Assembly (NCBI GenBank): GCA_903813345.2
Contig: CAIIXF020000011.1
Span: 17,529,754 to 17,593,753 of the forward strand
Direction of reading: 5' to 3'
DNA length: 64,000 nucleotides
Source of the DNA: Owenia fusiformis
Taxonomy: Eukaryota > Annelida > Polychaeta > Sabellida > Oweniidae
Position 1 is the first letter of the stretch; the number at the start of each line of letters is the position of its first letter. Below the pieces are notes generated by a model that ran no database searches, was not told where the DNA came from, and saw nothing but the letters and a program-made list of their open reading frames with translations. The position numbers were made by a program, and so were the translations under genes. Of this stretch, positions 1 through 64,000 are shown piece after piece.

Positions 1-2154
1 ACTGATTTATTTGACATTATCTATTGTAATGAGTTGATCTAATAGAATGGACTGTTGGTACTGTCTCCTAAAATAAATAAAATACCACCCTTTATTATCC
101 AGTGATAGACCACCCTTAAGTAGTTTCTTCAAAATGGGAATGTTAACCGTATAAAAACTAATTTGATTGTGAATTTCTTTTTAATAAAATGTGTCAAATA
201 CAGAATCCAGGCTAGTTTAACCTTGTTAGAATACAGCATGTTTCAAATGCAATTCAGGGCCAAGCTTGATACTAAATGAATATAGGCTAATAGGACCATC
301 CTGATGCTAAAGTGTCAGCAAAAGCTCAAAATTCATTTGATGTATTGCAAATATTAGAAATAATGTTCAAAAACATCAAAGAAGAAAATGGATAAACAAC
401 CAATAGGAAAAATAAATATGAAATCAATTTTTTAAAACATCAAACAATGAAAGTAAAAAAAACACAGCAGATGCTCATCAAGTTTCAACCTCAATCTAAA
501 GCATCGTTATATTCCTTGCTTGGGCTATGAGGTAAGTTATGTGTTAGCATGCCACCAAGAGAATATTAATTCTCAAGATTTGGGTGATAATTATTGATCA
601 AAGTATCAAAGAAAAAGTGTCAATTTTTCTAGGGAATACTAAGTGTTTCGATATGGGTGAAAGACTGAAAGATAGTAATTGAGATGCAACAAATATAATT
701 GTAATCACAGATACTCTTATCAATTTGGCTCAAAATTATGTAATGACATGCAAGTTCCTCAAATACAAAGTTAAATTATAAAGTTGATCAAAGTTTAAGA
801 TACATTGTGGACTATTGTGACTATTATTAAATTGTGAAAATACTTAGTTACACCCAAATTCTTGAGTACATACATGTCGCAGCTAAAATCCAGTTTTAAA
901 GGAACACTTTTTATGTTATAATGTTAAAGCTTTAAAACAATGAAGCCACTATGTATTTGGTTTATAACAAGATCCAAGGACAAAGCTTATTTATGCTTCC
1001 TTGCAAATGCTGATACCAAAGTCCTGGTACCAGGGACATGTCAAATTAATCAACCTACTTAGGTGATGTGATCACCAACTTGTCAACACTAACCGTTTTC
1101 CATGACCTTAAATCATTAATCACGGAAACCGTGAATTTGAATCAGGTCATTTATATTTTTAATAAAGGGAATATCTCAAACTTTTGAGAAAAGGAAGGTT
1201 ATTTAGATTAAACATATATGATACCACCCCTTTTAAAATATATCCCATGTTAGTTGTGTTACATCCACACCTCAAGCATCTGATACACCGATACAAGTGG
1301 GTTAAATTTCAAAATGTTAATTTTTGCCCTCCCCAAGTAAAATAAACATAAACATTATGTAATGTTGTGATAAGGGGGAGAGGGTTATATCATAATAAGT
1401 AAGCTTTAGAGAACTGATTGATCTATTTCATTGCATGGAAACCATTATTTCCTAAGTGACATTTTTGTGGTTTTGAGAAAATGGGTTTAAAGTTGAAACA
1501 TGAACCATTTATGATACAAAGTTGATTTTATACTATCTCATGTCATTGTACAATGTTGTAAGGTTTATGTATATGATTTCAAAACTATTATATTTGCAAT
1601 GGTAAGAAAGGAAATTGTGGCAGAAGATTTTTCAGCTGTTTTGCACGTTTTGACATTTACGTTGACTCATTGTATCAAACTGATCAAATCATTGATTTTG
1701 CAGTTTGGAAAATAAAACTTATTGCATCATTGAATTCCCATTTCAAGTTTATAATGTTGAAGTTTTCAATCAACTGTTTTAATTGTAATTAATAATTTAA
1801 TTAATGCCATATATCACAGTCATTGTTTTTTTAGTACATTGTTTTTGTCATTATACCATTATACTGTACATTAAACATTATTGCAATATTAGCATATACT
1901 GATTATTTGTTGAAAGGGTTGACTCAGAATTTTAATGCAGAGTAGGCCCGTTTGTAAGTTGTATGTGATGGAATCTTTGAATTATAATTACAACCTACAT
2001 GCATCCTTCATTTCCAAAATACACTTATGTAATACATTAATTAAACAATTCCATTTACTTTAATAGTAGAATCAATTTTGCATAAATATAATTAAATTTA
2101 ATGTTCCCCACCAAAGGAAAGTCTTTAATGCCCAATGGAAAGATATTCATTGTA
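1..2154. other. AT-rich non-coding stretch
   Basis: I see no coding exon, RNA gene or clear repeat here. It probably belongs to the CIP2A-like gene's long intron 8 or to the region beyond that gene. Confidence 0.4.
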
Positions 2155-2160
2155 TCTTTG

Positions 2161-3490
2161 TTTGTCCAGCTTGGACCAGATTTGTATTTCAAACGTGAAA
2201 TACAAAACTGCTCCCCCAAGCTGGACAAAAAAAATAAACATTATTTTTTATAGAAAAAATTAAAAAGATCCAATACATCTAGATCTTATTGAAAACCATC
2301 AGAGTTATGCTGAAAACATATGCTATCATCGTATGATCTGCAAAATAAAGCCTTCTGATTGGTCAGTTCCTGTGTTCTACCAATCTGTATTGCTACTGAC
2401 ATTGTCCCCATTTATCATCTCCGTCCCAATACAGAAAATATTGGTACGGAGGGAACAATCTCAGTAGCAATACAGAGGATCACAGGATAAAAATGTTATT
2501 GAATGAATTGAAGTGCAATACAGGATATATTCTGTCTCGATATTCTGTATTGGCACTTGACTTCGTCTCGTTCCAATACAGAATTTTTCGAGCAGAATAT
2601 ATATCCTTTATTGCACTTCAAATCATTCAATAACTTACATCATCGTATGATCTGTAAAATGAAGCCCTCTGATTGGTCAGTTCCTGTGCTGTACCTATTT
2701 GTATTGCTACTGAGATTGTCCCCATTGATCATCTCCGTCCCAATACAGAAAATATTGGTACGGAGGGAACAATCTCAGTAGCAATACAGAGGATCACAGG
2801 ATAAAAATGTTATTGAATGAATTGAAGTGCAATACAGGATATATTCTGTCTCGATATTCTGTATTGGCACTTGACTTCGTCTCGTTCCAATACAGAATTT
2901 TTCGAGCAGAATATATATCCTTTATTGCACTTCAAATCATTCAATAACTTACATCATCGTATGATCTGTAAAATGAAGCCCTCTGATTGGTCAGTTCCTG
3001 TGCTGTACCTATCTGTATTGCTTCTGAGATTGTCCCCATTGATCATCTCCGTCGCAATACATAAAATATTGGTAACAAAGGGACAATCTCAGTAGCAATA
3101 CAGAGGACCACACGATAAAAACGTTATTGAATGATTTGAAGTGCAATACAGGATATATTCTGTCTCGATATCCTGTATTGGCACTCGACTCTGTCTCTTG
3201 CCAATAAAGAATTTCTCGAGCAGAATATATACTGTATTGGACTTCAAATCATTCAATAACTTATAATATTATCATTTCATTATATCGTTTCATCAAAAGA
3301 AATGGTACATTTTAGAGTGTGATACTCTGGTGCCGTTTTCAATAGATCTTACTTTTAGTGTTATTGGACTTCAAAGAGAAGTGAAGGTTATCCGCAAATA
3401 ATATACCCATTGCATGGAATAGGTTATTTTCTTTGGTTTCTTTGGTTCTTTTTTTGATGAAAAATAGCATGCTCCCCTAAGCTGGACAAA
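2161..3490. mobile_element. Non-autonomous element with 12-bp TIRs carrying a 314-bp satellite
   Basis: The ends are perfect 12-bp inverted repeats, TTTGTCCAGCTT at 2161-2172 and its complement at 3479-3490. They are flanked by a 6-bp direct duplication TCTTTG (2155-2160 and 3491-3496). The interior is mostly tandem repeat and holds no transposase. The 74-codon ORFs seen twice inside are simply the repeat unit read through. Transposons with an internal satellite core are known in molluscs (pearl-type elements), but the TIR and TSD here do not let me assign a superfamily. Confidence 0.65.
2280..3262. repeat. Tandem repeat, period 314 bp
   Basis: Near-identical units start at 2510 and 2824, with a partial unit from 3138 and a more diverged partial unit upstream from about 2280. 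Each unit contains inverted segments around CCAATACAGAA/TTCTGTATTGG, so it can fold on itself. The array lies inside the TIR element at 2161-3490. Confidence 0.85.
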
Positions 3491-3496
3491 TCTTTG

Positions 3497-4160
3497 ACCA
3501 CCTGTGACTTACCAACCATATTTCATGACTACTAGCCTGATATAGTCACAATGTTACATGACTTTAAATATCAAGTAGTTATTTCCTAAAATGACAGGGT
3601 TGCAGCTTTTTTTGACCACCCTGTACAGCAATATTACTTAATATTATTATATTATAGTTTTCTTTTGTTTAATTCCAGGTGATGTTTGAGACCAAAAAAA
3701 CGGCGAGCGGTTTATGTTGGCTATTTCCAAAGCAACAACATGTATGCATGTCAATACAAGGATTGCCATTGCGCATGTTCATTTGTTGCACAATACAACA
3801 CAGAAAAAGCAAGCAAGATCAAAGATCATTAATTGAGCCATTAGAGCCAAATACGACACCAATCTCGAAAAAGAAGCTTTAAGATGAAATTGGGGAAGAT
3901 AGCATCTCTCTATATAGGAATGAACACTCTCACTGTTGAGTCAAAGCCAGTGATATGGTGGGATCAATTTATGTGGCAACGTCAAAGCCATTGTAAATTC
4001 CTTGAAGATGAATCTGACAACATGCGAAGATAGACTTGATGAATATGACCCTAATTTACTTCAGAATTTTTTTAGAAATCGTTAAATTAGAACTTGGGCT
4101 AGTATAATGATGAAGCTAATAGATTATAATGTATTATGAAAGAACTAGAGTATTACTCAT
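3497..4160. other. Non-coding stretch with a mariner-like end fragment
   Basis: No gene is seen. At about 3608-3628 the sequence reads TTTTTTTGACCACCCTGTA, which resembles one terminus of the mariner-like element at 42256-43253. A solo or broken copy is likely. Confidence 0.4.
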
Positions 4161-4165
4161 ATTTA

Positions 4166-5593
4166 CACGCCTAACCATCAACAATGTACAGTGACAAAAT
4201 ATACCGCTGTACACTTTATATTGTACAGTGTCACTAAAAACTGATGATGCAGGTGTGATGTAGGTTTTCAAAAATTAATTTTGGGAATACTTGAAAGATT
4301 TCAATTTCATGTTTAATTTTGTATGCATTCGACTTTTAGATTTCTGATTACATTAAAAGATATAAAAGCAATGCTTGATTTTTTGTAGTTAATCTACCAA
4401 CAAAAATTGATCGGTTGGAAAATGTTGGGTTTTTCACATTTCCTTTGATCATTTTTTCTCCTGTCGCCTAAGAGTGTCATTTATTTTTATGAGAATATGT
4501 TTCTCTAAACTACACAATTTAAGATGAGTTAAGATTTGATAAAAATTATGTATTGGGTGTAATTTTAAAAAATCAGAAGAGTAGTTGCCAACTCCACTGA
4601 AGGGTGTCAGTGTAAATGAAATTAAGGAGATGTTATATTGAACAATGCAATAATTCAATTTCAAAATCCAGCATTTGATGAGTAACAAGTTATGTTTAAG
4701 GAACATGTTCAATTATCCCCAATAAAGATGTTCTAAAGTTAAGGTAAATTTGATTTTTAAATCTTGTTGAATGTTATTTATTTTATAAAAGTGTTGGTGT
4801 GGTGATTAATATGTGACCATGGGATGTTAGCCTCTAACCTCTTAATTACTTGACATCTGTACTTAAACGTAATAAGAAACACTTTTATGAATTTTAATTA
4901 TCTTAAGAAGTTGATAGAGAGATCTATACTAGCTAGTCGAAGATGGCATTCTAAAATCCTCTTTATGCTATATCTGGAAAGTGTTGAGGTTCAATACTAT
5001 GGTTCAATCGAGTTTAAGTAATACTGTGATTGTTAAGTTTCAGTTTTAAATCAATCTGATCCCCCTGCCCATTGGTGTTATTAAAAATATGTTGTCAGGG
5101 TTAAATGTGAATTCAGATATGTAAGTTCATTGGGACAGCGTACATCAAGATGACAAGGCACATTTGTAATTTTTTGATTTTTATTATTTTAACTAAAACA
5201 TGAATATTTATTAAATCTTCAACCGACCTTAATTTTGTAACTTAGGGAAACATATTCTTATAAAAATAATTGACACTCTTAGGTGACAGGGGAAAAAATG
5301 ATCAAAGTAAATGTGAAAAACCCAACATTTCCAACCGATCATTGTTTGCAGTTAGATTTACTATGAAAAAAATCGAGCACTGCTCGAAAATCTTTTAACG
5401 TAATCAGAAAGCTAATGGTTTTCCTAATCGAATACACACAAAATTAAACATGAAATTCTTTATGCATTCCTCAGATTAATTTTTAAAACCTACATCACAT
5501 CTTTTGCTTCATATCAGTTAGAATAGTGACACTGCACATCAAAAGTGTACGGGGGTATATTTTGTCACTGTACGTTGTCGATGATCAGGTGTG
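4166..5593. mobile_element. Fold-back (long-TIR) element
   Basis: The left arm (about 4166-4730) and right arm (about 5225-5593) are inverted, diverged copies of each other. Both contain the segment around GTACAGTGACAAAATATACC and the segment around TTTTCACATTTCCTTTGATC or its complement. A 5-bp duplication ATTTA flanks the element (4161-4165 and 5594-5598). No transposase ORF is present, so it is non-autonomous; superfamily not assigned. Confidence 0.65.
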
Positions 5594-5963
5594 ATTTAAA
5601 ATAAAAAAGTTTAAATGATAAATCTTCTGCCTGTTGTACCATCAATTACAGTATTTTCTAATGAAGTATTTTCTGTAATGCTAAAGATTACTTGATCTGT
5701 ACGTGATGAACTACTTTTTAAAAATATCTTGTCATAAAATTTAAAATTGTACTTATATAGAATTGCAATTAAAACATTATATAAGACATGTTAATTGCAA
5801 TCCGATGAAAATTTCTGTTGCCAAACTTATTAATGGAAGCGAAATTGCTTTTAACACACAAATGTTGACCCAATGAATTTGAATTCAAACATCAATTTCG
5901 ATTAAAAAACAGAAGTGAAAACAATAATTTCTGAATCCTTACCTGTTATGTCAGTTTACTAGA

Positions 5964-6550
5964 ATGTCTGAATTCAGGCACCTTATTTCAGTTTTATAGA
6001 TTGTTGTCTGAATTCAGGCACCTCATCCAAGCTTAGCAAGTTGTCTGAATTCAGACACTATATTTCAGTTTTATAGATTGTTGTCTGAATTCAGGCACCT
6101 CATCCAAGCTTAGCAAAGTGTCTGAATTCAGACACCATATTTCAGTTTTATAGATTGTTGTCTGAATTCAGGCACCTCATCCAAGCTTAGCAAAGTGTCT
6201 GAATTCAGACACTATATTTCAGTTTTATGGAATGTTGTCTGAATTCAGGCACCTCATCCAAGCTTAGCGAGTTGTCTGAATTCAGGCACCTTATTTCTGT
6301 TTTATGGAATGGTGTGTCTGAATTCAGGCACCTCATTCAAGCTTAGTAAAGTGTCTGAATTCAGACACCATATTTCAGTTTTATGGAATGTTGTCTGAAT
6401 TCAGGCACCTCATCCAAGCTTAGCGAGTTGTCTGAATTCAGACACCTTATTTTAGTTTAAGAGAATCTTGTCTGAATTCATGCACCAAAATCTCAGATAT
6501 GAGTCTTTTTTAAATTAAAAATGTATGGGCATGTCTGAATTCAGACACAT
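5964..6550. repeat. Minisatellite of palindromic TGTCTGAATTCAGACA units
   Basis: About fifteen occurrences of the palindrome TGTCTGAATTCAGRCA are spaced roughly 38-40 bp apart. They alternate between two spacers, one with CATCCAAGCTTAGC and one with ATTTCAGTTTTATRGA, which makes a higher-order period of about 77 bp. Every core contains an EcoRI site. Confidence 0.9.
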
Positions 6551-9380
6551 ATTTTCCCATACTAAGAGTTGCATAGAGTTTCTTGATTTATATTAATAAT
6601 TCAAACTTTTGTCACCTATGGAATTGCCAAACTACACTGGAACCTGTTTTATACCGTGTTCAAGCTCAATGAATCCAAATACAGTTTTCTCCAAACTATT
6701 TTTAAACAGCATGGCTCCAATCATATAATATAAAATCTCATGTCAAATAAAATGCAGATATTTACCGTTCTATACTTGTCAAGCATGATGGTGGACAATC
6801 AGATGCAAAATAATCCTCTTTAAATCATGAATTTGAAAGTCACATCTTCATTTTATTGTAATTTGTTGATTTATGTCTTATTCTAAAGTTCTATTTTCCT
6901 CATACGGTAGAAGATGCAGTTTAACATCCATATTCTAGAGTGACATGCTTATTTTACTTGTTTAATTAATATATAATCACAATATGTTGCTTATATTGCT
7001 TATCTTCATGAACTGTTATTGTTTTTTATATACAATCCAAACCAGCATGTGTTCATTTTAATTAGACATTAACACCTAATTACATTCCATCAGCTAATTT
7101 ATTTCCTTTAATAAGTGACTATCTGTCTTATGATAAATAAATTGATGCGATCAGTGTCACTAGTAATACATATAAGTAATTTTAAAAAATCAATTATTAT
7201 TGCATGCCTTTCGTTACTAGACTTCTAGGCTTGTTACTATTGAACTTGAGATGCGTTATTTTTATGTATTGACTTTCTAAGGAACTCAATCGATGCGATT
7301 GGTCAATATATTTAGGAATCAAAAATTCATGGTGATCTCTATGTATTCTTAAATGGATGGACCATGTCATTGAACAAGAGGCACTAATTTACCGATATAA
7401 AGTATAGTAAAACCTGTATATTATATTGAACATTTTTTGGCGAGAAAAAAAGTTAAGTGTTGGTAGGCGTTTACAACGGAGAGTGTATTACAGTAAGCTG
7501 ACTCGATAGGTGCGGAGGGAGGGTGTCCACTGAGACAGGTGTCTACTAGAGACAGGTGTTCACTAGAGACAGGTATTCACTTAGAGAGAGGTATTCACTC
7601 GGACAAGTTTTACTGTAATATAAATCAAAGTTCATAAACACATCAAATTTTAAATGTAAAACAACTTCCGCATCATTTGCAAAATAATAAATTCCCACTC
7701 TGAACACAAATAAATTATTTTTACTGAAATAACTAATTTTCTGAGCCATTTTCAGAAATCATGGTATCAGTTTTTAATATTATCTGTATGTCACAAGTCA
7801 AATCAGGTGTTCAATTCATAATCTTTAATAATGCTTTTATTTCTCATCTATAGAAATTACAATTACAATGGGCTATAAACATATAGTTAAAAACAAACAA
7901 ACTTTACACATAGTGACTATGTAGTATCTTTCATGCATGTTCAATGGTACAGCCCCTGCTAATCTACTTTCTCACTTACACATGTTATCCCTTCCTAAGT
8001 AAGATTACAAGGCGCTTATAAGCCATTCCCTAAACACAAGCCTATTTAGGTTTCATACAGAACTCTTTTATGATCCTAATTGTCTTACACAAACCAGGGA
8101 ATATTTCACATGCAATGACATGCAATGATATTTTAGTGTTCGTTTCCTTGGCACTGATTAGCTATGGCTTGCATTTGTAGGCCTCTAGAACTGATATTTT
8201 GTGTCTATATGCTTCATTTTTCTCGTTTTTCACAAAAAAAATTCACAAAATGTTGTTCCTGATTTTTAATAAATTATTCCGGGGTAATTTGCAATAATTT
8301 CAAGAATTAGTGTTTTGCAATTTTCTAAAATTATAGCCCTACTAAAATTGGCAACATGCTAACAGACCAGGAATATATCAATTTGTTTATCAACATGATG
8401 TCACCAACTCAAAGCCATGTGATATAACATACACATTGTACTTTATGAAATTGTTCTTTTAACCTAATGGAATTAGGAGAGTGCACCCGGTTGAATGATA
8501 TAACCACATGAAATCCATTTAGAGTATTCCTATGAAATGACGGCAGAATTGGGTAAAATGACATGATGTTGAATAACTATATCGTGTAACTAACTGTCAT
8601 AAGTTTCATAATATCAAAACATGTTGTTATTGTTATATTTTGTTTACAATCAACGAAGGTGGGCAAATACGGTAAAAGTATAGAGATGATGGCAGTTCAG
8701 TACTACTGAACCAATCTTCTTGAAACTTGGTTCAAATTCCCAAAACATTGTTAAAGTAGAGTGGTCACTATCATGGTCACTATGGTGACAAATTGTATTT
8801 GTAATGACAGTACGAGAAAATAAATTTCAAAACTATGATATAATGAAAGCATTTAACATTTCATTTCATTAAAGTTCCAAATATAAGGGAGTCAATATTG
8901 GAACTTATAAACAAACACTAAAAGACCTCTAAAAAAGCCTAAAGAAGTATTCACATTTAAAATAAAAGTGTTCTTTACCGAAGAATTAGTGTCCAGTGCA
9001 CCCACTTGTATTTTGAAAATAGGCTTCTTCCCGCCTGAAATCCCATTTGCACCCAAGTACATTAGAATGAGAAAACCATGATCAAAATTGTGAAATTGAG
9101 AATTTACCATCTCTGAAAATTATCCCTGGGTGAATGATAGACATGTTCACCTTCAAGTGTTTTACCGTATACAGGTAAACAACACAGTAATAAAACGCAT
9201 TATTAACTGTTAAAACTGTTCATCAACAGATAATAATCTAAATTCTGATGTCGTTCTTGAAAACTATTGAATTATTCATTCCGATTTCCATTATTGCAAC
9301 CATTAATGCTGTTAAAATGTGATTTTAGAATGTGAGAAATGTAGTTGGATAATTTCATCAACACAAAATATAAACATCAC
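6551..9380. other. Non-coding AT-rich stretch with a short GAGACAGGT repeat
   Basis: No coding exon is seen. At about 7515-7600 a short motif (GAGACAGGTGTTCACTA and variants) repeats about five times. The rest has no structure I can name. Confidence 0.4.
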
Positions 9381-9857
9381 CAAGGACTTACAGGGTGTCC
9401 CAGAACTCATGAGAATTTTCTGAGAGGCATGGGTGATTTTTCTTCAAATTTGGTACACTTATTGAACACACTTTGGGGAATAACTGACATGAATTTCAGG
9501 CACATATCTTTTATATTTCCGAATTTATTGACATTTGAATTCTACATCGCCACAAACCCCGGAGTTATCGGGAAAATACAACAGTTGATGTCACATTTTG
9601 TCAATTTTATACAAATTCTACTATAAAACCAACGTTTTTTGTATAAGCTTAGTACAGCATTTTTCTCATATTGATGATGCACTTTGATAAAACGATATAT
9701 AAACTTTGATGGAGACCCAACACCCAATACATCAACAGATTGTACATTTGGTTTGCTGAAAGATCATAATGGCATGTTCCTGAGGGACTGAGAGAAATAT
9801 CGCCATTTGCTGGCCAATATGATCTTGCATATTGACATGAGCTCCCATTTGGAAGAC
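9381..9857. repeat. Possible repeat remnant beginning ACAGGGTGTCCCAGAA
   Basis: The start, ACAGGGTGTCCCAGAA at about 9388, resembles the terminal motif of common invertebrate DNA transposons. I could not find the matching inverted end, possibly because the LINE inserted downstream. No coding capacity is seen. Confidence 0.25.
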
Positions 9858-12800
9858 AACGCGAGTAGTGATATAATAACTGCACCATCCCCAGATCACC
9901 TAGGCACTCAAATTACACTTAAATCCAAAGACTATAAGAGGAAAGGTTCCGGCTTCTGGAAATTAAACACATCACATTTACAAAATGAAGAATTTAAAGA
10001 AAAAATGATCACTACAATAGAGGAAATAAAAGAAGAATCCAAAGATTTAGCTGACCCAAGAATAAAATGGGATTTCATGAAAATGAAAATAAGAGAATCT
10101 TGTATTAAATATTCTAAAGAAAAAGCAAAACTAAAGAGAGAAGAGGAAAAGAGATTAATTGTTAGTGCAGATTTAGCTCAAATACAAGTTGATAGAGAAC
10201 CAAATGAAGCAAACATAAATGAATTAAAATCAATAAAAATAAAGTTAGAACTAATTCAAGAACACAAAACAAAGGGTCACATCATTAGATCTAAGGCAAA
10301 GTGGTACCAAGATGGAGAACGGTCTACAAAATATTTTTTCGACCTGGAGAAAAATCAATCATCGAATAAAGTTGTGAGTAAAATTACAAAGGAAGATGGA
10401 AATTTGATATCAGAGCCTAAGGAAATATTAGAGGAACAGAAAATTTTTTATGAAAAACTTTATTCTTCTAGGTTTAACGAGGATCAAAATACCAGAATCA
10501 ACAATACCTTTTTTGAAAATGACATTCCAAAAATAAGTGTTAATGATAAACTTAAATGTGAGCAACTAATGAGTGAAACTGAATGCATAAAAGTACTTAA
10601 AACCTTCAAAAAAGCCAAAACACCAGGAACAGATGGTCTCCCAGCCGAATTTTACATCACCTTTTGGAATAATATTAAAATTGAATTAATCAATAGCTTA
10701 AACTTTGCATTAGTAAATGGTGAACTATCTACTTCACAGAGACGTGGCATCATAAGTTTAATCCCTAAAAAGACAAAAGACAGGACAAAATTAGCTAACT
10801 GGCGTCCCATTTCTCTCTTAAACACGGACTACAAGCTAATGACCAAAGTATTTGCTCAAAGACTCAGAAACATCCTTCCAACTATAATAGATCCAGATCA
10901 AACAGGTTATGTTAAAAATAGATTTCTTGGAACAAATGTAAGACTTTTGAAAGATATTATGAAATACACTGATGAAGCTAATATACCAGGCCTCCTGCTG
11001 TTTCTAGATTTCCAGAAAGCATTTGATTCTGTGGAGTGGTATTTCATTGAGAGAATTTTGGAAGCATTCGGTTTTGGAGATAAGTTCATTCAGTATTTTA
11101 AATGTATATATAACAAAAATGAGAGCTGTATACTTAATAACGGTCAAACATCAAACTATTTTAGGATTCAAAGAGGCGTACGGCAAGGAGACCCATTAGC
11201 AGGAATATTGTTCATATTGGTAATGGAAATTTTAGCAGTATCAATAAGGAAAAATGAGAATATTGAAGGCATTGATATAAAAGGTGAGAAGGTGAAAATC
11301 TCTTTATACGCAGATGACCTCACTGTAATATTGAGAAATCAAAAATCTATAGATGAATTAATGAAAACAATGAACGATTTCGAGAATAGTTCTGGACTTA
11401 AAATCAACAAAAATAAATCGGAACTGATGTGGATCAGATCTAACAAAACCAAACAAGATAATTACAAAGAAATAAAGAAAACGAATGAAGTAACGGCACT
11501 GGGGTACTGCTTTACCTATTCAAACGAAACATCCATCCGTAATAACATAACTAAAAAGATAGATAAAATAAAAAGTAAACTCAACATTTGGACGAGGAGG
11601 AACCTTACACTTGAGGGTAAAATTTTATTAGCAAAGGCTCAAGGTATTTCACAGATTACAAATATTGCTACTGTTGATAATATTCCTGAAAAGTATATAA
11701 AAGAAATTGATACCATTATAAGTGACTTTGTATGGGGTCATAAACCTGCAAAAATTAAAAAAACAACTATGATCGGAAACATTTGTGACGGGGGATTAAA
11801 AATGCCTGACTTCAGAACACTAGATACAGCACTTAAAGTTTCATGGATAAAACGTTTAACATCAGAAGAGGGTGGAAAATGGAAAATTATACCACATTTC
11901 TATTTAAAAGAAGTTGGAGGAAACTTGATATTTGAGTCAAATTATAAATTAGAAACCACTAAATTAAAGAATATACCAGCTTTTTACAATTCAATTCTTA
12001 AAGGATGGGAAGAAGTCAGAGGAGACAGAAAGCCTATCAGTAGCGAGGAAGTATTGAATCAACTCCTATGGAATAATCAACATATTTTGATAGCTGGAAA
12101 ATCTAGTTTTAATAATAAACTATCGGCAGAAGGAGTAAACCAAATAAGAGATATTAGGAACACAGAGAATAGATTTATGTCAAAACAAGAACTACAAACA
12201 CAATACAGAGTAACATTAAATGATCTAGAATACAATGGTCTCATTTCTGCAATACCAAAAGAATGGAAACATCTCTTAAAAGAAAACCAGAAAGCTCCAG
12301 AAATACCAACAAAATTTCCTCTCAATCCACAGTCCATAACATGCAAAGCAGCCTATTCCATATTGAACAAAAGAAACACTGAATTACCAACAGCCATAGG
12401 GAAGATAAAACAATATATAGGTGAGGAAGAAACCAAAGACTACTACCTACTCCCCCGTCAAATGACAAAGGACAAATACTTACAGGAATTCCAATTTAAA
12501 ATCTTGCATAATATTCTTGTCTGCGGTGAAAAACTATTCATTATGAAAATAGATGAATCAGCCATCTGTCCATATTGTGATGATGTCCACACAATAAACC
12601 ACATGTTTTTGAATTGTAATGTTACAAAAGCTCTATGGGCTGATTTTCAAGTGTTTGTTTCAAAATATAATTATAACATAGCGTTAAGTAACAAAGATAT
12701 ACTGTATGGCCATAAGCCAAAAGACGACAAATATTTTAATTTCAATACTCTGATTTTAATCATGAAACATTGTATTTATAAACATTTTCTGAAGAAAACA

Positions 12801-12908
12801 AAACCTGTGTTCTTTGACTTTGTAATAAGCCTCAAACATTATGTGAACGTGGCAAATTATAATAATACCTGTGAAGAATGGAAATACATATATGAAAACA
12901 TAGACTAA
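9807..12908 (+). CDS. LINE ORF2 reverse transcriptase, N-terminally truncated
   Basis: The open frame is 1033 codons. The LINE-derived part starts around residue 18; the first residues come from flanking DNA. What remains of the endonuclease is its last strand (SPDHLGTQI, the SDH position). An RT follows with motif A FLDFQKAFDSVEW (Asp 401), motif B-like GVRQGDPLAGILF and motif C YADD at 501-504. A C-terminal knuckle C-X2-C-X7-H-X4-C lies at about 921-937. There is no internal stop or frameshift, so the copy is fairly young. It cannot transpose by itself because the endonuclease is gone. The family (L1/Tx1-like) is judged from motif style. Confidence 0.85.
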   Translation: MLANMILHIDMSSHLEDNASSDIITAPSPDHLGTQITLKSKDYKRKGSGFWKLNTSHLQNEEFKEKMITTIEEIKEESKDLADPRIKWDFMKMKIRESCIKYSKEKAKLKREEEKRLIVSADLAQIQVDREPNEANINELKSIKIKLELIQEHKTKGHIIRSKAKWYQDGERSTKYFFDLEKNQSSNKVVSKITKEDGNLISEPKEILEEQKIFYEKLYSSRFNEDQNTRINNTFFENDIPKISVNDKLKCEQLMSETECIKVLKTFKKAKTPGTDGLPAEFYITFWNNIKIELINSLNFALVNGELSTSQRRGIISLIPKKTKDRTKLANWRPISLLNTDYKLMTKVFAQRLRNILPTIIDPDQTGYVKNRFLGTNVRLLKDIMKYTDEANIPGLLLFLDFQKAFDSVEWYFIERILEAFGFGDKFIQYFKCIYNKNESCILNNGQTSNYFRIQRGVRQGDPLAGILFILVMEILAVSIRKNENIEGIDIKGEKVKISLYADDLTVILRNQKSIDELMKTMNDFENSSGLKINKNKSELMWIRSNKTKQDNYKEIKKTNEVTALGYCFTYSNETSIRNNITKKIDKIKSKLNIWTRRNLTLEGKILLAKAQGISQITNIATVDNIPEKYIKEIDTIISDFVWGHKPAKIKKTTMIGNICDGGLKMPDFRTLDTALKVSWIKRLTSEEGGKWKIIPHFYLKEVGGNLIFESNYKLETTKLKNIPAFYNSILKGWEEVRGDRKPISSEEVLNQLLWNNQHILIAGKSSFNNKLSAEGVNQIRDIRNTENRFMSKQELQTQYRVTLNDLEYNGLISAIPKEWKHLLKENQKAPEIPTKFPLNPQSITCKAAYSILNKRNTELPTAIGKIKQYIGEEETKDYYLLPRQMTKDKYLQEFQFKILHNILVCGEKLFIMKIDESAICPYCDDVHTINHMFLNCNVTKALWADFQVFVSKYNYNIALSNKDILYGHKPKDDKYFNFNTLILIMKHCIYKHFLKKTKPVFFDFVISLKHYVNVANYNNTCEEWKYIYENID

Positions 12909-13100
12909 TAAATGATCTATTTGTTTTTTCTTTTTACTGAGTGAGAATGAATGTGCACAAATGAGTATGAGTGGTGTATGTATGTATGTAGGTATGAATG
13001 TATGAAAGTTTAATATACCAAAACATAATTTTTTTTCCCCTAATTGTTTTTACCATAGACACATGTATCTTATTAGGTATGCTAAAAAAAAAAAAAAAAC
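9858..13100 (+). mobile_element. 5'-truncated L1/Tx1-type LINE
   Basis: Homology to a LINE ORF2 begins near 9858, at residues corresponding to the end of the AP endonuclease domain, and runs to a poly(A) run at about 13085-13099. ORF1 and most of the endonuclease are missing, as expected from incomplete target-primed reverse transcription. The 3' UTR has a (TGTA)n stretch near 12978-13000. The element is on the strand opposite CIP2A. Confidence 0.8.
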
Positions 13101-13890
13101 GCATCACAGTTTATGAACCTCATGTTAAACACCAACTAAAAAAAAAATTGTGAAATTTCGAAATAAATTCATCAAGATAATCACTTGTTCCAGAACAGCA
13201 AACTAAACACACTCATTGATCTCATGAAGTTATATTTTGAGTGGGTGCAAAGTTTTCAATTTCAAAATTAAAAAGTGAACAGCTCGTTATGGTTTTCAGC
13301 TCACAGATTACATACAGGAAACTGTTTGGCATGACAGTCAAGACCCCAAGGTAGAACCTGATATGTCTGACACTGAATGGCGTTGGTGACTATTTGTTCA
13401 CCCTAAGACAATTATCATGAAAGGAAGCACAAAGCACAAGATGAATGACTTCCCTCATAGGCAACATGGCATTAATTTCATTAAAATTTTTGCAAAATTA
13501 TACCTTTTGTATATCAGTGAATATACATAGATACTAGTATTCCGTAATTCTGCGGCGTGGACGGAATTTGACAAAACTTCAATTTTTTGCAGAATCCCTG
13601 ATTTTCATGAAAATCCCGCGGAATTACTAGAATTTCCAGAAATTACATATTTTACGATCTCCTACCTTTGCGGGGTATTTGAAGAGTGTCTGTTTATGTC
13701 CAACAATCAATCATTATTGAGTACAAGTACGATTTCACCGTGAAATTCAACATTCTATCACGTTTAAATTCGCTAAAGCGAGTTCGCTAATGACGCGCAG
13801 TTCTTACCTAGAAAGTAGCTGTCTTCCGTATCCCTTGCTACATCAATTTATCATGCAGAAAACTAGTATCTGTGAATATACAAGGCATTT
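13101..13890. other. Non-coding stretch
   Basis: Nothing coding is recognised between the LINE and the repeat beside CIP2A exon 8. Confidence 0.35.
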
Positions 13891-13896
13891 AAATGC

Positions 13897-14010
13897 AAAA
13901 TGTCACCACCTGACATTTGTTACAGACGATTGCCAACCGCTGAACATTGTCCACACAAAAAGTTGGGGACTATAACGATAAGTCACCACTTCCAGTTCTG
14001 ATAGTGACGT
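13897..14010. repeat. Dispersed intronic repeat, copy 1
   Basis: The segment begins TGTCACCACCTGACATTTGT and ends near AGTCACCACTTCCAG...GTGACG. Two relatives lie at about 51870-51996 and 52880-53032. All three sit within about 60 bp of a CIP2A exon. It looks like a short MITE- or SINE-like repeat with GTCACCAC/GTGGTGAC ends. Confidence 0.6.
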
Positions 14011-14039
14011 AATAAGGAAAATGATTTAGAAGGACTTAC

Positions 14040-14115
14040 CTTATAGACAATCTCCCCTTCACCAGACCCCAGGAGACTCAAAATCTGCTTCATACAAGGC
14101 TGTACACTGGGAAAG
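14040..14115 (-). CDS. CIP2A: CIP2A-like, coding exon 8
   Basis: Read on the minus strand, the exon is entered by TTTTTCAG and left by GTAAGT. Its 76 bases complete a split codon and add 25 more, ending in phase 0. The peptide (FPSVQPCMKQILSLLGSGEG) lines up with the armadillo-domain stretch of human CIP2A that contains LHQVLGLLNG. This is the last exon I can recognise; the coiled-coil half of the protein is not found further left. Confidence 0.85.
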
Positions 14116-14399
14116 CTGAAAAAGTCAACATTGCAATCACATTAGATAGTATCTAGAATAACATACCAGAGACAACAGCAATGGTCCTGGCAGCAGATTG
14201 AAACTAGCCAGAGTAACTCTCATCTAAAATGAGATGAGCTTGAGTTAGTTCTATCCGGCTGGTGTTGAGTGATGAAGAATTCTAAATATTCCTTTCGGTT
14301 GGTTTCTGACAAAAGCAGTTGACAATGGTTTAATGTGCCTCCTATATAACAAATAGGGTCTGAATTGCCTGGGCCTTAGTGCTATAATTATTAACTTAC

Positions 14400-14542
14400 C
14401 CAACTAAATACTCCTGGACCTTGGAGTTGATTAGCAAATCTATGAAGAGATCTACTAAGTATTTACGTGCCATGGTGTCTCCTTTAACCAATGTATTAAA
14501 CATCATCTGGAATGTCTGGTTGATGTTTTTGGAATCATAAAG
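14400..14542 (-). CDS. CIP2A: CIP2A-like, coding exon 7
   Basis: The 143-base exon is bounded by TTTTCAG and GTAAGT, starting in phase 0 and ending in phase 2. It encodes SKNINQTFQMMFNTLVKGD and RKYLVDLFIDLL. These closely match the human CIP2A segment with HQTFQLIFN and RKYSVDLLMDLL, which is one of the clearest identity blocks in the gene. Confidence 0.92.
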
Positions 14543-14871
14543 CTGAAAACAAAAATGTATATATAAGCATAGTGTTATAAAGTTATTTTATATAATACAT
14601 GTAATATATAAATAATATATATGATATGAAATATTTTTAAAAAATGAACCAAAATAATGACTTCTGATCACTTGGTGGTTGGTTAGGCTATAGAGAACTA
14701 CACCAATGGTTAGGGGGGGGGGCAGATTTCATGCCTAATGCAATTTAAAGAAAAGCTAAAAAGTATCAGATCAGATCAAAAGACATACAATGAATAAAAA
14801 AGTTATCAAAAATTCCTTAGGGGGCATCCCCCTAACAGTTTAAGGGTCAATAAAAACCATGATGTACTTAC

Positions 14872-14994
14872 CAATTGCCCAAAGTCTTCATCCTTGCAAA
14901 GGGCAGTAAATATGGAGAGGGCAAATGCGCTGATTCTTTTACTTTTATGTTTGATATATGCAAATAATTTCTTAAACAGCTTTTTCCTATAGTC
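14872..14994 (-). CDS. CIP2A: CIP2A-like, coding exon 6
   Basis: The exon is 41 codons, phase 0 at both ends, between TTTGCAG and GTAAGT. It encodes RISAFALSIFTALCKDEDFG, matching human CIP2A around VVFALSILSSLTLNEEVG. On the genomic plus side it is followed by the 36-kb intron 5. Confidence 0.92.
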
Positions 14995-15093
14995 CTGCAA
15001 ATAAAATAACACATTGGTCTATATCATCTTCATATGGACAAAGGGAGATTTGCTGAGGTCTTAATTGATGCTCATGGCATTTTAGCGTTGATA

Positions 15094-15470
15094 GAGTACT
15101 CAGTAAATATTAGTATTAGATGAGCACTATTATGAGTACTGATTTATTGCACGTTTTAGAACTAAATGAGTTCTCATACAATGACCAATGAAAAGATCTA
15201 ATTCATATTATGAGTGATAAAATAGTACTCATAAAATTGATTTTCAGCACTAAATGAGTACTCATATTATGAGTGATAAAATAGTAGTCATAACATTGAT
15301 TTTCAGCACTAAATGAGTACTCATATTATGAGTGATAAAATAATACTCATAAAATTGATTTTCAACACTAAATGAGTAATTATATTATGAGTGATGAAAT
15401 AGTACTCATAAAATTGATTTTTACTACTAAATGAGAACCCATATGAGTGAAATAATAGTACTCACATCCT
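15094..15470. repeat. Tandem repeat, period about 62 bp
   Basis: About five to six units contain GCACTAAATGAGTACTCATA and TATGAGTGATAAAATAGTAC. ATGAGTACTCAT is palindromic. The array lies inside intron 5. Confidence 0.85.
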
Positions 15471-18060
15471 CATTAAAATGATTTTTTTAAAAATTTTATT
15501 TGAGTAACAATTATCTCACATAGACACCATAGGCTGAAGTGATAGATTTCTGACTTATGAATAACAGTAGGCCATGGCCAACTCATGAGCTGCAGTGAGG
15601 GCTGAAGGGAAAGAATAAAGAACAGGTCCATTTAACAGACTATTGGTCCACTTTGACTTTTTCTGAAAAACTCATTCTTCCATTTACTTTTAAAACCGAT
15701 TGCAAGTTGTAGATAAACCTTTCTTCTTGAGATGTGCAATTTCAAAAAGTGGCATAAGTTCTCTGTTTCTTTGAAAAATTGGCAGTAAGAACCCCTATCA
15801 CAAGGCTGTCTGAATATGGGTAAACATTATGTTTACCATCAAAATAATATCAAAACTTATCATTATATAGAATTTAATATATGGAACATATGGCATACAA
15901 GTATTCGGAGAAGAAAATTGACAAAATCAAGCGATGTATGTAGTTTACCTATGGAAATCTAGAAAACATTGTCATTTTTTGTTCACTTTGTTATCAAGTT
16001 TTAGCATGGTGCTCATTCCCTTTCATTGAAAAATTAACAGTCAGCCCACACTCCCACAAAAAATATATTGAAACTGTATAATGCAGAGACTGTAAAGTAA
16101 CTTCTCTGCAAATATCATTTTTGTGGGAGTTTGGGCTCACCACTAAAACTTAACTTTTGTGATGAAAATAAGCCTGACTGGTTTATGTTTTCAATATGGC
16201 TGCTAACCTGGGCATACATGTACACTACATAACTGCATGTACAGATTAGGCCATCCAAAATTAATTATATGTTGGCATTCTGATGAAGAGCCTTATATTA
16301 AAAACTACAAAACCTTCATTTATTTAAAGGGTTTTATATATTATTTAAGAGTGAAAATGCAATAACACATTGTACCAAAGCAAGTAACACACCTCTTGAG
16401 TTCAGATGACCTTGTTAATGAAGTTTATATACATGTAGTTTTTAATCAATCTTGGAACTCATTTCGCTACAATATAATCCAAGATCACAATTCCCTTTGT
16501 CATTTATATACATTACAAGTAGAGAGTACATGGGGACATTTTGTTTTTTCTGAAAACATAGAATTTAGTGACATTATTATAAGAAAATATTTTTTACGGC
16601 CTAAGTGTTTTCTAAATAGGGAATAAGTAGAAATTATTTTAGGCAATCTGAGTGTCATGCCATTCATACATGATGCTGCCTTATATTTTATGATATATAT
16701 TGAGAGAGGATTTCTCTGAATTATTTGTGTTTCAAATATGGGAACTGCAAATTGGCAAATAACTTTAAAAGTGTACATTCAAACATTTTAATTTCAAATG
16801 CCAAATAAAATGCCAAATGCCAATGGGCACTTAGTAAAAGTGACCCTATAACTATTTAGAATATGGTAAACATGTTTAGAAAACTTGCGAGAAGCAATTG
16901 AAATAAGAAAGTCCATTCTTTTTGAAGTGCCCTTGTGTGCATTTAATTTCAGTCATTTTATCCTAATTTTATCTCAACTCTTAAAACATGCTTAGGATAC
17001 TGTTAGCGTCTCAAAAGGCAACAAGAGCAATCGTTTTTGAAACAAGAAAATTTAGTCCCCCTAAAAATGCCCATATCAGTATTTATTCTCAAGATTTTCA
17101 GGTAATTGCCCGTGATAATTTATTTAAAAAAAAATTATTTCTATTCACATGTCTTTTTATCAGTCACAATCAAAACAAAGCCAATTGCTCTCATTTCTTG
17201 GATTAGAAACAGTAAAATTTTGACAAAAATAGCAACTCTCAAAGTTGACCTTTAAACCACCCTAATGTCAAGGTCAAATGTCAAAACTCTCAGAAATCAC
17301 ATTTTAAGCAATGAGTCATACTTCCTCTTCAATGCCATGTCAATATATACTTGTTTTGTAGGGGGGCTAAAAGAGGGGTTTACCGCCACCTGTCCTTTCT
17401 GAATGGAAACTTGCAGAAATGAGACATCATGCAGGCCAGTAACCAGGATTTGCCAAAGGGGGTTCACTTTTTGAAAATTTCCAGGGGGGGTTCACTTTTG
17501 ACAATTTTGGTCCAAAAATGGCCAAAATCACTTAAAATGTGTTCAGAATGATGAAAAACTGCATGATTTTGAACCCCCCTGGCTACGGGCCTGTCATGAG
17601 AAAGCATGGCCTTCTATTAGCTTCACTCAAGTATGCCATGAGAGAGTTGGAGCTTACTTTCGATCTGGCTCGTTCAGTTTTCTTGAAAACATTGACGACC
17701 AATCAAATAAATTATAGAGCTACTGACCAATGAGATTGTTTTAAAGACTATGGAAATCTTGATGGACATCTTTATCTCAACCTAATTGGGGTCATTAAAC
17801 TAAATTGAGTTGATACATCCATAGATGATAGAGTTTACAACTAATGACAGTTGCACTACAATATTATGTAACACTTTGTAGTGTTCAACATAAAGGGCAA
17901 TAAATACATGATAACCATTGCACTTAGTATGCTGTACCCCTCCCATCTGATGATATCAGATCGCAAATTGTAGCCAACTTAATCAGAGCATATTTCCAGT
18001 TGAAGACAGAAAAATGTGATGCGTATCAGAATGGAAATGAGTAAGGAATTCTTAATTCTA
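15471..18060. other. Intronic stretch without recognised features
   Basis: AT-rich sequence within intron 5 of the CIP2A-like gene. A short direct repeat with GGGGGTTCACTTTT occurs near 17459-17500. The short ORFs here show no protein-like character. Confidence 0.4.
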
Positions 18061-18063
18061 TTC

Positions 18064-18550
18064 ACCCTTGGTATACGCAGCTAACGAAAATTGACCGGTA
18101 CGGGTCAAAAGCTGGACCGGTACGGGTTAACGGTTTCATTTGAATTTAAAACAGCCATAACTTGCTCAATATTGACTTCCTCGTGTCTAATTTGAAATAT
18201 ATGATGCCTCCCAATGCTTTTAAGTACCCCAATTTTTTACAGATTTTTAAACGGACCAAAACTCTCTAAATGCGCATTTATGCTCTTTTCTCTCGAGAAC
18301 GACTGTTTCATTTTCACAATAACTTTTATTTAGTACTTCTAACATATAAGATCTATTTTTCCCAATCAAGGTATGATGTAAATGACATGCTATTTACATC
18401 TTGTGAGTTTCAGTGAGTTTTCACATTAGACGAGGAAGTCAATATTGAGCAAGTTATGGCTGTTTTAAATTCAAATAAAACCGTTAACCCGTACCGGTCC
18501 AGCTTTTGACCCGTACCAGTCAATTTTCGTTAGCTGCGTATACCAAGGGT
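18064..18550. mobile_element. Fold-back MITE, about 487 bp
   Basis: The inverted arms are about 140 bp each. The left arm begins ACCCTTGGTATACGCAGCTA and the right arm ends with its complement TATACCAAGGGT. Both arms contain the GACCGGTACGGGT motif. I could not identify a target-site duplication. Confidence 0.7.
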
Positions 18551-19298
18551 GCTATTGTCCTCTTCACATGATGTCATGATTATATGGCTATATGAAGTAT
18601 AACGCCTATACCAATTAATGATATATTGACTCGTCAGACCCGTATCAGACCTGTCAGCTGTAATGATGATTACCTAATTCACATTTGATTAGATTTTATT
18701 GCTTCATGCAAGTGTTAAAGCTGGTAGTTTGAAACGGACAGTAGAGGACCAACTTTTGATCTAAATATCGATTCAATGTGTTTTCTCAAGTGGGTTAGCA
18801 TGACCTGGTGCTTTAATAGCTTATTTGCATCATAACCATCTTAAACTTACACCAATGAAAACATGTTCACCAAAAACTTTATAAAATAAATTTTGATCAT
18901 AATATTATATCACTGCTGTTGAAATATTTTCTAGTGAATAAACACATAATCTTATCACCTTCTTTTACTCTGATTATGTCATCGCTTTAAAATCTTGTGT
19001 AACTATAAATGTCCAATGGATTGATTTATTTGATTATGACAAATGTATTTTACATGTTAGACTATTTCAATACAACTTGAAGGCATTTCTACTATACACT
19101 ATCCATATTTCATTACACAACAAACAGTTGATGCCAAATTAATATAAATACTCCGAGTAATTTTAAAATTATACTCTATATAGCCACTTAATTGAAAAAT
19201 GAGAGCAGTTACTCTAAATTCAGGAACTAAATTAATAATAAAGTTAATGCACGCCACTGGATATTACTAAGATGAACTAGAATGCATAATCAAGATCT
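18551..19298. other. Upstream region of the sulfotransferase gene
   Basis: No coding sequence. It should contain the promoter and 5' UTR of the gene starting at 19299, but no core promoter element stands out. Confidence 0.3.
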
Positions 19299-20555
19299 AT
19301 GAACTCCTTTCTGAAAGGGAATATGCTGTCAAGTACCAGAATATTTTGCTTAAAGGGAATAAAGTGCCTTAAGGATATGCTTAAAAGAATGAGACCAACG
19401 GCCAACACAAGGACATCAACTCTGAAAATGTATATCATTCAACAAAAACTATCTAGTTTTTTTCACCCAATATGTGCATGTCTCATAATACTGTTCACCA
19501 TATGTGGGTTTATTTGGATAACTTATCTATACAAAAAAGAAACGATTGAAACATTCAGTAAAGATCCACACCATTTGGATCCAACACGTTTGTTTCAAAC
19601 GAGCATGACAGAAAATGTTAATGTTAAAATCATCAATACTTTGGAAAGACAGGAGGGAGAGGACAGACAATACAATAGTTCTGAAATTCATTATACATCT
19701 AAAACTAATGGATATTCAGCAGACAGTTTTACAAGACAAACTAATGCTGACGTTAGGATGGCAAAACGACCAGAAGTTATCAACATTGGTATACAGAAAT
19801 GTGGAACGGGAGCACTTAATGCATACTTAAACATCCATCCAAATCTAAAGGTTATGAAAACTGAGGTCCACTTTTTTGACAAGCTTATCAATCACAAACG
19901 ACCATTTAAAGAAGAGTTGAAAAGATATATCAAGATGCTCCCAAGGGCGTTCCCAAATGAAACTATCTTTGAGAAAACCCCTGCATATTTTGATTTGGCT
20001 GACCCTTATGACCTCCACAGAATGAACCCCGCATTGAAGCTGATTTTACTGGTTTGTGACCCTGTAAGGAGAGCAGTATCTGCCTATGTGCACAATAAAG
20101 CACATGGAAGGTATTCAAAAGATAAATCATATGAAGATATCATATTTGATAAGGATGGTTACATTAATACAACCGAAGAGGTTATAATAAGAAGTAGATA
20201 TGATAAACCACTGGAAAGATACTTGAAATACTTCCCAAGGAGTCAATTTCTTATTATGGAAAACACATTTTTAATGAGCCAGCCAACATTGGCCATGCAA
20301 GAAATTGAGAAGTTTTTAGGTTTAAAAAAATTCTATACTAACGAGACATTTTATTTTCATAAGTCTGTTGGTTACTATTGTATTAATCCCTCTATTCAGC
20401 GAGACAATGCAGGGTGTTTGGGAAGAAATAAATACAGATTTCATCCTTATGTAAGTGAAGAAAACATTTTAAAACTGAAGCATTTTTTTCAACCGATCAA
20501 TGACAACTTCATGAAATTGGCAGGTAAAAAATTTCCATCCTTAATGTATTTTTAA
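19299..20555 (+). CDS. Heparan sulfate 3-O-sulfotransferase-like, single exon
   Basis: A 418-residue type II membrane protein of the Golgi sulfotransferase family. Enzymes of this family move sulfate from PAPS to glucosamine residues of heparan sulfate. A short cytosolic tail is followed by a membrane anchor at about 54-78, a stem, then the catalytic domain from about 155. The 5'-phosphosulfate-binding loop is IGIQKCGTGAL (Lys 167). The proposed catalytic base lies in EVHFFD (Glu 189), and EKTPAYF and the paired cysteines of GYYC...GCLG are present. In the 3'-phosphate-binding motif the family's RDP/RNP Arg is Cys 253 (VCDPVRRAVSAY), which is odd and may lower PAPS affinity or mark a divergent paralogue. 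It is nested in intron 5 of the minus-strand CIP2A-like gene. The first ATG was chosen; Met 9 is also possible. Confidence 0.88.
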   Translation: MNSFLKGNMLSSTRIFCLKGIKCLKDMLKRMRPTANTRTSTLKMYIIQQKLSSFFHPICACLIILFTICGFIWITYLYKKETIETFSKDPHHLDPTRLFQTSMTENVNVKIINTLERQEGEDRQYNSSEIHYTSKTNGYSADSFTRQTNADVRMAKRPEVINIGIQKCGTGALNAYLNIHPNLKVMKTEVHFFDKLINHKRPFKEELKRYIKMLPRAFPNETIFEKTPAYFDLADPYDLHRMNPALKLILLVCDPVRRAVSAYVHNKAHGRYSKDKSYEDIIFDKDGYINTTEEVIIRSRYDKPLERYLKYFPRSQFLIMENTFLMSQPTLAMQEIEKFLGLKKFYTNETFYFHKSVGYYCINPSIQRDNAGCLGRNKYRFHPYVSEENILKLKHFFQPINDNFMKLAGKKFPSLMYF

Positions 20556-21255
20556 TCATTTGAGGCCATTGGGTCATGCTTGATAGTATATATTTACCGA
20601 TTGGGAGATGTTAGGGATGGTACATGCACATTTTATGGAAAAAATAAATATGATGGCTACCTGAATATGAAACAACTTTTACGTCATTTAATGATGAAGG
20701 TCCAAGGTCAAAAAAGTTTGACCCAATTAATTCTGTGCAAGTGCAGTATAATCACACACTCACACGCCTGATTGGAATTTAAAGAACATTATGTGAGTGA
20801 GATTCAACAAACAATAGCCGGCTGTTGATATACTTGAAATGTCATGGATATTACTCTCATTGCCAACATGTATCATAAATAAGCCTTCTTAGAATGAGTG
20901 GATTATTCGACGTACTGGTAATTGACTGATTGTGTGTCTATAATATTTTTTTATTCGGGCAAAATCAATAATTTCATAAGCAATTTTTCTGATATGGACA
21001 GTGTCTCATAAGCCATTGTTGGCTTGGGGCTTTTGAATAATAGAACGTATAACTATGTAAAATAATAGGCCTGTGACACTTTAATAAATAAACTAAACTA
21101 AAACTAAGAATAATTACAATGGTATCATTTGAGCGATTTTACCTTTCGACCTTTTAATGGTCACCTAGAGGTCGAATTCCAAATTTGTATATACGAGTGT
21201 ATGGCGGAAACCTGAATATAATTTTATTTATATCAACATTCTATACAGTGACGTA
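20556..21255. other. 3' flank of the sulfotransferase gene
   Basis: Probable 3' UTR. Possible AATAAA signals occur near 20641 and 21084. No further coding region is seen. Confidence 0.35.
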
Positions 21256-21339
21256 GCCAGGAAGAAAAAAGGGTGGAGGCAAAAAATATTTCCAAACCTT
21301 GCCTTGCTTGCCTGGCAATAGAAGAACACAACTAGATGA

Positions 21340-22230
21340 TGGCAACTCCGCGGAGTAGCAAATCCCAACGAACAAAATATCAATTATACTCCTTCCAATC
21401 AATTATACTCATTACTTTGGTTAATATTGAAAAATTTAGATTTTAGAATTGCGAATTCCTGCAAAGCAGCCATTTTGAATTTTCTGAGGTACAAATCTGA
21501 AAAATAATACCATAATTGTGATCTACTCCAAAATTCCTTCAATTTGAGTATTATATAGCCATACGTTGAAGGGATCGAAAAATTATTGCGAAATCGTACA
21601 TTAGATGGCCATTTTGAATTTTACGAGGCTCGAATCAGAAAAAAGATACAATATTTGCAATCTACTCTTAATTGCCTTTGATTTGAGTATAATAAAGCTA
21701 TACTTCAGAAAGATCTAAAAATTAGCGAAAATTTCTGTTTTCCTGACCCCCCATACATGGCCCCTGGGGGTCAGGATGAAAAACACTGAATATATGTGGA
21801 ATAGATAGATGTTGCGAATATACTACCAAAATTTCAAACAATAATATTTAAATTACTTTGGTTTAGAATGAAAAATTTATGATTTTTGCGAAAAAGTCCC
21901 GCCTTTTAAAGCGGCGGCCATCTTGAAAAAATCCATTTTGAATTTTCTGAGGTACAAATCTGAAAAATATTACCATAATTGTGATCTACTCCAAAATTCC
22001 TTCAATTTGAGTATTATATAGCCATACTTTGAAGGGATCGAAAAATTATTGCGAAATCGTACATTAGACGGCCATTTTGAATTTTACGAGGCTCGAATCA
22101 GAAAAAAGATACAATATTTGCAATCTTCTCTTAATTGCCTTTCATTTGAGTATAATAAAGCTATACTTCAGAAAGATCTAAAAATTAGCGAAAATTTCTG
22201 TTTTCCTGACCCCCCACGCGAGACTAATGC
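21340..22230. repeat. Directly duplicated repeat segment
   Basis: A segment of about 283 bp (21470-21752) recurs at 21933-22215 with few changes. The spacer between them (about 21761-21930) recurs at 50780-50960. It contains CCCCTGGGGGTCAGGATGAA and AAAGCGGCGGCCATCTTGAA. This is a dispersed transposon family with a local duplication. Confidence 0.8.
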
Positions 22231-24761
22231 CATTGCTAATTGCACCCCTGCGACCAAAAATGTTAAAAGTGTGCATTAAATAAAAAATATCGATCAAAAA
22301 TCAAAAATGTTTTTTATGTAGAGTATCCTTACCCTAAACAATCGCCACGGTGAATTTCATTCAAAATAAAGACGTTTTGGTCAAGTCATGCTTAACTGAA
22401 GTTGTGCATGTGGTTAATTGTAACCCACATGGCGACTCATAAATGTGCACCAAATTCGACAATTTTAAGAAATAAGTAAGTCCCCCGGGGGCGATTTCTT
22501 GGTATAGTGGTCGATTTTACCGTTCTTTGTACATAATTATCCCGTTTTGAGAGAAAATGGGCCACTTGGAAAAATGATCTGACATGATTATATCATGGTC
22601 GTGATTTATCTATCCTTCGATCGCATTCATTGTTCTTTTTACATTTAAACGAAAAATTTTCGGTTAAAAAACCTTTTGATGATATATTTGTGATGGGAAA
22701 GAGTGGGGATTTCAGGAAATGTAATCAGTTTCGTAATATTATTTCATTAGAATATTTTTTTGAACAAAATCGGATTCGCTTGGTCAATTGTAACTCGTGG
22801 TTATTTGTAACCCAAATGCGCGACCAAACTTTAATTTTGACCCAATAATTAATTTTATCACGTCTGCAACGAAATAAAAACAAATTTAACAGCTTTAAAT
22901 ATAACTAAAGACATAGATATTTATTTTAATGTATGTTGTATGGGAGTTATTTATTAATAAAACGTGTAAAAACGATTAAATAAAACGATTTACGCACGAT
23001 TGTTTCATCAATTTAAATAGGACGCATCATCTTGTTCTACCAAGCATCTGATAATTGAACTGTTTGATTCTGCATCCAAGGCTATTTGGCGGCAGGAACT
23101 TTGATATAAACAGAGACAGATAATGAGATATCTCAAAAATCCACGACGCCGAAGATCCTAAAAATAATATAATAAATACGGACGTCGGACAATACGACAT
23201 TAGGTCTGATTCAGAGGTTTTAATTTCCCGCTTGATTATTTTGTTTTTCTTAAAATAATATCAAATTTCAACGATGTATTTCCGGGAATACCTGGCACCA
23301 TCGATAAAACAGAATTAAATTCGCGTGGTTAATCGCAACTTAAAAATGTTGATTAATTGTAACCCAATTGGGACGCGATCACGTTAACCCAGTGATTAAT
23401 TCATTCACATCAGCAATGGCGAATGGCATGCACCAATTTTTAAGTTATTTATTAGACGTAATTGAAATTCAGGATATTCTTTTTAAAAGCACGAATTTTT
23501 CAATTCATCATCATTGGATTTGTTGTAGATAGGAGTGATGAGTCCGTCATGGTTCTCTTATTAGAAAATAAAAAAAACATTTTCATGATTTTAGTCTGTT
23601 GGTGTTAGTTTGAAGTTAATTTTTTGAATATCCCTGTGACAAGGTAATCAAAATAAATGACAGACGTCTACAATTCCAACTGGAAAATGATTTTAAAATG
23701 CATACCAATTTATCTATTTAATTTTGTTATGGGTTTTATTTTTAAAACAGTAAGAATGTGTTTTCCATGTGAATGCAATGGCCCATAGAATGCAGATATT
23801 TGCTTGGTTGGCACATGTCAAAAATCCATATCACTGAAGATGCTAATAATAAAATAATAATAACTCTGAGATATAAGCATTTTTTATTTATAGTTTATTT
23901 TATCTCACTAAATCATCAATAGTATTACAATAACATTTTGGGAGGCTGAAAGAGCATTAGCAAAAAGGTAAGCACAGATGCAACTATTAAAATGATTATA
24001 TGAGCACTGAAACAATTTTCTTAAAAACTATCACAGTGTTTTGCTCACAATATTTTATGTCATCCCTATTTTCTAGTCTATCAATTCAGACGTTATTTCA
24101 TGACAAACCTTTGATTTTAATGATTATTTCATATCTTCTCAGGGGATAAACTCTATATGTATCTCAACCCTTGGATACTAGATTTATTTCATGATTACAA
24201 CAGAGTTGCTCAATAAGAGAGGGTTTAATTTCAGTATGAAACTAGAATATTGATATCAAACAAGGGAATATATTTTGCCATGGAATAAACTCTATATTTT
24301 TCTCAACCCATAGAATAATATGTTTGGTGTTTTTCAAGGTCAGAAGAACAATCATTTGTGTAATCCTGTGTCTTAAGAGTCCAGCAGTTCAGATTTCATT
24401 TTATGATAATCCTTTAATTTTAATGATTATCTCAGAATCTTTGAACAGTGGCTGGCTATTGTAATGAATTTTGACATTATGTATCTTAAATATTCAATAA
24501 CTTCTATCAGTCTATATATAATTGATAAATATCTCAATTCTTCATTTCAGAATAATAAAATCAAAATTGTAGGTGATACATTTTCATGCTTAAGATACAT
24601 TGAAAAGATTACTTCCAACCATTTAATTTTATTTCAGAGAAAATATGTTAAAGCAATTACAATACAGTTACATACTAAAATTACAATACTGCATTTGTTT
24701 ACACTTCAGTATTTTGGAAATGTTTACATTTTGTGGTCTCTAATCCACATATTTATGGGGG
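22231..24761. other. Intronic stretch with GGTTAATTGTAACCCA fragments
   Basis: Several copies of a GGTTAATTGTAACCCA-like motif occur at about 22410-23400. They are related to the inverted-repeat element at 49671-50702. A weak direct duplication is visible at about 24075-24440. The 114-codon ORF at 24464 is AT-rich and not protein-like. Confidence 0.45.
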
Positions 24762-24953
24762 GTAGTGTTATGACTCAAGGGAACAGACACAATCATAAAA
24801 AACCATAACAGTTATTTACATACATAATTAATTATTAACCCTGTACTGCCTGAACCTATGACCCTTCTTGCACTATGACATTGAATATTCATTTTACTTA
24901 CCGTTGACCTAACATCTTAAACATTCATAAGGCACTGGCCATTTACAATAAAA

Positions 24954-24960
24954 TATATAA
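24954..24960 (+). promoter_or_regulatory. LTR TATA box
   Basis: TATATAA followed by GGAACGGGAG, placed mid-LTR as expected for the retroelement promoter. The same box lies at 41198-41204 in the 3' LTR. Confidence 0.65.
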
Positions 24961-25052
24961 GGAACGGGAGCTGGTCTCTAGAGAGTTCTCGAGGTAGCCA
25001 GGCAGTACAGGGATCTAATCTGTATATTGATATCACATTAATTTTACAACGA

Positions 25053-25070
25053 AATAAAAAGATAAATAAA
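25053..25070 (+). terminator. LTR polyadenylation signals
   Basis: Two AATAAA hexamers (25053-25058, 25065-25070) lie downstream of the TATA box, so the R region spans them. The functional copies would be those in the 3' LTR at 41297-41314. Confidence 0.6.
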
Positions 25071-25137
25071 GAGATAGAAATTATTTATTGATTTAAATCC
25101 TGAGTTGGTTGATAAGTATTTCGAGTAGGAAACAAGA

Positions 25138-25163
25138 TTGTAATCACCAAAAAGTGATTACAA
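25138..25163 (+). other. Perfect hairpin at the LTR 3' end
   Basis: Ten-base arms TTGTAATCAC and GTGATTACAA with a 6-nt loop end two bases before the LTR boundary, directly beside the primer-binding site. The hairpin is repeated in the 3' LTR at 41382-41407. Confidence 0.8.
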
Positions 25164-25166
25164 CAT

Positions 25167-25184
25167 TGGTGCCGTTGCCAGCCG
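25167..25184 (+). promoter_or_regulatory. tRNA primer-binding site
   Basis: TGGTGCCGTTGCCAGCCG starts one base after the LTR and begins with the TGG that pairs with a tRNA CCA end. I do not assign the tRNA. Confidence 0.75.
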
Positions 25185-25307
25185 AAACCTAAGGTTTAAT
25201 ATTTTCTATATCACAACAAATCAATTGAAAAATACAAAATTAATCAAGACTTTCAATCTTCAAATTCAAATAAATTAACAAACAGATAAAGATTAGATCC
25301 CTCTTGC

Positions 25308-26405
25308 ATGTACAGACGAATTAACGGGAGATTGAATAGACAACATCCAGACATGGCGGATGAAATGAATGATCAATTATTAGCGCGCCTTCAGGCGCTG
25401 GAAATGAATCAGGAACAAGGACCTCGCGCAGCTTCGGTCACGCGACCAATGATTTTTTCACACTCTTCTTCAGTAAGTAACCCACGCTCGTGGATTGACA
25501 AATATCAGCTTTATGCTCAAACACAACGATGGGACGCACAGGGCACGTGCGACTACCTGAAAATGTTTTTGAGTGGCATTGCTGAGATTTGGTTTGACAA
25601 TTTAGAGGAAGAAACAAAACAAAATTGGGACGCCCTACGCGCGGCCTTTGTTCAAAAATTTATAGAATCCACTCCAAAGTGGTCTCTCGAAAGCAAACTA
25701 TTGCAACGCGTGCATCAAGCTGGAGAACCCATTGACGCATATCTTAATGATGTGTCTCTCCAATGTTCGCGTCTTGAAATAGGTGACGGAGAACACATAC
25801 GCATATTAATTCGCGGCCTGTCACCTAAAATGAGAAGTCATGTACTGAGTCACTCTCCCGTTACCGTCGCCGATGTGGAACGCCTTGCAAAACTTCATGA
25901 AAGTATCTCATCAGAGGACAGAGTGCCCAAATCTATTAATGCCATCGTCCCTGACAACCAATTGAAAACCCTAATGGACAAAATGGAAGAACAACGTGGA
26001 ATGTTGGAGGAAATGTCCGACAGGATAAGGAGGAACGAAAGGAGACCTCCACGGGACCTGTACAATGGCCGCACGAGTACAGGTAGACCCTACTGCACAA
26101 ATTGTCATCAGGTAGGTCATCTTAACGTAGTATGTCGAAGGCCAACATTTGATCCTAATCCCAATGGTCGAGGTAGACGATTTTCTCCTAGACCATCACA
26201 AAGCAATAACTCCTTCAGAGGTCGCCAAATGCAATCAGATCGTCCATGGTATCAAGATAATAGACGGGTCCACTTTCAAGGTCAAAATACCTTTCAAAAT
26301 CAAAATAATCAGAGATCCTTCCCACAAGATCGTCGAAATGATAGATACCCCGCTCCTCGATCTCCACAATCCTCAGGGCCCAGCAGACCGAATCATTTAA
26401 ACTAA
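25308..26405 (+). CDS. gag: Gag polyprotein
   Basis: 365 residues forming the structural protein of the intracellular particle. A region typical of retrotransposon Gag capsid (about 50-200) includes RSWIDKYQLYAQTQRW and a WFDNLEE...W.ALRAAFVQKF stretch. A coiled-coil-like Met/Glu-rich segment lies near 220-240. A single CCHC zinc knuckle C-X2-C-X4-H-X4-C lies at 263-276. A basic, Arg/Gln/Asn-rich nucleocapsid tail follows to the end. The first ATG is at 25308; Met 16 (ACATGG context) is a plausible alternative. The last sense codons form a slippery heptamer, so a fraction of ribosomes continues into pol with almost all of Gag retained. Confidence 0.92.
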   Translation: MYRRINGRLNRQHPDMADEMNDQLLARLQALEMNQEQGPRAASVTRPMIFSHSSSVSNPRSWIDKYQLYAQTQRWDAQGTCDYLKMFLSGIAEIWFDNLEEETKQNWDALRAAFVQKFIESTPKWSLESKLLQRVHQAGEPIDAYLNDVSLQCSRLEIGDGEHIRILIRGLSPKMRSHVLSHSPVTVADVERLAKLHESISSEDRVPKSINAIVPDNQLKTLMDKMEEQRGMLEEMSDRIRRNERRPPRDLYNGRTSTGRPYCTNCHQVGHLNVVCRRPTFDPNPNGRGRRFSPRPSQSNNSFRGRQMQSDRPWYQDNRRVHFQGQNTFQNQNNQRSFPQDRRNDRYPAPRSPQSSGPSRPNHLN

Positions 26406-26438
26406 TAACTCCTGCAGATACCGAGGTCCATGCAGGAG
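26396..26438 (+). promoter_or_regulatory. Programmed -1 ribosomal frameshift signal
   Basis: The slippery heptamer TTTAAAC (26396-26402) is correctly phased as T TTA AAC in the gag frame and is followed at once by the gag stop TAA (26403-26405). After a 6-nt spacer comes an 8-bp perfect stem: CTCCTGCA 26409-26416 with TGCAGGAG 26431-26438, loop 14 nt. The -1 frame is open from here through pol, whose own first ATG is only at 26462. Heptamer, spacing and stem all match the classical -1 frameshift layout. Confidence 0.88.
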
Positions 26439-29400
26439 CTGATTTTCAAAACCCTCAACATATGTATGCTATTTCTGGGTTACACTCATATGATGATCTG
26501 GATGTACAAGACTCAAACTCGTGTTCGAGCGAGACATTGTCTTTAGAGAATTTGAATGATGCTCAATCATTTGGGGATCAAAGTAGGTCTTGCCCCCGGG
26601 CAACCCCCCCATTGAGCATGAATCCTTACTGTGCCACAATATCGTCCATTGGCGATGTGGTTGATGAACTTGGCATGACCATCGCTGAAACATGTTCGGG
26701 TGTCAGCAACGGCTCTCATAGTTCAGATAAACGGTCGGCATTCGCAATGACTCCTAACGGAGCTGGGGACCAAAGTAGGCTTCGCCCCCGGGCAGCCACC
26801 CCATTCAATCTCGTATGCAAATCATCATCTGACCAATGTAAACCAGGGGAGCTTCCTCCATCTGAAAAAGAACAAGAAAATGAAATTAACAATTCTGACG
26901 ACGTCACATTCGACGAATATATACCATCGGAAAATCGGGCCCCAACATATGAATACCCACCTCCTGAAACTATTCCCCAGAATAATCATGCAGATCGGCT
27001 AGAACCCACAGTTAATCTACTCAAGGCCCCATACCCCAACCATGTACAATCAGACCACAACTATGCATGCCAAACCAATGACAACTTTGTTCTTTTCAAC
27101 GAGGCTTGTGCAGAGGAAACGATCGAAAATGCAAACAATAACCACATAAATCACAATGTTAACAACGAACATGAAACAATATCTCATTCCAATCAACATT
27201 CATTCTCTGTCAATATGGAACCTATCTTCCACGATAATATAATACGGGTCAAACTATTGGGTCAACATTGCTACGCCTTACTTGACAGTGGCGCAACAAT
27301 AAGTGGAATTAATAAAGATTGGTTCGAAAAATTCCCCTGGGCTCAAAACGACCTTCAAAAATCTGATTGTGGGGGAGTGGAAATAGCAAACGGAACTTCC
27401 ATGAAAATCACAGGCCTCATTAAACTACCCATCATAATAGGTCAAACAACGACAGCAGTTGAATTCCACATAATTGACAATTTAGCTCACCCTGTGATTC
27501 TGGGTACCAACTTTTTAACGGAACACCAAGCAGTAGTAGATTTCTGTAAAAACACTTTAAAATACTCCGTTCCCCGTTCCACTGACATCATTGCCGGAAC
27601 AAAAGTGACCATACCCGCTAGATCGGAAGTAGTCCTAACTCTTAACCTCAAGAGAAAAATGCCTGATAATGTACTAGGCATATGCTCACAGCCAGAAAGT
27701 GCCGCAAAAAGACCCCTGCTAATGGCAATTTCATTATCAAAAACATCAAATCAAATGGTCCAAACCAGGCTAGTAAATGCCACTACGGTGGACCTCACAA
27801 TACAAAACAATGAAAGAATAGGAAAGTTTGAGTGCATTGATTCCAAGGCTAAAATCATTCCCCTTGATCTTTATACCTCTAAGGGGGAAAGGAAATATCA
27901 AACCGGTACTTCAGGTCACACTGAAAATAAACAAACAAACCCTGATTTGCAATATGGTAACACTCAATTCATTAATCAACAATACGATGGTTTAAGTGCA
28001 AGACCTTTGGAGATAAATGCCATAAACTCCTTGAACCCTGAGGCCGTACCAACAAAGCAAACATCCGAGACTCTAACAGACAGGTCAAACTGGTCTATTC
28101 ACTCAGAATTAGATTTCAAAGATTCAATACTTTCTGAAAATCAAAAATTGGAACTTACCTCCGTTTTAGAAAAGAATGTGGAAGCATTCTCCTCGCCAGG
28201 AAATGAATTGGGATTCACGGATTTAATTGAACATGAAATCAATTTGAAACCCAATGCGAAGATTTTCAGACAGAGACCATATCCATGCTCCCCTGCAAAA
28301 AGAGCCCTTATAACAACTGAGGTAAATAAACTATTAGACATGGGAGTAGTCCAACCCAGTAAATCAGCATGGAGCGCCCCAATAGTCCTGATCAAAAAGG
28401 GTGAAAAGGTTAGATTATGTGTTGATTGGAGGGGCCTCAATTCAATGACTCAATTCGACGCGTACAGGATGCCAGATTTACAAGAATTACTTGATAGTAT
28501 GGCCCAAACAAAAGGCCGTTACTGGTCGTGCCTCGATATGTTTAAAGCATACTTCCAAGTAAAACTCGCCCCTCAATCTAGGGAACTTACAGCTTTCTCG
28601 ACTCACGATGGGCTATTCGAATTTACACGTTGTGGACAAGGGCTTGTGGGGTCACCTAGTACATTTGTTCGTTTGATGGACCAATTGTTCAGGGGCTTAC
28701 AATATCAGAATCTATATATCTACCTAGATGACCTCATCCTGTTCTCCCCCACATGGGATCATCATCTTGCCTTAATTAACGAAACACTGTCCAGGATTAA
28801 AAAGGCAGGCCTAAAAATATCACTATCAAAATGTCAATGGGGTAAGGACGAAGTACTCTATCTAGGGCACATTCTATCTGAACATGGCTATAAACCAGAT
28901 CCAGCCAAATGCAAAATGGTACGTGATTTCCCTACCCCTAATTCAGTGAAATCAGTAAGAATGTTTCTTGGACTGTCCGGATATTATCGGAGATTCCTCA
29001 AAGATTACTCGAGAATTTCACGGCCTCTCACAGAACTGACCAAGAAAGATATCGAGTTCGTCTGGGGACCAGAACAACAACAAGCCTTAGACACACTCAA
29101 GGCAGGTATTTGTGAACATGCCATGCTACTCTACCCTGATTTTTCTCTTCCTTTCATCCTGGAAACAGATGCATGTAACAAGGGTCTAGGTGCGTGCCTA
29201 ACTCAAGAAATCGATGGAAAGGAGAAAGCCATTTCGTTCAGTGGACGAGCTTTGACTCCCACAGAAGCAAAATACGCCACCATTGACCTAGAACTACTCG
29301 CCATTGTGTACGGAGTCAAGAAATTCAGACACTACCTAGAGGTATCCGAATTCATCATCAGAACAGATCACGCTCCCTTGAAATTTCTGATCAATACAAA

Positions 29401-31924
29401 GCAATTGAGCGACTCCAAAAGAGCGAGATGGATATTGTTTTTGTCACATTTTAGATACACATTAGAGGTCAGGAGCGGTAAATTAAATGCGAATGCAGAT
29501 TTTGCCTCCAGAGTAGAACACACTCCAGTGCAGGATTCAGATCTACAGCAGGAACACCACGAGGAGATACGTAGAATGGTAATGCCAGAATGTCAGCCAC
29601 AAATTCACGCTGCGATAGGGAAAACCCCACTATCCCTAGGTAATTTACCCTTCCAGCCTCCCGGCCCAATATCAAAATTGCAGCCAGATGATTTGAAATT
29701 CTTCGATCCACTAGCTAGGTACACAGACCAACAGGAAACGTCAACACAAGCAAACACACCCACGCTAGAAGACCTGTGGGACACGTACGAAACCGACCCC
29801 GACTCAACAAAACAGTATCATACCCAAAGTCACTCAGCCAAACAAACTACGGATGTTGATATGGACCAAACAACTTCAGAAGTATTGAACCCCATACCGA
29901 GCGATATTATCATGGAAACCACAGACACAGAGGCCACAGCAAACCCCGTTCACAAAATTACTACGGATAGGCCTACGCAAAGAACGACAAATCTGAATAA
30001 CCATTCGACGGCTTCGACAAGTGAAACCGCTAACGAACCGGGAACTCCACCCGCGCCTGACGAACAGCAAGATGAAATGGCAAATATCCAGGAAACTGAC
30101 ACGGTAAATAGCCAAGCAGACCTGTACACCAATACACCCGAGATGGAGGAATTAAGGCAGCTACAACTCACCGACCCTTTCTGTAGCCCATTAATTCAAT
30201 ATTTACATACAAATGTACTACCAGATAACAACAGCGAGGCCAGAAAATTGTTGTTACAGGCAGATAGCTTCCTTATGATTGACAACGTCCTGTATCACAA
30301 ACATTACGACCATCACTCCCACGCCATGATAAATAGGCTAGTTATACCCAATTGTCTAGTTGACACCATTCTCTTCGCATCCCATGATCAGATTCTTAGC
30401 GGACATCTAGGCATCCTTAAAACAAAAGCAAGGGTATTACAAAAGTATTACTGGCCGAAACAATCACAAGATGTTGAAAATTGGGTGAAATCATGCGTAC
30501 CATGTAATTCACGCAGAATTCGGAGAAAACACGAACAACCAATTCAGCCTATTCCAGCGCCATCGGCAGTCTGGGAAATGATTAGTATTGACACATTAGG
30601 GCCCCTGACAACAACACATGACAAAAACAGGTTCATTATATGTATCTCTGATCATTTATCCAAATACTCCATAGCACTAGCAACCCCAGATCAACAGGCT
30701 GCAACAGTGGCGACATTACTCTTTCACCGAGTAATATGTATTTTTGGCTGCCCAGGGGTCATAATATCCGACAACGGGACTAATTACGTTAGTCAACTCG
30801 TCCAAGAGCTATGCAAAATGTTCCTCATTGATAAAAGACAAACTCTGCCGTATAACCCCCGTGCAAACGGCCTCATTGAAGCAGGGAACAAAATCCTCGC
30901 AAAAATGCTCTCCATATATGTGTCACAACACCACAAAGATTGGGACGTCTATCTACCTTCCGTCGTGTTTGCCTACAATGCATCGGTTCACGCCTCCACC
31001 CAGATCATACCATCGATGCTTGTATTTGGTAGGGTACCAAAACTCCCTATCGACACCCAATACAAAATACCCTCAGACGCCCCCAGAGACATACAAGATC
31101 ATCTCAAAAGCACCCTCAGCCAAGTAGCAGAATGCGAACATATGGCCACAAAAATACTACAAAGCCAGAAGGAGAAAATGAAAGCAGACCATGACCGCCG
31201 GACAAAACATAAGTTCATTAAATTCCAAGTAGGCGATTGTGTGTACTTAAAGGTCCCTCCCAAAAATAAGGCACTGTCACACAAACTAAATTTCACACAT
31301 CAAGGTCCATTCACAATAGTGCAAATAACAAACAATGAGCTAAATGCTACATTACGCAGACTAAGCAATGGTACACTATACCCCAAATCTGTACATGTGG
31401 GCAGGCTCAGTAAAGCGGAGTACAGATGGCCCCGCCCAGAACCGCCAGATAATTACGAACCACATACAGAAACCCCCGGGCCAGACACAGTTGCCCATAA
31501 TCTCGAAGATGCACAACCCCCCGCTCAGACAGACAAATATCCAATCGGGAATACCAAAGCGACCTCCGAGCCGAAGACCGACAATCAAAAAGAGACATCT
31601 CAGAAACTCACAAAGAACGACTTGCAGGGAACACCAATTCCTACACCAATACCTACACCTCAGGACATCGACAGTGAGAGTGACGAGGATACAGAAGACG
31701 AATTCTACGAGATCGCCGACATATTAAAGTCAAGGAAACTCAAGAATGGCACTAAACAATATTTTGTCAGCTGGAAGAACTATGATCCTTCCCACAACAG
31801 CTGGGTCGATTTCAACGATCTCTCAGAAGACATGAAGTTATGGGCTTTACAAGAATTTCAAGATCCCAAGAAAAAAGGCAAACCAAGAAAAAATACAAAC
31901 GCCGACACTAAATTAAAATTATAA
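26402..31924 (+). CDS. pol: Pol: protease, RT, RNase H, integrase, chromodomain
   Basis: Open in the -1 frame from the slippery site. From the first ATG (26462) it is 1820 residues; by frameshift it adds about 1840 to Gag. Positions below count from that ATG. Residues 1-250 are a polar linker with a short repeat (GDQSR...PRA twice). The aspartic protease has DSGA at 275-278. RT has CVDWRGLN, CLDMFKAYF and YLDD at 754-757; the usual LPFGL block is RCGQGLVGSPSTF. RNase H has LETDA and TDHAPLKF. Integrase has a zinc finger H-X6-H-X29-C-X2-C and a D,D35E core (SIDTLGP, ISDNGTNY, GLIEAGN), then a GPF module. A chromodomain follows at about 1747-1800 (YEIADIL, YFVSWKNYDP, SWVDF). All catalytic residues are present. 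A chromodomain can steer integration toward modified histone tails. Confidence 0.93.
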   Translation, partial: LITPADTEVHAGADFQNPQHMYAISGLHSYDDLDVQDSNSCSSETLSLENLNDAQSFGDQSRSCPRATPPLSMNPYCATISSIGDVVDELGMTIAETCSGVSNGSHSSDKRSAFAMTPNGAGDQSRLRPRAATPFNLVCKSSSDQCKPGELPPSEKEQENEINNSDDVTFDEYIPSENRAPTYEYPPPETIPQNNHADRLEPTVNLLKAPYPNHVQSDHNYACQTNDNFVLFNEACAEETIENANNNHINHNVNNEHETISHSNQHSFSVNMEPIFHDNIIRVKLLGQHCYALLDSGATISGINKDWFEKFPWAQNDLQKSDCGGVEIANGTSMKITGLIKLPIIIGQTTTAVEFHIIDNLAHPVILGTNFLTEHQAVVDFCKNTLKYSVPRSTDIIAGTKVTIPARSEVVLTLNLKRKMPDNVLGICSQPESAAKRPLLMAISLSKTSNQMVQTRLVNATTVDLTIQNNERIGKFECIDSKAKIIPLDLYTSKGERKYQTGTSGHTENKQTNPDLQYGNTQFINQQYDGLSARPLEINAINSLNPEAVPTKQTSETLTDRSNWSIHSELDFKDSILSENQKLELTSVLEKNVEAFSSPGNELGFTDLIEHEINLKPNAKIFRQRPYPCSPAKRALITTEVNKLLDMGVVQPSKSAWSAPIVLIKKGEKVRLCVDWRGLNSMTQFDAYRMPDLQELLDSMAQTKGRYWSCLDMFKAYFQVKLAPQSRELTAFSTHDGLFEFTRCGQGLVGSPSTFVRLMDQLFRGLQYQNLYIYLDDLILFSPTWDHHLALINETLSRIKKAGLKISLSKCQWGKDEVLYLGHILSEHGYKPDPAKCKMVRDFPTPNSVKSVRMFLGLSGYYRRFLKDYSRISRPLTELTKKDIEFVWGPEQQQALDTLKAGICEHAMLLYPDFSLPFILETDACNKGLGACLTQEIDGKEKAISFSGRALTPTEAKYATIDLELLAIVYGVKKFRHYLEVSEFIIRTDHAPLKFLINTKQLSDSKRARWILFLSHFRYTLEVRSGKLNANADFASRVEHTPVQDSDLQQEHHEEIRRMVMPECQPQIHAAIGKTPLSLGNLPFQPPGPISKLQPDDLKFFDPLARYTDQQETSTQANTPTLEDLWDTYETDPDSTKQYHTQSHSAKQTTDVDMDQTTSEVLNPIPSDIIMETTDTEATANPVHKITTDRPTQRTTNLNNHSTASTSETANEPGTPPAPDEQQDEMANIQETDTVNSQADLYTNTPEMEELRQLQLTDPFCSPLIQYLHTNVLPDNNSEARKLLLQADSFLMIDNVLYHKHYDHHSHAMINRLVIPNCLVDTILFASHDQILSGHLGILKTKARVLQKYYWPKQSQDVENWVKSCVPCNSRRIRRKHEQPIQPIPAPSAVWEMISIDTLGPLTTTHDKNRFIICISDHLSKYSIALATPDQQAATVATLLFHRVICIFGCPGVIISDNGTNYVSQLVQELCKMFLIDKRQTLPYNPRANGLIEAGNKILAKMLSIYVSQHHKDWDVYLPSVVFAYNASVHASTQIIPSMLVFGRVPKLPIDTQYKIPSDAPRDIQDHLKSTLSQVAECEHMATKILQSQKEKMKADHDRRTKHKFIKFQVGDCVYLKVPPKNKALSHKLNFTHQGPFTIVQITNNELNATLRRLSNGTLYPKSVHVGRLSKAEYRWPRPEPPDNYEPHTETPGPDTVAHNLEDAQPPAQTDKYPIGNTKATSEPKTDNQKETSQKLTKNDLQGTPIPTPIPTPQDIDSESDEDTEDEFYEIADILKSRKLKNGTKQYFVSWKNYDPSHNSWVDFNDLSEDMKLWALQEFQDPKKKGKPRKNTNADTKLKL

Positions 31925-33767
31925 CGTTGACCTTAAAATGTTATATTCTCCCTCAGTCTAAGACCAATATAATCAAAGCTGTACCAATCGCAAACCAAAG
32001 TATTAACATATTATGCACGCGCGCCATACCATCCAACACAATTCACATTCTCCATTCTATCTTATCCCCATAACATTCACATACAAATATTTGAATGTAA
32101 TAGAATCAAAATTAATACTTATAAGAAACACCCCTGTTATCAAGTCGCAAGTCACGTTAGCGATAATCAACCTGATATTGTGGAATATTACCTAATGATA
32201 CCTATAAACCAACAAATATTATTCGGGTCACAATACATTTCGGATCTGCACGGATTCAACAACACTTAGGTAAGAACTAATCTCGTACTTCATTACTATT
32301 TAACCAAGACCGCAATTCAGATAATTCACACTCAAAGCGGCTTGTTAAATCCATATTTAATACCAAATTATTTAATCCATATGAATACTTAAAGAGGGCA
32401 ATATATATTTCAAGTTTACTATTAAGCCTCTAGAATACAATTGATTAGCAAAAATAAGTTCTTCCTAATAAGCAATTTGTATCATGCCTAGAATCACTCT
32501 CATCTTTGGAAACCAGGGTTCTATACCTTTGACTGGTTTACAATATAATTTCATTAGAAGATCAAACCTTCTCGCTGATACCTATGAACATATATGCAAA
32601 GAGAAATTGGCGGAAGCCACCATCATAGTCCCAGATCACATCAGATTAAGCGAATTTCACCTTTTTCGGACCAGATACAAATCCTACACTGAAAATGGTT
32701 TTGTCAGATATAACCTGGGCATTATTGAAAGGCTACAAAAAGAATGTAAAGACATAACAGATTTCTTTGAATTTAGAGATATACCTTCCACGCTTCAGTC
32801 AAAATGTCTCGTAACAATCCAAAACCAAGTGACATTCCCTGATATTAGTAATCTACCCCTTCCAATATCCCTCCAACAACGGTTGAAATTCGCGGATTTT
32901 TAAATTTATTTCTCATTTCAACATTCAAAAATCCACATGCAACAATAAGCTTCTTTCTCTATTCGAAAAAAAAATGGCTTAAAATATACAAACAAAGAAA
33001 AAATTGATAATGGACTCATTTTAACCAGGGAATATTTAGAATGCTCCACAAGTAACTCATGGGTCGAAGATAAACGGTATTAAAAGGCCCATATAGATAC
33101 AAATAAACTTGAAAATGACTCTCACACTTCAGTAAAGACGCATCGGTACTCGTACATCGCTTTGTTCTTGAACAAGGACCTACTTCACCTAGCCATAATT
33201 GCATGTAATCTCGACGCAATCAAACTCATCTTTCTATTCCCTAGTTCAAACTATTTCTAGTCAAACGGCTGCTCAACTGTCCCTCAAAAATAATTCAATA
33301 TTGACATGAAACAAAACAAAATGAAAACAAAAAGAAAAAAAAAAGAAAGAAAATAGAATGAGTAAATGATAAGGAAAAGAACCTCTTTATATGCAGATAT
33401 ATTTAGAATTTTAATAAACGATATATATCCCTGTTCGCGGGTCTAAAAAGTGAATAATGCGCATATAAAATGTAATAGGTGGCCACCTTCATATCATATG
33501 GATGCTTCATATAATTATCTACTTTCCTTCAAAAGGACAGATTCACTCTCCGCGCGGAGAATTATAATAAACAATTATTTAAACCCAAGCATCCTAAGAG
33601 AAACGAGGTTAAAACAAAACAGCAAACAAAAGAGACCGGCCATTAGATATACAGGGCCCGATATTTAAAATCTACTTTATTGCCCAAGCTAAAAACCTGC
33701 GCGAAAAATCACTGCGTCCCTATCGACCCATTGTGTCAAATATTTAAGGAATAAAATACGAACATGC

Positions 33768-33801
<34 letters not shown>

Positions 33802-34055
33802 TGAGCAGCCTACACGATATTGAAAATCCCAGGCCCACAAGGTCAAAAAGAAGAAACTCTATAATAAACAAAAAAGCCTAAAATCTAACCTCATGACGCA
33901 ACGCCAGCATCACGTGACCACAGTTCATGCAAGACTCATATATTTATTGCCCAACCCAAGCCACTTCAACATTGCTCCTCGGGATCACCACCAAGACACA
34001 TCTAAGCCACTAACACATTAATTCTTTGAATCAACACCAAGACACGTCACGCACC
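31925..34055 (+). other. 2.1-kb pol-env spacer
   Basis: It contains the orphan ORF at 32484-32903, a donor-like CTTAG|GTAAGA at 32269/32270, a (CA)n run at about 33773-33799, and short direct repeats CACCAAGACAC just before env. The region may hold leader exons and the env splice acceptor, but I cannot fix one with confidence. Confidence 0.45.
32484..32903 (+). CDS. Orphan 139-residue ORF between pol and env
   Basis: It starts at a genuine ATG (ATCATGCC) and has no recognised family. The protein is globular-looking, mixed-charge, with two Cys (residues about 38 and 107) and no signal peptide, membrane segment or zinc motif. It begins PRITLIFGNQGSIPLTGLQY. Upstream, TTCTTCCTAATAAG could serve as a splice acceptor. 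It is one of the longer ATG-started ORFs outside the named genes of this element and occupies the place where complex retroviruses carry accessory genes. Function unknown; it could also be chance. Confidence 0.5.
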   Translation: MPRITLIFGNQGSIPLTGLQYNFIRRSNLLADTYEHICKEKLAEATIIVPDHIRLSEFHLFRTRYKSYTENGFVRYNLGIIERLQKECKDITDFFEFRDIPSTLQSKCLVTIQNQVTFPDISNLPLPISLQQRLKFADF

Positions 34056-36632
34056 ATGGACACAGCAATGGACAAATTGGTAAGTCTCTGTTTAATTTTA
34101 CTTACTACTACAAGTACTCATTGCCTAGACCTACCACCCTCTATGCAAATTAGCCAAGACACTTCTATGCCTACTAGTCTTTTAAATAGATTGAATTTTG
34201 GAGTTATAATTAAGCGACAAGGACTTATGACACCGTCAAACGACGATTATTGGCAACATAGTTTCGGGCTCAAAAGATTTTCGCTTCCAAATATACTACG
34301 AAGAACTCCTAAAGTCAGATGCAATACTCTTTTTCACAAAGAATTCTATAATGACTGCGAACAAATAGCATCCCTTTTAATTGATTATGCACCGCTCATC
34401 CAACATACGGCGGACAAAATTCATTCCTGTACTTTGGATATCGATAATCTACTCCCAAAAACTCACAAAGTCACTCTTAACACTAATCGACGACACCGTC
34501 GAGGATTATTAAACTTCGGCAGTGAAATACTTTCAGCGCTAATTGGAACACCTTCACGCAAAGAAATATCAAATGTTTGGAGACATCTCCAAGAAATTGA
34601 AAAGGTCATTAACTCTACTTCTGAAAACACGGTACAATACAGACAACACCTCTCCTCATACATGATCACCAATAATAAGCGACTAGATAACTTGGACCAT
34701 GCAACTGCCAATAACCACGCAGCATTTCAAAACATTTATAATACCATAGCAAATTTAACTTCAGTTCTAGCCTCGCAGGGCCGCTACTATGATAAACTCT
34801 CATTGGCCTTACAAATAAACTCTGAATTACTAAAAATGATCCTTAGATTCTGTGTGCTTCAACTTTCAGCCCTCCAGCAACATGAAATTGAATGTAATCA
34901 ACATCTAAGTGCAATATCCCAATTAGTACAAGGTAGTCTGCCACCCCATTTAATTTCTCCCTCAACACTGAAATTGGCCCTGTCAGATATCCAATCTACC
35001 CTTCGCTCCTCACATCCCAATTTTCGAATATCCTACTTGGATCCCCATTATTACTACAAAAATAGTAACCCCACCTTTCTGGTCACCGAGAATACAATAA
35101 CAATTTCGATTAGAGTCGCCATTTCAAGCTCCGATTATCTCTTCAATCTATATCAGATGCACCACATGCATATGCCAATTCCGCTCGATTTAAGTAATAA
35201 ACGGACCCCAAACCACTCCACGTCAATTTCAGACCTTTCCCCTTATTTCGCCATATCTCATGATTTAGATTTCTACATAGAACTAAATTTGCAACAATTT
35301 TCTGACTGCACCGGATCTCACCTACTACATTGTACAACCGTCTTCAATCTAAAACAAATTTCTACTCAGCCCTCGTGTAACTCAGCACTATTCTTTAATG
35401 ATCCCATTCAAATAAATAAACTATGCTCGTTTATGTACCATATTAACGCCCCACAATCAGATCAAATAATCACGCTAACGCCAACAAAATCGCTTATACA
35501 TTCTAATGATAAATTCTGGACCATTAGATGTGATGATTCAATGCCAAAAAGGGTTCCAGCGTGCAGGGGGGTCTGTATTATAACCAGGAAATGCCATTGC
35601 TCCTTGGAAGGTCAAAATTTCATCTTACCCAAAACCCTCTCAAGCTGCAATCACACCTCAAAGTCATTCGTTTCAAGGGCACACCACTTCAATTTAGCCT
35701 TTCTACAAACTTTCGACTACAATTTAACTTCTTTAAAGAAACTGTCAGCATCATCCCACTTGACTTCAGATCTATCAGTACAACTACCCAATCTTACTTT
35801 CTACTCTGCGGACTGGAATAAGGTCTTAATGACTTCCAAAACAACTTCATTTAAAATGTCACGACTAACCGAAGCCCTTAAAAATACGGATGTACCATTT
35901 TTGTCACCTATCGATCAAGTACAACATGTCCAAACGGACTTATCAGAATTAAGGGAACCACTCAGTTGGCTATCAGACAAATCACTATCATCCATTACCC
36001 TGATCTCGGCCATCTTGGCTCTAGTATCGTTTGTAATGTCATCTTATTTATTCTGTCGTATAGTATGTTGTGTTGCACTCATACCGCAACCAGCCAAGGC
36101 GGCCACATTGTTCCTACCCACGGATCACCCAGTATTCGCACCAACAGTTCCCCTCCCACAGCAAGCAGCCTTCCCTTCTAATATTCTGTCTATTTTAAGC
36201 TTTATACTATCCTTGTATATAACATACAAACTCTTCAAAAAGCTGACTGGTATCATAAGGGCCTTCCGTAGATACTTCTGCCTCAGGAATATCGCCTCAT
36301 GTGAGCTGAAACTATTGATGATGTGCCCCGCCAACTATTGTATTGTATCGGTGACCAACATTCCACTGGATTACGTAAGTAACATCAAAAGCTCTACTGG
36401 AGGACCCGTAGACTGTAGCGTAAGTACACATGTACTCTGGCCCCACCTTGATATAGATTGGGCGGACATGACTATTCAAACTCTTGATCCAAATCTTGCA
36501 ATCCAACTTCCTACTTCAATTCGAGTCCCACTCACTACGATATCCAGTCTCAACCAGGTCCTGAAACAAAAGCCAATATTCAGAATTATTATCAAGATTG
36601 ATGGCCAACACTTATACGTACCGCACTTATAA
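34056..36632 (+). CDS. env: Env-like class I-type glycoprotein
   Basis: 858 residues from an ATG in strong context (CACCATGG). A signal peptide lies at about 6-24. The basic cleavage site RRHRR is at 145-149, followed directly by a Gly/Leu/Phe-rich segment (GLLNFGSEILSALIG) placed like the fusion peptide of errantivirus Env and baculovirus F proteins. A helical region with heptad-like spacing follows, then a long ectodomain with many Cys and N-glycosylation sequons. A membrane anchor lies at about 646-676. Unusually, a second hydrophobic segment (about 709-728) and a 130-residue C-terminal domain follow the anchor. The ORF is uninterrupted. A splice donor lies eight codons in (34080). The role is inferred from architecture; sequence identity to known Env is low. 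Confidence 0.82.
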   Translation: MDTAMDKLVSLCLILLTTTSTHCLDLPPSMQISQDTSMPTSLLNRLNFGVIIKRQGLMTPSNDDYWQHSFGLKRFSLPNILRRTPKVRCNTLFHKEFYNDCEQIASLLIDYAPLIQHTADKIHSCTLDIDNLLPKTHKVTLNTNRRHRRGLLNFGSEILSALIGTPSRKEISNVWRHLQEIEKVINSTSENTVQYRQHLSSYMITNNKRLDNLDHATANNHAAFQNIYNTIANLTSVLASQGRYYDKLSLALQINSELLKMILRFCVLQLSALQQHEIECNQHLSAISQLVQGSLPPHLISPSTLKLALSDIQSTLRSSHPNFRISYLDPHYYYKNSNPTFLVTENTITISIRVAISSSDYLFNLYQMHHMHMPIPLDLSNKRTPNHSTSISDLSPYFAISHDLDFYIELNLQQFSDCTGSHLLHCTTVFNLKQISTQPSCNSALFFNDPIQINKLCSFMYHINAPQSDQIITLTPTKSLIHSNDKFWTIRCDDSMPKRVPACRGVCIITRKCHCSLEGQNFILPKTLSSCNHTSKSFVSRAHHFNLAFLQTFDYNLTSLKKLSASSHLTSDLSVQLPNLTFYSADWNKVLMTSKTTSFKMSRLTEALKNTDVPFLSPIDQVQHVQTDLSELREPLSWLSDKSLSSITLISAILALVSFVMSSYLFCRIVCCVALIPQPAKAATLFLPTDHPVFAPTVPLPQQAAFPSNILSILSFILSLYITYKLFKKLTGIIRAFRRYFCLRNIASCELKLLMMCPANYCIVSVTNIPLDYVSNIKSSTGGPVDCSVSTHVLWPHLDIDWADMTIQTLDPNLAIQLPTSIRVPLTTISSLNQVLKQKPIFRIIIKIDGQHLYVPHL
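34080..34085 (+). promoter_or_regulatory. Splice donor inside env
   Basis: TTG|GTAAGT is a near-perfect donor after codon 8 of env (phase 0). It would pair with the acceptor ending at 36826. Confidence 0.7.
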
Positions 36633-36809
36633 TTGTAAAGTAGACATTTACATATATTTAGGGGACAAACATCACAAAATAAGCATATAGAGAGGACCTG
36701 CGTTCCGACAAAATTTGATATCTACAACATAATGCCGAAACAACACATTTCATGCCCCGTTTCAAGTGAACATATTTATATATCAAACTAAAACAAAGTC
36801 GTTCACATG

Positions 36810-36826
36810 GTTTATTCTCTTTACAG
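36810..36826 (+). promoter_or_regulatory. Splice acceptor downstream of env
   Basis: A pyrimidine-rich tract ending TTCTCTTTACAG, with a branch-point-like CTAAAAC about 38 nt upstream. The exon it opens (36827) is in phase 0, matching the donor at 34080. Confidence 0.72.
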
Positions 36827-37459
36827 TGCACAATACTGAATGCTGCTTTGCCCGAGGAAGTCTGGGACGAGCTCGCCCAGCTACAATCCCAAGACGAAAA
36901 TCAGACATCTCAAGTTGAGTTGCCCGAGCTGTGGCCAGCACCTTCAACATCAGATAACCCTCCCATCCTCGAGGCTTTTACGACAGTTAACCAGGGAGCC
37001 ACTCAGTGGGCCTCAACATCAGATGGCCCTCCTATCCTTAACCAAGAGGCGATAAGAGATGATCTAAAACTAACACAGCAGAACGACCAAGAAGCGGCGG
37101 TACAACTTCTTGAGCTGGGGTCAGTTACCTCACTGGACCCATTGGACGAGCTGATGAGGGACCTGGACTCGTCCCTGGAGGCCACAAACCGTATACCAAT
37201 CGATGGGGCGTGGGATAGTACCCCCACTATCTCCATCCCCTTCGGAACCCCAGGGACGAGAGTGACTGCAATGTGCACTTTGTGCACAAACCCCACAATT
37301 CGTCAACGGGTAATAACCAACGCGGCCCCAACCCCTGGACAAACGCAGACGGCGGTACTCTTCGCAGTACACCCTGGTACCAACTACCAGGCACTGTACT
37401 GTGAGGACTGCCGGTACATCACCATGTTTCTATTTTCCCATCTGCATAAATTCACTTAA
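36827..37459 (+). CDS. Accessory protein, second exon (acidic, CxxC...CxxC)
   Basis: An open exon of 210 codons with no ATG between the preceding in-frame stop (36767) and its conserved start, so it needs splicing. Joining the donor after 34079 to 36827 keeps frame and predicts a product of about 218 residues sharing only the first eight with Env, without the signal peptide. The N-terminal two thirds are acidic, rich in Glu/Asp/Gln/Pro, with a short internal repeat (STSDNPPIL / STSDGPPIL). The C-terminal part has two CxxC pairs (CTLC near 158, CEDC near 200 of the spliced product), suggesting a zinc ribbon. The layout recalls retroviral regulatory proteins made from env-spanning splicing (Tat, Tax and Rem types); function is inference and no homologue is recognised. 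Confidence 0.68.
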   Translation, partial: CTILNAALPEEVWDELAQLQSQDENQTSQVELPELWPAPSTSDNPPILEAFTTVNQGATQWASTSDGPPILNQEAIRDDLKLTQQNDQEAAVQLLELGSVTSLDPLDELMRDLDSSLEATNRIPIDGAWDSTPTISIPFGTPGTRVTAMCTLCTNPTIRQRVITNAAPTPGQTQTAVLFAVHPGTNYQALYCEDCRYITMFLFSHLHKFT

Positions 37460-39657
37460 CTTCACAAACCCTACAGTCATATGGCCCAATCTCCCAAAAA
37501 GTAATCAGTTCAACATCGTCATAGAAATCATGCATAATCACGTCAATGAATTTTTCAAGTCACCCCTCAAAATTAAAATTAATCATCCCAATTTGCATTG
37601 CATTACACAGCTTATACCATTCCAGTTTTCATGCATAAAACCTATCAAATCCAGTTTAATGATGCCCCTTACTTCCTGAGATACATTCGCTAAATCGGTC
37701 ATAAATAGCTACGAATATTGCCGAGGGCCATTTTGACCTGTACTTCCTGATGTTTACGTCCTACTTACGACTCACTTTCTTCTTTGAAATTGATAAGACA
37801 ATAGGGCCTTCCTCTGGAAATTGTTCGCCGCTCTTTCAAGAACACAACTCTTTATATTCATTCTAGCTTCATTTGTACTTCAATGCAACGTATAGTTGAT
37901 CCTTCGCTACTTTACACTGTTCTTACTGCTTAAATTAAATCAAATAGGATAAATTCATCTGACCTATGTACTGTTACACCCACCAATTCGCGTTGTTATC
38001 ACCTTTACAATGTGCTAAACTTATACCGCACTCGATAAGTACAACTTATCGCGTGTCTCTTCAAAACTTACACAGTCCAGAGCCGAAATTATGCACTGTT
38101 AGAAAGTTCCGACCCGAACTATTCTGTTCATAAGTATTTGTTACAATGTGTCTGACACACCCCATACATCGTGATGTTCATCTCCCGTATATTTTCCAGG
38201 ATCAATTCCGATATTCTTATTTTTCAATGGCTTATGTTGGTCCCCTGTGGAATTCCCTAGTATCAAATTGTTACACTAAAGCGATTTTATATTGACCATT
38301 CTAGATACTTTTATTCCGTTCTTCCTGACCCGTTATCTCACTTCTCATTTGCTGGCTCTGGACAAATTTGCTTTACATTAGATTCCATAATTTGCCTTAC
38401 TGGAAACAAGACTCAGGTCAAACGCTCCATAATTTACCGGTTCGAATATCGAAATTTCTTCAACCATATTACGTTATAAAATAGTGCCACTGCAGTTCAT
38501 GCTTTCGGAACCAACAAGGGGCAATATATATACACCTGACTCTTGCTTCATTTTTTGTGTCGGGCAGTTGCAGGCCCCACGGCAAATTATTATCTGGTAA
38601 TACTGTACCACACGCCCATTATTGCAAAATGGGATTACAAATGAATCAACTATTAGTTCGGCTTGGTCTTCCCACCACGTCTGATTATTTTATAATTACA
38701 GCCAATCAGTCAACGGGGCCATACGCGGTGGGAACACCATATTCGTACTTTAGTTCATGCTTTGAGATTCAGCTCAGAGCCATAATGTAAGTTAACTTAA
38801 GCATACGAACTATATTTACATATTATTGTACATACAGAACTAACATATATATTACGAGTTTTAATGCAACAGGAAACGAGTTGAAACTCATATTTTCACT
38901 ACTTAACGTACTATATCTTCACTTCATGCTCAGTTTATGTACCTTATGTCTCCACAATCATGAGTTTATCAGAATGCACGACAACCATAGCTTATTATAT
39001 TTCAAGCATTCTGGGCTTCTAGTTATGAACACCAGTACCCTTAACAGAAATTGTTTATTCTCTTTTAGTGATTCTCGTGATTCTCCTATCGTTGAATTTG
39101 TTTGCCGTTTGTGCATACTGTTAATCTAAATTGTCACTCCATTCGGCAGCAACAAGTTATCATATAATACGTTAGGCGGTATTAAATCTAATCTAACCTC
39201 ATGCCATCTCTTAAGGGTTCCATATGTGAACTGTACGTAAGTCAGTCTATTCTGAAATTATTCGACGTGGTCGTATCATCATTTACATTATGCCACGTGA
39301 TGCAACTTAGGAGCATGCTATTATTCCACTTCTTCAGTATCATGGTCCAATCTATGAGTAGCCAATTATCACTTGGTAGCCTATTACCCTCTTAAACACC
39401 AACTACAACATTTGAAATCACCGAATGTTCAGGGCACCGGGTGTGCACCATACAGACATTGTGCTCAGTGATGCAATATATTAACGGCCATTACCCTCAA
39501 ACACCGGCTTGCAATCAGGACACATAACGCCTTCAGGAAGGAGCGATTTCCGGGCTAGCACGACAGACCATCATCGTGCATGAACGTGCCTTTTCCTGAA
39601 CTCCAACCGAACTCTATAAACGTTATCTTCTACAATTTACGCATGATATGCGTGATG

Positions 39658-39825
39658 AACGACTCGACAAATTTATTGTGCAGGACACGGTTGTAAGAAC
39701 TTTATATATATCAACGACACTACGAATTTATTGTGCAGGGCACGGTCGTAAGAACTATTATATTTATATACGACACTACAAATTTATTGTGCAGGGCACG
39801 GCTGTAAGAACTACTATATATATCA
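39658..39825 (+). repeat. Three-copy repeat in the retroelement 3' region
   Basis: Three units of about 55-62 bp each contain AATTTATTGTGCAGGRCACG and GTAAGAACT. Confidence 0.8.
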
Positions 39826-40333
39826 ATGTACTCAGTCCAGAATACGCCTAAGGATCAATCCCGGATCAATTGCGTTTATCGTATGTACAGCCCTCGACCA
39901 CCACGCTGTACGACACGCAGGAGTCTCTCAGTGATATCCCATAATGAACATTATATCCAGGCGTAAATCCATGAACAATACTAGGACAATTCGTAATGTC
40001 CAGTGTGTATAACCAACGATCATCCAGTTATACGCCACACGGCCGTCCGACAACTTACATCCTCTGCCACAACTAGTTATACGGAACTCTGACACTTACG
40101 TCGTTGTGCATTCCGAGCTCGACGCTATCCATCTGGCGAGTGACTGTCGTCCTATCCCCATTACCACACCGTTCCGGTCCAAATACTGTGTCAGCTAGAA
40201 CTTTACTCATTTGCCATCATGGGTAACATATACGCAGACCACTATCCCTAGTACTGGCTATCAATTATTCCAGAACTGCTCAATGGACTATTCTAATCTG
40301 CAATTATTTCTGTTGCATCACGGGGGCTAGTTT

Positions 40334-40590
40334 TCAATAATAGTATTCACATACTTTACTATTGTTCAATAACAGTGTTCACATACTTTACTGTTACTCA
40401 ATAATAGAGTTCACATACTTTACTGTTATTCAATAATAGTGTTCACATACTTTACTGTTGCTCAATTACAGTGTTCACATACTTTACTGTTATCTAATAA
40501 TAGTGTTCACATACTTTACTGTTGCTCAATAATAGAATTCGCATACTTTACTAATGCTCAATGATAGTGTTCACACATTTTACTGTTGCT
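40334..40590 (+). repeat. Tandem repeat of CAATAATAGTGTTCACATAC units
   Basis: About eight units of 32-36 bp with core TTCACATACTTTACTGTT, ending in an (AT)n run. Confidence 0.85.
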
Positions 40591-41009
40591 ATATATATAT
40601 ATATATATATCCATTGTATTTTATTTGTATATTACCAGAGGTACATGCTGTCTAATATTCCGTAAGGTTATACCATTGAATATCCCACGGGGCTTAGCTT
40701 ATATAAAGATGGCTGCACCCGAGCCCAGTATTTTCTTCTGAATCCAAACCTATTAACACGCCAACTTTGTCTGGAAATTTGTTCCAATCATCTTGGCCCA
40801 TGGTTTATTCAATGGAATAAAAAAAATAACAACTTATTCGCAAGATGAATAAGCTGTAATTATGGAATGTCTCTAAAACTATACATCCATTTCATATATA
40901 TATACTATTACCGGTCACATTCCATTTAATACCATAGGTGTCCACCTCTCTTGGGTCATCTCATGCGCTCCTTGCACACGGGGCCGTGTGCCACCAACGG
41001 GGGGGCGTA

Positions 41010-41409
41010 TGTTATGACTCAAGGGAACAGACACAATCATAAAAAACCATAACAGTTATTTACATACATAATTAATTATTAACCCTGTACTGCCTGAACC
41101 TATGACCCTTCTTGCACTATGACATTGAATATTCATTTTACTTACCGTTGACCTAACATCTTAAACATTCATAAGGCACTGGCCATTTACAATAAAATAT
41201 ATAAGGAACGGGAGCTGGTCTCTAGAGAGTTCTCGAGGTAGCCAGGCAGTACAGGGATCTAATCTGTATATTGATATCACATTAATTTTACAACGAAATA
41301 AAAAGATAAATAAAGAGATAGAAATTATTTATTGATTTAAATCCTGAGTTGGTTGATAAGTATTTCGAGTAGGAAACAAGATTGTAATCACCAAAAAGTG
41401 ATTACAACA
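41010..41409 (+). repeat. 3' LTR
   Basis: 400 bp, apparently identical to the 5' LTR, ending CA at 41409 and followed by the target duplication GTAG. Confidence 0.95.
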
Positions 41410-41413
41410 GTAG

Positions 41414-42253
41414 CATAGATTTAAATAAGGGTTAGACTTAAAGCTGCCTACTCCCCAGATATGATATAATATATATTCCCAGTTGTTATCATGGCCTTTG
41501 CATATTATTGAAAAATAGATTCATGTTTTAGTCCTTTTGTTTATTTCACATTGCTTCTTTTTCAGGTTTGATTGAGTTGCAAAAGTATTTTTATTGTAGT
41601 ATAATGATTTTGTCATTATTAACTGACATCATTTCATCATAACCCAGCTTATTCTAAGGGGTCACTGTGTTTAAAACAAAATTATGTAACACCTATAACA
41701 TGTTTAGTGTGTTACATGTATGAATTCCAGTCCATGGTATGGTCAAATCAATTATTACACTTGATAAATGTTCTTGGAAGCCAGTTATGATCAAAAACAA
41801 CTAATATAGAAGACAATACCAATATAAACATTTTTTAGATATGCCTAGATTTATTTAATTTCAAATTGATGTGCCTCCATTTTATTTAATTCTTAAAAAT
41901 AAAAACACATATTTCTTGGTAAAGTGCAGATGCAAAATATACAGTAGCTACAGCTGGCTCATCTCAAGACTCTATTTTAAATAAATATAAATAAAATGGA
42001 CATGCATCAATTGAAACTATACTAGATGTATTTAAATCCATATTCAGATCTATAAATAAATCTTGGAAGACTATCAGAAAATGGCGTAATAAGTAGTCTG
42101 CCCCATTTTCAATGACTTCATATTGTTTAACCTTGCATCTAGGCCTAGCTTCTAACATAATGACGCAAGCAAAGCAATTGCAATTTTAGCATTGCATTGA
42201 CATTAATTTGTCTGGATGATTTCAAAAAATAATTAATTCTTTGAAATCCATCA
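41414..42253. other. Intronic stretch, nothing recognised
   Basis: AT-rich sequence between the 3' LTR and the mariner-like element. Confidence 0.4.
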
Positions 42254-42255
42254 TA

Positions 42256-43253
42256 CAGGGTGGTCCAAAAAAAGTGAACCCCTGCAATTGGCCATATTTC
42301 CCTTATTACTCGCAGGAATTCTTTTTTATTTTCACATGTTGTAGAGGAAGGTCTAAAATTCATGTTGGTACCATACATTTTTCTTAGTCTTGAAATTTGC
42401 AGAAATTATAAGCCCTAACCAAACATTACTGAAAATGGACAAATTGTGATTTTCAATATCCGCGATTCTTCAACCCTTTAACACCTTTCCCCTGAGAATT
42501 TTTTAAGCTGCAGTCTTAAAGAACTAATATTTTCTGACTTTGTTCGATTTTATATCCTGCACATTATGGCTTAAAACTAGCATCCTACATTTGTTAGTTC
42601 CAAAGTTATTGTGATCCAAAGAGATGTGCTAAGCTTCCACAGACGAAAACATTTTCCAGTGAAATCATGAACATACCCCTATATGATCTTGAAATGTCAA
42701 TATCTTCATAAATCATGGACCAATTCTAATGATATATGGCTCAAAACATTGGATATTGGATTTTCTTTTGATTTTTTAAAGATATTTGATGAAGGAGTTA
42801 TCAGATTCCTGGTCACAGGGGGCAACTTCCTTCCATAAGAGGCCCCCCTCTAACTGTTGGTGTAGGTAACATACCCCTGAACTGTTGAACAGTTAAAAAT
42901 GCTTCAAAATGATCAATGAAAGTGTGAAATGTGTTTTCTGCTTGAATAATGTCCCTTTTGTCATATGGTAAGGTTTTAAACTTGTATCTCTAACTGAAAG
43001 CTGTTTAAGATCATCCAATGTGTTTCAACAATTTCCGTGAATCACATTTGTAAAATCTTGTACAATATCTAATTTCCAGGCATGTTTGTTAAACGCTTGT
43101 AATTTCTTCAAAATTTAAGACTGAGAATAAATTATGGCATCAACCAAAATTTTAGACCTTTCTCTACAACATGTAATAATATGAGCCAATTCATGCATGT
43201 ATTAAGAAAAATGTAGCCTGTTGCAGGGGTTCACTTTTTTTTGGACCACCCTG
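42256..43253. mobile_element. Mariner-like non-autonomous element
   Basis: The ends are about 30-bp inverted repeats starting CAGGGTGGTCCAAAAAAAGT and ending with the complement, flanked by TA on each side. The element is 998 bp with no transposase ORF. The TA duplication and CAGGGTGGTCC ends fit the IS630-Tc1-mariner group. Confidence 0.75.
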
Positions 43254-43319
43254 TACTTCTTTTGTATGCTCCTTTCATTGTCCCATAATACAGGCTACTT
43301 CTGATATTAGTCTGCCCAT

Positions 43320-45160
43320 CTCATTGTCCTGTAATAAATGCATAAATAATGACAAGCCATCCACCAATAAGCCTCACTGACCTATAATAAATGCATAATA
43401 AATGATACTTCACCCACCAGTCAGCCAATCAAATTGACCTATAATAAATGCATAATAAATTACACTCCATTCACCCAATCTCATCAACCTATAACAAATG
43501 AATAATAAATTATACTCCATCCACCAGTCAGCCCATCTCATTGACCTATAATAAATGCATAATAAATGATACTTCATCCACCAGTCAGCCAATCTGATTG
43601 ACCTATAATAAATGCATAATAAATTACACTCCATTCACCCAATCTCATCAACCTATAATAAATGCATAATAAATTATACTCCATCCACCTGTCAGCCCAT
43701 CTCATTGACCTATAATAAATTATACTTCATTCACCCTATCTCATCGACCTATGATAAATGCATAATAAATGATACTTCATCCACCAGTAAGCCAATCTAA
43801 TTGACCTATAATAAATGCAAAAAAATTATACTCAATTCACAAGTCAGCCCATCTCATTAACCTATTATAAATACATAATAAATGATACTTCATCCATTAG
43901 TCAGCCCATGTCATTGACCTATAATAAATGCATAATAAATGATACTCCATCCACCAGTCAGCCCATCTCACTGACCTATGATAAATGCATAATAAATTAT
44001 ACTTCATTCACCCCATCTCATCGACCTATGATAAATGCATAATAAATTATACTCCATTCACCCAATCTCATCAACCTATAATAAATGCATAAAAAATGAT
44101 ACTTCATCCATCAGTCAGCCCATGTCATTGACCTATAATAAATGCATAATAAATTATATTCCATCCACCAGTCAGCCAATCTAATTGACCTATAATAAAT
44201 GCAAAATAGATTATACTCCATTCACAAGTCAGCCCATCTCATTAACCTATTATAAATACATAATAAATGATACTTCATCCATCAGTAAGCCCATGTCATT
44301 GACCTATAATAAATGCATAATAAATTATATTCCATCCACCAGTCAGCCAATCTAATTGACCTATAATAAATGCAAAATAGGTTATACTCCATTCACAAGT
44401 CAGCCCATCTCATTAACCTATTATAAATACATAATAAATGATACTTCATCCACCAGTCACCCCATCTCATTGACCTATAATAAATGCATAATAAATGATA
44501 CTTCATCCACCAGTCACCCCATCTCATTGACCTATAATAAATACATAATAAATTACACTTCATCCACCAGTCAGCCAATCTCATTGACCTATGATAAATG
44601 CATAATAAATTATACTTCATTCACCCCATCTCATCGACCTATGATAAATGCATAATAAATTATACTTCATCCACCAGTCATCCCATCTCATTGACCTATA
44701 ATAAATGATATGTCATCCACCAGTCAGCCAATCTCATTGACCTATGATAAATGCATAATAAATTATACTTAATTCACCCCATCTCATTGACCTATAATAA
44801 ATACATAATAAATGATACTTCATCCACCAGTCAGCCCATCTCACAACGTAATAAATGATACTTCATCCACCAGTCAGCCCATGTCATTGACCTATAATAA
44901 ATGCATAATAAATGATACTTCATCAACCAGTCATCCAATCTCATTGACCTATAATAAATACATAATAAATGATACTTCATCCACCAGTCAGCCCATGTCA
45001 ATGACCTACAATAAGTTATACTTCATCCACCAGTCAGCCAATCTCAGTGACCTATAATAAATGCATAATAAATTATACTTCATCCACCAGTCAGCCCATC
45101 TCAATGACCTATAATAAATGATATGTCATCTATCAGTCAGCCCATCTCAATGACCAGCAA
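43320..45160. repeat. Minisatellite, about 1.8 kb
   Basis: Around thirty units of 57-76 bp share CATCTCATTGACCTATAATA and CTTCATCCACCAGTCAGCC. Units vary in length by gain or loss of a short AAATGCATAATAAATTATAC block. ORFs reading through it on either strand are repeat artefacts. Confidence 0.93.
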
Positions 45161-45348
45161 TAAATGCAAATGTTTAACTGATAACCTGGAGATATTTCAA
45201 TACCTGTATTGATGGACTGAGCACAATAAGAAGAAATATTTGTCAGTACTCTACCCCCAGACTGAATGAAACACATGCAATGACACCATTTTATGTATTA
45301 CTTCTTACCAAAGCATGTCATTCGGTTTTGACCCGTGATGTTTAAGTA

Positions 45349-46088
45349 CACTCCCCTCCATAAGTTTGGCAACCTTAGCTCCCCCATTGAACTATGTGTT
45401 AAAGCCTCTTTATATTTGAATTTTTATTCAATTAACCTGCCTTTAAAATACTTGAAATATTGATGGAAACGTAACTTGACTTCCAATACCTTCAATTTTT
45501 CCCAATTTTTTCCATCAATTGCAATAGGTCAAAATTGATAATGTAATTTTTGAAAGTTGTCATTCCCATGTAAACCAATGGGAAATGGTGAGTTCAGGGC
45601 AAATCGGAAATCTGGATATCTATTCAGTAAAAGATTCAACAAAAATATCTTTATATAGAAAATTGAATTGTCTAACTTTTTTGTACACTGAGTGTTTAGT
45701 TTACTTAATGAATGCATTTTTGAAAACCATTTTACGCCTCCTGTGTTATTTCAATGGGAGTTAAAAAAAAAAAAATTTGACTTTAAAGACCTATAACTTT
45801 GTTGAACCTGAGGAAACATGTCAATTTTTTGTTAAATAAAGTTAGCAAATTCAATTGACTACCTAACTTGTACTACTTGTACTAATTTATCATCAATTTT
45901 CAACCTATTGTAATTGAGGAAAAAAATGGGAAAATTTGGAGGTATTGGAAATAAAGTCAAGTTACGTTTCCCTCAATATACTAGTAATAAGTATTTTCAT
46001 CGCAGGTTAAGTAAATAAAAATTCAAATATAAAGAGGCTTTAACATGTAGTTCAATGGGGGAGTTAAGGTTGCCAAACTAGGGGAGTG
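45349..46088. mobile_element. Long-TIR element with TA duplication
   Basis: The inverted arms are over 200 bp. The left arm begins CACTCCCCTCCATAAGTTTG, and the right arm ends with a close complement (CAAACTAGGGGAGTG). TA lies on each side (45347-45348, 46089-46090). 740 bp, non-coding. Confidence 0.72.
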
Positions 46089-46090
46089 TA

Positions 46091-47763
46091 GGTGTAGGGT
46101 CCTTTGTGTCTCAACTGACATTGATAAAGGCAAAATCAGATCAAGCAAGCAACATTTTCAAAATTTCAATTTTAAAATGCAAGTAGATTAGGCTCATATC
46201 ATTTTTTAACCTTATTTATTTTCTAATAATTTCAAAATTTGTATTGTGTTCACTTTCTATAGATGCATTATAATTGTAATAAAATCTTAAGTTTTCCTCA
46301 AATACATACAGTACACTCTAGAATTTTTGTCAAGTCAGTACTCCGAGAGTGCCATCTAGATCAGCATCTTGCTAGATCTGATTCTACTAGATCTGATTCT
46401 GCCTTTAGCAGTAGAAAATGAATCATATGTTCACTGAAAATATCCATGCTATGTAATCAGAATCAGTAAAACATTGATTCATTTTTAACATCAGTTCTTA
46501 CCTGTTGACACAAAGCCATACACCATGGTCATCAGTGGTGATACAGACAACTGAACTTTAACATTTAACATATGTAAACAGAAACTTGGTAACTAAAGCC
46601 TTATGTAAACTTATGTAAGTACATTTGTAATTTTTAAGTTACAAATGATATAAAATTAATACAAAAAGTTACCTTGTTTTCACTGCCATGAAAGGAACTT
46701 CTACTAAATCATTCATTTTTATAAGTTATGAGGCTAGATCTAGTAGAATGTTAATATCTGGACAGTCTAAACACTAGACTTATGTTCACAAAATATTGTG
46801 GTGTGAGAAAGATATCATGGATCACAAAATGCAATGTCCTCATAGCTTTTAGTCAAGAAAGCCTATTTAAAAAGTCCTTGTTGCTTATCTATAAAAACAT
46901 TAAAACATAAGCTGCATGCAAGTAACTTATTGATCAATTATAATGTGTTTGATGACTGGTATGAAAGGCATGTTTTTGAACAGGAATACAATCCTTTAAC
47001 TTAGATTTAACTTCATCATTATTCTGAAAGTTTATATGAATTAACAATTTAAAATAGTGTTTCAGTTCAACATTGCCACCCATTGAAAGTCATCTAGCAC
47101 ATTTTGCATAATTTACTGTCACCTTTTGTTAAAAGATGGGCATCCAGTTATATTCACTCCTGCAAACAAACAAAAATATTGTTAAAATATTACCAAACAA
47201 CAATAGCATACAGTACAAGGTGATCATAAAGTAAGATGAAAAGTGCTCTAACTATTGTAAACATTAATGAATCTGGCTCATTGTCTCACAGGCTGATGCT
47301 CTAATAATTATATATACACAAAATAAAATTCAATGTGTTATCAACTTTTAATATTCAGTGTTCTATAACCATGAAAACCCATGTCACAGGTCCTAGAGCA
47401 GTTAAAAAAGAAAGAAAATATTGTGATCTTGATCAAACAAGCACAACAAATTGGGATGATCCCCATATTTGTACTAACTTACACAATTTTTCGCAATAGC
47501 AATAATATAATTGATATAGTCTTCTTCCTTTTTACATTCATATTTGAATAAGATGTGTTTGTGTACTGGTCTAAGTCTGTGCCCAAATCTAGCATTTAAT
47601 TTGCATTCTACTTCATTCCATAAAAGCTTTACTCTTTTGCATGAAATGAAAAAGTGTGCAAATGAATCTTCCTCGTTACAATATGTACAATTCTTTGAGG
47701 TACCTCCTTAAATTTTCCATTTAAAAACAAGGTGATTATTAGTGAAGGTTCTTGAAGGCTGTT
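46091..47763. other. Intronic stretch, nothing recognised
   Basis: AT-rich. A small direct repeat of CTAGATCTGATTCT occurs near 46370-46402. No exon is seen. Confidence 0.4.
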
Positions 47764-48825
47764 CCCAAAACTCATCATAGACTCTGGAGGCTATACCAAT
47801 TGTAGACTCTGGAGGCTATACCATCTTAGACTCTTGGAGGCTATACCATCTCAGACTCTTGTAAGCTGTACCATCTTAGACTCTTGGAGGCTGTACCTAT
47901 CTTTGGCTCTAGAGGCTGAATCCATGTTATACTCTGAAGTCACACCATATTGGTCTCTGAAGGCTGAATTCATAATATACTATGGTGGCTGTGCCATCTT
48001 TGACTCTAGAGGCTGAGTCCATATGATACTCTGGAGGTTGTACCATATGAGACTATGTAGGCTGTATCAATTAATTTTAGATTATAGAGGCTGGGCCATC
48101 TTAGCCTCTTGGAATTGGAGGTTGTAGCCATCATAGAAGTAGACCATTAAACTCTTGAGACTGAAGCCATATTAGACTATGATTGTTAATATCACTCATA
48201 GACTATACCATTTTACACTCTGAAGGCTGTACCATCTTAGACTCTGGAAACTGATCCCATGTTATAACTGGAGGCTGTACCATCTAAGGGTCTGGAGGCT
48301 GTATCATCTTAGACTCGTGGAGGCTGTACTTATCTTAGGCTCTGAATGCTAGAGCAATCATAGGATCTGAAGGTTGTATCATCTTAGACTCTGGAGACTG
48401 ATCCAATGTTATATCTGGAAGCTGTACCATCTTAGACTAGTGAAGAGGCTGTACCTATCTTAGGCTCTGAATGCTATAGCAATCATAGCCTCTGAATGCT
48501 GTACCATCATAGACTCTGGAAACTGATCCTATGTTATATCTGGAGGCTGTACCATCTAAGGGTCTGGAGGCTGTACCATCTTCGACTCATAGAGGCTGTA
48601 CCCATCCTAGGCTCTGAATGCTATAGCAATCAGAGATTCTGAATGTTGTATCATCTTTGACTTTGGATGGTGAATACGTATTACACTCTAGAGGCTGTAC
48701 CATATTAGATTCTTGAGACTGCACTTGTCATATACTCTGAAGGCTGTACCATCTATATACTATGGAGGCTGGACCAACTTAGGCTTTTATATCTGAACTA
48801 TTTTATGGTCTCAGGCTCTACCATA
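47764..48825. repeat. Degenerate minisatellite with core GACTCTGGAGGCTGTACCAT
   Basis: Roughly thirty diverged units of about 30-40 bp have the core TAGACTCTGGAGGCTGTACC. A higher-order block of about 175 bp repeats at about 48220-48600. Confidence 0.88.
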
Positions 48826-49670
48826 TTAATAAACCAAATAAATAAAACCTTATTATATTAAACCAGCCTTATTGTGATTGGAGTTATATAACAGAAATTA
48901 TTAATGTTTATCCTAGTACCCCCTCATAAAATTACCCCAGGGAGTATACATGGTGATTTTAAGGTTTTCCACAAGTTAGATTTTTCTAGATTTTTGATAT
49001 ATTGTTTTACTTACAAATGGCTATTGATAACACTAGGTTTACTCTGTATTGCAATTTTTCATTTATTTGTGAATATTTACAACGGTTTTACTGGAGTATA
49101 ATCACGGTGTTATAGCATGACGGTTACGCCACCTCTGAAAACGAGGTTGGACGGCTACGTTCACCGATTTATCCAATAAAATGGCCGCGATGGAAGAGAA
49201 AACTAAGGTTGGTGCATTATTTTCTACTACTGTGTATCAATGAAAGGATGAATGATTTATGTAAGCATTGCATTCGGTGATGCATTCAGTAATGTATATT
49301 TTGAACGTAGTCTTTGCAAATTGATGCCTGGGGATAACATGAAATAAGAGAAAAACTGTCGAGTTTGAAATTCAAAACTACACAAAATTTAGTAATTTGT
49401 TAATTTTTGTTATTAGGGCATGGTCTTCATTGCCTAAAAACCTTGGGGTATATAGATGTAACCTACATATGATCATACAAAGCCAATTGAGTATTGGAAA
49501 CCACCTTATACGTTCAACTTAAGCCATAAATATATTTTGAATTTGCGGTAACGTAATTAATTGATGGACGGTTATGCGAAGCTGATTCAAATATGAAACC
49601 CCGATTCAAAATCATCTTATGATGGTCTGATCCCATATTTCAAGTCTATGGCACGGTCCATTATAGCCCC
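48826..49670. other. Intronic stretch
   Basis: Mostly featureless. A CpG-richer segment at about 49100-49207 contains ATGGCCGCGATGGAAGAG at 49181, which looks like a first exon but has only a weak donor-like GTTGGT. Confidence 0.35.
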
Positions 49671-50702
49671 ACTGTGGATATTGCGGTCAATTGTAACACA
49701 ATCACTGATTGGAATCTAAAGCGGTTAAATTGTAATCCAAATTTAAAATTTTAATTCTCTGTCTTAAATCACAATCTCCAATCACAAGACTATGTGCACC
49801 ATCTTGAGCTCATATGAGATGCATATATTACATTATCTTAAAAATTACTAAGGTAAAATATTGTAACCCCTGGCCCTTCAGAAGCGAAAATGTAAATTTA
49901 ATTCTTTTAAAATTTACAATCATTTTTTACATCCAATTAGGAATGATATGACAAAACAAGATGTTATATACCATTCTGAGCTCATATGAGATGCATACAT
50001 TGCATATCTTAAAAATTATTAAGGTTAAATAAGGTTACCCCTGAGCCATAAGAGCTAAAAATTGAAATTTCAACACTTTTTTATCAAAAATACATGACGG
50101 TAACTTGGCTATATATTTTGTCTGTGATAAACACCCAAATCTCTATCACAATGAAGACTTCAAGTCACCAAATTCTTGAAATACAGTACTGGATGTCACA
50201 TATCTGGCCCTTTAAACCATGAATTATTGCTAGATGATTTAGTTAACATGTGTTTTCCCTCTAAACACCACTTTCAAAATGGGTTTTACACAATTTCAAG
50301 ACTCAAAGCAATCACCAAATGAAGTCATTTAAAGAAAATTACTTTAAAATCATTTTTAATTAGTGTTTATAATGTACCCCCCACATGTATGATAGGTGAA
50401 GGGGTCAGGGGCTAAAAAATCAACAAAGACTATCCAAAATCGCTTACACTGAAATCATTTTTCACTCAGATGAAGTGTTTCTACAAATATACCAAGTTTG
50501 TTGCTTTTCTGAAAAGATGAACGGATAAAGGGCTTATTTCTGGACATCTGACTCAATTGTAAGATTAACAGATTCTAAAACTAAATAAATACCAATTTAA
50601 TTGTATTTAGGACATAAAATTAAATTTTCCAAATTTGGATTACAATTAACCGCTTTAGGTTACAATTAGTGATTGGGTTACAATTGGCCGCAATATCCAC
50701 AG
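49671..50702. mobile_element. Inverted-repeat element with TTACAATT motifs
   Basis: The arms are about 72 bp each. The left begins CTGTGGATATTGCGGTCAAT (49672) and the right ends with the complement (50629-50702). Further GGGTTACAATTAGCCGC copies follow to about 50765. The interior is non-coding. Related fragments occur at 22.4-23.4 kb. Confidence 0.65.
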
Positions 50703-50769
50703 TCGGGTTACAATTAGCCGCATTGCGGCCAATTGTAACCGACAGGGTTACAATTAGCCGCAGTCTCGG

Positions 50770-51140
50770 GACCCCCCATACACGGCCCCTGGGGGTCAGG
50801 ATGAAAAACACGGAATATATGTGAAATAGATAGATGTTGCAAATATACTACCAAAATTTCAAACAATAATATTAATTACTTTGGTTTAGAATGAAAAATT
50901 TATGATTTTTGCAAAAAAGTCCCGTCATTTTTAAAGCGGCGGCCATCTTGAAATTTTTTTTTTTTGCGTAAAACTATTCATCAATATACATCTTTCCACC
51001 AAATATTAAGAAAATCCGTCAACTAATATTTGAGTTATCTTCCGGACGGACAGACGGACGGACGGACTGACGGACTGACGGACGGACGGAGGGCTTCACT
51101 ATATCCCTACCGAACTTCGTTCGTTGGGATAATGATAACC
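50770..51140. repeat. Dispersed repeat with (GGAC)n tail
   Basis: A second copy of the family at 21761-21930, followed by a GGACGGAC-type microsatellite (about 51043-51090) and a terminal GAACTTCGTTCGTTGGGATA. The same tail with small changes is seen at about 62168-62245. Confidence 0.8.
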
Positions 51141-51445
51141 CTTAAGTAATGAGATTGTTCACGATCGAATCAAAAATTGATGATTAAGATTGAAAATTAA
51201 TAAAAGTTATACAATTAATTTACAAACCGTCATTGCTAGTAGAGGAATATTTCTCGAAAGATGTTAAAAAGCAACAAGGCCTCGTCTGATTCATACTGGC
51301 TACGCTAGAGCTATATACATCTAATATCACAGTGATTATGGCATAAAATAAATAATGTACATGACAAAGTACATAGCTCTTAAAACAATATAAAGTAAGG
51401 AGTAAAATATACATTATAAATCAATTAATAATTTGATATACCTAC

Positions 51446-51542
51446 CATATGTTTTATATGTGTTTGAACTGCGTAGTTGTTCCGACACAAGTTTGCAAGC
51501 GACCCCAAACAAGGCGAGGTTAAATCATTTTCTGCTGCTAAA
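51446..51542 (-). CDS. CIP2A: CIP2A-like, coding exon 5
   Basis: The 97-base exon lies between CTTTTTCAG and GTAGGT, completing a split codon and ending in phase 0. It encodes SPCLGSLANLCRNNYAVQTH, nearly identical to the human CIP2A block [20 protein letters not shown]. The next exon (6) is 36 kb away. Confidence 0.95.
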
Positions 51543-51869
51543 CTGAAAAAGTAAATCGAGAACATTGATATGTAATACCCAACACAAAAATTTGAGAATA
51601 AATCTTTAACTCATAGTTGAATCATATTAAAATCACTGCATGAATCAATTCATTGAATCAAACCATGTGTATTTGAAAGGCTCTCTAAAGTGAATACATT
51701 ACAATGTGAACACTTTAAAAGTATTTAAAATATCTACTTAATGTGAACACGTTTAGTTGATTCCAGTACTAAATATAGCCAGTCAGGCTCAGAAATGTGA
51801 AGATATACTGTACATAAAATTTGCATTTAAACAAGTGACAGTCTACAATCTTAAACAAGGCATTAACAT

Positions 51870-51996
51870 GTAAGATGTCACCACCTGCCATTTGTTACAG
51901 ACATTGACTGCCCAACACCATCCACCAGCCACAAACACTGTTCATTAAGTTTGAGACTTTAACAATATGTCATCACTTCTGGTGGTGACATAATAA
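51870..51996. repeat. Dispersed intronic repeat, copy 2
   Basis: Contains ATGTCACCACCTGCCATTTG and a hairpin TGTCATCAC/GTGGTGACA at its right end. It lies 55 bp past the exon 4 donor. Confidence 0.6.
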
Positions 51997-52050
51997 AATT
52001 TAAATCCCCTATGTCATTCAACTTTCACTTTTGTTTTATGAACAACCTAC

Positions 52051-52145
52051 ATATTTTCAACAAGGAACTGTAGTAGATCTTCTGTGTATCTCTCTTTCAT
52101 TGGAACCTTTTCTCCATATGTCACCCTCTGAAGCAGTTCAGCACA
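52051..52145 (-). CDS. CIP2A: CIP2A-like, coding exon 4
   Basis: 95 bases, phase 0 to phase 2, between TTTTTTCCAG and GTAGGT. It encodes CAELLQRVTYGEKVPM, aligning with human CIP2A CIQLLQKLTYN. The splice junction keeps frame with exons 3 and 5. Confidence 0.9.
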
Positions 52146-52439
52146 CTGGAAAAAAGGAACAGGAGAAACATTAGTCAAATTGAAAGTTGAGATCAAGGTC
52201 AGATTAATTATTCCAGATTTGATTTGGTCTAAATCTTGAACTTCAGTACTGATCTTGAAAAACAAGACAAACAGTAATGAATATCCCACATTTTATAGAA
52301 AAATTCAATTACATATAGCACTGCAACTATAACAAAAAATGATAGTTTTGGGCCTCTCCTTTAGTTCAAACTAATTACAAACTGGAGTTAGAGTGTTTCA
52401 ACATTCCAGCATCAGATTTCCTTAAAAGCACACGCATGT

Positions 52440-52650
52440 TTTAGGGTCAAATCAAATTAGGGGTTTAAGGAAAATTAGGGGTTTAAGGGTCAAATCAAAT
52501 CAGGGGTTTAAGGGTCAAATCAAATCAGGGGTTTGAGGGTCAAATCAAATCAAGAATTTTAGGGTCAAATCATACCAGGGGTAAAAAGTCAAATCAGGGG
52601 TTTGAGGGTCAAATCAAACATATCAGGGGTTTTAGGGTCAAATCAAATTC
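52440..52650. repeat. Tandem repeat of AGGGTCAAATCAAATCAGGGGTT type
   Basis: About eight units of 24-30 bp in intron 3. Confidence 0.88.
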
Positions 52651-52748
52651 AAGTTAATTTCATACTTTGGTAGACATTAACATTGATTTTTTATTGTAAT
52701 TCCTTATTACAACAAGTGATTTGCTTCTTCTAGCAAAAGAACACAAAC

Positions 52749-52852
52749 CTGTACTATTGTAGGTTCATTATCATTCTGTTGTAGAAGGGTTGCCAGCAGA
52801 GGGGTAATGTGTAGCGTGTGGTACAGGGTGTGTCGGATCTCATTCTTCTGTG
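52749..52852 (-). CDS. CIP2A: CIP2A-like, coding exon 3
   Basis: 104 bases between TTTTTAG and a GTTTGT donor, phase 1 to phase 0. It encodes KNEIRHTLYHTLHITPLLAT, in the position of the human segment around ETRDCLQNTYNLNSVLAG. Confidence 0.87.
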
Positions 52853-52879
52853 CTAAAAATCAAATTAAAAGACATTAAC

Positions 52880-53032
52880 ATTCAAGATATCACCACCTGC
52901 CATTTGTTACAGATGCCAAACACTGAAGGCGAGCAACCCACCTAACACCAACTGCTGAACATCGAGCAATGTCCACAAAAAAGTTGGAGACCATAAAAAT
53001 ATGTCACCACTTCTAATGGTGATATAAAAATG
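52880..53032. repeat. Dispersed intronic repeat, copy 3
   Basis: It starts ATATCACCACCTGCCATTTG and ends ATGTCACCACTTCTAATGGTGA, 27 bp from the exon 3 acceptor. Confidence 0.6.
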
Positions 53033-53467
53033 TATAACCTTCAGATATCACAAATTGTTGGATATGCTATAACCTTTAGAAAGCCATTTTGATGTATCAA
53101 TCAATACAGTGAACTACTAATAAGTTATTGTCCTACTGAACTGAAAAGGCACAAGTACTCACACAGGTACTTTATTCAATTGGGAACTTGTTATATTACT
53201 TACAAGGGGAGGACATTTCCAAGCTACTTCGACATTTTCAGAAAAGAATGTTCAACCACTTGTCATTTTGCAAAACTTTCATATTCTCATTTGGGACCAA
53301 ACTGTCCAAAAATGCCTTCATGCTTATGCTAATTTTCAAGAGGGTGCAAAAATATTATCAGGCTTGTACCAATACGCTATAATCTCAAATAGGTACAATG
53401 GATGCTGGGAGATCAGTGACACCTCCACTGGATGCTTGGTGAAGGAATTAAAGAAATTAAAGCTTAC

Positions 53468-53636
53468 CAAAATTTGTCAGGAGAAGCATGATTTTTTGGG
53501 CTAAGGTTGAGGCTTCTCCACTGTGTGTTGTGTCATTTAGTGAGTTTACTAATGAGGCCAGGCATTCCATGGGCAATAAGTCCTTATGTTCTAAATGCCT
53601 TAAGTTGGAGCTATCTGCTGTAACACTGATCAGAAC
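53468..53636 (-). CDS. CIP2A: CIP2A-like, coding exon 2 (full copy)
   Basis: 169 bases between TTTTCTATAG and GTAAGC, phase 0 to phase 1. It encodes RHLEHKDLLPMECLASLVNS and an ALA-rich helix ending LLLTNF, matching the human stretch with RHLEVISG and SECLSCLVELL. Its first ~90 bases plus the acceptor are repeated about ten more times on the genomic plus side (53650-56645). Only this copy keeps the true donor. Confidence 0.9.
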
Positions 53637-53840
53637 CTATAGAAAAGAAATATAGAATTCAGTGAGTTTACTAATGAGGCCAGGCATTCCATGGGCAATA
53701 AGTCCTTATGTTCTAAATGCCTTAAGTTGGAGCTATCTGCTGTAACACTGATCAGTACCTATAGAAAAGAAATATAGCATTCAGTGAGTTTACTAATGAA
53801 GCCAGGCATTCCATGGGCAATAAGTCTTTATGTTCTAAAT

Positions 53841-54959
53841 TAGGGGTCAAACGGTTCAAAATTCCAACGGTTCGGTTCGGTCACGGTTTTTAGGTTCACG
53901 GTTCGGTTCTTTCACGGTTCTCGTAAAATGGTAATATTTCCTTATAAAATAGTAAAGACAGCTCATAAAGAAACAGGTTTTAGCTTTCTATCTAGCCTTG
54001 CCCATGTTGGCCACTTTCTATCCTGGTCCCACTATCCTTTTTTATTAAATTGACTTGACAAAGCAAAGTTTATTGGCCTAATGGCCAACTTTAAATTTTA
54101 AACTTTAGATTTTTCTGTCCTTGATTGTATTAAGAGCTGAGATCTACATGTAGCACAAGCAGTAACATAGCCCCGGAACATGCATATAAAGATCGAGTCG
54201 AATACACCAAGTAAAGAGATCTCTTTACTTGATGTATTCAACTCATCTTTTTTATTATACATTTTCCCAGACCTATGTCTTAACTTAACTTGAGGAAAAA
54301 ATTTAGCCTAAGAAAATATTTTTCTCACCGTGAAGATACTTTATGATCTCCCTACAGATTCTGCATATTGATACATTGTCCTCTGATTACCCATTCCAAA
54401 CGTTGCTTTTGTATTTCAATAATTGTCAAAGCTGTCATGCTGAATCAGCACAGATGGCGCTGCGATTGTGCGGGAGATTTAAACACAAATATGTTTCAAG
54501 TTTTTAACAAAGACATTAGTAATGTTATAATTTCTGTAATTGTAGTATTTTTTAAATAATATTGATTAAAAACAAACTTATTATAACAGACAAAACACCT
54601 CCACGAAGCAAAATTAATTATACTATGAATAGCGTAATCTGGCGAGACCAACTTCCGGTCTATTTAAATGTCACAAAAATGTAAACAATTACTTGTCTAT
54701 CGATGTGTGAGCGATCTGTTTCACATCTAAGGTAGGAATTGAATGTTTTCTATTGCTATGAACATGTTTTTAAGGAATATATTCATGAAGAATAAGTTCA
54801 TGTCGAACGAAAGAGAGAATATTGAAGATTAAAAAATTTTATTTTTCAATCTTTCCTCGAACCGTGGATGAACCGAATCTCATATTTATGAACCGAAAAT
54901 ACCGTCCTAGCATCATTAACCGCGGTAACCGCGTACCGCGTTTAACCGTTTGACCCCTA
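53841..54959. mobile_element. hAT-like non-autonomous transposon
   Basis: The ends are perfect 16-bp inverted repeats TAGGGGTCAAACGGTT, flanked by an exact 8-bp duplication TTCTAAAT (53833-53840 and 54960-54967). That duplication length defines hAT-type insertion. 1119 bp, no transposase. The subterminal regions repeat ACGGTTCGGTTCGG. It is inserted in one unit of the exon 2 array. Confidence 0.88.
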
Positions 54960-55407
54960 TTCTAAATGCCTCAAGTTGGAGCTATCTGCTGTAACACTGA
55001 TCAGTACCTATAGAAAAGAAATATAGCATTCAGTGAGTTTACTAATGAAGCCAGGCATTCCATGGGCAATAAGTCTTTATGTTCTAAATGCCTCAAGTTA
55101 TAGCTATCTGCTGTAACACTGATCAGTACCTATAGAAAAGAAATATAGCATTCAGTGAGATTACTAATGAAGCCAGGCATTCCATGGGCAATAAGTCTTT
55201 ATGTTCTAAATGCCTCAAGTTGGAGCTATCTGCTGTAACACTGATCAGTACCTATAGAAAAGAAATATAGAATTCAGTGAGTTAACTAATGAGGCCAGGC
55301 ATTCCATGGGCAATAAGTCTTTATGTTCTAAATGCCTCAAGTTGGAGCTATCTGCTGTAACACTGATCAGAACCTGTAGAAAAGAAATATAGCATTTAGT
55401 GAGTTAA

Positions 55408-56046
55408 AGTGGCTCTAAGGTCTGTGGAGAGAAAAATGGAGAAATTTTACCTTTTCTGAGCTATCAGGGTGAAGTTTGGTCCAACATCTTCTTCCTTATT
55501 CCTATTTTATAAAAATGTATGCATATGGCAATATTCATCAACCAGTAGAACTGGCAAATCGTTTAGAATCTACAATTCCATACAAGGAATCCTACTCATA
55601 GATTTTTCAAATTCTTTCCAAGTCGACGTTGAAACACCTAGCGGGTGAAATTGAAACAAATTTTTCTGGCTGCTCGAATCGATAAAATCTCTGATAGTGT
55701 GAGTCTTTTTATGAAATCTTTCTGATAGAAAACAGTTAATTAATATTAGAAAGCATTAAATGTTGAATCCGAAGCGTAATCTGAAATAAAAGTGAAAAAA
55801 TATTGCGCCGACGTCAGAGAACAAACTTCCGGTTTAATAAAAAATGGCGGACGTCGAAGGAGAAATTATGACGAAGAATTAGAGGATTTTCCTTTGCCAT
55901 TATCGATCGTTATAAGGTATTTGCACAAATTCTAGTTGCATACATGAAAAATAGATACATTTTTAAAGGCAACAACATATTCAAAGCTTTCATTTTACGA
56001 TAGGCCCAGGATCATTGGATACGACTCGGCAATCGATATTCCCACT
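55408..56046. mobile_element. piggyBac-like non-autonomous transposon
   Basis: The 639-bp insert is flanked by TTAA on both sides (55404-55407, 56047-56050), with short ends AGTGG/CCACT. A neighbouring array unit (about 55280) shows the uninterrupted site GAGTTAACTAATGAG, which gives a natural empty-site control. Inside are a CRE-like GACGTCA, an ETS-like ACTTCCGG and ATGGCGGACGTCGAAGGAG. Confidence 0.78.
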
Positions 56047-56658
56047 TTAACTAATGAGGCCAGGCATTCCTTGGGCAATAAGTCCTTATGTTCTAAATGC
56101 CTCAAGTTGGAGCTATCTGCTGTAACACTGATCGGTACCTATAGAAAAGAAATATAGCATTCAGTGAGTTTACTAATGAAGCCAGGCATTCCATGGGCAA
56201 TAAGTCCTTATGTTCTAAATGCCTCAAGTTGGAGCTATCTGCTGTAACACTGATCGGTACCTATAGAAAAGAAATATAGCATTCAGTGAGTTTACTAATG
56301 AGACCAGGCATTCCATGGGCATTAAGTCCTTATGTTCTAAATGCCTCAAGTTGGAGCTATCTGCTGTAATGCTGATCAGTACCTATAGAAAAGAAATATA
56401 GCATTCAGTGAGTTTACTAATGAGACCAGGCATTCCATGGGCAATAAGTCCTTATGTTCTAAATGCCTCAAGTTGGAGCTATCTGCTGTAACACTGATCG
56501 GTACCTATAGAAAAGAAATATAGCATTCAGTGAGTTTACTAATGAGACCAGGCATTCCATGGGCAATAAGTCCTTGTGTTCTAAATGCCTCAAGTTGGAG
56601 CTATCTGCTGTAACACTGATCAGTACCTATAGAAAAGAAATATAGTATGACTCCAGGT

Positions 56659-59540
56659 CACTGGGGAGTATCGTGATGCAACAACACCGTGTTGTTGCAT
56701 CAAGATGGCCAGACTTCCGGTGATAGATTTTCGTACGATATTTTGTTTCCCCAATTAAACCCATTTCTAGGACGAGTTGCTCAATAACCATACACGTGCA
56801 GTTAGCGCACGATCTATATTTAAAGAAACTGTCATTAGTATACATGTACCATCACCAAGAAGCAATAAGTTCACGGTTTTAGTTCCTCACTATTGATGCA
56901 ACAACACCAAACCGAAGATGCAACAACACTCCTCTAGATTTGAGCAATGATGCAGCAACACCAATTAATAGTATAATTTCAGAAGACCATAAATCTCGAG
57001 AGGAACAGATTTTTAAATGCTACTATTGCAATACCGTTACAAATTAGCCTACCCATATTTGCGTTCTTCTCAAGGCATTCAAAATACACGTCCTGCGGGC
57101 GAAGATCCTTTATATGTATTTTCAAAAATTTATACTTTTACATATTATAATGTATTGGACGTTATTCTATAACATAGTTCAATCGCCTTTAACATGGCAA
57201 GCTTTAGTAACCCAATCTATTTTCATAAACCACTGTTCCATAGCTTGATGACCCTGACTCCAGTTAGTATCATTCAAAATGGTGGACAAACATCTTTCGT
57301 TCTCGGTAAACATGATGAGCTATTGGATATTATCATGATGTTATCTGTCATCCATCTGTGGAACAGTGATAAACTAGTAGATGTACGTTACCACTGTTTA
57401 TCAAATTATAACTAAAAACAGTTTAACTGTGACATTCGTGAGTTGATGTTGATGGGAAAATTGCTTCATCTATGATATAATATGACATGATTCTTTATTT
57501 CCTACAATTTGGAGAGCCAACGTGTAAAAACGTCTAATTGACTTTATTAGAGAAGCCGTTTAGTTACACGTTTAATGGAAATCTTGCAAGACGCACATGT
57601 AGAATTATTGCTCTCTTTGGATTCCTTCTCTCCGACTGAGTAAAAAGGTAAACAAAAGTGATAAGATTTAGGGCCCAAAAAGGTAAATTGATAGGGGTAC
57701 AGTTATCCCAGATATCCCGGGCCCTCGGGAAATATAATATTGTCTCTCGAAATAAAACCAATATTGAGTCCCTCTCAGTAAATAACTTTTATATAATAGC
57801 ATTGTATAACTGCGATATCATTAAACCAACACTCATCCTATACAACTCTTGAGAACGATGTACAACTCCTGGATAGCGTAAACTCCTGAGCAGCGTATAC
57901 AACTCTTCAACTTGATATATGACATCATACTTTGGGTGGGATAACAAAGGATATACAATATACAATTGTAGACCCCTCTTGAGGTCAACTGGCAAAATTG
58001 TATACCGATACTGTAAACGTTGAAAGTACTGTTGATCAAGACCAGATGTCGAGGACACTTTTGCCAGTTGACCGAAAAGAGAGGTTAACAATTGTTCTGT
58101 TAGTCCAAATAATATAATAATTGGACGAATATATAATCGAATATCACGTGAACATACTAAACCGTCGAATACTTGTAATTTTTTACACAACTTATTTTTT
58201 CAAAATTAAAAAAATTTCAACATTAAAAAAACAATTTTTCAAAAATAGGGGTCAACAGTACCTAGTAGTGGTCAACAGTTTACAATTGTTGACCTCCCCA
58301 GAGGCCAACCGGCAAAATTGTATACCGAGACTCTAAACCGAAAAAATACTGTTGACAGAGACCGAAGGTCGAGGTCAACAGTAGTTTCAAGGTTTACAGT
58401 CGAGGTATATGATTTTGACGGTTGATCGAATGGAGGTCTACAATTGTTATGTTAGTCCGAGTAAACTAATAATACACATATAGACGACGATCATCAATCG
58501 GCATGGCTTCATTTCACAACCTTTTCTCCGTACCACGTTAGCAATATTTTTTTAGAAAATATGGAGACAGTGCAAGAAGCTTAACTCTGTATTTGGCACA
58601 TCACGGCGTACTCGTTAGTGAATTAATGTTAATTTTAAGTTTCTATTTGTATTTTTGCTATACTTGTCGCCTAGTAAAGTCATTTTCATCAACATTTACA
58701 AAATGTCCGTCTTCCATGTTTTTTTGTGACGTCATGAAACTTTTTTTCAGAAGTAGCGGTCAACAGTACCTAGTAGCGGTCAACAGTACATAATTTTGAC
58801 CGCTAATCACCCAATCAGAATCGAGTATTTGAGTTGAGGTACTAACAATACATTTTGTTGCCCGCTCATCAACCAATCAGAATTGAGTATTTCAATTGAG
58901 GTACTAACAACACAAAATGACTGATATCTGTTGTCTTTCCAAAATTATATTAGTTATTTGTAAGCAATTTTCATACGGTAAATCAAGGGCATTTAATTTA
59001 GAAAATGTATAATCTTTATTTTTCAGATACAATATCAATGAGATTGCCTCCCGAGGATTCTGTACTTTATTTAGTTTGCCATGTATATCCTTTTAACTTT
59101 GATATAGACAAAGAAACCAAACAAAATACGTTTCGTTCATGGACCACTGACTCACGCGTTTTATTCATGTCCCGACCTACACCTGTAAACAGAACATAAA
59201 ACATTTTCTCTTGTTGTTCAATGATACATTATATTGGCGTTTTTGCATCAGCACATTGGTGTTGTTGCATCATCGATAAGAAACAGAGTGGTGTTGTTGC
59301 ATCAATAGTGAGGAATTAAAACCACGAATTTATCGCTTCTTGATGATGCTACATGTATACCAATGACCGTTTTTTAAAATATAGATCATGTGCTAACTGC
59401 ATGTGTATGATTATTGAGCAACTCGTCCTAGAAATGAGTGTAAATTGGGAAAACAAAACATCGTACGAAAATCGATCACCGGAAGTCTGGCCATCTTGAT
59501 GCAACAACACGGTGTTGTTGCATCACGATACCCCCCAGTG
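56659..59540. mobile_element. Long-TIR element with terminal palindrome
   Basis: 2882 bp. The inverted arms are about 280 bp (56659-56945 and 59252-59540), beginning CACTGGGG and ending CCCCAGTG, flanked by AGGT (56655-56658, 59541-59544). Just inside each end is a 27-nt palindrome built of GATGCAACAACAC, one base, and its complement. The interior has direct repeats with GGCAAAATTGTATACCGA (57985, 58310) and GGTCAACAGTACCTAGTAG (58253, 58758) but no transposase. Superfamily not assigned. Confidence 0.8.
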
Positions 59541-59544
59541 AGGT

Positions 59545-60486
59545 GACCTCTATTGGTGTTTAACATGGGTGAATTACAATATTATGATGCACGCATTTTA
59601 TTTTTCTGTAATTCTGATCTTTTTATTAATGATATGTTTTTCCATAAATGTTATGTAATTCTGGTTTGTAAAAGAAATATTACATGCAGAATAAGCATGA
59701 ATTATTATTTTAATTAAATCAAGTTCAAATTCATGTTATTTGTTCTTTTCTATGTTCAGCCTACATATTTCAGTTTTGCACAAATAGTGAATGATAATTG
59801 ATATACATGTACACAACAACAAAAAAATGAAGAGAATAATATTTTTATGAGATGTATAAAAATGAGAAAATTTGGTCACCTACTTATTTTGTACCTTTAC
59901 ACGGTTGGTCACTGAATTTTCTCATTTTTAAACATTTCTTCAAAACATTATTCTCTTCACTCTTTTCTTAGTACACACATATGAACGCTTTGTGCGAAAC
60001 TAAAAGGTGCAGACCATATATGGAATGAGTTATATGTTCCTGAAAATATGAAAATGACTCAAATGAGGATTGCATAAAAAATTCCAAATGTGTACACACC
60101 TTAATTGAGATCTGTTTAGATAAAATAAATTTGAGAAAACAATTTTGTGATTTCATTTTGACATTTTAAAGAACATGGTTAATTCGAAGCTAGATATTAT
60201 AGTATGCTCACATGAAGCCCTTATGTACATTGTAATATACAAAATGGAGATAAGTCAACTTCAAATGTAAACAACTGTAAAACAAGGTTAAATTCACCTT
60301 ATCTTTATTTTTAAACAGTTTATCAATCACAAACAATCATGTACATATTCACAAAACAAAATAAGCCTCTTTCTCTGAATCAAAAACTGCTTTTAAACTC
60401 AATACATTTAAATTTTCATTACATTTATATCTGTGAATATCATACATTCACCTTATTGTCAAGTCTGAATTCAACATTATACTCAC
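59545..60486. other. Intron 1 remainder
   Basis: Contains an imperfect inverted repeat at about 59825-59962 (AGAGAATAATATTTTTATGA against its complement). No exon is seen. Confidence 0.4.
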
Positions 60487-60588
60487 GTCAAGCTGGCGTT
60501 GTAAGTTTATTAAATTGATGTCATTTTTGTTGCGCCCATAGTGATTGGCTGCTGCAACTACACTCTTGATACACTGCATGACTTCCAT
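60487..60588 (-). CDS. CIP2A: CIP2A-like, coding exon 1 with start codon
   Basis: The gene product's family binds PP2A regulatory subunits and restrains PP2A activity, and acts with TOPBP1 on broken chromosomes in mitosis. This exon gives 34 codons beginning MEVMQCIKSVVAAANHYG and ending at GAC|GTGAGT in phase 0; it resembles the human N-terminus MDSTACLKSLLLTVSQY. The ATG at 60588 was chosen on that match. The frame is open further upstream to 60639, so a longer start cannot be excluded. The eight exons sum to 909 bases (303 codons), close to the human length for the same span. Confidence 0.82.
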
Positions 60589-60944
60589 CTTTCTAGGACT
60601 TAAAACAAAACACAAAAACATGAATTCGTGAACTCCCATCCCATCGCTCCATAGTGAACATCTTTTCCAAGAAGATCCTACATCAGCTCATGGGCTTTCA
60701 AATTAGAATTTGAGTATTTCAGAAAGACTGAGTGAAAACATGTCCTGCATTGTGCACCATTAAGCCTTATACTTCAATACTCTCTTCAGAGAAACTCTTG
60801 TTTTTAACCTTGTGTGGTTAAAAGGACATTCCTTGCCAGACCATTTCCATCCTGAATTCTATCTTGAATTCAAATTGTTTTCCCATATTGAGGAAAAGAA
60901 AGACAAACCTAGGTTAGATACCAGATATAGGATGACAAACAAAA
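60589..60944. other. Probable 5' UTR and promoter of the CIP2A-like gene
   Basis: No repeat or coding signal. It should hold the minus-strand transcription start, but no core element is clear. Confidence 0.3.
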
Positions 60945-62245
60945 CCAGAACAACGGCAACGCCAAAGCGTAGCGAATCCAATCGAACAGAAATGGCTGGC
61001 ATTTTTACAAACGAAATATAGGCCTATAGCAAATATCATAAAACAACACACCAGAAAGGCCACCATTTTCAAAATAATTGCTCACTAGCCAAGTTGTCAT
61101 CAGAAGAAATAATATGCTTTTAAGTAGCAACCTATAAATTTTTTGAAAAATCGCACACATGTACTTGTAAAATAACACACATAAAAATGGTGGCCATTTT
61201 TCAAAATGGCAGACTACTCCCCAAAGTTTTATTAGACAATGTGCCATGCTTAGAGTATTCACATATCAAATATGAACAAAATCGCTCCACTACTTTTCGA
61301 GTTATAGTAAAAAATGTAAAAATTACAGCCATTTTTTAAAATGGCCGCCTACTATCCGAAGTGTCATGAGACAGTGTGCAAGGCTAATGAGTATTCACAT
61401 ATCAAATATGAACAGAATCGCTTCACTACTTTTCAAGTTATAGTAAAAAACGTAAAAATGGTGGCCATTTTTCAAAATGGCTGCCTGCTACCCAAAGTGT
61501 CATTAGACAGTATGCCATGCTTAAAGTATTCACATATAAAATATGAGACATACCAAATATGAACAAAATCGCTGAACTACTTTTCAAGTTATAGTAAAAA
61601 AAATATGTTAAAATGGGGCCATTTTTCAAAATGGCCACCTTCTACCAAAAGTGTCATTAGACAGTGTGCCATGCTTTTAGTATTCACATACCAAATATAA
61701 ATAAAATCGCTCCACTACTTTTTGAGTTATAGTAAAATACGTTAAAATGGCGGCCATTTTTCAAAATGGCCACCTTCTACCAAAAGTGTCTTTAGACAGT
61801 GTGCAATGTTTATAGTATTCACATACTAAATATGAACAAAATCGCTCCACTACTTTTCGAGTTACAGCAAAAATCGTAAAATAACGAGTAAAGGCCGCCA
61901 TTTTTCAAGATGGCTGCCATGTGCTTTTTTAATATCTACATTTGTAGCTTTATTAATGTCCTTTATAATTTTTTACATTTAAAACATATTGCTATTACAG
62001 TTTTACATATTGCACATAAATTACTGTAAAATCGGCACTAAAATGGCCGCCATTTTGAAATGAGTGGCCATTTTGAAAATTGGCTTTCGAGCAGAACTTC
62101 TACTCCCATAGGGTATATGTGTATAAAATATGAACAAAATCGGGCCAACGGTATTTGAGTTATTGCCTGGACGGACGTATGTACGTACGTACGGACGGAC
62201 GGAGGCGTTCCCTATATCCCTCCGAACTTCGTTCGATGGGATAAT
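60945..62245. repeat. Tandem and dispersed repeat with GGCCATTTTTCAAAATGGC cores
   Basis: Five to six units of about 150-160 bp (61040-61900) contain the palindromic core GCCATTTTTCAAAATGGC, then AGTGTCATTAGACAGTGTGC and CACTACTTTTCGAGTTATAG. The block starts with CAACGCCAAAGCGTAGC (60955), repeated at 63007, and ends in a (GGAC)n/(GTAC)n tail near 62168-62210 followed by GAACTTCGTTCGATGGGATA. Confidence 0.88.
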
Positions 62246-64000
62246 GGTGCTCACACAGTTTGGAACCTTGAGGTGTATATCCTGACTTTCAAACAAAAAT
62301 ATTGATTTGGATTTGTAGTCTCGAACTTTGAGAAACTTAGATAGCACAGTTGTGTTACCTAGTTTGATGACCTTTGACCTTGAAAATTCTACTTATTCAG
62401 AGCTCAGAAAGGTCTTCTGTGATTAAGCTGACCAAAATTTACATCCAAAAATCAATTTGAAAAATCAGTTTTTTACCTTTCGAAGGTCACTGAAGGTCAA
62501 GTAAAGGTCAAATCCTAAAACTAATGTCAGATTTTAACTCCTGGCAACTTGTAGATGATTTTTCGAAAAAATTTGGTCAAATTGAAGCTAGTTTAAAAAT
62601 AACTTATTTTTATTGTTTTTTTACGTCAAATATCTCAAAATCGGTAAAAATTTGATGCTGACATATATTGAGCAATATGTAGGGAATGCTTAAATCTAGT
62701 AATGATGTAATTCTTTGCAAGAAATGATCAAATATAAGTTATTTGAAGGTTCTAGTATTTACAGAAAATTTGACTTTTTGACGTCGAAATCAGCAATTTC
62801 TCGGAACTGTGCGAACTTGGGAAATGGCGATTATAGGCCAAATAGGCATTATGGATATGCATAAAATGAATGTGGATATGACTCATCCGAATAGCAGTTT
62901 TAATTTGTGCGGCTAATGTTGAAGGACGGACAGACGGAAGGACCAACGGACGGACGCCTGGTCGATCCCATAGGCTCACTGTGTGAGCCAACAATAACTA
63001 GACAACAGCAACGCCAAAGCGTAGCAAATCACATCGAACAGCCATGGGTGGCATTTTTACAAACAAAGTATACAGCAAACATGGCAGCCATTTTTCAAAA
63101 TGACCACCTTCTACAACAAGAGAGGACATAGAACATACTGGTAAGTAGATACGTGGTTACAGGGGAGATCCGTCGAACTTTGATGTATGGGGCTATTTTG
63201 TCATTTCATTTTTGTCATGGGCTATTTTGACATTGGCTTATATTTCTGATTTATGTTGTCCACCATGTTTGTTTTTTGAGATCTTAATCCAAAATGGTCA
63301 ACCCCAAAATTTGAATTATCGGCAATGCTCGAAATAACCCCATGGTCAAAGTAGCCCCATGATGAAGTAACACCATACATTGAAGTTATACGGATCTCCC
63401 CTATAACATCATTTCATTATGTTTATCATTCGAATTTCTTGACTTTAGATTACAATTGGGTAGTAGGATCAGTAGCTCAATAAATATTCCTCCTGGTGAG
63501 ACACCGAGAAAATTTCGAATTTTTAAAAATGACAATTGTGCAGGCTGCAGCCATTTCTGAAGAATATGAGACAAATCATACCTCATTCGAAGCGTCTTGT
63601 TATTCTTTACCTTTCTGATCACTAATCAATGGTATTCAAGCAATCCTGTGTTGATAAGAGGCAAAAATAGTGATGTTTTATCTTCGGGCTCTTGTCTGTC
63701 CAAATCTGAATGGTGCTCCCGTGATTCCAGAAATGTGATGTCAGCATTAAAATGATATTTGGACACACAAGAGCCCGGATCAAGACAAAAATATTTGCCG
63801 TATTAAAAGTGAAATAACTGCGTCCATATGTCATTTACTCAAACCAAACAAGTAGAAATTGAAAGATGAAGATCTCAGCTATAAGTGCAAAATCTGTCAC
63901 AGGGAAGCAGGTACCATTTTGTATAAGGAACATTTTTAAAGGTTGTCTCTTTTTTGAATTTTTCCAATTTAGTGACGCATCTTCTGAATTATTCTTTGAG
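62246..64000. other. Repeat-derived and unique non-coding sequence
   Basis: A second (GGAC)-type tail lies near 62925-62960, and another copy of the repeat start at about 63000-63120. The remainder shows no gene. An inverted pair around CGGGCTCTTGTCTGTCC (63687) and GGACACACAAGAGCCCGGAT (63762) suggests a small fold-back. Confidence 0.5.

What the first reader, a model, noticed from the sequence alone, without database searches (positions are those of the whole stretch)
34056..37459. Env-intron splicing predicted to make an accessory protein
A consensus donor (TTG|GTAAGT) lies eight codons into env. A strong acceptor (TTCTCTTTACAG) lies just past env. Both junctions are phase 0, and the downstream 210-codon frame has no ATG of its own. 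This reproduces the logic of complex retroviruses, where a regulatory protein shares the env start and skips env. The product would be acidic with two CxxC pairs, like a transactivator with a zinc fold.
Basis: partly seen in the sequence, partly recalled or inferred. Interest (0 to 1): 0.88.

Follow-up and report, generated by a model that had tools for sequence, protein, structure and literature searches.

The report
Spliced accessory gene behind retroelement env
A young, virus-like mobile element in an animal genome appears to carry an extra protein that is made by cutting its envelope gene out of the messenger RNA, a trick best known from complex retroviruses such as HTLV, and relatives in the same genome show a similar layout.

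Summary
It lies in a young 16.6-kb Ty3-type element with identical 400-bp LTRs and a GTAG target duplication. The frame behaves as a gene: open in 9 of 10 genomic copies, dN/dS 0.20-0.23 against two divergent copies, constraint also over the codons before the first ATG. The acceptor block keeps 29 of 30 bases even in a 71% copy; the donor is kept in 8 of 8 copies that retain the env start. A distant element (env 32% identical) has GTAAGT at the same place before the signal-peptide core, in phase 0, and a 127-codon exon behind env with a similar CxxC-36-CxxC motif. Of 22 distant env loci examined, that one included, 18 have an acceptor and frame behind env. In one group splicing would create the start codon. 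Best reading: env is a facultative intron whose removal makes a small regulatory protein. No RNA data were available, other in-phase donors exist, and the function is inference.

The parts
24766..25165 (+). 5' LTR (TG...CA, 400 bp), flanked by target duplication GTAG
   Evidence: identical to the 3' LTR
25308..26405 (+). gag ORF
   Evidence: Pfam Retrotrans_gag E 9.6e-11
26345..31924 (+). pol frame: protease, RT, RNase H, integrase, C-terminal chromodomain
   Evidence: RVT_1 2.2e-30, Chromo 1.1e-8
32484..32903 (+). small ORF between pol and env, 139 aa, no Pfam match above cutoff
   Evidence: dN/dS 0.34, p 0.012 against one copy
33939..33948 (+). TATA-like TATATTTATT, 117 nt before env ATG; candidate internal promoter (inference)
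   Evidence: C244 element has TATAAATA at -93; no acceptor of score >=2.5 between 33536 and the env ATG
34056..36632 (+). env, 858 aa; furin-like RRHRRG site and transmembrane segment seen by eye
   Evidence: related to P0001 (E 5.6e-23) and to loci whose Env matches Pfam Baculo_F
34056..34079 (+). exon 1: eight codons shared with env
34080..34085 (+). splice donor GTAAGT (env codons V-S, just before the signal-peptide core)
   Evidence: same codons in C244
34080..36826 (+). predicted facultative intron: nearly all of env plus 194 nt
36797..36826 (+). acceptor block ending TTTATTCTCTTTACAG
   Evidence: 29 of 30 bases kept in c08, c09 and the 71% copy c10, which also has one inserted base
36827..37459 (+). 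exon 2: accessory protein frame, 210 codons, two CxxC pairs
37460..41009 (+). 3.5 kb mostly non-coding stretch with 56-bp x3 and 32-bp x8 tandem repeats
41010..41409 (+). 3' LTR

Best explanation
The element is an env-bearing Ty3-type retroelement with an extra gene behind env. Its pre-mRNA is processed two ways: left unspliced here, it encodes Env; with env removed as an intron (34080-36826), the eight env start codons are joined to exon 2. The product is a protein of about 215 residues without a signal peptide, with an acidic N-terminal part that by eye holds short amphipathic segments, and a C-terminal CxxC...CxxC probable zinc fold. I infer that it acts in the nucleus as a regulator of the element, either as a transcription activator or as an RNA-export factor like CERV of Cer1. 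Shown: the frame is under selection, the splice signals are conserved, and the layout recurs in related elements. Inferred: the splicing event, the use of this donor rather than another, the zinc fold, and the function.
For: Exon 2 frame open in 9 of 10 copies, read from the base after the acceptor; the only frame-shifting indel among those nine is the window copy's own, in its last ~10 codons. dN/dS 0.23 and 0.20 (window vs c08, c09; p 7.5e-9, 1.4e-10); 0.26 and 0.25 over codons 1-109, before any in-frame ATG (p 1e-5, 2.1e-5), so translation starts upstream of the first ATG. Donor GTAAGT in 8 of 8 copies with the env start; acceptor in 10 of 10; acceptor block 29 of 30 in c10, whose exon is 71% identical. 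C244: donor AAC|GTAAGT after codon 19, phase 0, same V-S codons before the signal-peptide core; acceptor ending 53 nt past the env stop; 127-codon phase-0 exon with CxxC-36-CxxC; its similarity to three exon-2 copies was reached by 12, 5 and 6 of 2000 shuffles. 18 of 22 distant env loci examined (C244 included) have an acceptor and frame behind env. Combined chance p 1.1e-15 for seven representatives that I picked from the 11 scored (optimistic, see report).
Against: No RNA reads. Other strong donors upstream are also in phase 0: gag 25473 and 26112, pol 28322. None of the 10 exon-2 copies is a spliced retrocopy; all keep the acceptor. No relative of exon 2 found in the 5.8-billion-protein search, alone or as an alignment (word-based, so distant relatives can be missed), no Pfam match. 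The AlphaFold model failed (pLDDT 29.5), so the zinc fold is untested. C244's exon is basic (pI 8.6), not acidic. The hmmsearch score of C244 against the window family is only 5.2 bits. Four of 22 env loci lack the exon. In L038, L050, L056 no convincing donor was found near the env start, and in L042 and L043 another donor-like site scores as high as the one beside the env ATG.
Confidence: 0.7

Rival explanations
1. Exon 2 is a real gene, but its mRNA is spliced from a leader or gag donor, as env is in insect errantiviruses and cerv is in Cer1; the env-start donor is a minor or unused site.
For: In-phase donors in gag at 25473 (TCA|GTAAGT, score 6.1) and 26112 (CAG|GTAGGT, score 10.2, higher than the env donor's 9.3). 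Drosophila env exons are spliced to a leader peptide, an AU dinucleotide or gag, by subclade (PMC12992720, passages); cerv exons 1-3 share the gag frame (PMC10309623, passages).
Against: The env donor recurs at the same codons and phase in C244. Groups B and C put a GTGAGT donor within 40 nt before the env ATG in 11 of 13 loci with an env start, so a donor at the env start is the recurrent feature.
Confidence: 0.2
2. The frame is translated without splicing, from a non-AUG codon or by reinitiation on the env mRNA.
For: CTG at codon 4 and TTG at codon 8 of the frame.
Against: The frame opens only 19 codons before the acceptor; the acceptor block is conserved as DNA (29 of 30 bases in the 71% copy); the relatives scored place acceptors 7-194 nt after the env stop.
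Confidence: 0.06
3. Chance frame and chance splice-like words; no gene.
For: No homologues found in the protein search.
Against: dN/dS with p down to 1.4e-10; 0 of 5319 random stops match.
Confidence: 0.02
4. The protein is made as proposed but is not a regulator: for example an antagonist of a host defence, or a virion or trafficking factor.
For: Sequence and length differ widely between groups, as in arms-race proteins; groups B and C carry a conserved (A/S/G)TQT(E/D) word that resembles, from recall, the dynein light chain LC8 ligand.
Against: CxxC or C2H2-like motifs, seen by eye, in groups A and D suit nucleic-acid binding.
Confidence: 0.3

Closest known systems
CERV of Cer1 (C. elegans Ty3-type element), PMC10309623, passages read
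   Same: Non-structural protein of a Ty3-type element from a spliced mRNA; [quoted passage not shown]
   Different: cerv exons 1-3 share the gag frame and its main ORF sits where env would be; Cer1 has no env to skip. No sequence link was tested.
Deltaretrovirus Tax/Rex (PMC3185741, passages; use of the env ATG by Tax is recalled)
   Same: Regulatory protein encoded behind env, from a spliced mRNA that omits env.
   Different: Doubly spliced, vertebrate retrovirus, no sequence relation detected; here no RNA evidence.
HERV-K Rec and MMTV Rem (PMC3185809, passages, for Rec; the shared env start is recalled for both)
   Same: Env start shared, interior of env removed.
   Different: From recall, Rec and Rem reuse env-overlapping sequence; here exon 2 is wholly behind env.
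Insect errantiviruses (gypsy, ZAM; PMC12992720, passages)
   Same: Ty3-type, splicing used for env; [quoted passage not shown]
   Different: Recalled as having no fourth gene behind env; the passages read mention none.
Giant gypsy-like elements and captured ORFs (PMC6431247, passages; bdelloid ORF3s, PMC5408684, passages)
   Same: Captured ORFs behind env are mentioned in general.
   Different: No env-skipping splice logic in the passages read.

Membership tests
Metaviridae / Ty3-type LTR element | LTRs TG...CA, short target duplication | tested here: met
   400-bp identical LTRs, GTAG duplication
Metaviridae / Ty3-type LTR element | gag, then PR-RT-RH-IN order | tested here: met
Metaviridae / Ty3-type LTR element | RT phylogeny | not tested
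   no tree was built
Errantivirus-like F-type Env | Match to Pfam Baculo_F above cutoff | tested here: not met
   window Env: no match; group D relatives L050 and L056 match, E 4.3e-12 and 4.9e-12
Errantivirus-like F-type Env | Homology to loci with F-type Env | tested here: met
   L050/L051 E about 2e-27 with the window Env; L050 Env matches Baculo_F
Tax/Rec/Rem-type env-skipping regulator | Frame behind env in phase with a donor at the env start | tested here: met
Tax/Rec/Rem-type env-skipping regulator | Spliced mRNA observed | not testable with these tools
   no transcript data
Tax/Rec/Rem-type env-skipping regulator | Sequence homology to Tax, Rec or Rem | tested here: not met
   Pfam scan of exon 2: 0 families at E <= 1; phmmer against PDB gave only AlkB-homologue hits, best E 0.031. 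A direct comparison with these proteins was not made
CERV-type protein | First exons in the gag frame | tested here: inconclusive
   in-phase gag donors exist, but the env donor is the one that recurs in C244
CERV-type protein | Nuclear, needed for gRNA export | not testable with these tools
   needs experiment

The most novel reading that the evidence does not exclude
Env-bearing Ty3 elements of this animal are complex retroviruses in layout: several lineages independently or anciently carry a small spliced gene behind env, with env as the facultative intron, and they use three start solutions (shared env ATG; ATG created by the splice; own ATG at the acceptor) to express three dissimilar protein types (CxxC-CxxC, TQT-motif peptide, C2H2-like fingers).
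Probability: 0.55. Interest if true: 0.88.

Novelty: new variant of a known kind. Interest (0 to 1): 0.76.

Why it matters
Regulatory genes expressed by removing env are treated as a mark of complex vertebrate retroviruses. Finding the same logic in Ty3-type elements would mean that it arose repeatedly or very early, would give CERV of Cer1 a broader setting, and would make it testable whether such elements run an early (regulator) and a late (Env) phase. It would also explain how such a gene can be overlooked in annotation: it has no start codon of its own near its 5' end.

Tried and rejected
Protein homologues of exon 2: none (alignment A2); viral contigs: none. PDB by sequence: only weak AlkB-homologue hits, best E 0.031, judged chance. 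AlphaFold of the exon-2 family: pLDDT 29.5, unusable, so no fold search was made; a second job (A4) had not finished when last asked. Shared 12-base words between LTR, leader, pre-env region and 3' stretch as possible target sites of a regulator: two overlapping inverted words LTR-leader and three overlapping words pre-env-3' stretch, nothing convincing. The eLife paper on metazoan env-carrying elements (Chary and Hayashi 2025) is not held (one search listed three other papers, not it), so it may already mention such ORFs. A search for more group-D loci never got an answer. First dN/dS of env and of the c10 C-part was wrong because stops were dropped by the aligner; replaced. The stop-codon control crashed after printing distances and was rerun.
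Full report
Setting. The window is C11:17529754-17593753 of an unnamed 498-Mb assembly. The finding lies inside an LTR element from 24766 to 41409: two 400-bp LTRs without a difference between them, TG...CA ends, and GTAG on both flanks. Gene order is gag (25308-26405), pol (26345-31924: protease, RT, RNase H, integrase, chromodomain), a 139-aa ORF (32484-32903), env (34056-36632) and the frame in question. Identical LTRs mean a recent insertion.

Observation. Donor TTG|GTAAGT follows eight env codons; the acceptor ends at 36826; both junctions are phase 0; 210 codons follow. The statement that the frame has no ATG is not exact: codon 110 is ATG. The protein frame is acidic (pI 4.15) with CxxC pairs 38 residues apart. 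With simple weight matrices built from recalled frequencies and the rest of the window as background, a donor of this strength is expected 0.008 times in the first 60 nt of env; the acceptor score occurs 0.00042 times per nt.

Copies. A DNA search of the same genome gave 10 places (the tool calls such counts lower bounds): seven at 98-100% (window included), two at 88%, one at 71%. Donor: identical in 8 of 8 copies that keep the env start; c09 and c10 showed no env start in the stretches fetched; c09 abuts an inverted LTR. Acceptor: 10 of 10, with one inserted base in c10. Frame: open in 9 of 10, with 207 codons in c02-c07, 209 in c08 and c09, and 210 in the window, whose last ~10 residues differ through a small indel; c10 is a decayed fragment with a frame break and stops. 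Env is without internal stop or break in 5 of 8 copies.

Selection. Window against c08 and c09: dN/dS 0.23 and 0.20, Fisher p 7.5e-9 and 1.4e-10. Codons 1-109, ahead of the first ATG: 0.26 and 0.25, p 1e-5 and 2.1e-5. Among the near-identical copies the ratio is below 1 but not significant (for example window-c06 0.49, p 0.22; window-c07 0.32, p 0.051). Substitutions by codon position are 19/9/39 (c08) and 18/10/41 (c09). Env against c08: 0.12. Even the decayed copy c10 shows 0.27 and 0.17 in its two parts against the window. The acceptor block keeps 29 of 30 bases in c08, c09 and c10, although the c10 exon is 71% identical.

A second lineage with the same design. The env protein search found 53 places, many distant. 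C244 (env 32% identical) begins MASSSNTDMDQKAQLKFLN followed by V-S encoded GTA AGT, a donor in phase 0 after codon 19, just before what looks like the hydrophobic core of the signal peptide; in the window the eight codons MDTAMDKL are followed by the same GTA AGT. An acceptor ends 53 nt past the C244 env stop, followed in phase 0 by 127 codons with CxxC-36-CxxC. Local alignment scores against the window, c08 and c09 exons were reached by 12, 5 and 6 of 2000 shuffles; hmmsearch gives 5.2 bits, E 0.00086 for one target. This is modest evidence of homology, strengthened by the shared position. Decayed copies on C11 (L055) and C8 (L063) keep the acceptor. The C244 env itself carries stops.

Other env lineages. 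I examined 22 distant env loci (L022, L034, L036-L038, L040-L051, L055-L059; L034 is C244); other places of the 53, such as L039 and L052-L054 and those without a locus, were not examined. Eighteen of 22 have an acceptor and an open frame behind env; L055 is frame-broken after 41 codons. L045 and L049 have lost the env 3' end; L058 and L059 have none. Groups B/C (L036-L038, L040-L044, L046-L048): 11 of 11 with an env 3' end have exon 2 starting TG, with the frame read as A|TG as the longest (63-72 codons in the ten; 58 in L048) and a conserved TQT word. A GTGAGT donor preceded by A lies 6-40 nt before the env ATG in 11 of 13 B/C loci with an env start; L038 and L049 lack it; in L042 and L043 another donor-like site scores as high. 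Splicing from it would create the start codon. In group B, 6 of 6 pairs of four representatives give p <= 5.1e-4; over all pairs of seven B/C representatives 16 of 21 have p < 0.05, with high or saturated dS throughout. Group D (L050, L051, L056, L057) has frames of 143-167 codons with C2H2-like fingers seen by eye (no Pfam scan of them was run); L056 and L057 begin with their own ATG at the acceptor (L056-L057 p 1.3e-17, dS saturated). No convincing donor was found near the env start of L050 or L056. Group D Env matches Pfam Baculo_F in the two tested, L050 and L056.

Chance of the layout. Against 5319 stops in the window outside the element (tandem-repeat stretches left out), matches as near, as strong and as long occur 0 times for the window, C244, L036 and L050, and 4-58 times for the other seven scored; Fisher combined p for seven of the eleven is 1.1e-15. 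The acceptors were picked by eye, the representatives by me, and the four misses are not in the combination, so the p is optimistic; the group-B acceptor alone is weak (58 of 5319).

Mechanism. The simplest scheme is one pre-mRNA with env as facultative intron. Seven of nine B/C loci checked have an acceptor-like site within 220 nt before the env ATG (not L038, L043), as in insect elements whose env is spliced from upstream exons (PMC12992720, passages). Group A has no acceptor of score 2.5 or more between 33536 and the env ATG, and none of score 2 in the 220 nt before the C244 env, but a TATA-like word at -117 (window) and TATAAATA at -93 (C244), so an internal promoter is possible; this is inference. 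Exon 1 ends before the apparent signal-peptide core in both group A lineages, so the product would not be secreted. The acidic half and the CxxC half suggest a nuclear regulator; C244 has a basic linker instead (pI 8.6). CERV of Cer1 shows that a Ty3-type element can encode an RNA-export factor from a spliced mRNA (PMC10309623, passages).

Modularity. Between window and c08, dS is 0.068 in env but 0.30 in exon 2, which suggests that exon 2 has been exchanged as a block between related elements, as expected if it is a separable gene.

Limits. No RNA. One genome. In-phase donors in gag and pol exist. The protein search found no relative of exon 2. Structure prediction failed. Literature: nine searches, of which I saw capped listings with titles and abstract starts, showed no report of an env-skipping accessory gene in Ty3-type elements; passages of seven papers were read and the outline and abstract of one. 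The key survey of metazoan env-carrying elements is not held.

Noticed in passing
G000:C8:13873968-14152900: 16 env-related hits in 0.28 Mb, 14 of them on one strand: looks like a one-stranded env-element graveyard, possibly a flamenco-like piRNA cluster (the comparison is recalled).
   Followed up: no
window 37460-41009: 3.5 kb without an ORF of 90 aa or more wholly inside it between the accessory gene and the 3' LTR, with 56-bp x3 and 32-bp x8 tandem repeats; enhancer or insulator function is possible.
   Followed up: partly
window 32484-32903: 139-aa ORF between pol and env, dN/dS 0.34 (p 0.012) against c08, with a strong donor TAG|GTAAGA at 32270: perhaps another spliced gene.
   Followed up: partly
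window 26345-31924: Pol ends in a chromodomain (Pfam E 1.1e-8) in an element that also has env.
   Followed up: no
G000:C308:5918-13985: Internally deleted copy that keeps LTR, leader, part of gag, the small ORF, env and exon 2 but lacks most of pol; its LTR-leader part is present twice.
   Followed up: partly
L055 (C11:16724200-16727600) and just beyond: Several neighbouring pieces of the accessory exon's C-terminal part, apparently a tandem repetition.
   Followed up: no
window 9807-12908 and 19299-20555: Long reverse-transcriptase ORF (RVT_1 7.6e-39; zf-RVT just under its cutoff; non-LTR type by inference) and a sulfotransferase ORF, both outside the element.
   Followed up: no
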